From NCBI GenBank assembly GCA_027488845.1, contig JAIYBC010000025.1, forward strand, positions 1 to 64,000: a stretch of DNA of 64,000 bases. Direction: 5' to 3'. The position numbers and the translations under genes are program-made. Below, in pieces: positions 1-64,000 of the stretch. The DNA is from Verrucomicrobiales bacterium (GTDB lineage: Bacteria; Verrucomicrobiota; Verrucomicrobiia; Limisphaerales; UBA9464). Numbering within the stretch: position 1 is the first letter of the stretch; the number at the start of each line of letters is the position of its first letter. The notes beneath the pieces were generated by a model, which saw nothing but the letters and a program-made list of their open reading frames with translations, was not told the origin of the DNA and searched no databases.

Positions 1-3000
1 CCGTCGAGGAACAGTCGCGATCCGTCGTCGCTCGTCAGGTGGAAGGTCCAGTTCCCGGGCCTCGGGACGCGCAACGTCCCCGTCGACCGTACCGCGAAGA
101 AATCCGCCGGGGCGCCCGGTGAGAAGGCTCCACCTCCGGCCCGGAAGTCGATCGCGCCTCCCTGCAGGACCACGGTCGGGATCCTCCCCTCGAGGCTGTA
201 GTTGGCGAACCGCGAAACCCCAGTACCAAGGGCGTAAATCTCGGTCCGCAGGTCGCCGAAGCCGTCCGCGATGCCGACCGTCCATGCCGCGAGGTCCCCG
301 TCCGGATCCTCGGCCACCAGCAGGAGGTTCGTCTCCACACCCTGCACGATCTCGAAAGGACCCGCCGGAAGGATCCGTGGCGGACGGCTGAATCCACGTG
401 GGCTGGTGTCGCGGTCGTCCGGCGAGCCGTCTCCGTCGGTATCCACCAGCAGCGGATCCGAACGGTCGTTGGTCACCTCCACGAGGTCCGTCAGCCCGTC
501 GCCGTCCGAGTCGGCCCGACGCGGGTCGGTTCCCAGTTCCAGCTCCCGCGCATCGGCCAGTCCGTCGTTGTCGTCGTCCGCGTCGTCCCGGTCGGCCACG
601 CCATCCCGGTCGAAGTCGCCCAAGACCTCAACGGCCAGGGTGCGGACGGTCTCGAAACCGACGCCATCGGTCGCGGTGATCGTGATCGAGCGGGAATCCG
701 TGGTGGCCGCGCGGAGGCGAAGCAGGCCCGTCACGGATCCGGTCGGAGACGCGATCGGCAGGCTGGTCCCCAGCGCCGGCTCCCAGCCGAGAACGTCGAA
801 TCCGACGCCGGCCACGCGCACCGAAGTGAGGTCGCCGTCGGCGTCGGTCACGACGAAAGGCACCGTCGCGGCCACGCCCTCGACGAGTTCCAACGCGTTC
901 GTGCGGTCCACGACCGGGGCCACATCGGGAAGGACCACTTGGCCGAAGACGAGGTCGTCGAGCGCGATGTCGTCGTTGTGTGCGCCGAGGTTCCGGGCGT
1001 CGATGCGGACTCGGAGCTGACGGGCCTGAAGGCGGGGCTGGAACACGAACGCCGTACTGGCGAGCCGGGAAACCGGGAGGTTGGTCCGGACGAAGAGGAC
1101 CTGTCCGGAGGTATCGAGGACCTCGATGCGCTGAACGACCGGATCGTTGGTGGAGTTGGCCGTGAAGGCTGCGAGACGGAACGACCGGAGCGACACCGCG
1201 AAGCCGGGGTCGGCACGCAGGCTGACCTGAAGCACAGCGGTAGAGTCGCGGTTCTCGAACAGGACGTTCCTCAGGTCGCCGTAGCCGAGCCGCCAGAGCG
1301 CCGGCTGGGACTCGCCGTAGTCCACGACGACGTTCGGCGTGAACGGCGCGCCGCCTTCATAGCGGAAGCCACCCATCACCGGCGCGGTCACACGGTCGCC
1401 ATAGTTGCCGTTGATCCCCTGGAAATCGGCGATGCCATCGATGTCGAAGGTCAGCCGGGTCGTTCCCTCGGCGCCCTCCGGCAGCGTCGGCTCCGGATCG
1501 ATCCCGTCGGGCAGGCCGTCGCCGTCCGTGTCGGACCGGTCGACCCGGGTCCCGGCGGCGATTTCCGCCGCGGTGTCCAGACCGTCGAAGTCGAGGTCGG
1601 CAGCCGGAACGTCCGCCTGTTCGGGATCGGTTCCCGAAACCAGCTCCCGTGCGTCGTCGAACCCGTCGCCGTCCTCGTCCTTCCCGGCGAAGTCGGAACG
1701 TCGCAGCGCGAAGCCGGTCAGGGAATCCACGCGGAGACCCGTCTGGCCGCCGCCGTTGGAAACGTCAAACGCGACCCGGTTCGTCCCGGTCCGGAACCCC
1801 GAGGCCAGGGACAGGTCGACGTACCGTGTGAAGCCCGCGCTCGCCGCAACTCCGGCGTCACGGCCGTTCACCAGGATGCGCTCGCCGCCGTCGTCCGTCG
1901 CCCAGCGTCCTGCGATCCGCGCCGTCTCGCCCACGACCTCGCCGTCGAGGACCCATTCGGTCTCGTAACGGTAGAGGCCGGCCGGGCTGCCAGCGGTGTC
2001 GGCCCGCGGCGCGATCCAGCGGGATTCCGCCGAGTTCGCCAGCCACGGTCCGGACACGATCGGGAAGATCCGTCCGTCGTGGGCCACAGCCCCGGTGGAT
2101 CCGGCGTCCCGATTGACCACCAGCCGGTAGTGCGGGTCGGCCACGCCATCGGGCACCGGGACGCCTGCGTCGTCGACGCCGGTGTCGAACAGGCGCCCGT
2201 CCAAGGCAATCCAGGAATGCGAGCGCAACGCGGCCTGGATCCCGGTTTCCGCCGAGTCAACTCCGCCGTCGTTGGCGACGAACCGCGCCGTCACGATTCC
2301 GAACTGCGTCCGACGGGCCACCATCAGGAGCCGGCCTTCACGGTCGGACACCGGCGTCCCAACCGCGACGATCTCCCCGCCCGGGACGATCCCGTCGGCG
2401 GTCTGGAACAGCCGGGCACCCGTCGGCAACGCCGCGACGCGGAACGAAACCGGATCCTCGTCCGGATCGGTGGCCCGCAGGCGGATCCGCACCCGGTCGG
2501 TTGCGAGGGACTCGACATCCGCGACCAGCGACGGAGCCCGGTTCACCTTCCTCCACGCGACGGTCAGCACGTTCGTCGCGGTCTTTCCGGCGGAATCCGT
2601 GGCGACGGCGGTCAGGTCGACCGAACCGCTGGCCGGGGCGGAGTTCGGGATGGTGAACGTCAGGCGGTTGGTGGCGCCCGAGGCGAAGCTGCGGTCGACG
2701 GAGAGCGGCGCCGGGGCGGTGAGAAGGACGTTCGTCACCGCGACGTCGTCGACGGCCGAGACGGAAACCACGAAGGCGAGACCGCGGGTCAACGGTTGGA
2801 GCTCCGGATCGACCAGGGTCAACGTCACGGCCGGGGGCTCGTCGGGAATCGTCTCGAAGGTGCGGACGGCGACCGGCGAGTCGTTGCCGAACCGGTCGGT
2901 GGCGATGGCGCGGACGGTCACGGAACCGGACGGCGGCAAGGTGAGGCGCTGACGGAACGGCGCCTCGCGGTCCTCGCCGAGCGGGATGAAGTCGTCGCCG

Positions 3001-6000
3001 GAGTTGAACCGGACCCGCGCACCGGGCTCGGTCCCGGCGAGCAGGACCTCGACCTCGACGGTGCTGCCGGCCACAGAACGGAGGCCGTCGGCGATGCGCA
3101 GCGTGGCGACCTCGGGTCCAAGGGTGTCGAGGGTGTCGAAGGTCGAGACGAACGGCTGGCCGACGGCGGCGTTGCCGGCGAGGTCGACGACGTTGGAGAG
3201 GACGACGCGGTAGCGGGCGTTGACCTCGAGCGCTGCGCGCGGCGTGAAGTTCACGACCAGGCCGCCGAGCGTGACCGCGGACGTTCCCTCCACGGGACCG
3301 GACGGACCCTCGACGCGCAGCGACAGGCCCTCCGCGATCGGCTCGTTGAAGGAGGCGCGGAACACCGAACGGGGATCGATCTGGTTGGTCCCGTTCTCGG
3401 GGAAGAGGGACACCAGCAACGGCGGGTCGGCGTCGACGGTGCGGAACTCCGAGGTGAACAACGCGGCGAGCGTGCGGCCGACGAGGTCCTTCACCGCGGT
3501 CTTGGCCGGGAAGGCGAGGACGGCGTCCCGGTCCGATTCCAGGACGACCACGCGGTAGCTCTGGAGGCTGCGGAAAGGCCGGGCCGGGGTCAGGCGGATG
3601 CGGCGGGCGACGCCGTCCACGGCGACCAGCTCGACCACAGCGGGGACCTCGTTGCCGGTGGCCGAGCGCAGGAAGACGCCGCCGCCGCCGATCGTCGACG
3701 GGTCGAGGGCCTCGCTGAAGTCGAGTTCCACCACGCTGTCCACGCGGACCGCGGTGGCGCCATCGGCCGGGCGGACAGCGACGACCGCCGGCAGGGCCTC
3801 GTCGAGGACCACCGTGCCGAGGTCGAGTTCCTGGCCGTTCGTGGAGAGCGTGCCGGCCGCATGCTGGAGTCCGGAGACCGCCTGGACGATCGCCTCGAGC
3901 CGGATGTCGCCGAGGGGGATCCCGTCGAAGCGGAACAGCCCGTTCGTGTCGGTCGAGCGGGCGGTGCGGCCGAGCGACTCGCCGAGCGCCCGGAACTGCA
4001 TGGAGACGTCGGCGTCGACGACCGGCGTGACGCCGTCGGCCCGCACGAGGCGGCCGAGGACGGTCCCGGCCGGGAACAGGGTCAACATGACGGCGCGTTC
4101 CTCGCCCCCGTTCGCCACGGTCGTGTCGGCGCGGGCCGAGAGGGCTCCGCCCTGGGCGGTGACGGAGACCCGTCCCACCGGGATGTTCCCGGCGGAGAAG
4201 GCGCCGGAGGCATCGGTCTGGCGGACCACCTCGCGTCCAAGGAACAGGCTGGCGCCGCTGCGGATCCGGACGATCGAGTCGGGAACCGGCGTGACGCCGT
4301 CCGCGGCGACCACGCGGCCGGAGACGACGCCCACGCCGGGCAGGACCACCTCCAGGAGGCGTTCCTGTCCGGCGACGGTCAGGGTGACGTTCGTCTGGGC
4401 CCCGTTCGACGTGTCCTCCGGCTGGTCGGAGAACACCGTCACGGAGAGCAGGCGGTTGAGCGGGAAGGAACGGAACACCGCCTCGCCGGCGTCGTCCACG
4501 GCCGAGGACATCCTGAAGTCCCCAAGGCGCACCGTGGCGGTGGCGTTCGTGCCCGGCACGCCGGCGAACCGCCGCGAGACCCGCACTCGCAGGTCGGCCA
4601 GCGGCTGGAGCTCGATGGTGGTGGATACCGAGGCGACGTCGTCGGGGATGGCGACGGAGACGGAACCGGTGACCCCGTCGAGGGAAGCCTCGATGCGGCC
4701 GGTGCCGGCGGGAACGTTCGCGAAGCGGAAGGTCCCGTCCGGACCCGTGGTCACGGTGCGGTTCTGGACCACGCCCGACGCGGTCGCGTTGAGGGTGACC
4801 GTCGCCCCGGCGGCCGGTCCGGTCCGGGCGCTGTTGACGACCGTGCCGGTCACCTCGGCAAGGGACTGTTCCAACAGCAAGAGCCGCCTCAGTTCGCCGG
4901 GGACCTCGAGTTGGAAGGTGAGACGGCCCGCACGGCCGGTGACCGGATCCGCGCTCTCGAGGCGGAAGACACCCATGGGAAGGGCGTCGATGGAGAACTC
5001 CCCGGCGCCGTCGGTGGTCGCGGAGCCCACGGCCTCGGATCCCTCGATCACCGTGACCTGCGCGAACGCCACCGGCGTCACGCCGTCACGGCGCAGGAAC
5101 CGGCCCGCGATCGCCGCGGTCCCCTCCAGGGTCACGGCCACCGTCGCCTCCGAGTCGCGGGCCACCGTGGCCGAGGCTCGGCCGAAGATCCGGATGACGC
5201 CCGCCTGAAGCTCCACGCGCACGCCGTAGGCGCCCTCGCTGAGTCCGCCGAAGACCACCTCGCCCGAGGCGTCGGTCGTCCCCTCGGCCACCTCGTTGGG
5301 AAAGGCAACGCCCTCGGCCCGGGTGATCGCACCGGCCGCCGGCGTTCCGTCGGCACGGAGCACCCGGATGCGCAGGCCACCCTTCCCGAGCAGCCGCACG
5401 TCCACGAGGTTGGCCACCACGTTCGTCCCGGTCGGCAGCACCCGCGCGATCGAACGTCCCACGGTGCCGTCCGCGGTGTTGGTCACGGTCACCACGTAGT
5501 CCACCCCCGGCGCCCCGTTGTTGATCGCCGGCAGGCCGAAGCGCGTGTCGAAGCGTCCGTCCGCCTCGGTGCGGACGACAAGGTCGCCGAAGCCGATCGC
5601 CACCGGCACCTGCGCGCCGACGAGCGTGCCATCGGGATGGAACACACGTCCGGCAAGGCGCCCGTTCACTTCGCGCGCCGGCGGGAACCGGAGCAGGACG
5701 TTCGTCGAGTCCCGGTCCAGCGGATCCGTGAGCACCTGGGTCGAGATCACCTGCGGGAAGAACGGCGACGCGGCCTGCACCTGGATCTGGCCGACGGCCA
5801 CGGCCCGCACCTGGAACTCGCCCGAGGCCGCGTCGCTGTCGACGTCGCCGCGGATCACGAATCCGGGCGCCATCTTGGGGGTCAGTCCCGGTCCGCTCAC
5901 CCGGACCAACGCGCCGATGGGGACCGACTGGGAGTTCTCCACGCGCCCGGCGATGCGCCCGAGCGGCCGCATGCGGAAGGTCACCTCGCGGGTCTCGCCG

Positions 6001-9000
6001 TCGAAGTTCAGCGTCACCACCGTCTCGTCGAAGCTCGGCGGGACGAACGTCGCCCCCGTGCCGTTCAACAGCGGGTCGTTGACCCCCATGAAGACCTTCA
6101 ACGCCTGGTTGAAGGCCGCCTCGGGGTCCGCCTGGATCTCCTCCTCGCTCGGCACGCTCGGGTCGTTCACCGGCGGGTTCTCCGACGGCGCGGAAAGCTG
6201 GTAGGGCTGGCCCAGCGGAAGGCCTTCCCAAAGGAAGCGCCCTTCGCGGTCCGCGCGGACGAAGCTGAAGCCCTCGTCCTCCGGATGGCACACCATCGCC
6301 CCCGGCATCGGACGCCCCTCCGCGTCGAGCACCAGCCCGACCACACGCGCCGCCGGGGTGAGCCGGATCAGGACGAAGTTGTCGTCACCCGGGAGCACCT
6401 CGATCGCGGCCGAGCCGAAGCGCGGGAAGTCGAACGGCGGATCCGACTGCGGCGGCCGGTTCGCGACGGACCGTTCCACGCCGGCCTGGAATTCGCGCCT
6501 TCCATAGGCCACGCCGGGGATCTCGAAGAAGCCCTGGGCGTCGGTCCGCACGATCTCGCGTCCGCCCGCGACCAACGCGTTGCCCACACCCCGCTCTCCC
6601 GCCGCCGTGAGCACCCGTCCACGGACCAGGGCCGAGCCGGGCAAGGCCAGCACAGCAAACGGCGTCTCGGCCTCCCGCAGCGTGATCCGCTCGGTCCCGG
6701 TGACCCGACGACCGTCCGAGGACAAGGCCGCCAGGGAGAAGTTGCCCACGGGGACGTCCGCGAACTCCCAACGGCCTTCGGCGTCGGCCGTGGTCTCGGC
6801 GAAGGCCCGGAAGCGCCCGAACCGATCCTGACCCGTCCCGATCAGAACCCGGGCGCCCGAATGCGGCGTCCGGCGGTCCGCCTCGGTCACGCGGCCCGCG
6901 ACGGAGGTCCGCGGATCCGCCAGCGCGTTGAAGCGCACCGTCAGCCGACGCACCTCGCCCGGCGCGTCCAGCGCGTCGTCGAGGATCCGCAGGCGTCCAA
7001 GGGAATCCTCCACCTTCAGGCTGAACACCCCCAACGGGACGCCGTGGAAGGAGAACCGGCCCTCGGAGTCCGAGAACACGCCCCGGCCCAGCTCGCGGCT
7101 CGCCGGATCCGGGAAGAGGTTCACCGCCGCGTTCGCCACCGGCGTCGTCCCGTCGGCCTGCAACACCACGCCCTCGACCGTTCCCCGGCCGCGGAAGGTC
7201 AGCACCATCGGGACGACGGTTCCTTCACGGCGCGATTCGGGCAGCACCAGGTCGTCGACGGTCGCCCGGTCGAGGCCTTCGGCCTGGGCGATCGCCTCGC
7301 CGACGGAGCCCGCCGCGAACATGCCCAACAACGTGTTTTGGAAACGCTCGGAGGTGGCCAGCTCGCGCATCCGGTCGCCTTGGACCACGCCCGCCACCGA
7401 GGCCTCCAGGATCAGGGACGTCCCCTCCGCCGACAGCGACGAGGTGTCGGTCGTGGCGACGGTGTAGGGGATGCCCGCCAACACGAAGTCGAAGCCGAAG
7501 TCGCCGTTGGTGTCGGTCAGCACCTGCGACGGACGGAAGATCCACTTCTTGCACTCGTCGAGGGATTCCACCGAATCCCGGTACACGAGGGTGACCGGGA
7601 TCCCGGCCACCGGGCTGCCGCCCGAACGCACCACGCGTCCCCGGACGGCGACGCCCGCCCGGCTGGACGAAAGGATCGCCCGCGAACGGTCGGTGATCGG
7701 ATGCCCGCGCGGATCGGTCACCGCCGCGTCCACCGAGACCGTCCGCGGCATCAGCCCGCCGACGGGCCGTTGCAACGTCAGCAACGCCACGCGTCCGCCG
7801 GGCTGGATCTGCACGGTTGCCGCGGTCGAACCGTCGTCCAGGCGGTAGGCCGCCGGCACGTTCACCCGGTCCTGGGACATCGGCTTCGAAAACAGCGCGG
7901 CGACGATGTTGGCGTAGTTGCCGATGCCGGGCAGCGGACACGGCTTCACAGGGCGTCCGACGAGCACCTCGAGGTCCTGACGGATCGAGACCAACTCCGG
8001 TGGAAGCTCCGTCACCGTGGTGGCCGTGCCGACGGACGGGACTCCCGGGATCCCGGTGCAGGTCGCATCCGAACGCAGCTCGGCGGAGGCCGGGAAGGGG
8101 TTCCAGTCATGGCAACCGGTTCGGGAAACCAATTCCCACGCCACCGCACGGCCCACGCCGTTGGTGCCGAGGACGAGGCCGTTCAGCCGGGTCGCGGCGT
8201 CGCCGGTGAGGCTCCATCGGACGAGGTCCGCCGGATCGGATCCGGGATCGCGGACGACGAGCCAGCCGGCGTTCGTCCCGCCATAGGCCACCGCACCGGG
8301 AATCGCGCTGCGCCGGATTCCGGCCTCGGAGGTCCCGCGGAGGAGGGTCACCTCGCCCGGTCCGCCGTCGAAGGCCGCCAGGAGCCAGGATTCGCCGCGG
8401 CCGGCGAGGTCGGGTCCGGCGGATTCGAGCAGACGGGCAGGCCCCTGCGGCGCGTGCAGCACCAGCTCGGCCATCACGGCCTCACGCCATTCGCGGCCGG
8501 CATCGGTCTCGCGGAGGATCTGGTCCCAACCCACCTGGAAGGAACGTCCGCCCTGCCAGTCGAGCATCAGGTCGAGCAACACGCGGTTCGTGGCGTCGCC
8601 GTAGAGGATGCGTTGGCCGGCCTCCGCGAGGTCCAACGAGCGCCGGGTGACGACCGAGCGGTCGAGACGGAGGACGCCGGCCGGCACGACGCCGGCGGTG
8701 GCCAGGCTCAGGGCCTGTCCGAGCATGCGGTCCGCGGCCCGGCGGATCCCGGGCGGCAGGTTCGTGACCAGGCCCGGAAGCCCGATCGTGTCGCCCGACA
8801 GCGCCACGCCGCGTTCATCGATGCCCATCGTCAGCAGGAACCTGCCGGTCGAGGCGTCGTCGCCAAGGGTCAGGTTGGAGAAGCGGATCGAACCGGTGCG
8901 CTGTGAACGCATGCGGTAGCGCGCCGTCGCACTCTGGCCGGGCGGGATGTCGCCGAGGAACACCGTCGGCTGCTGGTCGCCTTCGAACACGGTGCCGCTG

Positions 9001-10406
9001 AGCGAGGAGGACGGCAGCGTGACGCTCACCTGGTTCGCCCGCGACGGGGACGTGTTCAGGACGGTCACCGCGGCCTCGTAGGGTTCGCCGCTGCGGATGG
9101 TCTTCGGGTGGCTGAAGGTGATGGAGAAGTTCGGGTTGCGGACCAGCACGGAGCCGGCGGCCTTGCCCACGATCCTCACCGGCCCGGCGGCGAGCCCTTC
9201 GAGGCTGGCGGTCAGCTCGATGTCCATGACGTGCAGGCCCTCGTGGAGGCCCTCGACGAGGAACTCCGCCTGGCCGCTCTCGCCGGGCTGCAGGCGCGGG
9301 ATGTCGTCGGCGGTGCCGACCTTGCCGTCGGCTCCCGCACGGACGACCGCCTGCACCGGCTGGACCTCGCGGTTGGCGCCGAGACGGGCGAAGCGCAGCG
9401 GGTCGTCGCCCGGGGCGTCATGCGATGCCGCCGCGATCCCGTCGCCGCCGAGCGGGAGTTTCAGCCTGCCGCGGACGTCGACCACGGAGAGCCCGGACCC
9501 CGACGGCGCGCCGTTCTCGGTGAAGAGCTGGACGCTGAAGAACTGGTTCAGGAACCCGACATTGCCGGGGATCACCATCAGCGCCGGGATCGGCGGGATG
9601 GTCAGCTTGATGCCGGAGCCCTCGCCGTCCACCGGCTGGAAACCGATCGGCTGGGTCTGGATCTGGAGTCCGGCGTTGCGCAGCTCCTGCGGGAGCTGCA
9701 CGAGGTTGGCGGCGATATCCTCGTTGATCCGCGCCGCCTCGGCGAGACGTTCCTCCAGCTCCGCGGCCGGGATGATCTCGGTGGTCTGGCGGATGGAGGG
9801 CGTCACCACCGGGAACCGGACCGGGAAGGTGCGGCCGTCGAGCACGAAGCCGACCTCGAACTCCACCGCCCGGAAGTTCGACTCGTCGATCGAGATGCCG
9901 CGCTCACTGATCTCCGCGGAGGTCAGCGGTCGCGAGGTCACGCGGGAGACGAGCACCTCGTCGAACACGGTGATGGGAACCGACGACGGCGAGCCCTCGA
10001 GCAGGGTGACGGTGTTGGTGCCCTCGACGCGGACGAGCCGGACCTGGTCGAGGCGGTAGTCGCCGACGAGCGGAAGGGGCGGGAGCAGGAGGGGCTGTCC
10101 GACCGCGCCGAGGATCTCGCGGGCGGGGAACGAGGGACCGCGCAAAGTGGCCGCGACGAACGCCCCCCGTGCGAACGCGGCGTCACCGGTGTAGGTCACC
10201 GCGACCGACCCGGCGATGCCCTTGGGCACCGACAGCGTAGCCGGCGACACCGCGAGCGACCGCCCGGTGATCCGGTAGTCGAGGGTGGTCAGCGGGGTGG
10301 AGGCGCGGGCAACGGCAAGTCCCAGCACGAGGGCCAGGACGAACAGGACCTGCAATGTCCGAAGTCCAGCGGACCGGGTGGATGGATGCTCGGTTCCAGT
10401 TCTCAT
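1..10406 (-). CDS. Giant secreted multidomain protein (carboxypeptidase-regulatory repeats, Ig-like, Ca-binding, PA14); 3' end beyond window
   Basis: An uninterrupted minus-strand frame gives at least 3467 residues and runs off the left edge. I saw no stop in the parts I translated. It starts at an ATG overlapping the stop of the upstream gene (ATGA). Residues 1-36 are a signal peptide with a hydrophobic LFVLALVLGLAVA core. A CARDB-like stretch lies near 420-505. Many carboxypeptidase-regulatory-like beta-sandwich repeats (pattern GRV..ADG.PV.GA.V, then D..G.F...) fill roughly 920-2175. Two SbsA-type Ig-like domains (PADGATAVRVDSVVELDFSEALDP; PENGTNQIDPRSVFRASFNEP) follow at about 2200-2420, then cadherin/Ig-like modules. 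DxDxDG thrombospondin-3-type calcium repeats lie near 2905-2970 and 3265-3335. A PA14 domain (GNWTFHLTSDDGSRLFLDG) begins near 3412. Likely an exported surface or matrix protein. Function and substrate are not known. The reading and domain boundaries are by eye. Confidence 0.85.
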   Translation of the reverse strand, partial: MRTGTEHPSTRSAGLRTLQVLFVLALVLGLAVARASTPLTTLDYRITGRSLAVSPATLSVPKGIAGSVAVTYTGDAAFARGAFVAATLRGPSFPAREILGAVGQPLLLPPLPLVGDYRLDQVRLVRVEGTNTVTLLEGSPSSVPITVFDEVLVSRVTSRPLTSAEISERGISIDESNFRAVEFEVGFVLDGRTFPVRFPVVTPSIRQTTEIIPAAELEERLAEAARINEDIAANLVQLPQELRNAGLQIQTQPIGFQPVDGEGSGIKLTIPPIPALMVIPGNVGFLNQFFSVQLFTENGAPSGSGLSVVDVRGRLKLPLGGDGIAAASHDAPGDDPLRFARLGANREVQPVQAVVRAGADGKVGTADDIPRLQPGESGQAEFLVEGLHEGLHVMDIELTASLEGLAAGPVRIVGKAAGSVLVRNPNFSITFSHPKTIRSGEPYEAAVTVLNTSPSRANQVSVTLPSSSLSGTVFEGDQQPTVFLGDIPPGQSATARYRMRSQRTGSIRFSNLTLGDDASTGRFLLTMGIDERGVALSGDTIGLPGLVTNLPPGIRRAADRMLGQALSLATAGVVPAGVLRLDRSVVTRRSLDLAEAGQRILYGDATNRVLLDLMLDWQGGRSFQVGWDQILRETDAGREWREAVMAELVLHAPQGPARLLESAGPDLAGRGESWLLAAFDGGPGEVTLLRGTSEAGIRRSAIPGAVAYGGTNAGWLVVRDPGSDPADLVRWSLTGDAATRLNGLVLGTNGVGRAVAWELVSRTGCHDWNPFPASAELRSDATCTGIPGVPSVGTATTVTELPPELVSIRQDLEVLVGRPVKPCPLPGIGNYANIVAALFSKPMSQDRVNVPAAYRLDDGSTAATVQIQPGGRVALLTLQRPVGGLMPRTVSVDAAVTDPRGHPITDRSRAILSSSRAGVAVRGRVVRSGGSPVAGIPVTLVYRDSVESLDECKKWIFRPSQVLTDTNGDFGFDFVLAGIPYTVATTDTSSLSAEGTSLILEASVAGVVQGDRMRELATSERFQNTLLGMFAAGSVGEAIAQAEGLDRATVDDLVLPESRREGTVVPMVLTFRGRGTVEGVVLQADGTTPVANAAVNLFPDPASRELGRGVFSDSEGRFSFHGVPLGVFSLKVEDSLGRLRILDDALDAPGEVRRLTVRFNALADPRTSVAGRVTEADRRTPHSGARVLIGTGQDRFGRFRAFAETTADAEGRWEFADVPVGNFSLAALSSDGRRVTGTERITLREAETPFAVLALPGSALVRGRVLTAAGERGVGNALVAGGREIVRTDAQGFFEIPGVAYGRREFQAGVERSVANRPPQSDPPFDFPRFGSAAIEVLPGDDNFVLIRLTPAARVVGLVLDAEGRPMPGAMVCHPEDEGFSFVRADREGRFLWEGLPLGQPYQLSAPSENPPVNDPSVPSEEEIQADPEAAFNQALKVFMGVNDPLLNGTGATFVPPSFDETVVTLNFDGETREVTFRMRPLGRIAGRVENSQSVPIGALVRVSGPGLTPKMAPGFVIRGDVDSDAASGEFQVRAVAVGQIQVQAASPFFPQVISTQVLTDPLDRDSTNVLLRFPPAREVNGRLAGRVFHPDGTLVGAQVPVAIGFGDLVVRTEADGRFDTRFGLPAINNGAPGVDYVVTVTNTADGTVGRSIARVLPTGTNVVANLVDVRLLGKGGLRIRVLRADGTPAAGAITRAEGVAFPNEVAEGTTDASGEVVFGGLSEGAYGVRVELQAGVIRIFGRASATVARDSEATVAVTLEGTAAIAGRFLRRDGVTPVAFAQVTVIEGSEAVGSATTDGAGEFSIDALPMGVFRLESADPVTGRAGRLTFQLEVPGELRRLLLLEQSLAEVTGTVVNSARTGPAAGATVTLNATASGVVQNRTVTTGPDGTFRFANVPAGTGRIEASLDGVTGSVSVAIPDDVASVSTTIELQPLADLRVRVSRRFAGVPGTNATATVRLGDFRMSSAVDDAGEAVFRSFPLNRLLSVTVFSDQPEDTSNGAQTNVTLTVAGQERLLEVVLPGVGVVSGRVVAADGVTPVPDSIVRIRSGASLFLGREVVRQTDASGAFSAGNIPVGRVSVTAQGGALSARADTTVANGGEERAVMLTLFPAGTVLGRLVRADGVTPVVDADVSMQFRALGESLGRTARSTDTNGLFRFDGIPLGDIRLEAIVQAVSGLQHAAGTLSTNGQELDLGTVVLDEALPAVVAVRPADGATAVRVDSVVELDFSEALDPSTIGGGGVFLRSATGNEVPAVVELVAVDGVARRIRLTPARPFRSLQSYRVVVLESDRDAVLAFPAKTAVKDLVGRTLAALFTSEFRTVDADPPLLVSLFPENGTNQIDPRSVFRASFNEPIAEGLSLRVEGPSGPVEGTSAVTLGGLVVNFTPRAALEVNARYRVVLSNVVDLAGNAAVGQPFVSTFDTLDTLGPEVATLRIADGLRSVAGSTVEVEVLLAGTEPGARVRFNSGDDFIPLGEDREAPFRQRLTLPPSGSVTVRAIATDRFGNDSPVAVRTFETIPDEPPAVTLTLVDPELQPLTRGLAFVVSVSAVDDVAVTNVLLTAPAPLSVDRSFASGATNRLTFTIPNSAPASGSVDLTAVATDSAGKTATNVLTVAWRKVNRAPSLVADVESLATDRVRIRLRATDPDEDPVSFRVAALPTGARLFQTADGIVPGGEIVAVGTPVSDREGRLLMVARRTQFGIVTARFVANDGGVDSAETGIQAALRSHSWIALDGRLFDTGVDDAGVPVPDGVADPHYRLVVNRDAGSTGAVAHDGRIFPIVSGPWLANSAESRWIAPRADTAGSPAGLYRYETEWVLDGEVVGETARIAGRWATDDGGERILVNGRDAGVAASAGFTRYVDLSLASGFRTGTNRVAFDVSNGGGQTGLRVDSLTGFALRRSDFAGKDEDGDGFDDARELVSGTDPEQADVPAADLDFDGLDTAAEIAAGTRVDRSDTDGDGLPDGIDPEPTLPEGAEGTTRLTFDIDGIADFQGINGNYGDRVTAPVMGGFRYEGGAPFTPNVVVDYGESQPALWRLGYGDLRNVLFENRDSTAVLQVSLRADPGFAVSLRSFRLAAFTANSTNDPVVQRIEVLDTSGQVLFVRTNLPVSRLASTAFVFQPRLQARQLRVRIDARNLGAHNDDIALDDLVFGQVVLPDVAPVVDRTNALELVEGVAATVPFVVTDADGDLTSVRVAGVGFDVLGWEPALGTSLPIASPTGSVTGLLRLRAATTDSRSITITATDGVGFETVRTLAVEVLGDFDRDGVADRDDADDDNDGLADARELELGTDPRRADSDGDGLTDLVEVTNDRSDPLLVDTDGDGSPDDRDTSPRGFSRPPRILPAGPFEIVQGVETNLLLVAEDPDGDLAAWTVGIADGFGDLRTEIYALGTGVSRFANYSLEGRIPTVVLQGGAIDFRAGGGAFSPGAPADFFAVRSTGTLRVPRPGNWTFHLTSDDGSRLFLD

Positions 10407-13400
10407 CGAATGACGATTCCAAGGTCCCCGGCCTCTCCATCGAGGCGGATCTCGGTGAAGAAGATCCTTCCGCCTTCGCCGAGCGTCCCGAAGCCAGCCT
10501 GCACGGTGGCCGTGTAGGTGTCGGGAAACGCCTTGTCGTAGTTCCAGTCGTACAGATCGGAGATGGTGCCCCGGATGCGGACGGGTCCCTCCTCGACCGC
10601 GACGACACTCCCGGTCAGTGGATTCAGCTGGCCCCGGAAGGTGACGGTGATCGTGAAGTCGCAGTCGGCCCCCCCGATCCCGACGAACAAGTCGAAGTCG
10701 GTGCAGGCGGTGAAAGACTCGAGCAGCGCCGTCGCGAACCGAGGAGAGGCCGGATCCGCCTCCGGAATGGAGAGGCATCCGGAACCGCCACCGAACTCGA
10801 CCCCGCGATTCCTTCTGAACTCGAAGGTTTGGATGTCTCCAACATTCTGGATCACGCGCCGGATTTCGCGGCCATGGAAGCCGATCTCCTCATCCACGAT
10901 GTCGTGGAAACGATCGGACCGCAGGATCAGGTCCGGAATGGCCGTCCGGTCGTCGAGGATGTAGTGCGGAATCCGTGCCACTCCGTCCGCGGGCCACAGG
11001 ACGCCTGTGTTGTGGGAGTACTTGGGAAGGGCCGTGTCCGGCCGGAGTTCGAAGTCGGGCCCCCGCGGCGCCGGGATGAACGGGACCGGATTGGGGAGCG
11101 ACGTCGGCACCATCAGTGGGTCGCCGGTCAGGAAGGCCGTGAGCATCTTGGACCCAAACGCCCGGGGAACCACCGCGTCGTAGCCGAGCGCGCCGGCCAG
11201 GAAGGCCGCCCGGTAGAGCTCGTACACCGCCCGGTTGACGACCTTAACGTGGTAGTCGTCCGACCAGATGTTGGGGGAACTCACCGGGTAGGCGAGAAGG
11301 CCGCCGGAGAGGTAGGTGCGACCGCGGTCGCTGAAGACCGAGACGACCTCACCGGCCGAGAGGTCGCCGTCCCCGTCCTGGTCGAATCCGGCTACGACCA
11401 CATAGTTGGTGTTGGCCGGCGAATCGAGCCGAAGCCCGAATTCCCCGCCGGCATGGGAGGACAACCCTCCGATTTCGACCTCGACCGGAGGCGGAACCCG
11501 GCCGGCGACGCCCTCCCGCACAAACCGGGCGATCGGGACGTTCTCACGAAGCATCCGGAACAACGGAGGATAGGACATCGCCACCGAGGGCGGGTCGGTG
11601 GTGAACGTCCCCTTGAGATGGGCCGCGCCGTCGCGGGTCCCCATCATCATGTACCGGCCCGACTCCGCTCCGGCATGGTTGGGCAGCAGGTTCAATCGGC
11701 TGTCCGGGAACTGGTCCGACCAGACGGTGGCGATCCTCAGACGGAGCACCGTCAGATGGGCCGTCTTCGTGTCGAGGACTTGGCCTTCCGAATCCAGGAG
11801 ACTCACCCGAATCGTCACATCCCGGCAGGGAGCCACGCCCTCGATCCGGAGTTCCATCGGCTCCCGGAACAGTGCCGACAACGGCTTCGAGGGGTCCTCC
11901 AGACTTCCCGAATGGGTGACCGTGCCTCCGGATACGTTCGCTCCGGCCAACGGAGATCCGTCCGAGGTGTAGAGCCGTACGGCGGGAAGGCCGGCATCCC
12001 GGCCCTCCAGGGTCAGCTCGACCTGGCGTACGGACCGGTTCCGGACGACCGGAGGTATCGCTTGGAGACGGAGTAGGGCTAGGTCCCCGTCGTTCGCCCG
12101 GGCGATGGAATCGTCCCGGTCCATCGCCGTCTGGAGATGTTCCGGATTGTCGACGCCCGAGGTCCGCTCGTCGTCGTCGTCGTCGTTGACCGGCAACAGC
12201 AGGCCGGCGGGGTTCTCAAGCAGGGAATCCGGAACGCGGGTACCGGGAAGGCCCTTCACGCCGGGTCGATGGAGCGTGAAGCCTCTCCACGCGCCCCCGC
12301 CCATCACCTCCGTCCTCTCCGCCTGCGCCCGGGCCACCATGCCGTCCGACGTGGACACGAAGTCCGGCATATGGGTCCCCATCCCGATGAAGCGTCCCAC
12401 CAACGCGGGATGCGCCGCGTCGTCCGTCGGCGTCGGGCTCAGGAGCCGCGTCGGGTCCAACAGCAGCACGTCCTCCGTGCAGGCCAGCGACAGCAGCCCG
12501 TCCTCGCGGCGCTGGATCCGTTGCGGCGTCCCGTGGCGGATGGGGATGGAGAGGGCGTTGACCACCTCCGGGTTCTCCGGATCGTCCAGGTTCAACACCA
12601 GAAGACGGCCGTTCGGATCGCCCGACGTGGGGAACTGCGAGAGGACCGCGAGGTCGTGGTTCTCCTCGCCTTGGGCCGTCCTCACGGGCTGGTCGAGCGC
12701 CAGGAACACCCGCTTCGACTCCCGGTCCACCGGCACCGGAGAGGAATGGCCGAACTCCTCGAGCACCGTCTCGAACGCCGACGGCGGCGTGGAAGCGTTG
12801 GGATTGCCCACCAAGGCGATCCGGTCGCCAGCCATCCCGATGTCGAAGTCGCGGACCCTTGAGCCCCGCGCGTCGTCGGTCATCACGTGCCGTCCTCCCA
12901 ACGGGATGCCGATGGTTCCGGGATTGTTGGGCAGACGGCCGAAGACCCGCTGCTCCCGGATCGCCTCGAAGAGGTCGAAGGCCACGACCTCGGTGCTTTG
13001 CCCGATGAGCAGGCACGCGGCAAGCGGTGGCGACGCCACCACCTTGAACGACGCCCGGGAGGTGTCCCTCTTGGAATCCACATCCTGGCGCAGCAACTCG
13101 ACGATGGACCCGTCCGGCTTGAAGGCGAACACCATGATCCAGGGTTCGGACTGGCCGATCTGCCCTCCTGTGACCAACACCAGGTCCGCCGTGCCGACGG
13201 GCGCCTGCGAGGAAGCGGGAAAGCTCTGGTTGCGCAGGACCTGCAGCGATCGCGGAAAGAGCCGGACACCGACGGTACGGAGGGGAGCGTCTGGCAGGGT
13301 CGGGTCGTAGACGTGAAGCGATCCCGCGCCGGTTCCGGTCTGGGTGCGGTCGAGGACGAGAAGCCGGTTCCCGAGCACCGCGACCCCGGCGCCGATGCGG

Positions 13401-16400
13401 ACGCCCCGGAGGACCACCGGCACCTGAGGCGAGGTCCGGAACGGCAGCTGGAACGGGTCGGCCGCGGGATTCGCCGTCGGCGGATCGGTCGGAGGCGGGT
13501 TGTTCGAGGGATTCTGGTCGAAGAGGTTCCCCGCCTCGTCCCGCAGCAGCGGGTTCACCGTCAACGTGTAGTCGCGGTCCGGGATCAGCTCGTACCAGGT
13601 CAGCTCCACCGACTTCCGGTCCGCCGCGAACTCCACCGTAGGAATGCCGCCCGACGGGGAAAGCTGGAACAGGTCGCCCGCGGTCAGGTTCTCCGGGATG
13701 CCCGTGACCGGCTCGCTGAAGGTCAGACGGATCCGGCGTCCCGGCTGGAAGGAATCCTCGCCCGGGAACGGCGAACTGCTGACCACCATCGGTCCAGTCT
13801 GGTCGTCGCCGGTCCGCGGCACCGGTGGCGCCCCCACCACCACGGTGTGGACCGTCGTGGCGCGCTTCGACGCGGCATCCCGGACGGTCGCCCGGAGCCG
13901 TATCCGCGCCGGCTTCGGCGTCTCCAGCGAGAAGGTGCGACGCAGGTGGCCTCGGGCGCCCCGGACCTGGGCTCCGGGGCTCAGACGGACGTCCGAGAGC
14001 GCCACCGGCTGCAGTGAGAAGAGCGGCGAGACCTGTTCCACCGCCAGTTCCACCGAGGCCACCCGCTGGTCGACGTTGCCTTGGACGCGGACGTTCACGA
14101 CCTCGCCCACGGTCGGTTCGCCCGGGCTGTGGGTCACCGCGACACGCGGGTCCTCCCGGTCGATCAGCGACTCCTCGCCGCGGTCGAACATCAGCGTCAT
14201 GGAACTCGCGAAGCTGTTGCCCTCGAGGTCCCGGGTCACCGGGGCGACCCCGACCGCGGCCTGGCCCGGGAAGTCGGTGCTCGTCGCACGCGCCCCGGCC
14301 AGGTTGCCGCCGGTCGTGACGTAGGTCGAAAACTCGCCCCGGGATCCGGGCGACGTCGCCATGTTGCCCATCATCCCGTCGCCGACGACGCGCGCCCGGG
14401 TGACGGCCCGCCGTTCGCTGTCCGGCGCCGAGGCCACCGTCGACAGCACGAACCCGTGGATCGGGGTGTACCGGAGTCCGCTGATCGGCTGGATCAGGCC
14501 GAAGAGGTCCTCGAAGCCAAAGCCCGACGCCGCCCCTCCACCCAGCTGCTTGGCGGTGAATCCAGCGCCGCGACGCGCCTTCAGGACCGGCCCGGACGCC
14601 GACTCGGAGGCGAAGACCTCCGTGTCCCCGACGGCCTCTCCCGCCGGAATCAGCGGAACGCCGGTTCCCTGGTTCTCCAGTCGGTCGCCCACCGCCTTCG
14701 CCAGGTCCACGGGCTCGAGATAGGCTCCCTCCTCGTCGATCCGACGTCGGACGAGCAGGAACTCCTGGTTGGTGACCCCGGCCCCGAACGCCTCCCGCAT
14801 CCCGGCCGGGATCGGCAGCCGCACCTTCGGCGCGATCCGAAGGGGATCGCCGCCCAATGCAAACCGGAACCCGCCCACGAACCGCTGGTCCGACGGCAGC
14901 AACGCGCCCAAGACCTCGGTGATCTGCGTGGACGTCTGCTCCTCGATCCGGAACAGGGTCCTCCCGGAGACGGCCCCCGGCGGCACCTCGATCTCGATCT
15001 CGCCGCCTGCGGCCGGACGCCGGATCACGCCGCCGCTGCCGAAGAGCCCCACGGTGCCGTCCCGGAACTCCTGCCGCGCCGCGGGCACCGTCGTCCGCGT
15101 GCCGTTCCGGTTCACGAGGATCGCCGCCAACTCGTCGTCGACCGTCGCCGGAATGCGGTTCGTGAAGCTCCCGTCCGGCTTCGACAGCACGGTCGCGGTC
15201 TCGCCGGTGGTCTCGTTGATCAGGATCACCGCCGACTCCGGATCGGCCAGCCCCGGCCCGCCGCTCATGCCGGCCGAGCCGTCCAGCGGCTCGTAGATCG
15301 TCAGCAACGCGTCGGCGCGACGGAGGGTGTCGCCCTCGGTGGTGAAGGCGATCTCGCGTGTCCCTTCCAGCGGACGCCCGAAGCGGTCCTGCAGGTTCGT
15401 CGACAGGACCACCCGCAACGGCGCCGACGCAGGCAGCTGGGCGGTCGGCAACAGAGTGACCGTGTCGCCGGCCGGGTTGATCGAGACCGCCGCCGGCAAC
15501 ACCACGCCATTCGTGGCCGCCAACACCACCGCCCCCGGCACCACCACGGTGCCCGGGTTCAAGGGTCGGCTGAAGGTCAACACCACCGGACTCACCCGCG
15601 CCACGGCGGTCGCCCCCGCCACCGGACTCGAGGCCACCACGAACGGCCCGCGTGGCGAGAGGTCCACGTCCACCGTCGCGACGGCTCCTTCCGCGGTGGA
15701 AGGCACCGGCACCTGCGCGACGTCGCCGGTCGAACGGTCGGTCACCGTCACGGAGGCCGTCGCCGTTGCCGCCGGCGCCAGCAGTTCATAACGCCCGTCG
15801 GCATCTGTCAGCGCGGTCCACGGTCCGCTCCGCACCACGAGGCCCGCCACGGTCGCACCGGCGGCGTTCCGCGCCGTTCCACGCACCACGACCTGCGGTT
15901 CGGCAATGCCGAGTCCGAACACCACGTGACGGCCGCCGCCTTCAAGACCGCGCAGGCCGCCCGCGGCCGGTTCCTCGGACACCGCCACGCCGTCCGTTCC
16001 GGCCCGCAGACGCCGGAGCGGCTGGAAGCCCGCTTCATCCGCGTCGAAGACCGCCCGCGCCAGCACCCGTCGCGCTCCCGGCGTCTGGCCCACGAGTTCC
16101 GTCGACACAACGCCTGCCGCGGACGACCCCGTCGGCAAATCCAGGTCGAAGGCGGCGACCCAGGCCGTCCCCGCGGGAACCGCCGCGTTGAACGTGGCCG
16201 CTTCCAGCTCGGTCAGGCGCGCCTGCCCGCCCGCCGGGAACATCCCGGCGGGGATGCCCAGCCGGACCGGGCCCGACTGCAACACCGTCCCGCCCGCGGC
16301 AATCGTCCTCAGCCGGTCGTCGATCCGGTCGAGCACATCGACCTCCACACGTGCCTCGGCGAGCCGTTCGCCCGAAAGGAGCTGGGTCGGCCGCAACGGG

Positions 16401-17638
16401 AATTCACCACGCAACACCGCCCCGTCCGCACCGGCCACGCGATACGCACGGATCAAGGTCGTGTAGGCGGGCAACACGCGGCGGGTGCCGTCGCGGAGTT
16501 CGTAGCTCTCCCGGACCTCGCATCGGAAGGCGGTGCCGCTCGGCAGCGGACCGGCAGTGGACCGGAACTCGACGAAACCGCGGGTCAGCACGTCGGACCG
16601 GTTGGTGCTCGCGATGCGGTTCGGCGGTTCAAGCCTTCCCGTCGCCGTCACGGTTCCGGTCCCCACCCCGGCCACCGGGCCGTCCAGGAACGTCCCCACC
16701 GCACCACCGGTTCCCGCCAGTCCGACGTCGGGACGGATCCTGGCCACCACCGCCGCCGCCGCGAGTTCCCCGCGGTACACCGCCTCGCGGTCGGTCGCGT
16801 CGAGGAGGCGCCACGCCAACCGATCCTCGTCCCAGGCCACCACGGCGGTCCCCTCCGGAACCGGCCCGTTCGTCGGGGAACCCAGCTCAAAGCGCCCGGC
16901 CGGGAATCGGCCGGCCACCAACGGGGTCCAACCCGCGGGCAACGGCGACGGCAGTTCGAACGCCGCCGGCGACGCGACGTGGTTCGAGGACGCCAGCACC
17001 ACCGCGTCCGGAACGTCGGGCATCACCGCCGAACGCGCCCGGAACGACGCATGGCGTCCCGGTGCCGAGATCCGCCAGCCCCGGGTCCGGGTTTCCACCG
17101 GAACCGAAAACCAGCCGCCACGCCGCACGGGCGTCGACGAAGCCACCTCGGACCCGATCGCCTGCACCTCGGCCGCGTCGAGCGGGAGGCCGTCCTCGTC
17201 CACCACGCGTCCGGTCCAGTGGGTCACACCCGCCACGCCCGCGAACAACCGGGCCCTGAGCGTCGGAACCCCGCGGTTCACCGACAACCGCAGCGACTCC
17301 GCCTGCGGCGCCTGCTCGAACGGGCCCAGGACACGGAAGGCGCCGGAACGGGTGGTCCGCTCCACCCCGACCACGTTCTCCGACGGTTCCAGGACCACGA
17401 TCCACGGTGTCGGAATCTCGCTGCCGATCCGGTTGGAGACGGCGAGTTCGACCCGCCAGCCGCCCTCGGCGCGGTTGGTGCGCAGTCCGCTCAGGTAGAC
17501 CGGGAAATCGGTGGAACGGTCGAACCAATCCGCGGTGGCACCGGCGACCTCCAGCCGGAGCGCCTCCTGCGCCTTCAGGCCCACAAGGCCGAGCAGGGCG
17601 ACGATCCAGCAAAGGGTGCGAGGGAAGGGAAGCGTCAT
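10403..17638 (-). CDS. Giant secreted protein, 2411 aa, with regulatory-like and SbsA Ig-like domains
   Basis: Chosen start is MTLPFPRTLCWIVALLGLVGLKA, a clear signal peptide whose ATG overlaps the upstream PEP-CTERM gene's stop. The frame extends further upstream but loses the signal-peptide context. An early carboxypeptidase-regulatory-like module (VVDEDGLPLDAAEV, about 180-240) is followed by more such modules. An SbsA-like Ig domain lies at about 663-766 (SSPVAGATAVARVSPVVLTF) and a second at about 1280-1386 (SSPFPGEDSFQPGRRIRLTF). A region of short beta repeats resembling a propeller (about 1430-1750) and an EF-hand-like DQDGDGDLSAGE follow. The C-terminus (about 2150-2411) has no recognised domain. 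Its stop overlaps the next gene's start by 4 bp, so the two giant proteins are probably translated together and may act on one surface structure. No enzyme motif was seen. Confidence 0.85.
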   Translation of the reverse strand: MTLPFPRTLCWIVALLGLVGLKAQEALRLEVAGATADWFDRSTDFPVYLSGLRTNRAEGGWRVELAVSNRIGSEIPTPWIVVLEPSENVVGVERTTRSGAFRVLGPFEQAPQAESLRLSVNRGVPTLRARLFAGVAGVTHWTGRVVDEDGLPLDAAEVQAIGSEVASSTPVRRGGWFSVPVETRTRGWRISAPGRHASFRARSAVMPDVPDAVVLASSNHVASPAAFELPSPLPAGWTPLVAGRFPAGRFELGSPTNGPVPEGTAVVAWDEDRLAWRLLDATDREAVYRGELAAAAVVARIRPDVGLAGTGGAVGTFLDGPVAGVGTGTVTATGRLEPPNRIASTNRSDVLTRGFVEFRSTAGPLPSGTAFRCEVRESYELRDGTRRVLPAYTTLIRAYRVAGADGAVLRGEFPLRPTQLLSGERLAEARVEVDVLDRIDDRLRTIAAGGTVLQSGPVRLGIPAGMFPAGGQARLTELEAATFNAAVPAGTAWVAAFDLDLPTGSSAAGVVSTELVGQTPGARRVLARAVFDADEAGFQPLRRLRAGTDGVAVSEEPAAGGLRGLEGGGRHVVFGLGIAEPQVVVRGTARNAAGATVAGLVVRSGPWTALTDADGRYELLAPAATATASVTVTDRSTGDVAQVPVPSTAEGAVATVDVDLSPRGPFVVASSPVAGATAVARVSPVVLTFSRPLNPGTVVVPGAVVLAATNGVVLPAAVSINPAGDTVTLLPTAQLPASAPLRVVLSTNLQDRFGRPLEGTREIAFTTEGDTLRRADALLTIYEPLDGSAGMSGGPGLADPESAVILINETTGETATVLSKPDGSFTNRIPATVDDELAAILVNRNGTRTTVPAARQEFRDGTVGLFGSGGVIRRPAAGGEIEIEVPPGAVSGRTLFRIEEQTSTQITEVLGALLPSDQRFVGGFRFALGGDPLRIAPKVRLPIPAGMREAFGAGVTNQEFLLVRRRIDEEGAYLEPVDLAKAVGDRLENQGTGVPLIPAGEAVGDTEVFASESASGPVLKARRGAGFTAKQLGGGAASGFGFEDLFGLIQPISGLRYTPIHGFVLSTVASAPDSERRAVTRARVVGDGMMGNMATSPGSRGEFSTYVTTGGNLAGARATSTDFPGQAAVGVAPVTRDLEGNSFASSMTLMFDRGEESLIDREDPRVAVTHSPGEPTVGEVVNVRVQGNVDQRVASVELAVEQVSPLFSLQPVALSDVRLSPGAQVRGARGHLRRTFSLETPKPARIRLRATVRDAASKRATTVHTVVVGAPPVPRTGDDQTGPMVVSSSPFPGEDSFQPGRRIRLTFSEPVTGIPENLTAGDLFQLSPSGGIPTVEFAADRKSVELTWYELIPDRDYTLTVNPLLRDEAGNLFDQNPSNNPPPTDPPTANPAADPFQLPFRTSPQVPVVLRGVRIGAGVAVLGNRLLVLDRTQTGTGAGSLHVYDPTLPDAPLRTVGVRLFPRSLQVLRNQSFPASSQAPVGTADLVLVTGGQIGQSEPWIMVFAFKPDGSIVELLRQDVDSKRDTSRASFKVVASPPLAACLLIGQSTEVVAFDLFEAIREQRVFGRLPNNPGTIGIPLGGRHVMTDDARGSRVRDFDIGMAGDRIALVGNPNASTPPSAFETVLEEFGHSSPVPVDRESKRVFLALDQPVRTAQGEENHDLAVLSQFPTSGDPNGRLLVLNLDDPENPEVVNALSIPIRHGTPQRIQRREDGLLSLACTEDVLLLDPTRLLSPTPTDDAAHPALVGRFIGMGTHMPDFVSTSDGMVARAQAERTEVMGGGAWRGFTLHRPGVKGLPGTRVPDSLLENPAGLLLPVNDDDDDERTSGVDNPEHLQTAMDRDDSIARANDGDLALLRLQAIPPVVRNRSVRQVELTLEGRDAGLPAVRLYTSDGSPLAGANVSGGTVTHSGSLEDPSKPLSALFREPMELRIEGVAPCRDVTIRVSLLDSEGQVLDTKTAHLTVLRLRIATVWSDQFPDSRLNLLPNHAGAESGRYMMMGTRDGAAHLKGTFTTDPPSVAMSYPPLFRMLRENVPIARFVREGVAGRVPPPVEVEIGGLSSHAGGEFGLRLDSPANTNYVVVAGFDQDGDGDLSAGEVVSVFSDRGRTYLSGGLLAYPVSSPNIWSDDYHVKVVNRAVYELYRAAFLAGALGYDAVVPRAFGSKMLTAFLTGDPLMVPTSLPNPVPFIPAPRGPDFELRPDTALPKYSHNTGVLWPADGVARIPHYILDDRTAIPDLILRSDRFHDIVDEEIGFHGREIRRVIQNVGDIQTFEFRRNRGVEFGGGSGCLSIPEADPASPRFATALLESFTACTDFDLFVGIGGADCDFTITVTFRGQLNPLTGSVVAVEEGPVRIRGTISDLYDWNYDKAFPDTYTATVQAGFGTLGEGGRIFFTEIRLDGEAGDLGIVIR

Positions 17639-18276
17639 CGGTTCCTCCGTTGGAAGTGCAGGCCCGCCAACGCCACGGCGCCGGTGAGCGTCAGGGCCCA
17701 GGTACCCGGCTCCGGCACGAGGGACACGGAGACGACCGCGGCGCTGCCGCCAAGCGGACCCGTGTCGGCGAGGTCGAAGACCGCCCACGAGCCGTCCACC
17801 AGGAATCCCGGCGGTGGGGTGAAGAACACGCGGAAAGACAGGTCCTGCGGCCGGCTCGCCGGATCCAGGAGCACGTCGACGCCGCTGCCGGAGAAGACCT
17901 GCATTCCGAGGGCGTCGATCCCGAGCACGGTCAGGAAACGGGAACCGTCCAACGACTGGAGCGAGACGGTGAGGCTGTCGTGGGTGACCCCGGCCAAGGT
18001 GGTCTCATCGGTGTTCCACGTGACATCCAGCTGATAGCGGATGCCCGCCGAGACGCCGGCGGGCGGCAGGATCGCGGCGTAGGTGGCGAGTCCGGCGGGC
18101 TCAAGGGCGAGATTCGCCGTCGTCCCGACGGCGAACTCGATTCCCGGCGAATTCCGGGCCTGAAGGGAGACGCCAAGCATCAGCCCGACCAGACCGCAGC
18201 CGATCCGGCACGTGACCGGAAGCGCCGCGGCGTCCGGCGGCTTCACTGTTCTGGACTGGCATGGATCCCAAGGCAT
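17635..18276 (-). CDS. PEP-CTERM sorting-domain protein, 213 aa
   Basis: The C-terminus carries the exosortase signal VPEPGTWALTLTGAVALAGL followed by the basic tail HFQRRNR: PEP motif, one hydrophobic helix, Arg-rich end. The chosen ATG begins MPWDPCQSR and has an AAGGCGG-like purine stretch just upstream; a TTG start 66 bp further up is also open. The N-terminal hydrophobic segment (IGCGLVGLMLGVSLQA) is the export signal. The mature part is a beta-rich domain of about 150 residues without a known family. It is the first gene of the 18.3-to-1 kb cluster and overlaps the 2411-aa protein by ATGA, so it is likely co-expressed with the two giant proteins. No exosortase lies in this window. Confidence 0.8.
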   Translation of the reverse strand: MPWDPCQSRTVKPPDAAALPVTCRIGCGLVGLMLGVSLQARNSPGIEFAVGTTANLALEPAGLATYAAILPPAGVSAGIRYQLDVTWNTDETTLAGVTHDSLTVSLQSLDGSRFLTVLGIDALGMQVFSGSGVDVLLDPASRPQDLSFRVFFTPPPGFLVDGSWAVFDLADTGPLGGSAAVVSVSLVPEPGTWALTLTGAVALAGLHFQRRNR

Positions 18277-18622
18277 CCCGCCTTTCCATTCGCGGGAGTT
18301 GCTTCCGGGTTTCAAAAAATGTTCGGACAACGTGAATTCCAAGACGTCCCGGATTCCAGGCGGTCCTTGCCCGACGCCCTGCGGAGGGGAAGGGGCAGGG
18401 GTTCACGCGGGGCCGCGGAGGGCGCGGAGGATGCGCATTGCGACGGAAGGTCGGCAAGTCACGTCCCTGAACACGTCCCTGAAGCCCGACGCCATTCCTT
18501 GCTGAAAACCTGGCTGGATTCGCCACGGAGACACGGACGACACAGAGGAGGACATTTGTTGTCCATGCCGGCTCTTCGCTCCCTGCTCCCAGCCTCCCCC
18601 ACGCCCGACGCCCGAAACCCGA
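18277..18622. other. Intergenic region with CACGGAGACACGG-type repeat
   Basis: No convincing gene. It contains a run built on CACGGAG/ACACGG/GAGGAG at about 18523-18550, a member of the short intergenic repeat family also seen near 25.23, 31.98 and 32.06 kb, plus a GC-rich stretch (cgcggggccgcggagggcgcggagg). The promoter of the minus-strand PEP-CTERM/giant-protein cluster presumably lies here, but I cannot point to defined -35/-10 boxes. Confidence 0.5.
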
Positions 18623-19438
18623 TCAATAGTACGCCGTCGTCCGCTCGTGGAGCCACGTGGCGTCCAACGAATCCAGGCGGAAGTCGGACCGCGGACGCTG
18701 CTGGCCGTAGGTCAGGATCGCCGGGGACCTCCAGCGCTTGATCTCGGAATGGCCGTCCGCGAAGGACAGGCCGCCGGCGCTGTTGTGGTAGGAGGCCGGG
18801 TAGTCGACGAACCCGGTTCGCGATTCGTGCACGAACCACCCGTCGTTGATGGAAGCGGGGTTCTCGTCGATCGTGACCCAGGTCATCGCCGCTCCCAACA
18901 CGAAGTCGCTCTGCTTCCGGTACGACCGACCGCTCGAACGTTCCTGGGTCGGCAGCGGATTCATGAAGCAGCTCATCGCGAGGCTGCGGACCTTCGGGAT
19001 CCCGCCGCCGGTGCCGAAGGGACTGCGGGTGGTCGCCCGGTCGGACGGACACTTGTACACCGCCAGCGAACTCACATAGCGGTAGAGCAGGGAATCCATG
19101 ATCAGGATGGTGTTCGTCCAGCTCGGCCCCTCGTGCATCGTGCCCATGCACCACTGGTTCATCGGGTAGATCTTGGTCGGGCTGTGCGTGGAGACGAGCC
19201 CGCCCAAACCCGATGAGGGGCAGATCTCGTCGCGGTTGTCTCCCGAGTAGAGGGTCCAGCCCAGCATGAGCTGCTTGCCGTTGTTCATGCACAGGATGCC
19301 CTGTGCCTTGCTCTTCGCCTTGCCGAGCGCCGGCAGGAGCATGCCGGCCAGGATCGCGATGATCGCGATGACCACCAGCAGCTCGATGAGGGTGAATCCC
19401 TGGCGTGTGCGGATGGGACGACGGCTTCTCGGTACCAT
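18623..19438 (-). CDS. Type II secretion pseudopilin-like protein with H-X9-DG motif, 271 aa
   Basis: The N-terminus has the prepilin leader and helix (basic residues, then [20 protein letters not shown]), to be cut by prepilin peptidase before Phe and methylated. The C-terminal part contains [12 protein letters not shown], exactly the H-X9-DG motif of the Planctomycetes/Verrucomicrobia DUF1559-type pseudopilins. Start: the ATG of MVPRSRRP is preceded by GGAGG at 8 bp, a good Shine-Dalgarno; an ATG five codons upstream is less well placed. Such proteins are encoded as many lone copies in these phyla, unlinked to a type II secretion operon, and their role is unsettled. A second, divergent copy lies at 21969. 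Confidence 0.9.
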
Positions 19439-19871
19439 CGTGTCATCCTCCATCCTGCGCCTCCGATCCTTCAAGGCACCCCGGGTATCATCGAGGTTAA
19501 GAATGTCTGCCGGGCGGAAGTCTGCGGGGGGACGCACGCAAAGGCGCCAAGCCGCGAAGGAAGCCAACGGGAAACGCGGCCGGTGCCGTGGCCCATCCGG
19601 ACACCCGACCTGTGCCGCCGGTTCACCCTCTGTTCCGGCTCCCATTGGCGCCTTGGCGCATTTGCGTGAGATCCCCCCTCGCCCGCATCGCGCCGATTCT
19701 CCTCCCGCAGGGACGCTGAGGCGCCGAGAGGGGTTCACAACCAAGGGTGCAACGGGTGCGACGATCGACACCCCGAACCAGATCCACCCTGCCGCTTCCG
19801 CATCTGAACCAACTTCCCGTTGGCGCATTTGCGCGTTTGCGTGAGATCTCCCCTCGCCCGCATCGCGCCGA
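19439..19871. other. Intergenic region with a 45-54 bp direct repeat
   Basis: No supported gene. Two copies of a repeat beginning TTGGCGCATTTGCG and ending in CCTCGCCCGCATCGCGCCGAT lie at 19653-19697 and 19820-19873. The second has an extra internal CGCGTTTG and reaches the last bases of the downstream minus-strand gene. Further AAGGCGCCAAGCCGCGAAGG-like words occur at about 19543. The stretch separates two minus-strand genes. Confidence 0.55.
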
Positions 19872-20924
19872 TCAGACGCGTTCCAGTTTCACCGGATAGG
19901 TCCGGCCGGAGGCGAATTGGGCCACGTACAGGCTCCCGTCTCCATCCACCACGACGTCGTGCGGATGCCGGAACACCTCGCCTTCATGCGCCATCGGACG
20001 CAGCCGGCCGTCGTCGCCGTACTCCGGCGCCGTCCCGCCGACGTTCGAGACCACCCGCAGGTTCCGGTCGAGCACCGACACGAACCCGCGGCAGTCGCGG
20101 TCCTTCGGCCAGTTGTCGCCGAGGTGGGCCACGACGAAATGGTCGCCCGCACGACGGATCTGACGCGGATTGCCACCCGGCAGGTCGACCTGGCCGAGCT
20201 TCCGTCCGGTCCGGTCCAAACGCAGGAGATGCTGCTGGTCGCTCATCGCGATCAGCAAGGAACCCTCCGGCGCGCCCGCGGTGTCGAACATCCCGCCGTG
20301 CGGTCCCCAATGGACGATCCCGCCCTCGGCTCCGCCGAAGACCTTCCGGAGCACGCCGTCGGGCCCGTACTCCAGGATGTGGTCCCGTCCGTAGCCATCG
20401 AGCACGTAGCACGTCCCGTCCGGCGCATGGAGCGTCCACGACGGCCGGTACTCGTCCTCCTTGGGATACCTGCCGGAGGCCTCGGGCCAGCCCCATTCCG
20501 CCAGCGGCTCGCCGGACGTCGTGGTCTTGAAGACCCGATGCCGGTTCAGGTCCGTGAGGTAGAGCACCTCCCGTCCCTGCTCGATCACGAGCGACATCCC
20601 ATGGGCTCCTGGGAACTGCGTGCCCCACTTGTGCACGAGGCGTCCGCGGCGGTCGTACACGACCACGTTGTTGCGCACCTCGTTGGTGAAGAGGAGCACG
20701 TGGCCCTCGCGGTCGACGGCGAGTCCGTGGCCGTCGTTGACCGGGGTGGAGTCGCCTAGGTCTCCCCAGCCGGGAACGACGCGGTACCGGAAATCCCCCT
20801 GGCCCAGCAACGCCGTGGAGCCCGGCAGGATCGCCGGCGCCGCGACGGCATTCCCCGAAGCGCAGGCGGCCGCGACCCAGGTGGAACCCTTCAGCAGGAA
20901 CGTGCGGCGTGTGACCGGAGGCAT
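19872..20924 (-). CDS. Tat-exported NHL-repeat beta-propeller protein, 350 aa
   Basis: The N-terminus [22 protein letters not shown] is a twin-arginine signal (TRRTFLLKG). The rest is a propeller of NHL-type blades: [32 protein letters not shown]-like, and [18 protein letters not shown] near the C-terminus. The blade pattern G..VD..G.vyv.D resembles 6-bladed NHL proteins and peptidyl-alpha-hydroxyglycolate lyase-like proteins. Catalytic identity cannot be set from sequence alone, so it is left as a binding or enzyme propeller. The fold suggests a folded, possibly cofactor-bearing periplasmic protein. It is divergent from the PEP-CTERM gene at 21092, with about 165 bp between them for two promoters. 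The last codons fall in an intergenic-type repeat. Confidence 0.8.
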
Positions 20925-21091
20925 GGTCCCGCGAGGATGGCCGACGCCTGCGGTTTGGGAACGTCGGAACTCCGGGCGCCGGTTGGGAATCGAGAGGCGT
21001 CGACTCCTGCAGGTCTAAATTCCCACCGGTTCTTGCCGATGGACCCACACGGTCCGTAGGTCGCAGGGCCATTTGCCAAACCCGAAACTCG

Positions 21092-21745
21092 ATGAAACAC
21101 ACTGGACCGCTAATCTTGGTGGGCCTTCTGGCCGATGTTGGCACCACCTCCGCCGCGGTCGTCGTGGAGCACGGGCCGGCAGCGTCTCCGGCGGGACATG
21201 CGCAGGCACCCGGACAGTCGGTCACCACCCCCGCAGGTGGACCGTGGTCCAGCATCCAGTTCAGCTGGATCCGGTCCTCCGATGGCAGCCGTCTGGCGGA
21301 AGGCAGCCTTTTCCTGCTGAGCAGCGCCTACGCTGGCGTTCCGGCCAACCTGAGCTCCAGCACGACGGGCTTCCTCGGCGTGGGCACGGTGTCCGGAGGA
21401 GGGGTCGGCACGTCCTACACCTTCGACCCTTCGGTGACGCTGCAGCCGAACACGCAGTACTTCTTCTTTTCGAACAACCGACCCGGAGGCGTGGGCGCGG
21501 TGGACATCGACGGAGGCGGCACCTACACGGGTGGTTCCCGGTACGGTTCCGCCAACGGAACCGGTGGATTCACCGTCCGGCCGGGTACCGTGTCCTTCGT
21601 GTTGGAGGGAGTCGCCGCGGTCCCGGAACCCACCGAGACGGCGGCCGTTTCGCTCGGCTTGGCCCTGGTGGGAATGGCCGCTCGCCGTTGGAAGGTACGG
21701 CGGTTGGAAAACCGTTGCCACCCGATCGCCGAGCCCCGACTCTGA
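21092..21745 (+). CDS. PEP-CTERM sorting-domain protein with choice-of-anchor-like domain, 217 aa
   Basis: Signal peptide MKHTGPLILVGLLADVGTTSA. The mature part is a beta-sandwich of about 150 residues (SIQFSWIRSSDGSRLAEG, TLQPNTQYFFFSNN) typical of the choice-of-anchor domains in PEP-CTERM proteins. The C-terminal sorting signal is VPEPTETAAVSLGLALVGMAARRW, then basic residues. The tail after the Arg cluster (about 15 more residues) is longer than usual. The gene ends 10 bp before tRNA-Pro on the same strand. Cell-surface or extracellular; no enzymatic motif. Confidence 0.8.
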   Translation: MKHTGPLILVGLLADVGTTSAAVVVEHGPAASPAGHAQAPGQSVTTPAGGPWSSIQFSWIRSSDGSRLAEGSLFLLSSAYAGVPANLSSSTTGFLGVGTVSGGGVGTSYTFDPSVTLQPNTQYFFFSNNRPGGVGAVDIDGGGTYTGGSRYGSANGTGGFTVRPGTVSFVLEGVAAVPEPTETAAVSLGLALVGMAARRWKVRRLENRCHPIAEPRL

Positions 21746-21755
21746 ACCTCGGAAA

Positions 21756-21832
21756 CGGGACGTAGCTCAGCCTGGTAGAGCACTTGGTTTGGGACCAAGA
21801 CGTCGCAGGTTCAAATCCTGTCGTCCCGACCA
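21756..21832 (+). tRNA. tRNA-Pro (anticodon TGG)
   Basis: Full cloverleaf: acceptor CGGGACG pairs with CGTCCCG, D arm GCTC/GAGC, anticodon stem CTTGG/CCAAG with loop TTTGGGA (anticodon TGG at 21790-21792, G37 as in tRNA-Pro), T arm GCAGG/CCTGT with TTCAAAT. The CCA end is encoded. It lies on the plus strand between a PEP-CTERM gene and a pseudopilin gene. No repeat of its 3' end was noticed, so no sign of an integrated element here. Confidence 0.97.
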
Positions 21833-21968
21833 TTTTTGCTCCGTGAATCGGAAGTCCCGGTCCGATGCCCTGTCGTCTCTCCTGTCGTCCGGACAGGCGC
21901 TGTTCCGGCCCCCGACTCCGGCACTTGCGGCTTCACTTCCCGGCGGTTTCGCCCCGTGATCTCAGGTC

Positions 21969-22817
21969 ATGCGGCCTGTTCAACGCTCCCTCGTCGCCCC
22001 GGTGGAACGCCGGGGTTTCACGCTGATCGAACTGCTCGTGGTGATCGCCATCATCGCGATCCTCGCCGGCATGCTCCTGCCCGCCCTGGGCAAGGCCAAG
22101 TCGAAGGCCGCCTCGATCAAGTGCATCAGCAACACCAAGCAGCTCCAGCTCTCGACGTTCCTCTACATGTTGGACAACGGGAGGTCGCTGGCCTACTCGG
22201 TGCCCGGCGCCGGCGGCAACGACCTGTGGATGAGCCTGCTCGCCACCAACTACGCCGCGGTCAACGGTGCCCGCATCTGTCCCACCGCCCCTGAGCTGAC
22301 CACCGCACGCCGCGCCTCCCTCGGCGTCGCCACCGAAGGCTCCGGCACCGTCAACGCCGCCTGGATCTGGAACTTCGGCACCATCCGCTTCCAGGGCAGC
22401 TACGCCCTCAACGGCTGGTTCTACGAATGGAACCAGGCCCACCTCACCGGCCAGCTGCCCCAGGGGAACTTCTTCCGCAAGGACACCGACACGATCACGC
22501 CCTCCGAGACCCCGGTGATCGGCGATTCGGTCTGGGTCGACGCCTGGCCGGTGGTGGCCGACCGTCCGTCTTCCAGTCTCTGGGGCGGCGACTACTCCTC
22601 GAGCTCGATGGGCCGGTTCACCATCTCCCGCCATGGCAGCGCCTCGCAGCCGACCCGCGGCAGCCGCTTCAACGTGGCCGACAAGATGCCCGGAGCCATC
22701 AACATCGCCATGGCCGACGGCCATGCGGAGTCGGTCCAGCTGGAACGCCTCTGGAACCTCTCCTGGCACAAGACCTGGGAGATCCCCGCACGCCGCCCGG
22801 GTCGCACCGGCAACTGA
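21969..22817 (+). CDS. Type II secretion pseudopilin-like protein, 282 aa
   Basis: Carries the prepilin leader and hydrophobic helix [20 protein letters not shown] at residues 16-35, followed by [12 protein letters not shown] as in the 18623 protein; the two share the first 50 residues almost exactly and diverge afterwards. Near the C-terminus, [13 protein letters not shown] is the DG-containing end of the H-X9-DG module, although the His is not at the canonical spacing. The ATG at 21969 is the nearest upstream start to the leader and gives a short basic N-region. Solitary pseudopilin with no secretion genes beside it; role unknown. Confidence 0.88.
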
Positions 22818-23127
22818 GCCGAAACCAGAGGAGGGATCGGGGATTCCTGATTCCCGATTCGGGATTCGCGATTCCCGGCAGGTCGCCGCGCCGTCGGGCT
22901 TCGATTGGGCCTAGCCGCGGCCGCCAGGCTGCGGACGATCGCAGCCCCATCGGATTCTATTGATCCGCCAAGGGCGGAATCACACCCACACGCGAAGCCG
23001 CCGGGGATCGGGGAGGAATCCACGGCCTGGGAGCCGCAGCTACGGGTCGACAAAACGACACCGCCCGGGACGGCGGATGGCCATCCCGGGCGGATTGCTG
23101 GCAGGACGACGTCCGTCCCGCAGGGGT
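22818..23127. other. Convergent intergenic region
   Basis: Separates the plus-strand pseudopilin from the minus-strand oxidoreductase. It holds a run of GATTCC/GATTCG words (about 22840-22880) and the inverted repeat annotated as a terminator at 23052-23093. No gene is supported. Confidence 0.5.
23052..23093 (-). terminator. Rho-independent terminator for the Gfo/Idh gene
   Basis: Perfect 10-bp inverted repeat CCGCCCGGGA (23061-23070) / TCCCGGGCGG (23084-23093) with a 13-nt loop. Read on the minus strand it is followed by TGTCGTTTTG, giving a short U-tract a few bases after the stem. It lies 35 bp past the stop of the minus-strand gene at 23128. Confidence 0.6.
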
Positions 23128-24240
23128 TCAGATTCCCCGGAAGTTCGGCAGGTACATCTTCTCGCCGCCCTTGAGCGCGCTCTCGTGGGCGAGGATGCCG
23201 ACCATGGTCCAGTTCACCGACTGGTAGAGGTCGGGGAAGCTCGGACGGTCCTCGATCACGCTCATCACGAACTCATGCGCGAGATGCGGATGGCTGCCGC
23301 CGTGGCCGCTGCCCTGGAGGAAGCTCAGGTGGACGTTCTCGCTCATGTCGTAGACGCCCTTGGTGGTGAAGTCGCGGATCCCCTCGGGGAGCAGGTGCGC
23401 GTAGTCCGGGATCTTCACCTTCTCGACCGTCTCGCCGCCGAGGTGGAGGACCGGGTCGTCATGCTCGGTCAGCTGCCACTCGAAGGAGGTCTGGGACCCG
23501 TAGCAGTCGAAGCTCTCCTGATACTGGCGGGCGGCGTCGAAGAGGTAGCGGGTCACCTCGCCGGCGACGTCCTGGTTGCGGACCTTGAAGTGCGCGGTCT
23601 CGAAGGAGAACGGCGAACCGTACTTGGCGATGCGGGCCTCGGAGATGCGGCCGGAACCCAGGCACGAGACGAACTCGGCCTCGCCGTTGACGATGCCGAG
23701 GCACGGGCTGACGCAGTGGGTCGCGTAGTGCATCGGGGGAAGTCCCTCCCAGTACCCGGGCCAGCCGGCCATGTTCTGGAGATGGCTTCCGCGCACGAAC
23801 TGGATGCGGCCGAGCTTGCCGGTGTCGCGCAGCTCGCGGACGTAGAGGTACTCGCGGCTCCACACCACCGTCTCCATCATCATGTACTTCTTCCCGCTCT
23901 CGCGGGCCGCCTTCACGATCTCGCGCGCCTCCTCCACCGTGGTGCAGGCGGGAACCGTGCAGGCCACATGCTTGCCCGCGCGCAACGCCGCGATCGCCTG
24001 CGGCGCATGCAGGTGGATCGGCGAGTTGATGTGCACCGCGTCCACCGCCGGATCCCGGAGGAGGTCCTCGAACGAGGTGTAGCGCTTCTCCACCCCGAAG
24101 GCGTTGCCCACGGCGTCCAGCTTGTCCTTCGACCGCTGGCAGATCGCGTACATGTTCGCGTTCGGATGGCGTTGGTAGATCGGGATGAACTCGGACCCGA
24201 ACCCGAGTCCAACGATGGCGATGTTGAGTTTGCGGCTCAT
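23128..24240 (-). CDS. Gfo/Idh/MocA-family oxidoreductase, 370 aa
   Basis: The N-terminal Rossmann fold begins MSRKLNIAIVGLGFGSEFIP with GxGxxG for NAD(P), then the family pattern DAVHINSPIHLHAPQAIAALRAGKHV. In most members this is followed by the CEKP motif with a catalytic lysine; here it reads ACTVPAC, so that lysine is absent. The C-terminal alpha/beta domain has HCVSPCLGIVNGEAEFVSCLG. At 370 aa the length is normal. The start at MSRKLN is preferred over upstream in-frame starts because the Rossmann strand begins there. It probably acts on a sugar, inositol or related polyol, but the missing EKP lysine leaves the reaction open. Followed by a strong terminator, so likely monocistronic. Confidence 0.88.
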   Translation of the reverse strand: MSRKLNIAIVGLGFGSEFIPIYQRHPNANMYAICQRSKDKLDAVGNAFGVEKRYTSFEDLLRDPAVDAVHINSPIHLHAPQAIAALRAGKHVACTVPACTTVEEAREIVKAARESGKKYMMMETVVWSREYLYVRELRDTGKLGRIQFVRGSHLQNMAGWPGYWEGLPPMHYATHCVSPCLGIVNGEAEFVSCLGSGRISEARIAKYGSPFSFETAHFKVRNQDVAGEVTRYLFDAARQYQESFDCYGSQTSFEWQLTEHDDPVLHLGGETVEKVKIPDYAHLLPEGIRDFTTKGVYDMSENVHLSFLQGSGHGGSHPHLAHEFVMSVIEDRPSFPDLYQSVNWTMVGILAHESALKGGEKMYLPNFRGI

Positions 24241-24468
24241 GTGATGACGTCGATGCCGGTACCTTCGAGCACAAGGCGCTCGGACGTCCCGGGTATTCCA
24301 AAAGTGAACGGCGCCCCCTTTTTGACCGTCAACGGCAATCTCCCCGACAGGGGCGAGGATTTGCGTCCATCGTGTGAGCAATTGCGAACGGCACTGGGCG
24401 CGGGAAGCCCATTTGACTGGGAAGAAGGGATCCGGAGTTCATCGCACATTCCCAAACTCCCGGAGACC

Positions 24469-25164
24469 ATGACACCTTTCCGCACTTCCCCCTCGCTGAT
24501 CGTTCTGTCGCTCGCCCTGGTCCTGACGACCGGATGTCGAAGGAAGTCTTCCGGTATCGGGATCGCCCTTCCCTCCGCCGGGGCGATGGAGGCGCCGGTG
24601 GCCGAGGTCCAGTCCGTGGTCGGCAATCCCGAGGTCGGCATCAACGGCCGGATGGGCTCCTGGACCGAGGTCGGCGTGGGATACCGCATCACGCCGGGTG
24701 TCGCGATCCAGACCGGCTTCAAGGAACGCATGACCCTGAAGCTGCCGTCCGGCTCGATCCTCGACATCGAGCCCGGTTCCTGGGTCGAGGCCGGCTTCGA
24801 TGCGGACGGGACGCCCGCCTTCAAGACCCTCCGGGGCAAGATCACGGGAACGGTCGAGGGCGGCCCCGTGGAGTTCAGCAAGGCCACCGGCGAATCCATC
24901 CTGCTGACCCCCGAGCCCGGCGCCCGGTTGACCGTTTCGTTCGACGACCGGCCCGACTCCGACGCGGAGCGGTTGTCGCAGCTCGGTGCGCCCTGGTGGG
25001 CCTACGGCGACTGGTCGATCAACCGGTCCGGCATCCTGGTCCCCTTCGTCGCCCGGAATCCCGTGCCGCCCCTTTCGACCCAGATCCCCGAGCCGTCCAC
25101 CGTCGCCCTCGGCCTCCTCGGCGGCGCGCTTCTCGCCTTCGGCCGATTCCGGTCCCGCCACTGA
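24469..25164 (+). CDS. FecR-like / PEP-CTERM protein with lipobox-like signal, 231 aa
   Basis: The start ATG (MTPFRTSPS) is preceded by GGAG at 5 bp. The N-terminus has a hydrophobic stretch ending LVLTTGC, resembling a lipoprotein signal. Residues about 40-165 resemble a FecR-type domain: GRMGSWTEVGVGYRITPGVAIQTG, then LKLPSGSILDIEPGSWVEA. The C-terminus is a PEP-CTERM signal, IPEPSTVALGLLGGALLAFG plus RFRSRH. A lipobox and an exosortase signal in one protein is unusual. Divergent from the Gfo/Idh gene with 228 bp between. In this phylum FecR-domain proteins are often envelope proteins rather than iron regulators, so no iron role is claimed. Confidence 0.75.
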   Translation: MTPFRTSPSLIVLSLALVLTTGCRRKSSGIGIALPSAGAMEAPVAEVQSVVGNPEVGINGRMGSWTEVGVGYRITPGVAIQTGFKERMTLKLPSGSILDIEPGSWVEAGFDADGTPAFKTLRGKITGTVEGGPVEFSKATGESILLTPEPGARLTVSFDDRPDSDAERLSQLGAPWWAYGDWSINRSGILVPFVARNPVPPLSTQIPEPSTVALGLLGGALLAFGRFRSRH

Positions 25165-25312
25165 TCGGTTTTCGCAGGGGAACCGTCGATCGCGAGAAGG
25201 TGAGGCCCCTCACCTCAACGTTTTCCCCTCCGTGTCCTCCGTGCCTCCGTGGCCGGCTCCGCCGCCGCCGGATGGCACTTGTGGTGACCGCCCCTTCCAT
25301 CAGGATGCCGCC

Positions 25313-25849
25313 ATGAATTCCGCCCGGCTGCTCGCATCGACGTTCCTGTTCGCCTCCCTCCTCGCCTCGGCCCGGCCCGGTCCTGCCGAACCGGTGGCCG
25401 ACGTCACCCTGCCGTCGGTCCAAGGCGGCAAGGCGTTCCGCCTCTCGGAGAACCGCGGACGCTTCGTGGCCCTCCATTTCCTGCTCAAGACCGAGTGCCC
25501 GTTCTGCACCAAGCACACGCACACCTACCTCAAGCGGATGGCCGAGGTGCCGGACGTGGTGCATGCCTTCATCAAGCCGGACACCGAGGAGGAGATCCGA
25601 GGTTGGGCGAAGGACATGCCCAAGGAGTCCCCGATCTATCGCGACGCGGACGGCACCTTCGCCAAACGCATGGGCATCCCAGACGGCTACCGGTTCCACG
25701 GACAGACCGTCCACTACCCGGCGCTGGTCCTCCTCGACCCGGAAGGCCGCGAGGTCTTCCGGCACGTCGGCCAGGACAACGTCGACCGGTACAAGTTCGA
25801 CGACTTCGCCAAGAAGATCGCGGAGCTGAAGGCGAAGCCGGGGAAGTGA
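25313..25849 (+). CDS. Secreted thioredoxin-fold (redoxin/AhpC-TSA-like) protein, 178 aa
   Basis: Signal peptide MNSARLLASTFLFASLLASA, then a redoxin pattern: VADVTLPSVQGGKAFRLSENRGRFVALHFLLKTECPFC, where Thr-Glu-Cys-Pro-Phe-Cys occupies the active-site position of peroxiredoxins/thioredoxins. Later PALVLLDPEGREVFRHVGQDN is the usual beta strand with cis-Pro region. A reduction or peroxide-related role in the periplasm is inferred. AGGA lies about 6 bp before the chosen ATG. The gene stands between the FecR-like gene and a convergent membrane-protein gene. Confidence 0.82.
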   Translation: MNSARLLASTFLFASLLASARPGPAEPVADVTLPSVQGGKAFRLSENRGRFVALHFLLKTECPFCTKHTHTYLKRMAEVPDVVHAFIKPDTEEEIRGWAKDMPKESPIYRDADGTFAKRMGIPDGYRFHGQTVHYPALVLLDPEGREVFRHVGQDNVDRYKFDDFAKKIAELKAKPGK

Positions 25850-25863
25850 GGGGCGGTCAGTTC

Positions 25864-25889
25864 GTTGTCCGTTGTCCGTTGTCCGTGGT
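25864..25889. repeat. Tandem GTTGTCC repeat
   Basis: GTTGTCC repeated three times and ending GTCCGTGGT. The same word (GTCCGTTGTCCGTTGTCCATGG) recurs at 32009-32031, so this is a dispersed intergenic repeat family of the genome. Confidence 0.6.
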
Positions 25890-25910
25890 GAACGGGTCGG
25901 TTTGGCAGAC

Positions 25911-25944
25911 GAAAAGACCCGGCGCGCCGAGGCGGGCCGGGTCT
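25911..25944 (-). terminator. Rho-independent terminator for the EF-hand membrane protein gene
   Basis: AGACCCGGC (25915-25923) pairs with GCCGGGTCT (25936-25944). Read on the minus strand the 9-bp stem is followed directly by TTTTCGTC. It lies 18 bp beyond the minus-strand stop at 25963. Confidence 0.7.
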
Positions 25945-25962
25945 CGTGGGGATGTGGAAGGC

Positions 25963-28203
25963 CTACTTGGCCGGGGCCGGGGCCTCGGTGGCCGCCGGGG
26001 CGTTGGTGGCGCCGGCAACAGGCTTGGCGGCCTGGGCCGCGGGTGCCTTCGCGACTCCGAAACGCCCACCCGTCCACTCGTGAACGAATCCGCCGTTCCA
26101 CAGGAACTTGTAGGCGACGTAGGCCACGAGCAGCAGCACGACGTACTTCGGCCACGGGTTCTTCTTCTCCGCGAACGGGTCGACGAGGTCGCGCGAGGAA
26201 CCCGGCGGCAGCTTGGCGATGTCGGTCAGGCTCGTCCCGAACGGCACGTTGATCTTGGCCTTCGCGTTCACCGCCCAGCCGTTCGCGTCGAGGATCGGAC
26301 CGAGGTTGCGCTTACGCAGCTTGATGTAGGCGAGGATCATCGACGGACCCGAGATCAGGGCCATCAACGCCAGCACCGCGCCGATCACGGCGAACGGCCC
26401 CAGGCCGACGACCTGCATGGCGCCGCTGGCGATCGCGGTGAAGAACGTGCCCACCGCGCCGAACGCGACGCCCAAGGCCGCCACCGTTCCCACGTCCACC
26501 TTCTTCTCGTCGGCCTTGACCTTGTCCGCGTTCGCCGCGGTCGAGGCCGCGGTCGCGAGCTTGTTCGTCGCCTCGGCATCCGCCGCCGCGGCGCGCTTGG
26601 CCACCTGCTCCTCGATCATCCGCACGAACTTCTTGTACGGCAGCCAGAACGCCTGCCGCAGGCTGATCGGGTTCGCCACGATCTTGGTGATGGTCGCGTC
26701 GAAGTCCTGGCCCTTGCGGTCGTAGAAGACGCCGTTGCGGCCCACCATGAGGTTCTCGTCGTCGCCCTGGGAGAAGATCGCGACGATGCCCTTCTTCTCG
26801 CCGGTGCCCTTCCGCACGCAGTCCACGTACGCCAGGTACGCGCCCGCCAGGCCGGCCATCGCGGCGTGCTTGCCGGCGTCCTCCACCGGGATGCACAGCT
26901 GGCACGAACGCTGGTCGAGGTACAGCGTGCCGCACTGGAAGATCGCCGGGGAACCGCCGTCGTAGAGGTCCTTGAAGCTGACGAAGTTGGTCGCCAACAG
27001 GAGCAGGTCGCGTTGGAACCGAGTGAGCTTCTCGACGTTGGCGATGCCGGTCGCCTCGGGCTCGAGGGTCTTGTCCTGCGCGATCAGCTCGCCGATGGCC
27101 TTCTGCGCGCCGCCGGCGAGGATCTCGCGGATCCGCGCCACGCCGAGCTTCTCCACCGCCGTGCCCGCCTTGGCCGCCTGCCACGCGTCGTACGGGGCGA
27201 TCTTCGCCTGCAACGCGGCCCAGTCGGCCTCGGTCAGTTCGTCACGCAGTCCCAGCAACGGCTTCACCGCCGCCTGGACCAGCGCGGCCACCGCGTCCGC
27301 GTGCGCCGGATTGATCCCGGTGCCCAACGGCAACGCCCGGCCGGCCGCCACGTGCGACAGCGGGAATCCGGCGATCTCCTGAGCGGTGATGCTCAGGTCC
27401 TTGGACGTCGCGGCCGCGTATTCCTCCTCCTTGCGGTTCAGCAGGGCCGCGGTGCGCGGCTCGAAGGCCGCCAGGCGGCAGCGTCCGAAATAGTCGTCGA
27501 CCTTGGTCTTCACCGCCCGGATCGCGGCGCTCGCCGCCGCGGTGCCGGCGCCCGCCGGAAGGATCGCGGTGGATCCGGTCTCGGAAACCTTCACCCACGC
27601 GTCGTACGCGGCGAGTTCCTTGAAGAAGGCCTCGGTCTTCGCGGCGTCGATGCCGGGCTTTCCGCTGCGGTCGGGCACGGAGCCCACCGTGGCCAGGACG
27701 TCGCCGATGACGGCCTGGACCGCGGCGTCGGAGGCCGACTCGGGGATGATCACGCCGTCGCCGTTGAACACGGTGTTGGCGAAGCTGCTGTTGGCCGCGG
27801 TGGCATCCTCCACCGTCACGACGCCCGACTCCTTCTTGCCGAGGTTCGCCAGCAGGACGCGGGCGGACTTGAGGATCTGCAGCCCTTCCGGCGAGGCGTC
27901 GTTGATCGCCGACAGCGCGACGCCGTCCGACCGCTTCACCAGGTCGTCCGGGTTCTTGAGCATCGCGCACGCCCACTGGATCGCGGCGAGCAGCTCCCGC
28001 GCACGGATCCGTCCGTCCTTGTCGGTGTCGATCAGCGCGGCGGTCTTGGGATCGAATTCGATCCCGGTCGTGGGACAGGCCAGGGCGACCCAGAGCTTCT
28101 GGTCGAGCTCATGGAGGTGCTGCAGGTCGGCGCCGGTCTCGAGCTTCACCTGGTCGAAGCCGCCGGCGCGGAAGAATTTCCAGGTGTGGGTGGAGGAAGG
28201 CAT
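25963..28203 (-). CDS. EF-hand, C-terminally membrane-anchored protein of unknown function, 746 aa
   Basis: Start taken at MPSSTHTWKF; about 26 further in-frame residues upstream look non-coding. Residues 59-70 form a canonical EF-hand loop (DTDKDGRIRARE, with D at 1, 3, 5, G at 6 and E at 12). Most of the chain is Ala-rich and helical. A Cys pair (SCQLC) is near residue 430. Residues about 590-650 hold two hydrophobic helices (GAVGTFFTAIASGAMQVV; FAVIGAVLALMALI) and a third lies near 700 (YVVLLLVAYVAYKFLW), before an Ala/Pro-rich tail. This suggests a large cytoplasmic part tethered to the membrane and possibly responsive to calcium. I do not recognise the family. A good hairpin terminator follows. 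Confidence 0.85.
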   Translation of the reverse strand: MPSSTHTWKFFRAGGFDQVKLETGADLQHLHELDQKLWVALACPTTGIEFDPKTAALIDTDKDGRIRARELLAAIQWACAMLKNPDDLVKRSDGVALSAINDASPEGLQILKSARVLLANLGKKESGVVTVEDATAANSSFANTVFNGDGVIIPESASDAAVQAVIGDVLATVGSVPDRSGKPGIDAAKTEAFFKELAAYDAWVKVSETGSTAILPAGAGTAAASAAIRAVKTKVDDYFGRCRLAAFEPRTAALLNRKEEEYAAATSKDLSITAQEIAGFPLSHVAAGRALPLGTGINPAHADAVAALVQAAVKPLLGLRDELTEADWAALQAKIAPYDAWQAAKAGTAVEKLGVARIREILAGGAQKAIGELIAQDKTLEPEATGIANVEKLTRFQRDLLLLATNFVSFKDLYDGGSPAIFQCGTLYLDQRSCQLCIPVEDAGKHAAMAGLAGAYLAYVDCVRKGTGEKKGIVAIFSQGDDENLMVGRNGVFYDRKGQDFDATITKIVANPISLRQAFWLPYKKFVRMIEEQVAKRAAAADAEATNKLATAASTAANADKVKADEKKVDVGTVAALGVAFGAVGTFFTAIASGAMQVVGLGPFAVIGAVLALMALISGPSMILAYIKLRKRNLGPILDANGWAVNAKAKINVPFGTSLTDIAKLPPGSSRDLVDPFAEKKNPWPKYVVLLLVAYVAYKFLWNGGFVHEWTGGRFGVAKAPAAQAAKPVAGATNAPAATEAPAPAK

Positions 28204-28308
28204 GGATCGAATCGTGGGGTGCGTTGTGGGGCCCGGATCGCGGGCGGCGTCTCCAGTACCAGACCTCGGTCCCGACGCCAACGGGTTCCCTTCCGGAACT
28301 CCGGACCC

Positions 28309-29310
28309 TCAACCCCCGGCTGGCACGTCGGCCCCATCCGCACCCGCATCAGCGGCCTCCACGCCTTCCACGCCGGGCAAGGGGATCTCCGGCGGCGGTG
28401 GCGTGGCCTTCAGCGACTTGTACACCGCGGCGTGGGTCCGCTTGGCGACGTCGATGCGCTCGGTCGCGCCGGCATGGCAGACGTCCACGCGGGCGTAGGG
28501 CTTGAAGACCTCCGCGAAACCGAGCACGCGGGCCCGGTGCGGGGACCACTCCGCGACCGGCCGGCGGTCCAACACCAGCCAGCTGTAGGGCAGGCTCCTC
28601 AGGTCCACACCCGCCCTCTGGCCGAACCGCGCCCAACGTCCGTCGGTGAAGACCTCGGTCGGGGTCTTGGCGAAGAAATGGCACCAGTCGCGTTCCCGGC
28701 CCTCCGGCAACAGCCCGCACGCACGCCGATGCGGGCACGGCGCCACCACGTGGAACTCGTCCCGCAGGCGTTCGCGCAGCTCGATCAGGCCGCGGCTGAC
28801 GACATGCGTGCCGGGCTCGACCCAGAGCACGCACTCCGCCGAGCGGACCGCCCGCAACAGCCGCGGCAGGTCGTCCTGGTGCAGCTCGTTCAGCACGTGG
28901 CTCACCACCAACGTGCCGCAGGCCTCCTCGCCCTGGGGATCCATCGACACGTCGAGCCCGGGGAACCTCGCGGACGCCCGTTGGCGTGCGTAGGACATCG
29001 CGAGCCCCGAACGGTCGTGCAGCCGGAGCCGTCCGAAATGCCCTGCACCGAAGGTCCCGACCACGCACCGCGAAGCGACCCCGCTGCCGCAACCCCAGTC
29101 GAGCAACGGCCCGGCCGGCGGCGTCCATCCCAGGCGCACCAGCTCCTCCAGCACCGCGTCCCACTTCCACCCGATCCGCTGCGCGTAGGTGAAGTCGTAG
29201 CTCGCCAGGTCCGACTCGGAGCGCCAGTACGGCTCCTTCACCGGCTCCGACTTCAGGAACAGCGCACGCAGCCGGTCGAGGGCGGCCCAGTCGAGTTCTT
29301 CCCAGGTCAT
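28309..29310 (-). CDS. Rsm22-family (METTL17-like) ribosomal small-subunit methyltransferase homologue, 333 aa
   Basis: SAM-binding motif LLDWGCGSGVAS near residues 70-80. Then VEPGTHVVSRGLIELRERL and the Rsm22 signature CPHRRAC ... DWCHFF (Cys-rich element followed by W-C-H-F). In the family this Cys-rich element is proposed to hold an Fe-S cluster and the protein associates with the small ribosomal subunit. The chosen ATG starts MTWEELDW; upstream in-frame residues are low-complexity. The C-terminal 30 residues (GVEGVEAADAGADGADV) are Ala/Gly/Asp-rich and unstructured. 25 bp downstream of another methyltransferase gene on the same strand, so probably co-transcribed. Confidence 0.82.
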   Translation of the reverse strand: MTWEELDWAALDRLRALFLKSEPVKEPYWRSESDLASYDFTYAQRIGWKWDAVLEELVRLGWTPPAGPLLDWGCGSGVASRCVVGTFGAGHFGRLRLHDRSGLAMSYARQRASARFPGLDVSMDPQGEEACGTLVVSHVLNELHQDDLPRLLRAVRSAECVLWVEPGTHVVSRGLIELRERLRDEFHVVAPCPHRRACGLLPEGRERDWCHFFAKTPTEVFTDGRWARFGQRAGVDLRSLPYSWLVLDRRPVAEWSPHRARVLGFAEVFKPYARVDVCHAGATERIDVAKRTHAAVYKSLKATPPPPEIPLPGVEGVEAADAGADGADVPAGG

Positions 29311-29335
29311 GGTGCCGAGGATCCGGAGGCCGGTT

Positions 29336-30559
29336 TCAGTTCGCGACGTTGCCGGCGGCGGAGTCCGGGATGGGCGCCGCGGGAACCAGCGCGAACCCGA
29401 GGCGCTCCGCGAGGCGCTGACGTCGCACGCCATAGGCCGCCGCCAGGGAACGCACCGCGGCCGCAGCGGTCTCCCGGTCCGCCGGACGACGCGACTTCAC
29501 CGCGGCGATCATCAGGTTCTTCCCGGTGTGTTCGGTGGAGATGAACTCGAACACGCGCGTGTCGTAGCCGGCCCATTCCAGCAGGGCCGCGCGCAGGGCG
29601 TCGGTCACGAACTCCGCCTGGCGCTCGCGGAAGATCCCGTGCCTCAACGCGCCGGCCAACACCGGCGGCGCCGACAGCTGCGGCCGCACCTCCTGATGGC
29701 AGCACGGCGAGACCAGCAGGATGGGCGCATTCGCGAGCACGCCCTTGGCGAGCGCCTCGTCCGTCGCCGTGTCGCAGGCATGCAATGCCATCAGGATGGC
29801 TCCCTCGGCCACCTTAGCCGTCGCGATGTCCCCCGCCGCGAACTGCAGACCTTCGTAGCCGCAACGCTCCGCGGCGCCGCGGCAGTAGGTCACGAGGTCG
29901 CCACGGGCCTCGACCCCGGTGACGGTCAGCGGCCCGCTCCGGTGTCCGCGCAGGTGCTCGTACACGGCGAAGGTCAGGTAGGCCTTGCCGCATCCCATGT
30001 CGACGACCTCCAACGGCGCTTCCGCCGGGAGCGCCGCCTCCACCAACAGCGGATGGAACACCTCCACGAACCGGTGGATCTGCCGGTACTTCGCCTCCAT
30101 GCCGGCCTTCACCGAACCGTCCTCCACCGTCACCCCCAGCTCCCGCAGCCAGCCCAGCGTTGTCGGCACGGTGCGCTTCTTCGGGCGGTCGTGCGCGAGG
30201 TCCGGCGGCGCCGTGACCTCGGCCTTGCCCAGGACCAGGCGGGTCGTGCGTCCCTTGCGGAAGGTCAGCTGCGCCGTGCCGTTGGTCGCCGACAGGAACC
30301 CGTTCAGGAAGTCCCGGCCCAACAGCTCCCGCAACAGCACCAGCGCCTCGTCGTGGGGGAAGTTCCGCGTCATGTCCCGCGTCGGATAGCGGTACAGGAA
30401 GGACAGCATCCGGCCCTCCTTCAGTTCCACCGGACGCAGGAACACGTTCCGTATCCCGTCGCGGTTCACGGGAATGCCGAGGTTCAGGCGTACAAACGTG
30501 CCGTCCTGCAGGGACGCCTCCACGCGGGCCATGAATTCTTCAAGTGTGTGCTGACTCAC
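29336..30559 (-). CDS. SAM-dependent methyltransferase, METTL25/GSTCD-like (Methyltransf_32), 407 aa
   Basis: The C-terminal half has a class I methyltransferase fold: LEVVDMGCGKAYLTFAVYEH (motif I, about 185-205), MALHACDTATDEALAKG and LLVSPCCHQE, the H-ACD-T and PCCH signatures of the Methyltransf_32 family found in METTL25 and GSTCD. The N-terminal 150 residues are family-specific. The start is GTG at 30559 (MSQHTLEEFMARVEAS); an ATG nine codons in is the alternative. Substrate not known from sequence; an RNA or ribosome-linked role is suggested only by the neighbouring Rsm22-like and 23S methyltransferase genes. Confidence 0.82.
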   Translation of the reverse strand: MSQHTLEEFMARVEASLQDGTFVRLNLGIPVNRDGIRNVFLRPVELKEGRMLSFLYRYPTRDMTRNFPHDEALVLLRELLGRDFLNGFLSATNGTAQLTFRKGRTTRLVLGKAEVTAPPDLAHDRPKKRTVPTTLGWLRELGVTVEDGSVKAGMEAKYRQIHRFVEVFHPLLVEAALPAEAPLEVVDMGCGKAYLTFAVYEHLRGHRSGPLTVTGVEARGDLVTYCRGAAERCGYEGLQFAAGDIATAKVAEGAILMALHACDTATDEALAKGVLANAPILLVSPCCHQEVRPQLSAPPVLAGALRHGIFRERQAEFVTDALRAALLEWAGYDTRVFEFISTEHTGKNLMIAAVKSRRPADRETAAAAVRSLAAAYGVRRQRLAERLGFALVPAAPIPDSAAGNVAN

Positions 30560-30622
30560 CGGGCCGCAAGCCTAGCCGACCCGGAACCGCCCGCACAGCA
30601 TTCCGATGGGGTGGGGAAAGAC

Positions 30623-30745
30623 GTTGAAAGGTTGAAAGGTGAAGGGTTGAAGGGTTGAAGGGGATGCGGGAACGCAGGCATCGGCGCCGATTTCCCGCTT
30701 CAACCTTTCATCCCTTCAGCCCTTCAACCCCTTCAACCCTTCATC
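30623..30745. repeat. Long imperfect inverted repeat of TTGAAGGG units
   Basis: Left arm (30623-30663) is tandem GTTGAAAG/GTTGAAGG units. Right arm (about 30698-30745) is the reverse complement type, CTTCAACC/CCTTCAACC units. Between them sit GCGGGAA...TTCCCGC and the perfect palindrome ATCGGCGCCGAT (30680-30691). The right arm overlaps the last codons and stop of the rRNA methyltransferase gene. Could act as a bidirectional transcription end for the genes on both sides, or be a dispersed repeat. Confidence 0.75.
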
Positions 30746-31899
30746 GCTTCACCGCTCCCACCCCCCAGACGCAGGTCCGCGACGCACTCGACGTGCTGGG
30801 TCTGCGGGAACATGTCGAACGGACGGACCTCCACGAGCCGGTACCGTTCGTCGGCACAGAGGATCTTCAGGTCACGCGCCAAGGTCGCCGGATGGCACGA
30901 CACGTAGAGGATCTGTCCGGGACCGGTGCGCCGCAGCACCTCAAGGCTCGGCGGACGGCACCCCACCCGCGGCGGATCCAGAAGCACGGCCGTCCGTGCG
31001 GGATCCATCTTCGCCAACAGCGACGGCAGGAGCTGGTCGGTGTCGCCGGCCACGTAGGAACCGTTCTTCAGGCCGCGCGTCTCCAGGTTGCGGCGGGCCG
31101 CACGGATCGCCGGGGCGTCCAGTTCCACGCCCACGAACGAATCCACCGCATCCGCCAGCTCGATGCTGAAGAAGCCCACCCCGCAATAGGCGTCCACGAG
31201 GTGACGCGCACCGGAGTCCACGAGACGCGACCGCACCCCTTCCACCAGCGCCGGCAGCAGGTGGAAGTTGTTTTGGAAAAACGAATTCTCCGGCACCTCC
31301 CAGCCGTCCGGCGGGATGCGCAGCACGGTCTTGATGCCGCCCTTGGGAGGCGGGTTCCGGCGCCAGGCGCGGATGCCGTCGTTCAGTGCCGGCTCCGCGA
31401 TGGCACAGGATTCGATGTCACAGACGAGTCCGCAGTCGGCGCGGACGAAACCGAGGTTCAGCCGTTGGGCGGGCTTGTTCCACTGGCTGCGGACCAGGAT
31501 GCGGTTGCGGTAGCCGTAGGGCGCCGGACAGGGGACGACCTCGCGGACGAGCGACGGGTCGAATCCGCCGATGCGCCGGAACAGCTCGCCGATCTGGTGG
31601 TGCTTCCAGCGCAGCTGCGCGTCGTACTGCAGATGCTGGTACTGGCAGCCGCCGCATTCGCCGAAGTAGCGGCAACGCGGCTCGGTGCGCTCGGACGAGG
31701 CCTGGAGCACGCGGACGAGCTCGGCTCGGCCGAAGGACTTCTTCACCTCGATCAGCTTCGCCTCGACGCGGTCGCCCGGCGCGGTGAAGGGCACGAAGAC
31801 CACGAAGTCGTCGACGCGGCCCACGCCTTCGCCCCCGAACGCGAGGTCGGTGATGTCGAGCGTCAGGCGCTGTCCGGCCCGCGGCGTCCCGTTCTGCAT
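30733..31899 (-). CDS. rlmD: 23S rRNA (uracil-C5)-methyltransferase, RlmD/RumA type, 388 aa
   Basis: Domains in order: TRAM OB-fold (about 1-68; DLAFGGEGVGRVDDFVVFVP), [4Fe-4S] cysteines C76, C82 and C85 (CRYFGECGGC) with a fourth at C165, then the SAM fold with DAYCGVGFFS (236-245), DPPR (308-311) and the catalytic nucleophile in YVSCHPATL (C335). This is the full TrmA/RumA architecture for making m5U in 23S rRNA. The RlmD/RlmCD/RlmC split cannot be settled by eye, so the symbol is provisional. Start MQNGTPRAGQ; the frame stays open far upstream but crosses intergenic repeats. The C-terminal residues GGGSGEAMKG are encoded inside the 30623-30745 repeat, so the end of the protein may have been altered by repeat insertion. 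Confidence 0.9.
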   Translation of the reverse strand: MQNGTPRAGQRLTLDITDLAFGGEGVGRVDDFVVFVPFTAPGDRVEAKLIEVKKSFGRAELVRVLQASSERTEPRCRYFGECGGCQYQHLQYDAQLRWKHHQIGELFRRIGGFDPSLVREVVPCPAPYGYRNRILVRSQWNKPAQRLNLGFVRADCGLVCDIESCAIAEPALNDGIRAWRRNPPPKGGIKTVLRIPPDGWEVPENSFFQNNFHLLPALVEGVRSRLVDSGARHLVDAYCGVGFFSIELADAVDSFVGVELDAPAIRAARRNLETRGLKNGSYVAGDTDQLLPSLLAKMDPARTAVLLDPPRVGCRPPSLEVLRRTGPGQILYVSCHPATLARDLKILCADERYRLVEVRPFDMFPQTQHVECVADLRLGGGSGEAMKG

Positions 31900-32358
31900 C
31901 AATTCCACCCGACGGAGTTGCCACGAACCGGCCCTGCGAAGGAAGGCTGGACTTGTCCCCGGTCGCCAAAGGGGGTTGCCACGGAGACACGGAGGCCACG
32001 GAGAATTCGTCCGTTGTCCGTTGTCCATGGTGGGTCGCTGACCCGGTCCTGGCACTCCATGGCCACGGAGACGCGGAGCGCAGGGAGGCGGGATCTCCGG
32101 GGTACGGAGTCCCGGCTTCAGCCGGCGGAAACCCTCCCGGTCAGTACACCTCGGAATCCAACCCGACGGCCCGTCGCCTGGTGCAACTCCGTATCCGTGT
32201 CCGGACCCACCTCCAGACGCGGCCGACTTTCCGTCCTCCCCAAGGCAACGAGGCCACCCTCCGCCAAAAGGCGTATCGATCGTGTCTGGTCTGGAAGACG
32301 AATTCCTGTCATTGAATCGACCAAACCCGGTCTCTTCCCTCCGCCTTTCCTCCATCCG
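31900..32358. other. Intergenic region crowded with dispersed repeats
   Basis: No gene supported. It contains CCACGGAGACACGGAGG-type words at 31979-32003 and 32061-32095, the GTCCGTTGTCC tandem at 32009-32031 and, at 32101-32178, the left part of the 34139-34250 inverted-repeat element. It lies between divergent genes and must contain both promoters, but no clear boxes were recognised. Confidence 0.55.
32101..32178. repeat. Partial copy of the TACGGAGTCCCGGCTTCAGCCGG miniature element
   Basis: Begins GGTACGGAGTCCCGGCTTCA and runs through CCTCGGAATCCAACCCGACG to CCCGTCGC, nearly identical to the first 77 bp of the complete copy at 34139-34250. The right terminal inverted repeat is missing. 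Confidence 0.75.
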
Positions 32359-34107
32359 ATGAAGTCCAAACGCTACCGCGGACACCTGCAGAACCCAGTC
32401 GGAGCGGTCCTGATTCCACTGCTCTCCGCGACGACGCTCTTCGGGCAGAGCTTCGGCTTCATGCCGGAACTGCTTCCGGAGCCCTTCGGAGGGGTTATCT
32501 TCGTCCAGCGTACCGTCACAGGCCCCCTCGACCTGGACCGCGATCGGCGGATCGATGTGGTCCTGTCCACCGAGGTCGCGCGGGGCTCGCGAAGTGGGAC
32601 GCGACGTTACCTGGCGCCATCGCCCGGCACCCGTTTCGTGGGCTCGGGCATCGCGACGAACCGTCCCGTGAGCCCGTTCTTCGGTCCCCCGGGGCGGCCC
32701 ATGACCGAGACCCGGGATGCGGAGTTGGGTCTCGTCATCGACCCCTTGAACCCTCCACCGCTGCTGACGAACGGATGGTTCCGGATCGACGACAACATCA
32801 GCGACGACACCGGACGGACGAACTGGGGCCTGATCCGCCAGCAGTTCCATCTGGGATTGCTCGTCCAGCGCGACGACGGAGTCCACAGCGGCTGGTTGCG
32901 GATGGACAAATCGGCCGCTGGAACCTGGGGAATCCAAGCCTTCGCCCTTCACCCGCAACCCGGACAACCACTGGCCGTCGGAGAGAACCCCCCGCCGACG
33001 CCTCCGCCCACCGTCGAGTGGATGCCCAACTACACCCGGCTCACCGTTTCGAACGACACCACCACCCGACTGATCTTCCTGGGCGTGCATCGGTGGACCA
33101 ACCATGTCGATCACAGCCATGGTCAGGTGGTGGATCTGCGCGGTCAGGATGACTGGCTCTGGGCGACCCCCTCCGGCGACACCAACACGCTCCTCTCGCT
33201 GGAACCGCGGACCCGCCTCGACTTGCTGCCTCCGGGTGGAATCCAGACGCGCTCCCGCCTCGGCCTCATCGTTCTCTCGATGGCGACCGGCGCAGATGGG
33301 CTTGTCGAGGAACGTGGCCCGCTGGCCAACCAGCCTTCCGGCTACTTCGGCTTCAAGGGATCCGGATTTGGCGGATGGATCCACCTCGTGCGGGACACCT
33401 GGGTCGCCCGCTTCTCGACGTCGGCGACCGTCGTGAATGGTCCTTCGCTGGCCTCCGGCCCGGGCAATTCGGGTTCCGCGCAGAATGTGGATCTCAACAA
33501 CGATGGCTGGATCGATTTCGTCCTGATGAACGAGGAGTTCATCAACGCCGACTTCAGCCGGACCGATCGATACTTCCATCCCCTCTCCGACTGCGCGCTC
33601 TTCATCCCGAGCGGCGGGGACGAGACGCCCTACACTCCCATCGGCTCGACTCTGGTGATCGATCCCGCCGGTACCTGGAGTACCAACAGGACCACCTTGG
33701 AATTCTCGTGGAGGAGCGGCTTCGTCGCCTTCGACCGGGGTGGGGCCTACCTCGAGAACGGATACATGGGAGTCCGCTTCACCGGCCGGGATGGCATCCA
33801 TTACGGATGGCTCCGATGGAATGCCGGATCGCTGCAGTTTGGGCCTGCCGCGTCGGCGGTGAATCCTTGGCCGGGGGAACCGGTGACCGTCGGGCAACCC
33901 GCCCCAGGCTCCCTGCGAATCCGACGGACGGCGAATGCGTTGGCCGCCTATTGGCCGATGGGCACCACGGGTGTTCTGGAGCGACGACCGGCAGTGGAGG
34001 GTGGCTCCCTGGACCAAGGATGGACCCCGGTCGCTTCCAGCGCGGCGAACGAGCACGTCGAGGCCAGTCTGGAAGGTGCCCTGTTCCGATTCCGGCCGAT
34101 GCCCTAG
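32359..34107 (+). CDS. Secreted protein with duplicated FG-GAP/VCBS-like modules, 582 aa
   Basis: Start ATG gives MKSKRYRGHLQNPVGAVLIP, a probable signal peptide ending near residue 30 (LFGQSF). Two halves look related. Each has an Asp-rich element (DLDRDRRIDVVLS; DLNNDGWIDFVLM), a GWLRMD / GWLRWN strand and an end motif (PGQPLAVGE; PGEPVTVGQ). A partial third unit lies in the middle. The D-x-D/N-x-D-G-x-x-D elements resemble the calcium-binding loops of VCBS/FG-GAP propeller repeats. Extracellular; no catalytic motif. The gene is bracketed by copies of one miniature inverted-repeat element (32101-32178 and 34139-34250). Confidence 0.75.
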   Translation: MKSKRYRGHLQNPVGAVLIPLLSATTLFGQSFGFMPELLPEPFGGVIFVQRTVTGPLDLDRDRRIDVVLSTEVARGSRSGTRRYLAPSPGTRFVGSGIATNRPVSPFFGPPGRPMTETRDAELGLVIDPLNPPPLLTNGWFRIDDNISDDTGRTNWGLIRQQFHLGLLVQRDDGVHSGWLRMDKSAAGTWGIQAFALHPQPGQPLAVGENPPPTPPPTVEWMPNYTRLTVSNDTTTRLIFLGVHRWTNHVDHSHGQVVDLRGQDDWLWATPSGDTNTLLSLEPRTRLDLLPPGGIQTRSRLGLIVLSMATGADGLVEERGPLANQPSGYFGFKGSGFGGWIHLVRDTWVARFSTSATVVNGPSLASGPGNSGSAQNVDLNNDGWIDFVLMNEEFINADFSRTDRYFHPLSDCALFIPSGGDETPYTPIGSTLVIDPAGTWSTNRTTLEFSWRSGFVAFDRGGAYLENGYMGVRFTGRDGIHYGWLRWNAGSLQFGPAASAVNPWPGEPVTVGQPAPGSLRIRRTANALAAYWPMGTTGVLERRPAVEGGSLDQGWTPVASSAANEHVEASLEGALFRFRPMP

Positions 34108-34138
34108 GAACCCAAAACGGGTCTGGAGGTTCGAAGAG

Positions 34139-34250
34139 GTACGGAGTCCCGGCTTCAGCCGGCGGAAACCCTGCCAGTCCGAACACCTCGGAATCCAACC
34201 CGACGCCCCGTCGCTGAAAGTCCACACCGGCTGAAGCCGGGATTCCGTAC
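34139..34250. mobile_element. Complete miniature inverted-repeat element (MITE/REPIN-like), about 111 bp
   Basis: Terminal inverted repeats: TACGGAGTCCCGGCTTCAGC at the left and GCTGAAGCCGGGATTCCGTA at the right (22 of 23 positions match over the full 23-bp arms). The interior carries CCTCGGAATCCAACCCGACG and a CCCGTCGCTGAA core. No coding capacity. Partial copies: left half at 32101-32178, right half at 37826-37876. A transposase or RAYT acting in trans would be needed; none is in this window. Confidence 0.75.
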
Positions 34251-34258
34251 TGCCGGGG

Positions 34259-35164
34259 TCAAACAACGGGCGTCGCCGGTTCCATGCCGGGACCAGACGT
34301 CGCGGCACGCCGGGCCGACCAGAGCACACCCACGACCACCGTGAGAGCGCCGAGCAGTGCCCACGGGGTCAGCACTTCCCCCCAGAACGCATAGGCCGAC
34401 AGCAGGGCGACGACCGGCTCCAACGCCGCGGTGGTCGCCGCCTGCGCGGGGTGGAGGCGTTGCAGTCCATGGGCGTAGGACAGATAGGCTCCGAACGTGC
34501 AGAAGACCGAGAGAAAGACGAGGGCGGCTCCGCCTCGGACGGAGACGGCTCCGAACGTGGTGAACGGGACGAGGGCCACGGCGCCCACCGCAAGTGCCCA
34601 GGCGAGGACACGCGACGGTGCGTTTCGCGCGAACAACGGACGCCCCATCAGGTAGTAGAGGGCGTAGGTGAGTCCGGACAGCAGGCCCCAGCCGAGCGCC
34701 CGCCCGTTGAGGTGCGACACGCCCCCGACGCCCGGCGCCATCGCCACCAGCACCACCCCCAGCAGCGTCGGCGCCAGGGGCAATGCCGCGCCGAATCCCA
34801 GGGGTTCACCCCAACCGAGCCATCCTCCGACCGCCACCCACAAGGGGGCGGAGTACAGAAGGATCGAGGCGATGGCGACCCCGCCCTCCTGCACCGAGTT
34901 CAGATAGGCAAGGTACATCAGCGCCACCCCGCCGACGCCGAGCGACACGGCACGCCAGCGATCCTCGGGTCTCAGGGGTGCCGCCTGCGACAGCCAGGCA
35001 TGCAGTCCGAACCACAGGGCCCCCAGCGCCGCCCGCCAGAAGGCGACCGCGGACGGCGCAATCGACTCGGCCATCGCCACGCGGCCCACGACGCCGATGA
35101 GGCCCCACTGCAGGGCGGCCAGCACCATGAACCAGCGGCCGACGATCTCCGCCCGCACCCTCAT
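34259..35164 (-). CDS. EamA/DMT-superfamily transporter, 301 aa
   Basis: Ten hydrophobic helices arranged as two EamA repeats of about 140 residues (first starts GRWFMVLAALQWGLIGVVGR; second starts NGRALGWGLLSGLTYALYYL). The conserved end-of-repeat patterns are ALMYLAYLNSVQEGGVAIASI and ALEPVVALLSAYAFWGE. This is the size and plan of drug/metabolite exporters of the inner membrane; the substrate cannot be told. The start is the ATG of MRVRAEIVG, which overlaps the stop of the upstream SGNH gene (ATGA), so the two are translationally coupled. Confidence 0.88.
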   Translation of the reverse strand: MRVRAEIVGRWFMVLAALQWGLIGVVGRVAMAESIAPSAVAFWRAALGALWFGLHAWLSQAAPLRPEDRWRAVSLGVGGVALMYLAYLNSVQEGGVAIASILLYSAPLWVAVGGWLGWGEPLGFGAALPLAPTLLGVVLVAMAPGVGGVSHLNGRALGWGLLSGLTYALYYLMGRPLFARNAPSRVLAWALAVGAVALVPFTTFGAVSVRGGAALVFLSVFCTFGAYLSYAHGLQRLHPAQAATTAALEPVVALLSAYAFWGEVLTPWALLGALTVVVGVLWSARRAATSGPGMEPATPVV

Positions 35165-35955
35165 GGCTTCCACTCCCGGACCACCTCCCAGGCCATCCGC
35201 CTCAGGTAAAGCGCATCGGCCTCGTCCATCCCGGCCGGGACGTAGGCAAGGGGCTCCGGACTGGTCCGGTACAACGTGGCGTACACCACGCACGTCTCCA
35301 GGTACGTGCCCGACAGGCTGGGATGCTCCCGGTCGGGAGCGAACAGCTCCAGCTTGGGCCGCTCCTGGAGGACCCGTTGCCAAGCCACCGCCACCGGCGC
35401 CACCTCCGTCCCCAACTCGCTGGCGACCGCCCGATGTGCCTCCTCGATCTGTCCGTTGTCGATCCAAGCCAGCCGAGCATACGCCCAGGTCATGAGCAGA
35501 ATGGGCCGCGCCTTCACGGCCCGAACCGACTCGACGAACTTCCGCGCGTTCTCACGGAAGTACGAGACGTTGATCTCCGGGAGGTCTTCCTGCAGCAGGA
35601 CGTCGGTCCAGCCGCCAGCGGCGATCATGGCGCGGGGTTCCGGGCGTTCCCAATTCGACTTCAGGGTCGCGCCCCCCTGGACGCTCTTCCCGGTCTCCAG
35701 GCGGACCGCTGCACCGCCGGACGCCGCGAGCTTCTCGAGATGCGAGTAAACCCCGTCGTTCCAATAGGTGAGGCTGTTGCCGACGAACAGGACCCTACGA
35801 ACGGGAGTCTCCGCCGGTTGGGGTTTGGGATCCCGATCGGCAGCCTTGGCGACGGATCCTTCAGCCATGGTCCAACACAGCAGCGCGACGGCGCACCGAC
35901 CCAGGCGATTCGGGACAGGAATCGACCACCGGCTGTCGCGCTGGATTCGATTCAT
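35161..35955 (-). CDS. Secreted SGNH/GDSL-like hydrolase, 264 aa
   Basis: Signal peptide around residues 18-40 (CAVALLCWTMAEGSVAKA). SGNH block I is VRRVLFVGNSLTYWNDGV (Ser of GNSLT as nucleophile). The middle Gly/Asn blocks are diverged. Block V is DREHPSLSGTYLETCVVYA with the D-x-x-H pair. Predicted esterase, or deacetylase acting on carbohydrate or lipid in the periplasm. It overlaps the EamA transporter by 4 bp, which may be a functional link, for example processing and moving one metabolite, but this is inference. Confidence 0.82.
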   Translation of the reverse strand: MNRIQRDSRWSIPVPNRLGRCAVALLCWTMAEGSVAKAADRDPKPQPAETPVRRVLFVGNSLTYWNDGVYSHLEKLAASGGAAVRLETGKSVQGGATLKSNWERPEPRAMIAAGGWTDVLLQEDLPEINVSYFRENARKFVESVRAVKARPILLMTWAYARLAWIDNGQIEEAHRAVASELGTEVAPVAVAWQRVLQERPKLELFAPDREHPSLSGTYLETCVVYATLYRTSPEPLAYVPAGMDEADALYLRRMAWEVVREWKP

Positions 35956-36201
35956 GCACAGGAGTTCACGGTAGTGAGACGAACGTGGATGGAGGCCGTG
36001 GAATGCTCAACAGGAGATCGCGTCGCGGAGGAAGTCCTCCGCCTGCAGCAATGACCGTTTTCGGCCCTGTGCAACGGTTTGCCTCCACCCTCCGGAACCA
36101 CCTTTTCGCCCCCCGCCAATGGAGATCTCACTGACGGGTTCTTGAGGGCATCGCCGCTCGCGGAGTCGTTGAGTCGGACGGTTCCCGTCTGAATCCTTGG
36201 G

Positions 36202-37122
36202 CTATGGCTCACGCCACGGCCCGCCCCTTGTCCAGTGACCGGGCCAACCGCTCCGTGCCCGTGCCGCCTCGGCGGCCGGGAGCAGAAATCGTCCGACCAG
36301 CTTCACCACTTCCGCAAAATCTGGGTTTGGGTCGGTCCGGACGACCTTTCTCCAGAACGCCTTCCATTGTGTCCGCTTGACGGGTTCGGTTGCGAAGACG
36401 GTGCCCAGCCCAACGGGAACGGCCGCCGGAATCTCGGTGTTTCGCCGGGCGAACGTGGCGGAAATGGCCCGGGCCAGCCGCTCGCCTTGGAAATCGAACC
36501 GCTGCGAGAGGAGCCAAACGTCAAAGTAGTCCTTCATCCGGGTGTTGCGTTCTCCCAGTGAAACCATCGCCTCGAACTTTTCCGCCAAGGCGGTTTCCTT
36601 GGTGTAGGCCCGTAGGACGGGCTTTGGCATGTCGAGCAGGGTGGGAAACTCAATCTCCTCGGGCTCCAAGGTGAACGCGTCGCCGAAGCCGATGTCGGCC
36701 TGCACCGGGATGCGGGCATTGCCAACCCGCGCCCGGAGAGTGACCCGGACACCAACGTACTCTTGGTCTGCGCGGATCGGCTCCGCTTCGATGGACTCCA
36801 CCTCGAACTGCACACCGTCATCCACCGCGATGGAGCCGATTTCCCGGAAGGTGTCTGCCGCAACCGAGGGAGAATTGTCGCCGAAGCCGAGCAGGTCGGC
36901 GTCGCGTGTCACCCGCTCGCTCGATCCTTCTCCCCAGACAATCAAAAGCATGGCTCCCTTCAGGATGAACCGGGAATGGTGCGGCGAACGGGAGAGGCGA
37001 TAGAGCAGACGCTCCGTGCAGTAGCGCTCCAACAGATCCTGGAGCGACATCCTGGAGTTGCGAGAGAGCTGCAACAGCCGCGCTTGGACCGACGCGGCCA
37101 CGTTTGGGCCCTTCTGCTTCAT
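36202..37122 (-). CDS. abiEii: AbiEii-type nucleotidyltransferase toxin (type IV-like TA), 306 aa
   Basis: The AbiEii/AbiGii (DUF1814) nucleotidyltransferase core is seen: RFILKGAMLLIVWGEG, SSERVTRDADLLGFG with the catalytic D-x-D, and KFEAMVSLGERNTRMKDYFDVW, the family's K-F/E-A-M...R..KD..D motif. In AbiE systems this protein causes growth arrest and is neutralised through its partner. The start ATG (MKQKGPNVAAS) overlaps the upstream antitoxin gene by ATGA, so the two form an operon in the normal order. Length is typical. It stands at the left rim of a lower-GC defence cluster. Confidence 0.88.
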   Translation of the reverse strand: MKQKGPNVAASVQARLLQLSRNSRMSLQDLLERYCTERLLYRLSRSPHHSRFILKGAMLLIVWGEGSSERVTRDADLLGFGDNSPSVAADTFREIGSIAVDDGVQFEVESIEAEPIRADQEYVGVRVTLRARVGNARIPVQADIGFGDAFTLEPEEIEFPTLLDMPKPVLRAYTKETALAEKFEAMVSLGERNTRMKDYFDVWLLSQRFDFQGERLARAISATFARRNTEIPAAVPVGLGTVFATEPVKRTQWKAFWRKVVRTDPNPDFAEVVKLVGRFLLPAAEAARARSGWPGHWTRGGPWREP

Positions 37123-37712
37123 TCGAGCACTCCTTCCAGGTAGGGACGCATGACGTTGAGGACCCGGCAGACACGTGCGAACCGGTAGAGGTCCTCGGTC
37201 GTCACCTGCTTCTTTTTCCAGGCGTCCTTCAGCGCCTCTATGGCGGTCTTGGTGCCGATCTGATTTCGGAACTTGAAGCAGTCGGCCACCGTCTTGGCGG
37301 CGGAGTAGATCCGGACCGGCACACCGGCGATGGTGTGCGTCTCGATGCCCTCGTGAAACGAAGGCCCGGAGAAGTAGTGGACCTTGAGCTGGAGGGAATC
37401 GATCCGTGGTGCGCGGGAATGGCTCTCGATGGCGATCCAGACCGCCCCGGGGCTTTCGGTGGTGAGTTCGTGGAACCGAAGCGCCGACAGAAGGCAAACC
37501 ACGGCGTCGGGCTTCCGCAGCGCGAGGAGCGCTAGGTCCTCATGGGACTCGAGGGGCGCATCGGCGACACGGTAGATGCCACGCCCCATTTCAATCAGCC
37601 GACCTTCGCGGGCGAGCTTGCGGATGCCCATGCGGTGCACTGGGGAGGACCGCACACGAAAGAGCGCGGCGCCCGCCGTTCCTTCCTTTGGTTTCCTCGG
37701 ATTCGCACCCAC
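37119..37712 (-). CDS. abiEi: AbiEi-type antitoxin/transcriptional repressor, 197 aa
   Basis: Contains the second half of the AbiEi winged helix (HRMGIRKLAREGRLIEMGRG, then IYR) and the C-terminal AbiEi domain (DAVVCLLSALRFHELTT; SAAKTVADCFKFRNQIG; ALKDAWKKKQV). The start is GTG at 37712, fixed by an in-frame stop about 30 bp upstream. The segment before the recognition helix (GALFRVRSSPVHR) looks about a dozen residues shorter than usual, as if the first helices of the wHTH were partly lost, so DNA binding may be altered. It sits directly downstream of a strong inverted repeat. Known AbiEi proteins repress their own operon and counter AbiEii. Confidence 0.82.
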   Translation of the reverse strand: MGANPRKPKEGTAGAALFRVRSSPVHRMGIRKLAREGRLIEMGRGIYRVADAPLESHEDLALLALRKPDAVVCLLSALRFHELTTESPGAVWIAIESHSRAPRIDSLQLKVHYFSGPSFHEGIETHTIAGVPVRIYSAAKTVADCFKFRNQIGTKTAIEALKDAWKKKQVTTEDLYRFARVCRVLNVMRPYLEGVLE

Positions 37713-37729
37713 TTCGGAAAATTTACAAT

Positions 37730-37759
37730 ATGTCGGTAGTTATTATCAAGTACCGACAT
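37730..37759. promoter_or_regulatory. Candidate AbiEi operator: 9-bp inverted repeat upstream of abiE
   Basis: ATGTCGGTA (37730-37738) and TACCGACAT (37751-37759) form a perfect 9-bp dyad with a 12-bp spacer, ending 17 bp before the abiEi GTG start. On the minus strand the spacer includes TTGATAATAAC, containing a GATAAT -10-like box. AbiEi homologues bind inverted repeats in their promoters, so this is the likely autoregulatory site. Confidence 0.65.
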
Positions 37760-38234
37760 TCTGATCCACATGTCGTTCGAAGGCCCGCTTCAAGGGACCT
37801 TGCGAAGACTGGATACAGCAGGGCTCCGACGGCCCGTCGCTGAAGATCCACACCGGCTGAAGCCGGGACTCCATACCCCAGACGCGAACTGGCATTCCGA
37901 AGTGTGCTGGGGAACCTACTCAGCCAATACCCTCAAGCGAAGGTGATCGGGGAAGCGGAGAAGCCGGGGAAGGTGAAGATCCCGAAGAAGGAAGAATGGA
38001 GGCGAGGGTCGGAATCGACCGAAGCCTACCCGAAATCCGCAATCAATTTCTCAGGTTTCCCGAGGCAGTCAAGACTGCACGGACACTACAAAACACCCCA
38101 TAAACAGAGCACATCCACTGCACGGTCACTGAAGATTTCACTGAAGGTGGCCTCTGTCGGCCGCCCCGGCGACGGGACCAGTTACTGAAGGTTTCACTGA
38201 AGAATCCACTGAAGGTTCTCGGGGCTACCGGTGC
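37760..38234. other. Intergenic region with element fragment and short direct repeats
   Basis: No gene supported; a 94-codon open frame on the plus strand (37904-38188) lacks any recognisable feature. It contains the right half of the miniature inverted-repeat element (37826-37876; CCCGTCGCTGAAGATCCACA to GGCTGAAGCCGGGACTCC) and several CACTGAAG(G/A)TTT-like direct repeats at about 38125-38215 (CACTGAAGATTTCACTGAAG and relatives). It looks like a junction or decay zone on the left side of the defence cluster. Confidence 0.5.
37826..37876. repeat. Right-end fragment of the miniature inverted-repeat element
   Basis: CCGACGGCCCGTCGCTGAAG followed by ATCCACACCGGCTGAAGCCG and GGACTCCATACC, matching the last 45-50 bp of the complete copy at 34139-34250. 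The left end is absent. Confidence 0.7.
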
Positions 38235-39308
38235 TTAGGTTGCCTTCAGGATTCGATGCAACTGCTTCGGATGGGTGTCAGGATGTAGTCCCAGTTTGGC
38301 CATGACCCAAAAGCTGCGCTTCTCTCCCTTCATTCCTAAGGCCTTGGCTTCATTCATGAGCTTGCGAGCCGTCTCCGCCTGGATCCTTCGCTCCGCTTGG
38401 CTTGCGCTCAACTTGGCTCCTTGACGCGGAACTCCACGCGCACGGTGGAGGCGGGTGATGGCTCGCCACTTCAAATCGCGGTCGTGGTCGAAGCTCCAGT
38501 AGCGCGGAATGAAAATCATCGTCCCGAATGGAGTGACATTGACACTCAGCTTCTGGAGGAGGGGTTTGTCTCCCTCCATTCCGTAGAGCATCCACTTGTG
38601 GCAGAACGCGTCGAAGATGTTGCGAAACCTATCCTCGCTGGACGTCCATTTGAAGTCCCACTCCTTGGGACGAAAGTTGCGCTCGGAAACCATCCGACGG
38701 CGGATCACCCCGGTCTCGCCCTGAAATTCTCGCAAGTCGAACCGCCCCCGAATCCATGCCCAATCATCCGTGAACTCTTTGTACTGTTTGAGGACGTCTT
38801 CCTTAAAATCGAATTTGTGCTGGGCCTTAATCAAGCTGTCGTAATTGCCTCCCTTAACAAGGTGCTCGTGTTCACTCAGGACCTCGCACGTCTTCTCCGC
38901 TGGCGGTTCTCCGATCAATCTCGTCAGGGCAACCAAGTCCTCGTCCGGCCGCATGCCTGACTCAACTTTCTCCAGCACTTGGCTCATCAATCCAATCACA
39001 TCAACAGGCCACAGGGAGAATGGCACCAGAAGCCACTGGTACAGACCATGGAGGTCCTCATCCTCGCGGCATCGAACAGGCAATGCGTGATACCTCTCGA
39101 TCAATGGCACTCCCGCCTTCATCCGGCGAAAAGCAAGTTTGGAGTGCCGGGCCAGATCCGCCTTCTTGCTAGCGAACAAACCGCCGCCGCGGCGGAGCCA
39201 TGACGTAAGGAACTCCAACGGCAGCCCCTGCTGATTACCAATGACTTGCATGTCTAGTTCCTCAGGAGTCATCGCATCAAGTGTAGCCGTGGGCATTTCA
39301 ACAGTCAC
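38235..39308 (-). CDS. Hypothetical protein of a defence cluster, 357 aa
   Basis: Soluble, charged protein without a family I recognise. Start is GTG at 39308 (MTVEMPTATL), with an ATG four codons in as alternative. It has a W/F-rich middle (EWDFKWTSSEDRFRNIFDAF), a strand-like GTMIFIPRYWSFDHDRDLKW and a basic C-terminal helix-rich tail (ASQAERRIQAETARKLMNEA...HPDTHPKQLHRIL) that could bind nucleic acid. GC is lower than in the backbone genes. It is divergent from the DUF2188/TIR-APAZ/pAgo operon with 147 bp between, and could share a regulatory region with it. Function unknown. Confidence 0.7.
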   Translation of the reverse strand: MTVEMPTATLDAMTPEELDMQVIGNQQGLPLEFLTSWLRRGGGLFASKKADLARHSKLAFRRMKAGVPLIERYHALPVRCREDEDLHGLYQWLLVPFSLWPVDVIGLMSQVLEKVESGMRPDEDLVALTRLIGEPPAEKTCEVLSEHEHLVKGGNYDSLIKAQHKFDFKEDVLKQYKEFTDDWAWIRGRFDLREFQGETGVIRRRMVSERNFRPKEWDFKWTSSEDRFRNIFDAFCHKWMLYGMEGDKPLLQKLSVNVTPFGTMIFIPRYWSFDHDRDLKWRAITRLHRARGVPRQGAKLSASQAERRIQAETARKLMNEAKALGMKGEKRSFWVMAKLGLHPDTHPKQLHRILKAT

Positions 39309-39455
39309 GACTTGAGGACAGAGAATGCGCGCAAATGTTGCCGTTTTCCGCCTTCCGTCCCTCGGCCATCGTCCCGACGCATCGGGTAGATGGATACGTC
39401 GCTCCCATCGGTGTGGTGGGCGAAAAGACTACCAACGCCCGAGGGAAAGCTAACT

Positions 39456-39674
39456 ATGTCTGAGCAACACGTTGTCAAAAGGGATGGCGGATGGGCGGTC
39501 CGGAAGGCGGGCGCCTCTCGCGACACCTCGCATCACAGCACTCAAAATCAAGCGATCAGTGCGGCCACCGAGATCGCAAGAAACCAGAGGAGTGAAGTCG
39601 TTGTGCATAGCGAGAACGGCAGGATCCGAGCCAAGAACAGTTACGGAAACGACCCGTTTCCTCCAAGAGGCTGA
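39456..39674 (+). CDS. DUF2188 small protein, 72 aa, first gene of the pAgo operon
   Basis: The sequence MSEQHVVKRDGGWAVRKAGA ... SEVVVHSENGRIRAKNSYGN matches the DUF2188 family, small basic proteins with the G-W-x-V opening and the GRIR.K.SYGNDP ending. GAGGG lies about 13 bp upstream of the ATG. The stop is only 5 bp before the TTG start of the TIR-APAZ gene, so co-transcription is very likely. Family function is not established. Here it may be a third part or a regulator of the Argonaute defence module; that is inference from position only. Confidence 0.85.
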   Translation: MSEQHVVKRDGGWAVRKAGASRDTSHHSTQNQAISAATEIARNQRSEVVVHSENGRIRAKNSYGNDPFPPRG

Positions 39675-39679
39675 CACCT

Positions 39680-41128
39680 TTGCCCCCGATGAGCATGGAA
39701 CCAAAGGACGTCTATATCTGCTACAACGGGGCTGACCTTGACTGGGTGAGGAGTCTGGTTGAGCAGATTGAGTCGGAGACCATTGACGGACGCTCGGGCT
39801 CCCGCCACCTAAGCGCATTCTTCGACAAATGGGACATCGCTCCAGGGCAAAGCCTGATTGATCAGATGAATGCGGGCATGAAATCCGCCCGTCATGTGCT
39901 CGCTGTATTGTCACCAGAATTCCTCAATGCCGATTGGCCAAGGTTCGAGTGGAAGCACATCGTAGCACAAGATCCCAACAACTCCCAAGGCCGCCTCATT
40001 CCCGCGTTGCTTCGTGATAGCAGCGTGGATGGCGGAGATCGCATTGACCTGTGCGCCCCATTTCGTGAATTACGGTATATTGATTTCCGCAAACAAGGCG
40101 AATTCAAAAGGGGGTTTATTGAGTTGATTCGCCGGATTCGAAATCTTCCACAGGAACGCGGGCGCAGACTTCCGCCGCTAACAGCAAACACCCCTGTACT
40201 CCCGATAACGGCACAGCCTGAGGTTTCTTGGTTGCCGGATAGCGTTTCAGATCTTTTGCTTTCCAACCTGCTGCCGGTCGTCGGCCTTCCCAGTCAGATC
40301 TGGAGTGCTGGGACAACTTTCCGTGATAAGAAGGAGGTTTGGGAGGTCGTTTCCAAAGCTGAGCCTTTCATTCTGCGTGATAAGCGAATCTACACCTTTG
40401 CAAACCTCAATACCCCTGCGACCCGGTTGAGGGATGCGATTGACACCGATTCCATTGGAAAGCCTGAGTCCTGCCACGATTGGTTCATTCGCGACGACAG
40501 ATCCAGCTGGCTGATGGCGTTACTCAATTCGAGCCTATCTGGACACCTGTGGTTCAGACATATCAAGCAAGATGGCAAGGGACGGTTCTTTTTTACCCCA
40601 GGGAAAGACAACACCGACCGGAGGTGGCAAATGCGGGAAGGACGGACAAGGACAGTTGCTGCCAAGAAGGAAAACCCGGCTACTCGTACCAGCTTCTGGG
40701 TTCATCATGCCGCTCGCATCAAATTCAAGCGCGTGGGCGAAAGGCTCTTTCTATCGGTTGAACCGCTGTATCTGTTTACCACCGATGGCAGGCTGGCAGT
40801 TGGCGGTAAAAACGCAGGAAAACTCTCCCTGCTTTGGGGTGGTCGCCAGCAGAATCCGGATATCCTGAGAAATCTACTGTTTTGGGGAGCAGTCCTCGCA
40901 GATAATGAAAAGAGCATAAGCATTCGGACCGGAGACAAACCGATAGTTCTCAGCCCCATTCCGGCCTCGGCCAAATTGGATCGCGGCATCGCCTTCGACG
41001 AAATCAGGATCAAAGCGCTCCTGGCACAGGAGGATGCCGACCTCGAAAAGGCCGCCATCGATATTCAATCGGACGTAAAGGACACGGAAAAGGGAGACGA
41101 AGAAGATGACGACACCACTTTCGAATAG
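39680..41128 (+). CDS. TIR-APAZ protein, NADase subunit of a SPARTA-type short Argonaute system, 482 aa
   Basis: N-terminal TIR domain (about 8-150): KDVYICYNGADLDWVRSL, FFDKWDIAPGQSLIDQM, HVLAVLSPEFL, and FEWKHIV with the likely catalytic Glu at residue 90. C-terminal APAZ region (about 190-460) with its hallmark strands SFWVHHAARIKFKRVGERLF, LSVEPLYLFTTDG and KLSLLWGGRQQNPDILRNLL. In SPARTA systems this subunit pairs with a short pAgo and destroys NAD(P)+ when a guide RNA finds target DNA, stopping infected or plasmid-bearing cells. The TTG at 39680 has AAGAGG 9 bp upstream; ATGs at 39689 and 39695 are alternatives. It overlaps the pAgo gene by 23 bp. The Asp/Glu-rich C-terminus (DTEKGDEEDDD) is notable. 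Confidence 0.9.
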   Translation: MPPMSMEPKDVYICYNGADLDWVRSLVEQIESETIDGRSGSRHLSAFFDKWDIAPGQSLIDQMNAGMKSARHVLAVLSPEFLNADWPRFEWKHIVAQDPNNSQGRLIPALLRDSSVDGGDRIDLCAPFRELRYIDFRKQGEFKRGFIELIRRIRNLPQERGRRLPPLTANTPVLPITAQPEVSWLPDSVSDLLLSNLLPVVGLPSQIWSAGTTFRDKKEVWEVVSKAEPFILRDKRIYTFANLNTPATRLRDAIDTDSIGKPESCHDWFIRDDRSSWLMALLNSSLSGHLWFRHIKQDGKGRFFFTPGKDNTDRRWQMREGRTRTVAAKKENPATRTSFWVHHAARIKFKRVGERLFLSVEPLYLFTTDGRLAVGGKNAGKLSLLWGGRQQNPDILRNLLFWGAVLADNEKSISIRTGDKPIVLSPIPASAKLDRGIAFDEIRIKALLAQEDADLEKAAIDIQSDVKDTEKGDEEDDDTTFE

Positions 41129-42731
41129 GCCATCACATCGGTCAGAACCACGCCGGAAGGAAGGACACTCAACACCAAGGTTCCTTGATGAACTGATTGA
41201 GACAAATCCATCCGTATTCAGTGCGTTTTATCTGGAAGAACCTAAACTTGTGTTCGGTGACGGCCTGTTGTCCGTTGATCCAAAGTCTGGCCTGGAAGTC
41301 CACGGTCCGTTTGGTTGGCAGAATGCGACAATCAAAACAATACGCTTAGGTGTGATCGGTACTGGCGAAGGAATTCAGGCCTTCCTCAATTTCCTTCAGA
41401 AAAGTCAAAGCCGAATCTCCGCCGGATTCAACACTCGCGGAAAGCCGCTTGACCCACATTGCTTCCCCGACTTCCCCGGATGCGCTCCCGAGCACACCTT
41501 TCGTTCATCGTTTGTCGCCGACAATCCCTCGCATCGGAAGGTAATCCATGAGGAATTGTTTGCCCGCGCGGCGGCCGAGCCGAATGAGCAGTCCCGAATT
41601 GAAGAAGTCGTACAGCTCGTCGTTAATCAGCTGTCTGCTCTACAAGACTTGAGCCCGGCGCCTGATGTGGTTGTCTTGGTGATGCCTTCCTCGGTCGAAG
41701 CTACCTGTGCGTCCATTGGCAATGTGTTCGCCCGTCAGAAGATCCGCCTGACTCCTCAACAACGGTTTCAACGCTCATTGCAGCGGGAAGCATCCACAAC
41801 TGGCCAAACGCTACTCGGCTTGGACTTCGACACAACGGACCAAACGGATTCACCTTCGCAGAGCGGTTTTTTCAACATCCATCATGCACTCAAAGCTCAT
41901 GCGATGCGAACGGGCCTGACAACACAGGTGGTTTGGGAAAGCACCCTGAGGGACTCGAACTCAGCCTCCGTTGCCTGGAATCTCTTCACAGCCATTTATT
42001 ACAAAGCGGGGAACAATCCTTGGCGACTGCAATCACTGCCAGACAACACCTGTTACGTTGGCGTTTCATTCTTTAGGGAAAGCCCAAGAATCGGTGCGGA
42101 TATGCACACGAGCTTGGCGCAAGTGTTCGGCGCGGGCGAAGGAATTGTCCTGAAAGGTGAGAAGGCCGTGTTTAACAAGGAGCGTGATCGTAAACCTCAC
42201 CTGAATGAGGTTGGCGCTGAAAAGCTCCTAGCGCGCGCAATTCGATCCTACACGCTCCAGCACAATGGCCCCCCTAAGCGTGTGGTGGTCCACAAGACAT
42301 CGCGTTTCTGGCCAGAAGAGCTGAGGGGCCTCCGCAAAGCCTTGGGGGCGATCTATTACTATGACTTTCTCGCCCTTGAATCACGGGAGACTCGATTCAT
42401 GCGGGTGGGCAAGAAGCCCCCGTTGAGGGGAACCGTGATCCAGTTGGGACGACGCAATTACATCATTTACTGCAACGGCTATGTGCCCTACCTGAGAGCC
42501 TACCCTGGAAAACGAATCCCGCGGCCGCTGGAGGTAGTCGAACATCACGGTGATTCTCCGGCGGTGACTGTGTGCCAAGAAATCCTCGCGCTGACAAAAC
42601 TCAATTGGAACAGTTGCGCCTTTGGCAGTGGAGTTCCAATCACGATCCGATTTGCGCGCGATGTCGGAAGAATTCTCACCGAGGTTCCAAACAACCTGAA
42701 TCCGGAAACCAAATACAAGTTCTACATGTAG
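41106..42731 (+). CDS. Short prokaryotic Argonaute (MID-PIWI), SPARTA partner, 541 aa
   Basis: The opening shows the short-pAgo pattern LEEPKLVFGDGLLSVDPKSG then LEVHGPF. The MID region is followed by a PIWI fold: DNTCYVGVSFFRE (the position normally holding the first catalytic Asp is Ser321), PPKRVVVHKTSRFWPEEL and the conserved end LTKLNWNSCAFGSGVPITIR...YKFYM. Loss of the Asp points to a catalytically dead guide-binding subunit, as known for short pAgos. GGGAG lies about 9 bp before the ATG, inside the TIR-APAZ gene. Predicted to load a guide RNA and to trigger the TIR NADase on target recognition. The basic, Pro/Arg-rich first 25 residues are not seen in all relatives. Confidence 0.9.
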   Translation: MTTPLSNRPSHRSEPRRKEGHSTPRFLDELIETNPSVFSAFYLEEPKLVFGDGLLSVDPKSGLEVHGPFGWQNATIKTIRLGVIGTGEGIQAFLNFLQKSQSRISAGFNTRGKPLDPHCFPDFPGCAPEHTFRSSFVADNPSHRKVIHEELFARAAAEPNEQSRIEEVVQLVVNQLSALQDLSPAPDVVVLVMPSSVEATCASIGNVFARQKIRLTPQQRFQRSLQREASTTGQTLLGLDFDTTDQTDSPSQSGFFNIHHALKAHAMRTGLTTQVVWESTLRDSNSASVAWNLFTAIYYKAGNNPWRLQSLPDNTCYVGVSFFRESPRIGADMHTSLAQVFGAGEGIVLKGEKAVFNKERDRKPHLNEVGAEKLLARAIRSYTLQHNGPPKRVVVHKTSRFWPEELRGLRKALGAIYYYDFLALESRETRFMRVGKKPPLRGTVIQLGRRNYIIYCNGYVPYLRAYPGKRIPRPLEVVEHHGDSPAVTVCQEILALTKLNWNSCAFGSGVPITIRFARDVGRILTEVPNNLNPETKYKFYM

Positions 42732-43102
42732 CGTTCATCTGTAATGAGACCGACGAGTTGTCACGTTTCAAAGATTGCTGCAATCAGGGGTTCGGGCGCG
42801 TTTTTTCGAATACACGCTTCGCATACTGATAAAACCCTCTGAGTCATTGTGGACCATTTCCTTTAAGGCGGCTCTGGCGGAGGAGTGAGCGACAAGGCGG
42901 AGTGCCTGAGCGCCAGGGGCGTTTTTATACTCGGAGAGTCTCATCACACATCGATCCCAGAAATCGTTCCTCTTTTCGTTTAGGCGCGGGCGAAGATGGT
43001 TTTCATGGAACGAGTGATGTTGTTCGGGTCAACGGAATCAATCCAGCTCCGCTGCAGCCCCCTCCTCACGTGCGTTCACGCGGTCATACCGCAGATGTAA
43101 CC
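42732..43102. other. Intergenic region between convergent defence operons
   Basis: No gene supported. A short CGCC-AGG-GGCG stem at 42911-42921 is followed by TTTTT and could end pAgo transcription, though the 4-bp stem is weak. Another T-run (GCGCGTTTTTTCG) is at about 42798. The rest shows no recognised feature. Confidence 0.45.
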
Positions 43103-44020
43103 TCAAAACAGGCGCACCAAATCGGGATCATTCCGCAAGCAGATGCACCACTTTGCGACTGAAGAAAACTCAACGTCAGGCCTGGTCATTGCCTCGATTC
43201 GTCGTGCCGCTTGTTCCATCGTTTCACCTGGCAATGGGTTCCTTACGGGATGGAAATTCGCTTTGGCTTCAAGGAATTCCTTGATGGCTCCGCTCACATC
43301 GCTCCAGAATTTGCGGCGCCTCTCCGGAAGAGCGTCATGTTCGTTGAGCTTGTATCGCTTAATCGACTCCTCTGCTCGTGCCTTATTCCATTTCGCGGAA
43401 TCCGTCGCCCAATTGTCGGCGCTTGGGAGAGGTATCGCGTTTCCTTCTTCGTCGAAGGCGAGCAAGAGAGGGTCGGATGCTCTGATCGGATCGAGCAAGT
43501 AAGGGAACTCTGAATCTTCGCAACGGTTGCCGAAGGTGGAAGAAAGGCTTCCATTGCAGAGTGGAAACCATCCGCCCTTCTTAGTGTTCGGCGCTCCACC
43601 GGCCAGTCGGTAATTGGTGTAGTCGAAGGCCAGCCACCAGTAGCCTTCCCGCACAGTCCCGTCGAGGTTCTTGGCCTCGGCCTTTGGTCGGAAATGCTCC
43701 ACGTCGTAGTGTGAGCCGTTGTTTGTGGTGTCCGTAAACCAGCATTTACCGCCAGAAAGCGCAAAAAGCCATGGCTTCAACTTCCCCCAATGCGCCGACT
43801 TCTTGCTGATGAATTCATTGCGCTCCGCCCGCTTTGCATCGGCACCTTTAGTGTTGCCCGCTGATTCGAGTTTGGTGCGCTCCATGTCAATCTCGGCCGC
43901 GTGCCTATGCAATTCGGCGGAATCCTTTAGCCATTTGTCCCATTCACTCTTGCTCCAAGGCGTCCAGCCGGGAATATCCTTGTCCATGGGCGTCTTGTTT
44001 TTGAAATCAATGTGCCTCAT
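43103..44020 (-). CDS. ptuB: HNH endonuclease, PtuB-like (Septu-type), 305 aa
   Basis: HNH core at about 90-155: GGKCWFTDTTNNGSHYDVEH then FRPK, with D106-x-E108-H109, followed by GYWWLAFDYTNYRLAGGAPN and KKGGWFPLCN. The Y-W-W-L-A-F-D..N and PK elements are those of PtuB-type HNH proteins, but the usual zinc Cys pair near the N...K is changed (AGGAPNTKK). The ATG overlaps the upstream AAA ATPase stop by 4 bp. In Septu, PtuA and PtuB form a complex that cuts nucleic acid on phage infection. Family naming is by similarity of architecture; the symbol is provisional. Confidence 0.8.
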   Translation of the reverse strand: MRHIDFKNKTPMDKDIPGWTPWSKSEWDKWLKDSAELHRHAAEIDMERTKLESAGNTKGADAKRAERNEFISKKSAHWGKLKPWLFALSGGKCWFTDTTNNGSHYDVEHFRPKAEAKNLDGTVREGYWWLAFDYTNYRLAGGAPNTKKGGWFPLCNGSLSSTFGNRCEDSEFPYLLDPIRASDPLLLAFDEEGNAIPLPSADNWATDSAKWNKARAEESIKRYKLNEHDALPERRRKFWSDVSGAIKEFLEAKANFHPVRNPLPGETMEQAARRIEAMTRPDVEFSSVAKWCICLRNDPDLVRLF

Positions 44021-45756
44021 GCTTTTTTCCTTTCTGCGAGGATTTTGTCAATAATCGCGCTGGCCGCCTTGTTCTGCGCCGCCTGCTCTTCCGGTGTGAG
44101 CACGTCCTTGTGAAACTCGGTTCGTAACGCCATTTGCTTCACGAACATCTCCAGATAAGGATCCTTAAAATCGCTGGCAAACCCAAGTTCAGACAACTCC
44201 CCACTGAGCTTGGTCATCTCAACATTCTGAGCCTTGGTTCGTTTGTCTCCGAGGGCGTAGAGGTAGTTGCGGTGGTCGAGTCGGCGGCGGGTTTCGGTAT
44301 CCACGGTGGAGCGGAGGCCGAAGAGTTCGCTCTTCAGGAGCCCGGCGAAGCCCATGCCTTGCGGATTCTCGTTGGGCTCATCGACCTCATTCGCACTTAC
44401 GAATCCAGCCCTTTTCTTGAATATGCGCACTTGTTCCTTGAGGAGGCTGCCAACCATGAGCGGATCATGAGTGGTAATGATGATTTGAGAATCACCACCA
44501 ACCAAACCGTCCGCACTCGGCGGAAGCACTGCTTGAATTCGTTCAAAAAACCTCAGTTTCCAAATGGGATTGAGATGAGTGTCGGGCTCGTCCAACAGAA
44601 ACAGACAGTTCTCTTCACTGGTAATCCGCATCAGCCCCAGAACAGTTAATAGCTGAAGTTCCCCTTCGGATAACTGCGTGTAGGACACATTTCCTTCGAC
44701 GTCCTGGTGTTTTACATTGATTCTAACCTCTTCAATGAGGTCACCAACGTAAGCACCTTCAGCATAACGGAAGAATACTTCAGGTGGACCGACCAGATCG
44801 CCGAGTCTTTTCAAAGCCTCTTTATCAGGCACAAAAAGGTAGAGCTGCTCTTGCTTTTCGTGGCGTCCTCGAAAATCAATCAGCTTGCTGGCCGTGTCGT
44901 TGATCGGTGCGATAGCCACTTTCCAAAGCTTGTCCAAAAACTCGGACACCACAGTACCTGCGGCGAACCAGAAACGGTTGTCCCCATATCGGATATTGGG
45001 CTCCGGCACGTCCGACCGGAGATTATGGGGCTGCTTTAAGACAAAGAGAGCCGAATCCAGTTCCACTATTTGCAGATCCTCCAGAATCTTCGTAAAGACC
45101 GGGTCTTCTGAAAGCAAACAGGCAAGCAGGACAAGCTGGGTATGCCCACCACGGCAGTAGAAGAGGCGGCGGAGTTGGTCCTCACCAAGTCGTTTCTGTC
45201 GCAATTCAAGAGCGCGCTGCCGCTTTTTGATTGCAGCAGAGCCCGCTTCCGTCCCAGTAAAGCTTTCAATTAAATGCGCTGGCAATTGCTCCTCGGCTGC
45301 AAGCCGCATGCGCTGATTGAATCGATGCAGATGCTGCTGAAAGAGACTCTCGATTCGCTCATTCTTCCCCGAGTAATATGCGAAAATGTGGGCAGGCAGA
45401 TAGCTGTTCGGGTTTTCAGCGATCTCTTTGCTGGAACTGGATCGCGTATTGATGACAACGCTGGGTTTCCTGCCCTTCTGTGCCTTTAGCTCGATGCAAT
45501 GCTTAGCGCCATCTCGATCACGCGTTTGGTAGTCCAGTTCGTAGTCGAAGGTGGCCGCCGCATCCAAATCCAGATCGCGAAAAATGGTGATGATCGCTTC
45601 CAGAAGATTGGATTTCCCTGAACCATTCTGGCCGATGATGGCATGGCTCTTCAATTCACGTTGCCTGCCGTCGGCGTCCTTGGCCGACGGGGTGAAGGTG
45701 ATCTCAAAGTCCCGGAGGTTACGGAACTCGCGGATTTGGAGGCGGCTCAGGTGCAT
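44017..45756 (-). CDS. ptuA: AAA/ABC-type (SMC-like) ATPase, PtuA-like (Septu-type), 579 aa
   Basis: Walker A IIGQNGSGKSN at residues 42-49, ABC-type signature TQLSEGELQL (362-366), Walker B CLFLLDEPDTH (D389-E390) and the switch His in IIITTHDPLMVG. The N-terminus (LQIREFRNLRDFEITF) is typical of RecF/OLD/PtuA-like ATPases. There is no TOPRIM (OLD nuclease) at the C-terminus; instead a helical tail is followed by a separate HNH gene, matching PtuA-PtuB. It starts 16 bp after the hsdS stop on the same strand, so it is probably expressed as part of the type I RM operon. Confidence 0.85.
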   Translation of the reverse strand: MHLSRLQIREFRNLRDFEITFTPSAKDADGRQRELKSHAIIGQNGSGKSNLLEAIITIFRDLDLDAAATFDYELDYQTRDRDGAKHCIELKAQKGRKPSVVINTRSSSSKEIAENPNSYLPAHIFAYYSGKNERIESLFQQHLHRFNQRMRLAAEEQLPAHLIESFTGTEAGSAAIKKRQRALELRQKRLGEDQLRRLFYCRGGHTQLVLLACLLSEDPVFTKILEDLQIVELDSALFVLKQPHNLRSDVPEPNIRYGDNRFWFAAGTVVSEFLDKLWKVAIAPINDTASKLIDFRGRHEKQEQLYLFVPDKEALKRLGDLVGPPEVFFRYAEGAYVGDLIEEVRINVKHQDVEGNVSYTQLSEGELQLLTVLGLMRITSEENCLFLLDEPDTHLNPIWKLRFFERIQAVLPPSADGLVGGDSQIIITTHDPLMVGSLLKEQVRIFKKRAGFVSANEVDEPNENPQGMGFAGLLKSELFGLRSTVDTETRRRLDHRNYLYALGDKRTKAQNVEMTKLSGELSELGFASDFKDPYLEMFVKQMALRTEFHKDVLTPEEQAAQNKAASAIIDKILAERKKA

Positions 45757-45772
45757 CAGATTAAGCGATTGG

Positions 45773-47776
45773 TTATACGATACCCGTTACTTCGGGACCT
45801 CCGTAGCTCATTGGCCAGCTTCCACGAACTGATGCTTCTGTGGTCGTGGATTTTTCAGTGCGTTCCTCCAATATCTTCATTTCGGCTTCCTTGGGTGGGG
45901 CGATCCAGCCTTGGGCAAGTTCGGTCTTGAGTTGCTGGTAGAAGGCGTCGATCGACAGGCCGGATTTTTGCCAGAGAGATTTGGCGGGTAGCATCCCGCT
46001 GTATTGGATGAGGAGCTGGGCCAAAGGGGCTTTGGCATCGGGCTTGGGCGTTTTGCCAAGTGCGACGAGTGAGACCAGTTCGGTTCTGGGTGCTTTCATC
46101 TTTTTAGGTCTGTCGAGTTGAGTGGTGCCGGTGAAGGAAGCGACGCAGGCTTTGGCGAAGGCTTCGGCCAGCTTGTCCCGCTCCTGCTGTTGCGCCTCCA
46201 AGTGGTCCACCACGGCCATCAGTTCATCTACCTTGGCGACGATGCGGCGTTGTTCGGCGAGGGGTGGAAATGGGACCGGACAGCCTCTGACCTGACGCAT
46301 ATTGATGGATGCCAGATTGGTCGTCTGCTTGGAAGCAGACTCGAAGTAGCTTCGACCTATCGGCGAGTTGAAATAGCGTTCAAACCAAACGGGGAGGATT
46401 TCGTTTGAGCGAAAGCGTGAACGAAACACATGATTCTGGTGCAGGCAGACAGGTATCTGTCCTTTCCAGATGGCTGCCCGCCCGACTTTGTCCCAATCGC
46501 CACCTTCGGTCATCAGGAGGTCGTTTTCCCGGAGGGCATAGCGCTCCACTTCGTCAGTCGCGATAGAGACTTTCTTGATCACGCTGGTGTCAATTTCTCC
46601 CCGCTTGACGTTGGCTACGCGAAGGTATGGCAAAGTCACAGTTTCCCTGCCGACAAGGCTGCGCCCGAGTGTGACACCTCCTGCCGTCAACGCGACATCT
46701 TCAAATCGAACCCACTTCCATGATGTCGGTAGTGCTTCTGTAGTTTGGTCGGCCCTGAAGGTTGCTTTTAGTCCTAGGCGCGTAAGACAGATCTCGGCTG
46801 GTTCGTCATCTGGGTGTTGTGGTATCAGCTTTCCTTGAACAGCGAGTGTCAATATTGAACGTCTCAAGTCATCGGCGGAAACCGCGCCGGTTTCGTCGAA
46901 GATGCGGTTGAGGTTGGCGGGGGTGGGGGCTTCGGCGAAGAGGGCGTGACAGGTGCGGGAGAGCACGGGGAAGCGCCGTACCCGTTCCTGCTGCTGCGCC
47001 CCCAGTTGATCGCACAAGGCCATCAACTCTTCCACCTTCGCCACGATCCGCTTTTGTTCGGCGAGGGGTGGGAGAGGTATTTCAAACTGTCCCAAGACCT
47101 TCTTGCTCAGGCCCTCGCGAGCCATGCCAACCTGCCGCCCCCAGATCATTGCCTGACCAAATGGTGAAAGCAGACACAATCTGATGAACTGCCTCACATC
47201 AGTTAACGCAGTACGAACGATGGTTACATGTTGGCTTACGTTTGCAGTTCCCAAGTCACCGGAAACCAAGGCGCAACGGCCAAGGGAAGCGCCCGTGATG
47301 TTTAGCAAAATATCATCAACCTGGACGTGCGTGCCCTTCATCGAGGCATGAGTTTCGTCTGGAATGTAAACCACATCGTGCATGCGCAGCCCTTCGTTCC
47401 AGACGTTTTGTGAGCGCAAAAACGGAATGCCTTTCGAGACATACACCTTGCTCCCACCTCTCGGGGTGCTGCCTGATCCGATCTTGGTGGTGAGATCACC
47501 GAGTTTACACCATAGCCAATGGGAGGGGACAGCTTCTAACTCGGATGGCGCAGCAGCAGCCGTGATCGTGGCCAGTTTCGCCCCTTCCGACTTTGCGAAA
47601 GCAAGACGTGCAGCCTGGATTCGGCCGTTAAGATCTCCTGCGGTCCCTTCTGACTCGTCTTTGTCAGTCAAGTGACCTGTGACGGCCAGTTGGAGAACAA
47701 CCTCGCGTAACCGCGCCACGCCGCCGGGGGCGTTGGCGATGTCTCTGAAGTTGGCTAGAAAAGCCTCAGCATTCAT
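45773..47776 (-). CDS. hsdS: Type I restriction-modification specificity subunit HsdS, 667 aa
   Basis: Two target-recognition domains, each ended by the conserved coiled spacer: LPPLAEQKRIVAKVEELMAL and FPPLAEQRRIVAKVDELMAV. The TRD strands SHWLWCKLGDLTTKIGSGST and SWKWVRFEDVALTAGGVTLG mark the starts. Beyond the second spacer there is an extra C-terminal region of about 110 residues (LAQLLIQYSGMLPAKSLWQK, SIDAFYQQLKTEL) that looks like a small helical or wHTH domain. The start ATG (MNAEAFLANF) overlaps the hsdM stop (ATGA). It sets the DNA sequence recognised by the HsdR-HsdM complex. Confidence 0.93.
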   Translation of the reverse strand: MNAEAFLANFRDIANAPGGVARLREVVLQLAVTGHLTDKDESEGTAGDLNGRIQAARLAFAKSEGAKLATITAAAAPSELEAVPSHWLWCKLGDLTTKIGSGSTPRGGSKVYVSKGIPFLRSQNVWNEGLRMHDVVYIPDETHASMKGTHVQVDDILLNITGASLGRCALVSGDLGTANVSQHVTIVRTALTDVRQFIRLCLLSPFGQAMIWGRQVGMAREGLSKKVLGQFEIPLPPLAEQKRIVAKVEELMALCDQLGAQQQERVRRFPVLSRTCHALFAEAPTPANLNRIFDETGAVSADDLRRSILTLAVQGKLIPQHPDDEPAEICLTRLGLKATFRADQTTEALPTSWKWVRFEDVALTAGGVTLGRSLVGRETVTLPYLRVANVKRGEIDTSVIKKVSIATDEVERYALRENDLLMTEGGDWDKVGRAAIWKGQIPVCLHQNHVFRSRFRSNEILPVWFERYFNSPIGRSYFESASKQTTNLASINMRQVRGCPVPFPPLAEQRRIVAKVDELMAVVDHLEAQQQERDKLAEAFAKACVASFTGTTQLDRPKKMKAPRTELVSLVALGKTPKPDAKAPLAQLLIQYSGMLPAKSLWQKSGLSIDAFYQQLKTELAQGWIAPPKEAEMKILEERTEKSTTTEASVRGSWPMSYGGPEVTGIV

Positions 47777-49542
47777 GAGGCGGACTCGGCGGTGGTAAAG
47801 TGATGGGCGAGGGCGGCGGACAGCTCGGCTTTCAGCTTGGACTCGGTTTCGGCGATGCTTTGGCAGACGGCCCGATACTTTTGCAGTAGCTTGTCGACGT
47901 CTTGGGTTTCTTCCTCGGGGGCGTTGGGGTTCTTGAGGTCGAGGTTGTAGATGGGCCAAAAATGGCGGTCGCCGATGGACTGCTGCTCGCGGGATTGTTG
48001 GCGGAGGGCTTCGGCTTGTTCGGTGAGGGTGGTGATTTTGGCCTCGGCCTTGTTGCGCTTGGTGGCGTCCTTCTCGCCTTTGAGGGCGTCGCGCAGGTCT
48101 TTGATCTGGTTGGATAGCGCGGTGGCGTCGTTGCTGAGGGACTCCGCCTTGTCCCAGTGGGGCTTGGCCTTGGCTTCTGCCTCGGCTTTGATCTGCTTGA
48201 AGTTGATCTTCCAGGCCTGCTCAGACTCGGTGCGGATGGCAAAGCCGTCGGACTCGCTGCCCCACCACTGGACGATGGGATCAAACTCTTCGACGCGCAG
48301 AGGCTTGGTTTTGCTGTAGCTCTTCACGCCTGCAGGGTAGCGGTGCTCGTAGAACCAGATGGTGTCTGTGGGTTTGCCCTTGGTGAAGAAGAGCAGGTTG
48401 GTCTTGATGCCGGTGTAGGGGGCGAAGACTCCATTGGGCAGGCGGATGATGGTGTGCAAGTGGCACTCCTCCATGAGCAGCTTCTTCACCTTGGCCTTCA
48501 CGCCTTCGCCAAAAAGGGTGCCGTCTGGCAGGACCACGGCTCCGCGCCCGCCTTTGTCCTTGAGCAGCTTTTTGACGATGAGGACGAGAAACATGTCCGC
48601 CGTCTCGCGAGTGCGGATGTCGGACGGGTAGTCATTGCCCACGCCGTCGTCTTCCATGCCGCCGAAGGGTGGATTGGTGATGACGCAGCTCACGCGCTCG
48701 GTGAGCTTCCAGTCGTTCCAGCCAGTGGCGAGGGTATTGCGGTGCTCGATCATGCTGGGCACGTCGATGCCGTGGAGCATCATGTTTGTGACGCAGAGCA
48801 GATGCGGGAGCTGTTTCTTCTCGATGCCTCGGATGCACTGGGCGATGGCTTTGCGATCCTCCGCACCGGACTTCTTGCTGATCTGGGCTTCAAGATGCGT
48901 GATGGTGGCAGTGACGAAGCCGCCCGTGCCACAAGCGGGATCAAGCATGGTTTCACGCTTCTTGAGGTCGGGATTGACCATCTTCACCATGAACTCGGTG
49001 AGGGCACGCGGGGTGTAGAACTCCCCGGCATTCCCGGCGCTGCGCAGGTCATTGAGGATCTGCTCATACACATCCCCAAGCTGCCCACGGCTCTTGATGT
49101 CGTGGAAGTTGACGGCTTCATCCAGCTTCTCGATGACGGCTAGCATCTGGGTGCCGGACTTCATGTAATTGTTGGTGTCCTGGAAGACATCCCGCACGAC
49201 TTTGGCCTTGGGATTGCCCTCGATGTCGAGCTGCTGGAGGCCGGGGAAGACGACGTCGTTGACGTGTTTGATCAACTCGCTGGCCTGGATGCGGGGCTTT
49301 TTCTTGCCCTTATCGTCCTCAACGTATTTGGCCCAGTTCCGCCATCGGCAGTCCTCGGGTATCGGCGATTTGTATTTCTTGCGCGTGTCGGCCGCGTCGT
49401 CTTCCCAGGTTTCCTCACACTGATCGAAGATTTTGAGGAAGAGCATCCACGTAAGCTGGCCGATGCGCTGGGCATCGCCATCGACGCCGTCGTCCTTGCG
49501 CATGATGTCCTGGATGGACTTGATAGTGCTACTGAGGTTCAT
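47773..49542 (-). CDS. hsdM: Type I restriction-modification DNA methyltransferase HsdM, 589 aa
   Basis: HsdM N-terminal helical domain (about 1-150), then SAM motif I DPACGTGGFV (201-210) and the adenine N6-methyltransferase catalytic motif NPPFGG (290-295). A C-terminal coiled region (DATALSNQIKDLRDALKGEK and on) contacts HsdS. Start chosen at MNLSSTIKSI; an upstream TTG would add seven residues. It follows hsdR after 24 bp and overlaps hsdS by 4 bp. Typical of the EcoEI-like (type IB) family. Confidence 0.95.
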   Translation of the reverse strand: MNLSSTIKSIQDIMRKDDGVDGDAQRIGQLTWMLFLKIFDQCEETWEDDAADTRKKYKSPIPEDCRWRNWAKYVEDDKGKKKPRIQASELIKHVNDVVFPGLQQLDIEGNPKAKVVRDVFQDTNNYMKSGTQMLAVIEKLDEAVNFHDIKSRGQLGDVYEQILNDLRSAGNAGEFYTPRALTEFMVKMVNPDLKKRETMLDPACGTGGFVTATITHLEAQISKKSGAEDRKAIAQCIRGIEKKQLPHLLCVTNMMLHGIDVPSMIEHRNTLATGWNDWKLTERVSCVITNPPFGGMEDDGVGNDYPSDIRTRETADMFLVLIVKKLLKDKGGRGAVVLPDGTLFGEGVKAKVKKLLMEECHLHTIIRLPNGVFAPYTGIKTNLLFFTKGKPTDTIWFYEHRYPAGVKSYSKTKPLRVEEFDPIVQWWGSESDGFAIRTESEQAWKINFKQIKAEAEAKAKPHWDKAESLSNDATALSNQIKDLRDALKGEKDATKRNKAEAKITTLTEQAEALRQQSREQQSIGDRHFWPIYNLDLKNPNAPEEETQDVDKLLQKYRAVCQSIAETESKLKAELSAALAHHFTTAESAS

Positions 49543-49566
49543 GTGGGGGAGTAACCGGAACAATCT

Positions 49567-51996
49567 TCAAGCGGCTTGCCGATCATAAAGAGCATGTTCG
49601 AGCTCGGTGATGGCAATTGAGTAGGCCTCGTTGCTACCAAAGATGCCGCGACGGATGTGGGTCTTGCTGCCGAACTCTGAAAAGGGTGGTAGTTCCAAAA
49701 TCGCTGGGTCTTCGATGTCGGTGATTCCGTGGTCGGCATATTTCTCCAGCAGAGCCTCAAGAACCGCACGAACTTGGTCCCCGTATTTACTGAAATAGTT
49801 GCGTTTTTTCACCCTTTCGGCCCGCTCCCGGCGCGTAAGGGGTTTGGCATCAAACGCGATGTGCGCAACGAGATCGAAAACGTCCAATTCCGCACCATTC
49901 GGCACGGCTTGGGAGAGAATGGAAACGGGAATGCCATGTTCCTTGAGTTCGTCGATGACGGCCTGCTTCCGAGCGGCGTCGCTCCATCGGAGGAAGAAAC
50001 TGTCGAGACTGGTGAATTGCTGACGGAGGGTTTTCTGAATGTCGTTCTTGAGATAGACCCGATAGTCTTCGGTGATGAGCTTGCCGCTCTCGTCCAGATA
50101 TTGAGAGCGCTCCACGCCACTCCCAACCGCCACATCATCGATGAAGTAGCGCGTGCGGCCGCCAGTCGGTGAAGCACTTGGACAGTCCCCGCCAACTCCC
50201 TTATCATCGGCCTCGACCCCGGCAAGATAAGGCACGAAGTCTTCGCCAGCGACGTTTCCACCGTGTCGTTGGTCTTCAGGTGGAATGATGGGATCATCGG
50301 GCTTTGGTTCGTAAACCATGGTGGGCTCCCCGTCGAAATGCTTGTCCTGAAACAGCCGGGTGGCCCCTTTGAAATCCATAATGGTGAAGAAGAGCTTGCC
50401 GTAGTCTTCACGAATCCGAGTCCCGCGCCCGATGATCTGTTTGAACTGGGTCATGGACTCGATGTTTTGGTCGAGCACGATGAGCTTGCAGGTTTTGGCA
50501 TCGACGCCCGTAGCAAGGAGCTTTGAGGTGGTGGCGATGACGGGAAATGGCTCGTCATTGTCGATGAAGTAGGAGAGTTGCGCTTTGCCCTCGCTGTCGT
50601 CGCCGGTAATTCGCACAACGTAGCGACGGTTGCTGGCAGCTGCGGGAATGAGTTTTACCAACTCCTGCCGCATCCGTTCAGCGTGCGGCTGGTCGTCGCA
50701 GAAGACGATGGTCTTCGCCATGGGGTCGGTGGCCTGAAGATACTCCCAGATGCGCTTGGCGACGAATTCGGTGCGCTTCGTGAGGATGAGGTTTCGGTCG
50801 TAGTCCTTCGTGTTGAATTGCCGCTGTTCTACCGTTTGGCCGAGCTTGTCGATTTTACCCTTTTCGGGCGTGTAGCCCAAGGCATCGACATCCGAGACCA
50901 CACGAATCACCTTGTAGGGAGCGAGAAAGCCATCTGCGATGCCCTGCTTAAGCGAGTAGGTGAACAGCGGTTTTCCAAAATAAAGCTCGTTGGAGACATC
51001 CTTAGTCTCGGTGGGAGTCGCAGTGAGACCGATGTGTGTAGCCGAAGTAAAATAGTCCAGGATGTCCCGCCAAGCAGAGTCTTCATCCGCGCTACCGCGA
51101 TGACACTCGTCAATCACTACGAGGTCGAAAAAATCGGCGGGGAACTGCTTATAGATCTGCTTCCATTCTTCTTTTCCGGTTACGGCCTGGTAAAGGCAGA
51201 GATAAATCTCATAGTTCTTCTTCACCTCGCGATTGGTGATCTTGTGCATGTTCTCGCCAAACGGGGCGAAGTCTTGCTGGATCGTTTGATCGACGAGGAT
51301 GTTCCGGTCAGCCAGGAAGAGGATGCGCTTTTTGGTCTTCGATTTCCACAATCGCCAGATGATTTGAAATGCAGTGTAGGTCTTGCCCGTGCCGGTGGCC
51401 ATGACGAGCAGGATCCGCTGAACTCCCTGAGCGATGGCCAGGACGGTGCGATTGATGGCCACCTTCTGGTAGTAGTGCGCTTCCCTGTCGGTGGAGTCGG
51501 TGTGGTAGGGCTGGGCAATGAGGTTCAGTTCTTCGGGTTTGATGAGTTGCTTCCATCGCTGGTAGATGGTCCACAACTCGTCGTAGGTTGGAAAATGGTC
51601 GAGTGCGACCTCCCACGATGTCGGCTGAGAAATCCCAGTGCGGTCGTGAATGAGGAAGCCGTCGCCATTGGAGCTGATGGCGAAAGGCGCATCCAGCATC
51701 TCTGCGTAGGCGAGCGCTTGCTGCAAGCCGTAGCCAATCTCGAAGATGTTCCGTTTTGCCTCCAGGACCGCGAGCGGGAGGTTGGGCAGTCCGTAGAAGA
51801 CGTAGTCTGCTCGCTTGGGTCCGCCTTCAGCCTCGGGATTTTCAATCCGTGTAGCGATCTGGCCTCGGACGATGACGCGACCCTTTGTCAGTTTTACTTC
51901 CTCGCGAAACTGTTGCTGTTGCCATCCAGCCGCGTGGATGGCAGGCGTGATGAACTTGGTACAGATATCCCGCTCGGTGAGATCCTTCTTGTTCAT
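49567..51996 (-). CDS. hsdR: Type I restriction enzyme R subunit HsdR (EcoEI-like), 809 aa
   Basis: N-terminal PD-(D/E)xK nuclease with D64 and E79-A-K81 (RADYVFYG...AVLEAK). SF2 translocase motifs: VMATGTGKTYTAF (Walker A, about 199-206), VVIDECHRG (DECH), GLTATPTE and QIIGRGTRIRED. A C-terminal EcoEI_R_C-like helical domain assembles with HsdM/HsdS. About 810 residues fits the EcoEI family, shorter than EcoKI-type HsdR. Start MNKKDLTERDIC; the 12-residue in-frame extension upstream is not convincing. It is the second gene of the operon after a small HTH gene. All motor and nuclease residues appear intact, so the enzyme should be active. Confidence 0.95.
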   Translation of the reverse strand: MNKKDLTERDICTKFITPAIHAAGWQQQQFREEVKLTKGRVIVRGQIATRIENPEAEGGPKRADYVFYGLPNLPLAVLEAKRNIFEIGYGLQQALAYAEMLDAPFAISSNGDGFLIHDRTGISQPTSWEVALDHFPTYDELWTIYQRWKQLIKPEELNLIAQPYHTDSTDREAHYYQKVAINRTVLAIAQGVQRILLVMATGTGKTYTAFQIIWRLWKSKTKKRILFLADRNILVDQTIQQDFAPFGENMHKITNREVKKNYEIYLCLYQAVTGKEEWKQIYKQFPADFFDLVVIDECHRGSADEDSAWRDILDYFTSATHIGLTATPTETKDVSNELYFGKPLFTYSLKQGIADGFLAPYKVIRVVSDVDALGYTPEKGKIDKLGQTVEQRQFNTKDYDRNLILTKRTEFVAKRIWEYLQATDPMAKTIVFCDDQPHAERMRQELVKLIPAAASNRRYVVRITGDDSEGKAQLSYFIDNDEPFPVIATTSKLLATGVDAKTCKLIVLDQNIESMTQFKQIIGRGTRIREDYGKLFFTIMDFKGATRLFQDKHFDGEPTMVYEPKPDDPIIPPEDQRHGGNVAGEDFVPYLAGVEADDKGVGGDCPSASPTGGRTRYFIDDVAVGSGVERSQYLDESGKLITEDYRVYLKNDIQKTLRQQFTSLDSFFLRWSDAARKQAVIDELKEHGIPVSILSQAVPNGAELDVFDLVAHIAFDAKPLTRRERAERVKKRNYFSKYGDQVRAVLEALLEKYADHGITDIEDPAILELPPFSEFGSKTHIRRGIFGSNEAYSIAITELEHALYDRQAA

Positions 51997-52035
51997 TGGA
52001 CACGCTTGTTTCTGGTTCAGTTTCGCTCCCAAGTA

Positions 52036-52266
52036 CTAGTTCTTGGTCGGCTTTTTCCTCTTCGCCACAGGCTCGGATTCGTAGGCCACATCCCCAGCCG
52101 CGTGGCCACCTTTGACCCACTGATCCACCTCAGACGCCAAGAATTTCCAAAGACGGCCGAGCTTGTGCGCGGGCATGCTCTTCCGGGTGATCCACTTGTA
52201 AATGGTGTCCGGATTGACCCCGAGATGCGCTGCGATCTCGTCCACTGACAGCCAGCGTTCAGCCAT
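52036..52266 (-). CDS. Excisionase-family HTH DNA-binding protein, 76 aa
   Basis: MAERWLSVDEIAAHLGVNPD ... TIYKWITRKSMPAHKLGRLW ... FLASEVDQWV is the classic HTH_17/excisionase (MerR-like) domain. AGGA lies 5 bp upstream of the ATG. It is the first gene of the type I RM operon, 39 bp before hsdR. Genes of this kind are common at the head of type I RM loci and probably control their expression, which here would also cover the downstream AAA/HNH pair. Confidence 0.88.
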   Translation of the reverse strand: MAERWLSVDEIAAHLGVNPDTIYKWITRKSMPAHKLGRLWKFLASEVDQWVKGGHAAGDVAYESEPVAKRKKPTKN

Positions 52267-52453
52267 ATCGTTCCTAAGTGCTTCATCTCGCCGAAACCAA
52301 AGCGGCGGAAGCCATCGGGTTAACGATGCACGCTAGCGATCTTGTCCAATTAGACCAGTTAAAAGCGGTTTGAAGCGGATGGGTTGGAAACGTCGAATTC
52401 CGGTGGGAATTGAACCTGCTGTGGACCAAAGCCTGACGGAAGGTTGTGCTTGG

Positions 52454-53185
52454 TCACCCCTGTCTGGAGGGCTTTCCAGCCTGTCGAAGCAGGTCCACTA
52501 CCTGGCGAAGGAGACCGTTCGCGCGGGTGAGATGGGGAATTGGTTCGCCGGGAGGGGTAGAATTCAGGAGATCGGTGACGGCGTCGAAGGCCTCGATGAG
52601 GCGTTTCTGTTCCGGGGCGCGGAGGCGGACGGTGTCCCATCGATCCATCTCGCCGGATTCGAACAGTGCACGGCGAATGGAGGCCTCCGGAACGAATCCC
52701 TGCATCCAGGCGGTGAAGACTTCAGTGACCCACGCGTTTTGCTGGGGATCGAGGACATCCTTCATTCGCCACAGATTCAAAGCGTGGTTCCCGTTGAAGA
52801 TCGACCACACGAAGCGACGCAGATGCTGACCGCCGTGGGAGTCGGGATTGTCACGAATGCTGGTGGCCAGGATTTGCAGGGCCTCTTCGGCAGTTCTCTG
52901 TCGGCTGGCCCGCAGGTCGAGTTCGGCTTGGGAGAGGAACGAGGGCGCGGCGAGGACGTGGGTCAGCAAGTTGCAGATGGCTTCGGGCTGCGCGTCCTTG
53001 AGTTCCGTGCGCCATGCCGTGGTGCTGTCTCCGGGAACCGCGATGAGCACGTTGCCGTCGAGTCGGACAGTGGCGCGACCGTTGGTGAACGACGCCGGTG
53101 CGGTGCGTTCAAACCCCCGGGCTTCGAGGAATTCCTTCAGCCACGGTTGTTCGGTGAGCGGTGGTCGGGCGATTTCTGGGGCCAT
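52454..53185 (-). CDS. Hypothetical protein, 243 aa, right rim of the defence cluster
   Basis: An all-soluble protein I do not recognise. Features: PWLKEFLEARGFERT, a strand-rich middle (ATVRLDGNVLIAVPG), then a helical part (RRFVWSIFNGNHALNLWRMK, AWVTEVFTAWMQGF) and a leucine-rich end (GLLRQVVDLLRQAGK). ATG start. It lies 187 bp upstream of the RM operon on the same strand, so it could be transcribed into it or be separate. No catalytic or binding motif seen. Confidence 0.65.
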   Translation of the reverse strand: MAPEIARPPLTEQPWLKEFLEARGFERTAPASFTNGRATVRLDGNVLIAVPGDSTTAWRTELKDAQPEAICNLLTHVLAAPSFLSQAELDLRASRQRTAEEALQILATSIRDNPDSHGGQHLRRFVWSIFNGNHALNLWRMKDVLDPQQNAWVTEVFTAWMQGFVPEASIRRALFESGEMDRWDTVRLRAPEQKRLIEAFDAVTDLLNSTPPGEPIPHLTRANGLLRQVVDLLRQAGKPSRQG

Positions 53186-53286
53186 CCCCGTCTTTTACCA
53201 TCATCCCGCACCGTCCCGAAAGGGGTGAACCGAGGCCAACCCGAGTCTTCCTCCTTCTGTTTCCGCTCAGGCTGTCACCGATGGGA

Positions 53287-53407
53287 AACCGGTCCCCAAC
53301 GGGCGTAGCGCCGCTGTGGACCGGTCTGCCGACCCGCAAGGTCGCGGTTCACAGCGTAGCGCCCGGGGCCCCGTTGGGGGGCGGTTTCCTGGGGGACGCG
53401 ATTCCGG
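53287..53407 (+). repeat. 121-bp direct repeat, left copy (flanks metal-resistance segment)
   Basis: Begins AACCGGTCCCCAACGGGCGT and ends GGGGGACGCGATTCCGG. The copy at 61306-61426 is the same length and orientation and differs at only three positions by eye. Internally it has dyads: CCCCAACGGG.CGTAGCG pairs with CGTAGCGCCC...CCGTTGGGG, so each copy can fold on itself. The segment between the copies (53408-61305) holds the metal-resistance genes. Confidence 0.85.
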
Positions 53408-53419
53408 GTCCATTCGAAC

Positions 53420-53752
53420 TCACTTCTTCTTCGTGGTGCCGGCTTCCTTCTTCTTCACCTCGTCGGCGAGCTTGGTGAGATACTTCTTTGGATCCTTGTT
53501 GAAATCCTTCACACAGCTCTTGCAGCAGAACTTGATGGTCTGGCCGTCCTGAACCATTTCGAACGGCGTCATGCCGCTGCCTTCGAACTTCTCGTCCGAG
53601 ACAAGGCAGAATTCCAGCGGGTAGGGCTTGGCCTTCTTTGCCTTCGTTACCGCAGCGGACTGGTCATGCTTGGGCTTTTCCTCAGCGCGGAGGGAGGTGG
53701 TGGCGAGGCCTGCCAGGATGGCGGCGACAAACAGGGGATACTTTGATTTCAT
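53420..53752 (-). CDS. Periplasmic YHS/TRASH-like metal-binding protein, 110 aa
   Basis: Signal peptide MKSKYPLFVAAILAGLATTS. The mature part is Lys-rich (KAKKAKPYPLEFC) and has a TRASH/YHS-like metal site: FCLVSDEKF ... IKFCCKSCVKDFNKDPKKYL, with one Cys at the front and CCxxC at the back. The Lys-rich tail (ADEVKKKEAGTTKKK) is odd. It is the last gene of the minus-strand cnrYXH-like operon, 41 bp past the sigma gene. Likely binds a soft metal (copper, zinc or similar) in the periplasm. Confidence 0.8.
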   Translation of the reverse strand: MKSKYPLFVAAILAGLATTSLRAEEKPKHDQSAAVTKAKKAKPYPLEFCLVSDEKFEGSGMTPFEMVQDGQTIKFCCKSCVKDFNKDPKKYLTKLADEVKKKEAGTTKKK

Positions 53753-53793
53753 GGAGCGTTGTTTTGATGAGGATCGGTGAAAACGGGCTCGGA

Positions 53794-54384
53794 TCAATTT
53801 GCTCTGAACCAACGGGCAAGCCGCTGGCGCAATTGCTGGCGGGCGCGGTACAGCCGTGACTCGACCGCCTTGGCCGTGGTGTTGAGAACTGCGGCGGCCT
53901 CGGCAATGGAACAATCTTCCAATTCACACAGCACGATGGCCTCACGGAGATCCACTGGCAGGTTGGCGACGGCTGTGCGGACCGCGGAATTCTGTTCGGA
54001 GCGGGCCGCCTGTTCAGCGGGTGAACCGCCGCTGGCGGGCAGCGAATTTGCCAGACCGGGTTGGTCCTCTCCGCCTCCTTCCAGTGGCACCTCCGGACGA
54101 CGGGAGCGTGCTCGGAGATGGTTGCGGGCCAGATTCCCGCCGATGGTATAGAGCCAGGTGGAAAATTTCTGCCTGGTCTTGAAGTCCGTTCGGTGCTGGT
54201 AAACGCGGACGAATGTCTCCTGGGCAAGGTCATTGGCGGCATCCTCGTCGCCGACGAAGCGACACAGGAATCCGAACAACTTGCCGCCGTGGCGCTCCAT
54301 AAGCGCATTGAGTGCCGCGTCGTGTCCGGTGACGAGCCGCGCCATGTCCGCCTGGTCAAGGTCGTCCGGTTCATCGGTGCTCAT
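53794..54384 (-). CDS. ECF sigma factor, CnrH-like, 196 aa
   Basis: Sigma70 region 2 (ALMERHGGKLFGFLCRFVGD, DANDLAQETFVRVYQHR, FSTWLYTIGGNLARNHLR) and region 4 (LREAIVLCELEDCSIAEAAA, KAVESRLYRARQQLRQRL). It overlaps the upstream CnrX-like gene by 14 bp, and that gene overlaps a small membrane gene: the anti-sigma / sensor / ECF-sigma order of cnrYXH in Cupriavidus. Expected to direct transcription of this metal operon once released by its partners. The regulated promoter could not be identified. Confidence 0.88.
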   Translation of the reverse strand: MSTDEPDDLDQADMARLVTGHDAALNALMERHGGKLFGFLCRFVGDEDAANDLAQETFVRVYQHRTDFKTRQKFSTWLYTIGGNLARNHLRARSRRPEVPLEGGGEDQPGLANSLPASGGSPAEQAARSEQNSAVRTAVANLPVDLREAIVLCELEDCSIAEAAAVLNTTAKAVESRLYRARQQLRQRLARWFRAN

Positions 54385-54859
54385 GGGTGCGGTCAAAGGT
54401 TCCGTCTTCCATGTGATTCCGCAGACCCAAGGTCTGGCGCTGCATTTCGGCGAGGTAACGGGCGCCCTGCTTTCCGGGCATGGATCGGGCGACTTCCTGG
54501 AAATGGCGGAGCATCTGTGCCTGACATTCGGCGCGGAGGGCGGCGACTTCGGCCAACTTCTGTTCGATTCCAGGGCTGACGTTGGTGGCTCCGTCCAGCA
54601 GTGACTTGAGCTGCCGGTTCTGCTCCGCAATGCGGGCGCACATCGCCTCGCATTGGGGTTTGTAGGCCTGGTGCAACAGGCGGACGCGGGAGAGTTCGGG
54701 TTCCGTAAGCCGGAACTCGTGGCAAAGCCAAGCCAGCTCATCGGCCGGATGACCGCGCTGTGCCCGAACCCGTGCTCCTGTCCAGTAACTGACGCAAAAG
54801 ACCGTTCCGGCTGCGAGCAACCCGAGGAACAACGTCCACTTGGGAGAGAACCGACTCAT
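54371..54859 (-). CDS. Membrane-anchored periplasmic metal sensor, CnrX/Spy-like, 162 aa
   Basis: One N-terminal anchor (TLFLGLLAAGTVFCVSYWTG), then an all-helical periplasmic domain with LCHEFRLTEPELSRVRLLHQ, AYKPQCEAMCARIAEQNRQL and AEVAALRAECQAQMLRHFQE. The helical hairpin with LT..Q/E..R...LH..Y is the heavy-metal-resistance (CnrX/NccX/ZraP) pattern, and the Cys/His/Met residues could form the metal site. Placed between an anti-sigma candidate (4-bp overlap) and the ECF sigma gene (14-bp overlap), so it most likely senses metal and signals to the sigma factor. C-terminal HEHR is His-rich. Confidence 0.82.
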   Translation of the reverse strand: MSRFSPKWTLFLGLLAAGTVFCVSYWTGARVRAQRGHPADELAWLCHEFRLTEPELSRVRLLHQAYKPQCEAMCARIAEQNRQLKSLLDGATNVSPGIEQKLAEVAALRAECQAQMLRHFQEVARSMPGKQGARYLAEMQRQTLGLRNHMEDGTFDRTHEHR

Positions 54860-55176
54860 GGCACTTGATGGAGCGGGCTTACCGCGGCGAGGTATCGAGC
54901 CTGCTCGGTTCGGGGGTTGTTGGCTTCGGGATCACGCAGACCCAAACCCACGCCAGCCACGAGGACCGCGGCCAGGCCGATGCTGGCATAGGCAGGACGC
55001 AATAGTCCGGCGACGAAGGATTCGAACCAACCCGGCGCTGAGGCCGTTCGTTCACTCCGATCCAAACGCCGCCAGACGCCTTCTTGAAAACGGGGCGGCA
55101 AACTCGGGGCCGGGAGCCCGGCCCGGAGCAATGCTCGCAGTTTGGGGTCCGGAGTCGGTTCAGGTGGAGGATTCAT
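54856..55176 (-). CDS. Single-span membrane protein, candidate anti-sigma (CnrY-like), 106 aa
   Basis: Short cytoplasmic part (MNPPPEPTPDPKLRALLRAG ... FQEGVWRRLDR) followed by one transmembrane helix (ASIGLAAVLVAGVGLGL) and a short periplasmic tail. In size and topology it fits CnrY-type anti-sigma factors, which hold the ECF sigma at the membrane through a short cytoplasmic helix. Sequence similarity is too low to be sure; the call rests on gene order (Y-X-H) and overlaps. The ATG at 55176 is preferred over an upstream in-frame start that lacks a plausible leader. Confidence 0.65.
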   Translation of the reverse strand: MNPPPEPTPDPKLRALLRAGLPAPSLPPRFQEGVWRRLDRSERTASAPGWFESFVAGLLRPAYASIGLAAVLVAGVGLGLRDPEANNPRTEQARYLAAVSPLHQVP

Positions 55177-55231
55177 GGAGGGAAGTAGCAAGGCGACGGG
55201 AGTATCCCGCCGCCAGTCATGGAAGAAGGGT

Positions 55232-55645
55232 TCAGCCACAGCAAGCCACCCGAGGAATTGGAGCCGGAGCGCAGCAACCGGTCGCCGCGACGGCCCGATG
55301 GCCCATCGAACACTTCATGCCAATCGGCGAAGCGTTCTGTCCCGGCAACGCAGAGGCGGCGCGGGGAGAGAGAGTAGAGGTTTTGGCGAGGACGGTTGAG
55401 CAGCAGTCCATCCGGGAACCGGAGGTCCGCTTCAAATCCACCGCCAGCGCATTGGCCCGAGGCGAACCGGCGAATGGAGCCCCATGGGCCAGATCTTGGT
55501 CGGAGTCGACGGCGGAAGCGATTGCCGGCCTCGCCTGGAGGTCGCGGGGGCTGCCAACGAGGATGTTCGGGGTGCCGGCCGTGGTCAGCGAAACCGCTGC
55601 GGAGGCAATGAGGAGAGTGGCGATACCGAGTTTGAATGAGTTCAT
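55232..55645 (-). CDS. Small secreted Cys-rich protein, 137 aa
   Basis: Signal peptide MNSFKLGIATLLIASAAVSL. The mature chain is disordered-looking, with Cys clusters MDCC, MKCSMGH, TGCC and ACCG (seven Cys), which could bind soft metals. No family recognised. It is 55 bp upstream of the cnrY-like gene on the same strand, so likely the first gene of that operon or a co-regulated periplasmic metal chaperone. Confidence 0.65.
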   Translation of the reverse strand: MNSFKLGIATLLIASAAVSLTTAGTPNILVGSPRDLQARPAIASAVDSDQDLAHGAPFAGSPRANALAVDLKRTSGSRMDCCSTVLAKTSTLSPRAASALPGQNASPIGMKCSMGHRAVAATGCCAPAPIPRVACCG

Positions 55646-55809
55646 GGCGAGTTTTCGGTGAGATGTTCCTGTTTGCTTGGCGGCGTTTGCCGCCGCCCTT
55701 CACCTCCGCTTACCCCGCCGCCGCTGAAACCCCGCAAACTTTCTGCCGGCTGAGCAGAGGTGGGAGACCAAGCCGGTGCGGCCAACATCCTGAAACGAGG
55801 TGCCTTCGC

Positions 55810-56952
55810 TCAAAACACGACGACGAACTGTCCGTCGTCACGGGCGAAGGCAGCAGGGAAACTCCAGACCGGCAAACCGGGCTGGCTCGTCGGCTCACCG
55901 ATCGGCTTACCCATGGCGTCCAGAAGGCGCCACACAACACTCCCACCCTTCTGCCAACCCGTTCCTTCGGCCCAGGCGCAGAGGGCTTCACCACGCAGGT
56001 TGACGGCGATCGCGGGATGTTTCGCGCGGTTTCCATCGGACACCGAAGCCGCGGGCAATGCCCGATGCCTTTCGTGCCGGATAGCAGTCACTTGCACCTT
56101 CCCCTTGGTTTCCCACGCGGCGAAGACTGCCTGCGGGCTGTCCACCAGAGACGCGCTGCTCATGGGACAGCTTCCGGTCGCCCATGGGTCGGAGAAAACC
56201 TGGGTAAAGGTATCGCCGTGATTGGTGGAGGACAGCAGCATCATGTCCCGTTCGGTCCGCGCGGTGGCGGCGCGGTAGAGTACCTGGACGTTTCCCGCAC
56301 GGTCGGCAAACGCGCGCAGCGCACAGCAGCCGCAGACGCCGTTGACCACGCTGATCGACCTTTCGTGCTGGAAGTTCACTCCGTCGTCTGCCGAACGAGC
56401 CAGAAAGACGCGGCGCTCCGGTTCACCCGCATGGTCGGGGTCTGGGGCAGCGTGCCACACGACATAGACATTGCCGGCACGGTCGGCGGCCACCGAAGCG
56501 CCGCCGTCGAGCATCGCGGTTTTGCCCAGGAGATTCCGCTCTGGCTCGAAGGCGGTGGCGGATTCCTCAAGTCTCGAATAGAGCAACGGTGTGCCCTCGG
56601 CCGGTTTCGGCTCCGCTTTCGATGAGCCGTTCCAGACGACATGCACACGCCCATTGCGTCCCACGGCGACCTGAGCGCCACGAATCGTTCCGATGGCAAT
56701 GGCGCTGCCGGGGTGACGGTTGACGCGCATGGGTGCGGTCCCGTTCGTTCGTCCGCCGGAAAGCCTCTGATAAAAAACGTCGCACGACTTCGGCTCACCC
56801 TGGAGCCAGACCAGATGTACCGTGCCGCTGTCATCGGTGACCGCGAACGGCTGCATCGCACCGTCCGGAAGGCGTCGCACTTCGACCGCTCCGAAAACCT
56901 CGGCGGCAGTCACTAGCAAGAGGATGAAGTACAAGGACAGATTACGTTTCAT
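55810..56952 (-). CDS. Secreted sialidase-like (BNR/Asp-box) propeller protein, 380 aa
   Basis: Signal peptide MKRNLSLYFILLLVTAAEVF. The rest is a propeller of repeated strands with Asp-box-like turns (VTDDSGTVHLVWLQG, VGRNGRVHVVWNGSS, AADRAGNVYVVWHAA, FADRAGNVQVLYRAA), resembling the exo-alpha-sialidase superfamily. Catalytic Arg triad and Tyr/Glu pairs of true sialidases were not recognised, so it is more likely a binding propeller. A Cys motif CGCC lies in the middle and GSCPMSS later, unusual for the family and fitting metal binding in this metal-resistance context. Starts at MKRNLS; an upstream in-frame start lacks the signal peptide. Confidence 0.75.
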   Translation of the reverse strand: MKRNLSLYFILLLVTAAEVFGAVEVRRLPDGAMQPFAVTDDSGTVHLVWLQGEPKSCDVFYQRLSGGRTNGTAPMRVNRHPGSAIAIGTIRGAQVAVGRNGRVHVVWNGSSKAEPKPAEGTPLLYSRLEESATAFEPERNLLGKTAMLDGGASVAADRAGNVYVVWHAAPDPDHAGEPERRVFLARSADDGVNFQHERSISVVNGVCGCCALRAFADRAGNVQVLYRAATARTERDMMLLSSTNHGDTFTQVFSDPWATGSCPMSSASLVDSPQAVFAAWETKGKVQVTAIRHERHRALPAASVSDGNRAKHPAIAVNLRGEALCAWAEGTGWQKGGSVVWRLLDAMGKPIGEPTSQPGLPVWSFPAAFARDDGQFVVVF

Positions 56953-57325
56953 CGTGAGACGGAAGTTGCAGTTGTGGAATCGGCCATGCAGGAACAAAGC
57001 CGATGGAGAACCGCATCAGCAAGTCGAAGCCAGCGGAAATGTAGAAATCCCAGCCCAATGCTGTTGTGTCACGCCTCCTCGCCACCTCGAAGCGTTGCGA
57101 CAGATCGAACAAACTCCGTATCTTGAATTGGAAGCGCAGAGGCCGACCGGAAGGCGATCCTCAAATTGACGCTATGTCTGAATAGGTGGAATCAATGGGT
57201 TCTGGCATCCTTCCCTTCTAGCACGTTTGCGGATGCCCGTGCTTCTTTGGGTGAGCCAATAGGGTCTCGCCTGATGGACCGACCGGGTGCGGAGCGCAGT
57301 CCGGCACCCGGTCACCATCCGCGGC
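56953..57325. other. Intergenic region with hairpin
   Basis: No gene supported. A perfect 10-bp inverted repeat GACCGGGTGC / GCACCCGGTC (57281-57290 / 57304-57313) lies 12 bp past the minus-strand stop at 57326. It has no T-run, so it may be a rho-independent-like end or an mRNA-protecting stem. The remainder shows no recognised feature. Confidence 0.5.
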
Positions 57326-57787
57326 CTACTTCTTCTCCATTCCCTTCGTCGCACCACTGCCCCGTTTGGTTGCGCAACAAAAGGCCGACTCATCACCGCA
57401 GGCACCGCAACTGTGCTTGAGCTCGGTGATGTCGCCCTTCGCGTGGCCGACCACGGTCAGGGTCGATTTGCAGCCGGAGCAGGCGTGGGTGCCAATCAAT
57501 TCCTTGGGCTGCCCCATTGCCATCAGCAATTCCGCGCCCTTCACGCCTTGCTTCACGCGCGTGACATACACCGTCTTGCACTTGGCGCACACCATCGCGA
57601 GGCTGTCGTCAGGCTTCAACGAATCCGCTTCGGCCTTGGTGTCGAGCTTATTGAGCATGAGCAGATGCTCGCCGCCCTTCATCGGCTTCATCTGGTCAGC
57701 TGCGTTGAGTGAAAGTCCGATTCCCAGCAGCACCGCGACCGTCGCGGCGAGGCCAAGTTTTTGGATCAGATTGATCATGGTTTTCAT
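57326..57787 (-). CDS. Secreted Cys-rich zinc-ribbon-like protein, 153 aa
   Basis: Signal peptide of about 30 residues (LGLAATVAVLLGIGLSLNAA). The mature part has paired Cys motifs: CAKC, CSGC and CGAC, then FCC, giving two ribbon-like knuckles, and a Lys/Gly-rich tail (SGATKGMEKK). Likely binds metal in the periplasm. Start at MKTMINL; MINL three codons in is the alternative. It is divergent from the ECF sigma/copper ATPase operon with about 294 bp between, so both may be controlled from that region. Confidence 0.78.
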   Translation of the reverse strand: MKTMINLIQKLGLAATVAVLLGIGLSLNAADQMKPMKGGEHLLMLNKLDTKAEADSLKPDDSLAMVCAKCKTVYVTRVKQGVKGAELLMAMGQPKELIGTHACSGCKSTLTVVGHAKGDITELKHSCGACGDESAFCCATKRGSGATKGMEKK

Positions 57788-57803
57788 GTTGCTTGATTGG
57801 ATG

Positions 57804-57834
57804 TTACGAATGTTGATGTGTCTTACGGATGTTG
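57804..57834 (-). promoter_or_regulatory. Direct repeat upstream of the Cys-rich protein gene
   Basis: On the minus strand CAACATCCGTAA and CAACATTCGTAA (57834-57823 and 57815-57804) repeat with a 19-bp period, 17 bp before the start codon. Could be a regulator-binding site; no regulator is assigned. Confidence 0.3.
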
Positions 57835-58027
57835 AGGTAGCTCGCTTCCTAGTGGGCTTACCCCGGAGACACCGGTTTCCCCTCAAACTTTCCGCGCCAT
57901 TCTTTGGATCATCGCTCGTCGCGGCACGAGATGCTCTGCAGTCGACGGAGGGCAGCCGGTGGTTTACCAATGAAACAGTAGGGCCGGGAAGAGCTACGCC
58001 CCTATGGGGTAAATACCCCAGGACCGA

Positions 58028-58060
58028 TTTCAGCCGGTGAGGTGTAACTTTTAGCCGGTG
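58028..58060 (+). promoter_or_regulatory. 12-bp direct repeat at two helical turns upstream of the CorE-like gene
   Basis: TTTCAGCCGGTG (58028-58039) and TTTTAGCCGGTG (58049-58060), one mismatch, 21-bp period, ending 21 bp before the ATG. TGTAAC between them could be part of an ECF-type -35 element. A candidate site for autoregulation of the operon. Confidence 0.35.
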
Positions 58061-58081
58061 GTCCCGTTGGCTTCTGTGAAA

Positions 58082-58654
58082 ATGAATGCGCATGCTGCTC
58101 ACCTCTCCACTGCCCACTCCTCCGAGATGCTTCGCAAGGTGCTCACGGAGAACCTGTCCGCCTTCCACGCGTTTGCCCAAAGCCGGCTGGGGGACACCGA
58201 ACTCGCGGCCGACATCGTTCAGGACGCCCTGCTCAAAGCTCTTCGGGCCGAAGCGAAACTGGAGGATGGCGACAATCTGGTCGCGTGGTTCTACCGGATC
58301 CTCCGGAACACCATCACCGACCTACACCGAAAAAAGTCCAGCCAGGCCAGGGCGTTGGAACAGTTTGGCCATGAACTGGACGACGGACCTGATGAGGCGA
58401 CCCGCCAGGTCATCTGCGGCTGTCTGCACCGGCTGCTGCCGACGCTGAAGCCGGAGTATGCGGAGGTCGTGCGCCAGGTTGATCTTGAGGAGCAGGCCAG
58501 CGCAGCCGTCGCGGCCAGCCTCAACGTCACGCCGGGCAATCTCAAGGTGCGTCTCCACCGTGCCAGGCAGCAGCTCAAGGAGCGGCTCGTCGAGACGTGC
58601 CAGCTCTGCGCCGCGCATGGCTGCCTCGACTGCCAGTGCGAAACCCAACCGTGA
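58082..58654 (+). CDS. ECF sigma factor with C-terminal Cys-rich domain (CorE-like), 190 aa
   Basis: Region 2 ([40 protein letters not shown]) and region 4 ([38 protein letters not shown]), then a Cys-rich tail [14 protein letters not shown] (C173, C176, C181, C184, C186). CorE sigma factors of Myxococcus carry such a tail, which binds copper and switches the sigma on and off with no anti-sigma. Placed 16 bp before a Cu+-ATPase gene, it is very probably the metal-responsive activator of that operon. The ATG at 58082 is used; a GTG eight codons upstream is also open. Confidence 0.85.
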
Positions 58655-58670
58655 GGGAATTGGAGACACC

Positions 58671-61259
58671 ATGAAAACCGACCCGATTTGCGGAATGCAG
58701 GTGGATGAGGCGACGGCGCTGTCCGCTGAACGCGATGGCGAGACGTTCTATTTCTGCAGCGCCCACTGCCGGCAGAAATTCCTCGGCCAGGCGAAGCCGA
58801 AGCGCGCACTGGTTCTAAACCCGGCCACGCCAATGAAGGATTGTTGCGGCGGCAGACCGGGGCATGAAGCACCGGAGGCCCGTGCGCACTCGCACGCGCA
58901 CCCGTCAGAGACACCGGCCTGCTGCGGCGACAAGGCGAAGCCTGAGACCCATTCCAAGGAAGATTCCTGTTGCGACAACCACGACACGACGCAAGCGGCG
59001 AAGCCGTCCGCTGCGGCCAAGTATTTCTGTCCGATGTGCCCCGGCGTGGAGTCCGACGAGCCCGGTGATTGTCCGAAGTGCGGCATGGCCTTGGAGCGCA
59101 ACCCAGCTTGGAAGCCCGCGGCCAAGGTTAGCTACACCTGCCCGATGCATCCGGAGATCGAGCAAGACCATCCTGGCGATTGCCCGAAGTGTGGCATGGC
59201 GCTCGAACCCAAGACGGTCAGCGCCGCCGACACGGCGGAGGACGACACCGAACTCCGCGACATGACGCGAAGGTTCTGGATCGGCGCGGGGCTCACGTTC
59301 CCCGTCTTCCTTGTCGCGATGGCCCATGTGTCTCCAGCGCTGACGCACCAGAGCTGGCTCGATAGCGACACCTCGCGGTGGATGCAGTTCGCGCTCTCGA
59401 CACCGGTGGTGCTGTGGGTGGGCTGGCCCTTCTTCCGGCGCGGCTGGCGGTCGCTGGTCACCGCGCAGTTCAACATGTGGACGTTGATCATGCTTGGCGT
59501 GGGCGCGGCATTCCTGTTCAGCGCGGTGGCGATGCTGGCACCCGGTGTCTTCCCCGACTCCATGCGCCCGCACGGCAAGGTCGGCATCTACTTCGAGGCG
59601 GCGGCGGTCATCGTGGTGCTGGTGCTGCTCGGCCAGGTGCTCGAACTCCGCGCCCGCAGCCGCACCGGCAGCGCCATCAAGGCGCTGCTCAATCTCGCCC
59701 CGCCCACCGCGCGCCGGGTGGGCGACCACGGGGACGACGAGATTCCCTTGGAACAAGTTCATGCGGGTGACCTCCTGAGGGTCCGGCCCGGTGACAAGGT
59801 GCCCGTAGACGGTGTGCTTACCGAAGGCCATTCGAGCGTGGATGAATCCATGATCACCGGTGAACCGCTGCCGGTGGAGAAGCATGCGGACGACAAGGTC
59901 ACCGGTGGCACGGTGAACGGCACGGGCGGATTCGTGATGCGCGCGGAGCGGGTCGGCAGCGACACATTGCTGGCGCAGATCGTGAACCTAGTGGCGGAGG
60001 CGCAGCGCAGCCGCGCGCCGATCCAGGGACTCGCCGACAAGGTGGCCGGTATCTTCGTCCCCGTCGTCGTGGCGGTGGCGGTGCTGACGTTCGTCCTCTG
60101 GTTCTGGCTCGGCCCGGAACCGCGCCTTGCTCACGCCATCGTCAACGCGGTAGCCGTGCTTATCATCGCCTGCCCGTGCGCGCTCGGCCTTGCCACGCCT
60201 ATGTCCATCATGGTCGGCGTTGGACGCGGCGCGCAGGAAGGCATCCTCGTGAAGAATGCCGAAGCCCTCGAACGGCTGGAGAAAGTCACATCCCTCGTCG
60301 TGGACAAGACCGGCACGCTCACGGAAGGGAAACCAAAGCTCACGGACCTGCTCCCGGTGGAGGGCATGGACGCCAAGGAACTGCTGCGTCTCGCGGCCAG
60401 CTTGGAACAGGGAAGCGAACATCCCCTGGCCGCCGCCGTCGTCAGCGCGGCGAAGGAACAATCTCTTACCCTCGAACCGGCGAAAGACTTCCGGTCTGTT
60501 ACTGGCGGCGGCGTGATCGGCACCGTCTCCGGGCGCGCGGTGATGGTTGGCAAGCCCTCGTTCCTGCGCGACCAGGGTGTCAGCGGCTGGGAGATCCTTG
60601 AAGCAAAGGCCGACCAGCTTCAGATGGAAGGGAAGACCGTCCTCTTTGTCACGGTGGAAGGGCGTCCGGCCGGAATCTTCACCGTGGCCGACCCCATCAA
60701 GGCCACCACGCCGGAAGCGATCCGTGAATTGCACGCGCTCGGACTCCAGATCGTCATGCTCACCGGTGACAACCGACGCACAGCGGAGGCCGTAGCCAAG
60801 CGCCTCGGCATCGACGCGGTGGAGGCCGAGGTGGAACCGCAGGGCAAGATCGCCCACGTCCGGAAGCTCCATGCCGCAGGCAAAGTTGTGGCGATGGCGG
60901 GAGATGGGGTGAATGACGCCCCCGCTCTGGCCCAAGCGGACGTAGGCATCGCGATGGGCACCGGCACCGACGTGGCGATGCAGAGCGCGGGCGTCACCCT
61001 CGTCAAAGGCGACCTCCGCGCCATCGCCAAGGCCATTCATTTGAGCCGGGCGACGATGCGGAATATCCGGCAGAACCTGTTCTTCGCCTTCATCTACAAC
61101 GCGGCCGGCATCCCCATTGCCGCCGGGCTGCTCTATCCGTTCTTCGGCCTGTTGCTCAGCCCGATGCTCGCCGGAGCCGCGATGAGCCTGAGTTCCGTGT
61201 CGGTCATCTCAAACGCGCTCCGCCTACGAAATGCACGTCTGCAGCGCAACGGTGGCTAG
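58671..61259 (+). CDS. copA: Cu+-exporting P1B-type ATPase with N-terminal YHS and two heavy-metal-binding domains, 862 aa
   Basis: Residues 1-45 form a YHS domain ([11 protein letters not shown] ... [12 protein letters not shown]). Residues 55-110 are a Cys/His-rich linker (DCCGG, ACCGD, SCCDNH, HSHAH). Two heavy-metal-binding domains follow at about 117-180 (YFCPMCPG...[18 protein letters not shown]...[10 protein letters not shown]). Then the full ATPase: [12 protein letters not shown] at 501-503, DKTGTLT with phospho-Asp 545, [14 protein letters not shown] and [10 protein letters not shown]. The last helix reads [15 protein letters not shown], the copper-type (P1B-1) signature. GGAG precedes the ATG. 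Exports copper from the cytoplasm. The classic HMA (CxxC ferredoxin-like) domain is absent, replaced by YHS plus these domains. Confidence 0.95.
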
Positions 61260-61305
61260 GCCGCTGCCCGATGCATCATTTGCCAATCATGGACCAACAG
61301 CGGAG

Positions 61306-61426
61306 AACCGGTCCCCAACGGGCGTAGCGCCGCTGTGGACCGGTCTGCCGACCCGCAAGGTCGCGGTCCACAGCGTAGCGCCCGGGGCCCCGTTGGGGGG
61401 CGGTGTCCTGGGGGACTCGATTCCGG
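61306..61426 (+). repeat. 121-bp direct repeat, right copy (flanks metal-resistance segment)
   Basis: Same orientation as 53287-53407, 118 of 121 identical by eye; differences are TTCACA/TCCACA, GTTTCC/GTGTCC and GACGCG/GACTCG. It lies 46 bp past the copper ATPase stop and 25 bp past the stop of the convergent relaxase gene, and may also act as a transcription end through its internal dyads. Confidence 0.85.
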
Positions 61427-61451
61427 TGATTCGGGACTGCTACCGGCCAGG

Positions 61452-64000
61452 TCAGTGGGAATAGCCGTGCGATTGGGAGTTCGCCTGCGCCTGTGCCCGA
61501 CGCCGTTCCTGTTCTTCCCGGCGTTTGGTCTCCCTACGGATGTCCTCTTCCTTCTGCCGCCTTTCTTCCGCCTCTCGGGCGGCGCGCAACTTCTCCTGAT
61601 CGGTGCGCTTCGTCTCTTCCTCAGTACCGTATTGGTCGCGCATCTGGGCGTGTCCGTCCGCGGTAAAGAACTTGGCGTGCTCCGATGCCACGTAAATCCG
61701 GACCGGGGTGTTGGTGCGTTGCTTCGCGATGGAGCCCATCTCCTGGGCGGAATCGTTGGCCTCGAAAAGGACGTGGGCGAATCGGGACCTCGATTTCCGG
61801 GCATCGCGATGGGCCAAGGCATAGGCCAAGTCGATGGTCGGACAACTCCCGGTCGGAATGGTGACCGTCTTGCCGGTATCGAGTTTCACCCGAAGGCTGA
61901 TCGAGTTGATCTTGATCACGGTGCCGAGGTCGTCCGGTTCGACGCCGTAGCCACGTTTGCCCCGGCGGAAGATGATCCGGTCGTTCTGGTGGACGATGGT
62001 ATTGCCGACCAAGGTTCCGACTTTGGCGATATGACCGGCTTTGTGCCGACGCTTTTGGGCGGCCTTGTTGAGGGCTTCCGCCCGCTTCCGCGTCTGGGTC
62101 AGAATCAGGTTGTCCTCGGGATACTTCATCGCCTTTCCCGTCCAGTCGTTGAGGAGGCCGCGAAAAGCTGACAGGTCCGTGTCGGCGATCACGATCTGCG
62201 AGCGACGGAGCCGCTTCTCGCCCAGTCCCCACTCGCTCGGGTTCCATCTAGTGGAATTGACCCGGTCGTCGCGGAAGAGAATCCGCTTCACTCCCGTGGC
62301 AAGCACGGCGGCGAGCGTCTCCCGAATCTGACGCTCCATCCGGATGCGCATCCGGTCCAACGGCAGGACGAAACGGCGCTTGAGCCCGAGCGGATCCGGA
62401 TTCGGGGTCACCACAAGTCCAGGAAGCTTGAGCTTGGAGACCGGATTCCAGTTGGGGGCACTCCGAAAGACCTGCACATCCCGCCCCTCCAGACGGAAGA
62501 AGCGGAGGTCAATGGCCCAACGCGGGGGTCCCTGCTGCGGCTCCTCCTTCCGAATCCTGAAACTCGCGAATGGCCCCTTCGTCTGGCTGGCCTTCTCTTT
62601 CGCGGCCGATTGTTCCTGGTCCTTGGACGCTTTGCTGCGTTCACGAGCGCGACGGGACTCCTCCTTGGATTCTTCCTTCTGCCCGGGATGCTCACCCCAT
62701 TCCTTCCGCTTGTCCGCCCGAGACTTTTCCTTGGAGTTCTCGTGGGTGCCCGAGGTCTTCTTCTCGACAATCGGATCGGCCCTCGCCGGTTCGGGAGACG
62801 GTTCTTGGTCCTGGGCCTTCAGGTGTTCGCGGCTCTGCGCCTTGGCCGCTGCCTTCTTCTGAGTCGCCTCGAACGCCTTTTTCAGCCGGGCTTCGAGGTG
62901 GATCATTCTCCGCTGCGCCTCGATGATAGTTCGCAGTTGCTCGCGGGCTTCCTTCCTTCCCACCCTGATCGCCTCGGCGAACTCGGCCAACTGCCGCTCA
63001 TTCTTTACGCCATCGGACCTCCGGAACTTGGGCGCCGCGGAGTAAACGGCGGCGGCGATCTGACGGGCCGAAAGTCCGGAGTCCTGCGTGACACTGGCGA
63101 CCGCCTCCAGCACCTCCGCCCGGGTCAGTGTCCCTTGGTGCTTTCCCATCGCCGTGCGGACTGCTTCAGCGAGTAAGCCCAGTTCGTTGTTCGGTCCCAC
63201 GCGGCGCGTGGTGGCCCCCCTCAGCCGAGTCACATCCTTTTCTGTCCAACCGAACTCGTTGCCGACCTCCCGCCATTGGGGAAAGAGCTGCTCCCTCGGA
63301 ACGTGCTCCTTCGCCTGCCGGGTCAACCGGACCGCCTCTTCGGCTGCCACCGCGCTGTAGTCTCCCATCGCCTTGCAGCGGGCGAGGACCTCCTTCCGGC
63401 GTGTCGAAAACCGGTCAATCAGATCCGGGTTCACCCCCTCAACCTCGAACCAACTCTCCACCTGCTTGACGGGCAACTGGAGATCCCGACGAAGCAGCGA
63501 CGCCAGCTCACACCGCTGGAGATGACCGACGGTCTTTTTGAACTCGTACAGGGCTTTGGTCCAAAGCGCCCCGGTGGTCATGTCCTCCCGAACCCCGACG
63601 TTGAAACAGACCACATGGCAGTGGAGCTGCGGGTCCTGAGCCCGGCTGGTACCGTGCTGGAACATCGCGTAGCAGAAGCCGACCTTTTCCCGAATCCGCC
63701 CGCCCACGCCGCGCCGGGAGTAACCGGCAAACCCCTCCATCATCGACAACGCGGTTCGGACGGATTCCTCGAACGCTCGCTCGATGGCGCGTCGTTCATC
63801 CGCCGAAGCCAGCGCCCAACACACGCTGACGGATTTGGGCACGGAGAAGGTCAGATCCCAGCCGGGAACCCGCTTGTGGTAGCCGGACCGTTGGCCCGCG
63901 TTCTGGACGAAGGCGACCTTGCCGCTGGGGGAGAAACCCGCGAACAGGTTTCGGAAGTGCTCGGCCTGCACCTGGCCGGTCAGACCCATCAGTTCGGCTC
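61452..64000 (-). CDS. MobF/TrwC-type conjugative relaxase lacking a helicase motor; 5' end beyond window
   Basis: About 845 residues are visible; the frame continues past the right edge (AELMGLTGQV corresponds to residues 50-60 of relatives), so the N-terminal catalytic Tyr region is outside. The relaxase core is clear: GWDLTFSVPKSVSVCWALA and HGTSRAQDPQLHCHVV with the metal-binding H-x-H of the HUH fold. The middle (about 62570-62840) is a highly charged Lys/Glu/Arg linker. The C-terminal part resembles the second half of the TraI helicase (DTDLSAFRGLLNDWTGKAMK; HQNDRIIFRRGKRGYGVEPDDLGTVIKIN), but no Walker A or DEAD-type motif is present. It would nick oriT and pilot the strand in conjugation of a plasmid, ICE or mobilizable element. 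Confidence 0.88.
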   Translation of the reverse strand, partial: AELMGLTGQVQAEHFRNLFAGFSPSGKVAFVQNAGQRSGYHKRVPGWDLTFSVPKSVSVCWALASADERRAIERAFEESVRTALSMMEGFAGYSRRGVGGRIREKVGFCYAMFQHGTSRAQDPQLHCHVVCFNVGVREDMTTGALWTKALYEFKKTVGHLQRCELASLLRRDLQLPVKQVESWFEVEGVNPDLIDRFSTRRKEVLARCKAMGDYSAVAAEEAVRLTRQAKEHVPREQLFPQWREVGNEFGWTEKDVTRLRGATTRRVGPNNELGLLAEAVRTAMGKHQGTLTRAEVLEAVASVTQDSGLSARQIAAAVYSAAPKFRRSDGVKNERQLAEFAEAIRVGRKEAREQLRTIIEAQRRMIHLEARLKKAFEATQKKAAAKAQSREHLKAQDQEPSPEPARADPIVEKKTSGTHENSKEKSRADKRKEWGEHPGQKEESKEESRRARERSKASKDQEQSAAKEKASQTKGPFASFRIRKEEPQQGPPRWAIDLRFFRLEGRDVQVFRSAPNWNPVSKLKLPGLVVTPNPDPLGLKRRFVLPLDRMRIRMERQIRETLAAVLATGVKRILFRDDRVNSTRWNPSEWGLGEKRLRRSQIVIADTDLSAFRGLLNDWTGKAMKYPEDNLILTQTRKRAEALNKAAQKRRHKAGHIAKVGTLVGNTIVHQNDRIIFRRGKRGYGVEPDDLGTVIKINSISLRVKLDTGKTVTIPTGSCPTIDLAYALAHRDARKSRSRFAHVLFEANDSAQEMGSIAKQRTNTPVRIYVASEHAKFFTADGHAQMRDQYGTEEETKRTDQEKLRAAREAEERRQKEEDIRRETKRREEQERRRAQAQANSQSHGYSH

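What the first reader, a model, noticed from the sequence alone, without database searches (positions are those of the whole stretch)
39456..42731. DUF2188 gene as a third member of a SPARTA (TIR-APAZ / short Argonaute) operon
A 72-aa DUF2188 gene ends 5 bp before the TIR-APAZ start, which itself overlaps the pAgo gene by 23 bp. Known SPARTA systems are described as two-component. A conserved small basic partner could be a nucleic-acid-binding accessory, a guide-loading factor or a regulator. Seen: spacing, family matches, Ser in place of a PIWI catalytic Asp, TIR Glu90. Inferred: functional link.
Basis: partly seen in the sequence, partly recalled or inferred. Interest (0 to 1): 0.8.

Follow-up and report, generated by a model that had tools for sequence, protein, structure and literature searches.

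The report
Small gene heading Argonaute defence operon
A tiny protein gene of unknown role sits first in a bacterial Argonaute self-destruct defence operon in two species, but close relatives of the operon lack it and the same small gene also heads unrelated defence operons, so it looks like a portable add-on rather than a dedicated part of the Argonaute machine.

Summary
A 72-aa DUF2188 gene (39456-39674) directly precedes a TIR-APAZ gene and a short pAgo gene that overlap by 23 bp. The gap is 5 nt from a TTG start or, more likely, 14 nt from the ATG shared with a second species.

The triplet is not an accident. A metagenome-assembled Verrucomicrobia genome carries the same three genes, same order and spacings (74/85/85% protein identity), with unrelated flanks. 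But three more distant orthologous operons lack DUF2188, as do 11 other short-pAgo loci. Of 80 close DUF2188 loci only one adjoins a pAgo.

DUF2188 instead recurs at the head of CBASS, Bub-like and TIR operons, beside divergent HTH/ImmA or WYL regulators, and beside integrases. PADLOC already lists it as single-gene candidate PDC-S16. A small near/far PADLOC test (3/20 against 2/20) did not show general defence enrichment.

The label 'SPARTA' is also doubtful. The APAZ and pAgo score best against nuclease-type (SPARDA/HNH) partners, not SPARTA; the pAgo tree alone is not decisive.

Best reading: a portable accessory gene co-expressed with the Argonaute effector, not a dedicated subunit. Its biochemical role is unknown.

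The parts
39456..39674 (+). DUF2188 gene, 72 aa (PADLOC PDC-S16), first gene of the cassette; predicted fold beta-beta-beta-alpha-beta-beta with a conserved Gly-x-Asp-Pro-x-Pro-Pro C-terminal tail
39689..41128 (+). TIR-APAZ gene (alternative TTG start at 39680); TIR_2 domain plus an APAZ of the nuclease-associated type
41106..42731 (+). short pAgo (MID-PIWI, no acidic catalytic motif seen), 541 aa, overlaps TIR-APAZ by 23 bp
39309..39455 (.). divergent intergenic region, presumed promoter of the cassette (no sigma-70-like site and no inverted repeat found)
38235..39308 (-). divergent 357-aa ORF of unknown family, in the position where many relatives have HTH/ImmA or WYL regulators; no match in Pfam, PADLOC, NCBIfam or plasmids

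Best explanation
DUF2188 here is a portable accessory gene placed first in a TIR-APAZ/short-pAgo abortive-infection cassette and co-transcribed with it. It is not a required subunit. The Argonaute pair most likely does the immune work: a guide-loaded, catalytically dead pAgo recognises invader DNA and the TIR domain destroys NAD+ (inferred from SPARTA). DUF2188 most likely acts beside it on something common to many immune operons, such as a shared host or phage target, being expressed from the same promoter. Shown: gene order, conservation of the triplet in two species, absence from three orthologous operons, recurrence before unrelated immune operons and beside Cap-type regulators. Inferred: co-transcription, independent action, any target.
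For: Triplet conserved with the same spacings and unrelated flanks in L074. Three orthologous operons exist without it; G018 is listed without any DUF2188, and G143 and G243 are not among the 27 genomes with one. Same family directly before CBASS CapV (13 of 80 genome loci, 4 of 57 after removing near-copies), CD-NTase, Cap15, Bub-like, TIR and ~210-aa family genes. Divergent M78 (ImmA/IrrE) or WYL gene within 1.5 kb upstream in 18 of 57 non-redundant loci against 7 hits in about 540 kb elsewhere. The CapV label needs 3 changes on the DUF2188 tree, 2 of them forced by well-supported branches. C-terminal tail conserved across contexts.
Against: Random near/far PADLOC test: 3 of 20 immediate neighbours against 2 of 20 genes at 4 kb or more, so general defence enrichment is not shown. 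The family models used for the zone test were seeded from DUF2188 neighbours, which favours the near zone. In the window the divergent gene matches no known regulator. The DUF2188 gene changes faster at codon positions 1 and 2 than TIR-APAZ or pAgo (22% against 8% and 8%), so selection on it is weaker. Many close relatives simply sit beside integrases (17 of 80 genome loci beside an integrase or reverse transcriptase; 32 of 78 viral loci beside an integrase).
Confidence: 0.5

Rival explanations
1. DUF2188 is a regulator of the cassette: a small co-repressor, anti-repressor or feedback protein that works with the divergently encoded controller at the shared promoter.
For: Promoter-proximal position; divergent M78/HTH or WYL regulators recur next to it; the L074 cassette has a divergent WYL protein; the second DUF2188 of the same genome is divergent from a WYL protein.
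Against: It lies on the operon side, not the regulator side; it has no recognised DNA-binding domain and the fold search gave no clear match; the window has no recognised regulator beside it; 39 of 57 non-redundant loci have none divergently within 1.5 kb by these models.
Confidence: 0.2
2. DUF2188 is a dedicated third subunit or guide-loading factor of this TIR-APAZ/pAgo complex.
For: Triplet conserved in two species with 14-nt spacing; third-position divergence of DUF2188 is close to that of its partners (0.55 against 0.46 and 0.50), as expected if all three were inherited together.
Against: Absent from three of five operons of the group and from 11 of 11 other short-pAgo loci; the same family heads operons with no Argonaute; published SPARTA is a heterodimer (PMC11156904 passages).
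Confidence: 0.12
3. DUF2188 is a mobile-element cargo gene that hitch-hikes, serving the element rather than the host's immunity (for instance a counter-defence protein), and landed before the cassette by insertion.
For: Beside an integrase in 32 of 78 viral loci and beside an integrase or reverse transcriptase in 17 of 80 genome loci; present in 29 of 50,697 phage records, 18 of them Streptococcus; weak similarity of the predicted fold to an anti-CRISPR protein (7f45, Z 5.2, rmsd 2.8, 56 residues; 7eqg, named AcrIF5, Z 5.0), below the level the tool treats as telling.
Against: Codon-position differences in the cassette point to purifying selection (17/14/38 in 69 codons); in 17 of the 18 genome loci with an immune gene next, that gene starts 2-25 nt after DUF2188.
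Confidence: 0.15

Closest known systems
SPARTA (short pAgo + TIR-APAZ, clade S2A)
   Same: Operon of TIR-APAZ and a catalytically dead short pAgo; TIR at the N terminus, APAZ at the C terminus; overlapping genes.
   Different: PADLOC APAZ models: REase-type 115 bits, SIR2-type 105.5, TIR-type 25.8. APAZ profile matches nuclease-APAZ (99.6%, E 5e-24) and not SPARTA APAZ (7%, E 0.005). The pAgo scores higher against HNH/DUF4365-partnered chains (252, 238 bits) than against SPARTA chains (175 or less) (which entries are SPARTA is recalled). Extra DUF2188 gene.
SPARDA and HNH-APAZ short pAgo systems (S2B-like)
   Same: Closest APAZ and pAgo sequences in the PDB: 9om4, 9qbp, 9qbl, 9jsb.
   Different: TIR instead of a DUF4365, SMEK or HNH nuclease domain. 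The passages read list DUF4365 and DHS-like for S2B (PMC12205087) and DUF4365, SIR2 or none for APAZ group IIb (PMC6299218). One published APAZ protein carries both a REase and a TIR domain (PMC10810196, passage).
PDC-S16 (PADLOC single-gene phage-defence candidate)
   Same: DUF2188 of the window matches both PDC-S16 models (E 2.8e-35 and 1.9e-34).
   Different: Nothing; it is a member by sequence. No paper of the library holds the name 'PDC-S16'.
Cap-controlled immune operons (CapH+CapP, CapW, CapK+CapS) with a YegP-like gene
   Same: A small protein gene of unknown role heads or adjoins immune operons beside such controllers; 57 of 443 capKS pairs are followed by a yegP homologue (PMC13373217, section 7 read).
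   Different: DUF2188 is another Pfam family (the YegP-like gene in L124 is DUF1508; that YegP is DUF1508 is recalled); in the window the divergent gene is not a recognised controller.

Membership tests
SPARTA | TIR domain fused to APAZ, encoded with a short pAgo | tested here: met
SPARTA | short MID-PIWI pAgo without catalytic acidic motif | tested here: met
   541 aa, no N or PAZ match in Pfam
SPARTA | pAgo belongs to clade S2A (SPARTA) | tested here: inconclusive
   Tree keeps the five apart from three SPARTA-like pAgos (100/100) and PDB scores favour SPARDA/HNH, but a joint clade is not rejected (p-AU 0.176) and a clade with nuclease-type pAgos is not rejected either (0.35)
SPARTA | SPARTA-type APAZ | tested here: not met
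   PADLOC REase-type APAZ 115 bits against TIR-type 25.8; profile comparison 99.6% against nuclease-APAZ, 7% against SPARTA APAZ, with small alignments of 5, 6 and 2 rows
SPARTA | guide/target-triggered NAD(P)ase activity and tetramer of heterodimers | not testable with these tools
   needs purified proteins
SPARDA | nuclease domain fused to APAZ | tested here: not met
   TIR_2 instead
DUF2188 / PDC-S16 | match over Pfam cut-off and to the PADLOC models | tested here: met
Cap-controlled immune operon | WYL, HTH+M78 or CapK/CapS controller adjoining the operon | tested here: not met
   By family match only: the divergent 357-aa ORF of the window has no match in Pfam, PADLOC or NCBIfam. The orthologous cassette in L074 does have a divergent WYL protein

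The most novel reading that the evidence does not exclude
DUF2188 is a general plug-in immune protein that many unrelated self-destruct systems (CBASS, Bub, TIR, TIR-Argonaute) take up as their first gene under damage-responsive control, acting through one conserved C-terminal motif on one common target; and this TIR-Argonaute pair is a second, independent origin of SPARTA built on a SPARDA-type APAZ.
Probability: 0.25. Interest if true: 0.78.

Novelty: new variant of a known kind. Interest (0 to 1): 0.5.

Why it matters
If right, it removes a likely false lead (a SPARTA-specific guide loader) and replaces it with a testable one: a small protein reused at the head of chemically unrelated abortive-infection operons. 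One mechanism solved in an easy system such as CBASS would then inform all of them. The TIR effector on a nuclease-type APAZ would show that short-Argonaute platforms swap effectors, so TIR-APAZ presence alone cannot be used to call SPARTA.

Tried and rejected
Dedicated SPARTA subunit: weakened by absence in orthologues. Chance adjacency: rejected by L074. General defence enrichment by a less biased scan: not shown (3 of 20 against 2 of 20; the 20 were drawn at random from 36 eligible of 57 non-redundant loci; genes were called by ORF length, so some near 'genes' may be spurious, which lowers the near count). Fold of DUF2188: model pLDDT 81, pTM 0.67; Foldseek found nothing at E 0.001 or better; the second look gave an anti-CRISPR protein at Z 5.2 and YaiA at Z 4.2, too low to use. 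Promoter, terminator and operator scans: no promoter-like site or inverted repeat before DUF2188, terminator-like sites no more than in shuffles. More operons of this TIR-APAZ group in viral contigs: none confirmed by two peptide patterns each for TIR-APAZ and pAgo; in plasmids no place covers 80% of the TIR-APAZ. The ~210-aa family next to DUF2188 in 10 of 80 loci: the member L101 has no match in Pfam, PADLOC or NCBIfam. dN/dS between window and L074: synonymous change was saturated for DUF2188 and the pAgo run failed on a stop codon, so I used codon-position differences instead. Conservation of the DUF2188 tail in the 80 loci is partly built in, because the scan pattern covers residues 57-66; the set found without that pattern also has Asp66, Pro69 and Pro70 invariant in 20 of 20. 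One intended reference protein was dropped for stops.
Full report
What is there. The window holds three co-directional genes: DUF2188 (39456-39674, 72 aa), TIR-APAZ (ends 41128) and short pAgo (41106-42731). DUF2188 passes the Pfam cut-off by a wide margin (83.4 bits against 22) and matches PADLOC's PDC-S16 models (E 2.8e-35). The TIR-APAZ reading frame can start at TTG 39680 (5 nt after DUF2188) or ATG 39689 (14 nt). The ATG start aligns with the start of the closest orthologue, which also has a 14-nt gap, so 14 nt is more likely. The pAgo shows VGVSFF, VVVHKTS and LNWNSC at the PIWI motifs, without the acidic residues, and the TIR Glu is invariant in 5 of 5 orthologues.

Surroundings. The cassette lies in a defence island: AbiEi/AbiEii (36202-37712, minus strand), PtuA/PtuB of Septu (43103-45756, minus strand) and type I restriction genes (HsdM and HsdS domains, 45773-49563, minus strand). 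DUF2188, TIR-APAZ, pAgo, the divergent ORF and the Septu genes are 53-57% G+C, against 64.5% for the window.

Is the triplet conserved? The main similarity between the two loci runs in one piece of 3164 bases from inside DUF2188 to just past the pAgo stop; the flanks show none. L074 has a divergent WYL-domain protein upstream; the window has a 357-aa protein of no known family there. Codon-position differences between the two DUF2188 genes are 17/14/38 in 69 codons. Third-position divergence is 0.55 against 0.46 (TIR-APAZ) and 0.50 (pAgo), and positions 1 and 2 change about 2.7 times faster than in the partners. So all three were probably inherited together, with weaker constraint on DUF2188.

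Is DUF2188 a core component? No. Three more operons of the same TIR-APAZ group (61, 53 and 44-45% identical) came from 387 genomes of the phylum (19 had some match, 4 including the window's own full-length) and again from 384 of the class. None has DUF2188 in the 18-20 kb fetched. G018 is listed without any DUF2188; G143 and G243 are not among the 27 of 387 genomes with one, if they were in that sample as the shared handles suggest. Eleven other short-pAgo loci (SPARTA-like, nuclease-type, SIR2 and others, 5.7-17 kb each) also have none. One of 80 close DUF2188 loci adjoins a pAgo, and none of the 29 other DUF2188 places looked at in the phylum has TIR-APAZ or pAgo within about 1.5 kb.

Where else does DUF2188 sit? 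I opened 12 DUF2188 regions on plasmids, chosen by me from 529 records for variety. In 5 of 12 it directly precedes a defence-type gene set: CBASS in L060, L066 and L067, a TIR gene in L069, multiubiquitin/E2/ThiF in L068. In 8 of 12 it adjoins an XRE or HTH plus ImmA-type regulator. Among the 80 genome loci, an immune gene from my reference set follows it in 18 (9 of 57 after removing near-copies), a Cap-type regulator lies divergently within 1.5 kb upstream in 31 (18 of 57), both in 13 (6 of 57), a ~210-aa family of unknown function follows in 10, YegP-like DUF1508 in 2, and an integrase or reverse transcriptase lies just upstream in 17. The references were drawn from DUF2188 neighbours, several of them from the 80 loci themselves. 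With iterated profiles the divergent M78 or WYL genes number 18 in the near zone of 57 loci (80.7 kb) and 7 elsewhere (about 540 kb), binomial p 2e-11; for the same reason this overstates the contrast.

A test that went the other way. For 20 loci drawn at random (of 36 eligible among 57), the immediate neighbour matched PADLOC at 1e-10 in 3 of 20 (CapV, CD-NTase, methyltransferase) and a gene at 4 kb or more in 2 of 20. One more near neighbour, multiubiquitin in L087, is seen only by Pfam and just under its cut-off (24.1 against 24.5 bits). So a broad defence enrichment is not shown; the association concerns a minority of copies and particular operon types.

Phages and proviruses. DUF2188 is in 29 of 50,697 phage records, 18 of them Streptococcus, and in 205 confirmed viral contigs. 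Of 78 viral loci in which the gene could be located (of 80 kept), 32 have it just behind an integrase and 11 near an ImmA-type gene. This supports a mobile, cargo-like history.

Tree of DUF2188. With only 74 columns the tree is poorly resolved. Neighbourhood labels cluster on it (24 changes, shuffled mean 55; near-copies help this). The CapV label needs 3 changes, 2 forced by well-supported branches. The window and L074 fall together without support (22).

Is it SPARTA? By parts list, yes: TIR, APAZ and a dead short pAgo. By kinship it points elsewhere. The pAgo scores 252 and 238 bits against HNH- and DUF4365-partnered chains and at most 175 against SPARTA chains (which entries are SPARTA is recalled, since the listing does not name it), while pAgos of two annotated TIR systems score 353-421 bits against those SPARTA chains. 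PADLOC gives 115 bits for REase-type APAZ and 25.8 for TIR-type. The only APAZ-bearing chains matched in the PDB are HNH- and DUF4365-type. The APAZ profile matches nuclease-APAZ at 99.6% probability and SPARTA APAZ at 7%. The tree of 16 pAgos keeps the five apart from three SPARTA-like pAgos, but a joint clade is not rejected (p-AU 0.176), nor is one with the nuclease types (0.35). Published clades: S2A holds TIR-APAZ systems, S2B mainly DUF4365- or DHS-like-APAZ (PMC12205087, passage; PMC11156904, passages). APAZ group IIb held DUF4365, SIR2 or no extra domain (PMC6299218, passages). An APAZ protein with both REase and TIR domains has been reported (PMC10810196, passage).

Structure. AlphaFold2 gives strands 3-9, 12-17, 23-27, helix 30-44, strands 47-51, 57-62 and no regular structure after that (pLDDT 81 overall, 58 for residues 61-70). 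No solved fold matches clearly. The tail holds Asp66, Pro69 and Pro70, invariant in 20 of 20 rows found without a pattern on that region.

Literature. Seven papers of the library hold 'DUF2188' and none concerns defence by its title (listing only); none holds 'PDC-S16'. The main text of the Argonaute survey PMC6299218 has no 'DUF2188'. Searches for SPARTA and short-pAgo papers, seen as listings, showed no title on a three-gene TIR-APAZ operon. The preprint behind the PDC candidates (Payne 2024, cited in PMC12988326, passages) is not held and was not read, nor was Koopal 2022. A close analogue is the small YegP-type gene that follows CapK/CapS controllers in 57 of 443 cases (PMC13373217, abstract, passages and section 7).

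Verdict. I read it as a portable accessory gene co-expressed with a TIR-bearing short Argonaute pair built on a nuclease-type APAZ. Its molecular role remains open.

Noticed in passing
window 36202-37712, 43103-45756, 45773-49563 (all minus strand): Defence island around the cassette: AbiEi/AbiEii, Septu PtuA/PtuB and type I restriction HsdM/HsdS.
   Followed up: partly
L002 / L028 (G000:C67:2282-2461, minus strand): A second DUF2188 in the same genome, divergent from a WYL regulator and followed by a small HNH plus glycine-zipper gene.
   Followed up: partly
L099, L100, L101, L120, L122, L128, L130, L132, L143, L145: A ~210-aa protein family directly follows DUF2188 in 10 of 80 loci; its member L101 has no Pfam, PADLOC or NCBIfam match.
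   Followed up: partly
L121, L124: DUF2188 directly followed by a YegP-like DUF1508 gene, beside a WYL regulator in L124.
   Followed up: no
L166-L245: DUF2188 lies 47-77 nt behind a tyrosine recombinase on the same strand in 32 of 78 viral loci.
   Followed up: no
L064 (Indioceanicola profundi plasmid) 3126-7563: AbiEi, AbiEii, TIR-APAZ and a SPARTA-like pAgo lie in one overlapping row, as if AbiE were joined to SPARTA.
   Followed up: no
L081, L084, L085, L086, L092: DUF2188 behind a group II intron-type reverse transcriptase (naming recalled from the sequence).
   Followed up: no
window 38235-39308 (minus strand): 357-aa protein of unknown family in the place where many relatives have immune-operon regulators.
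   Followed up: partly
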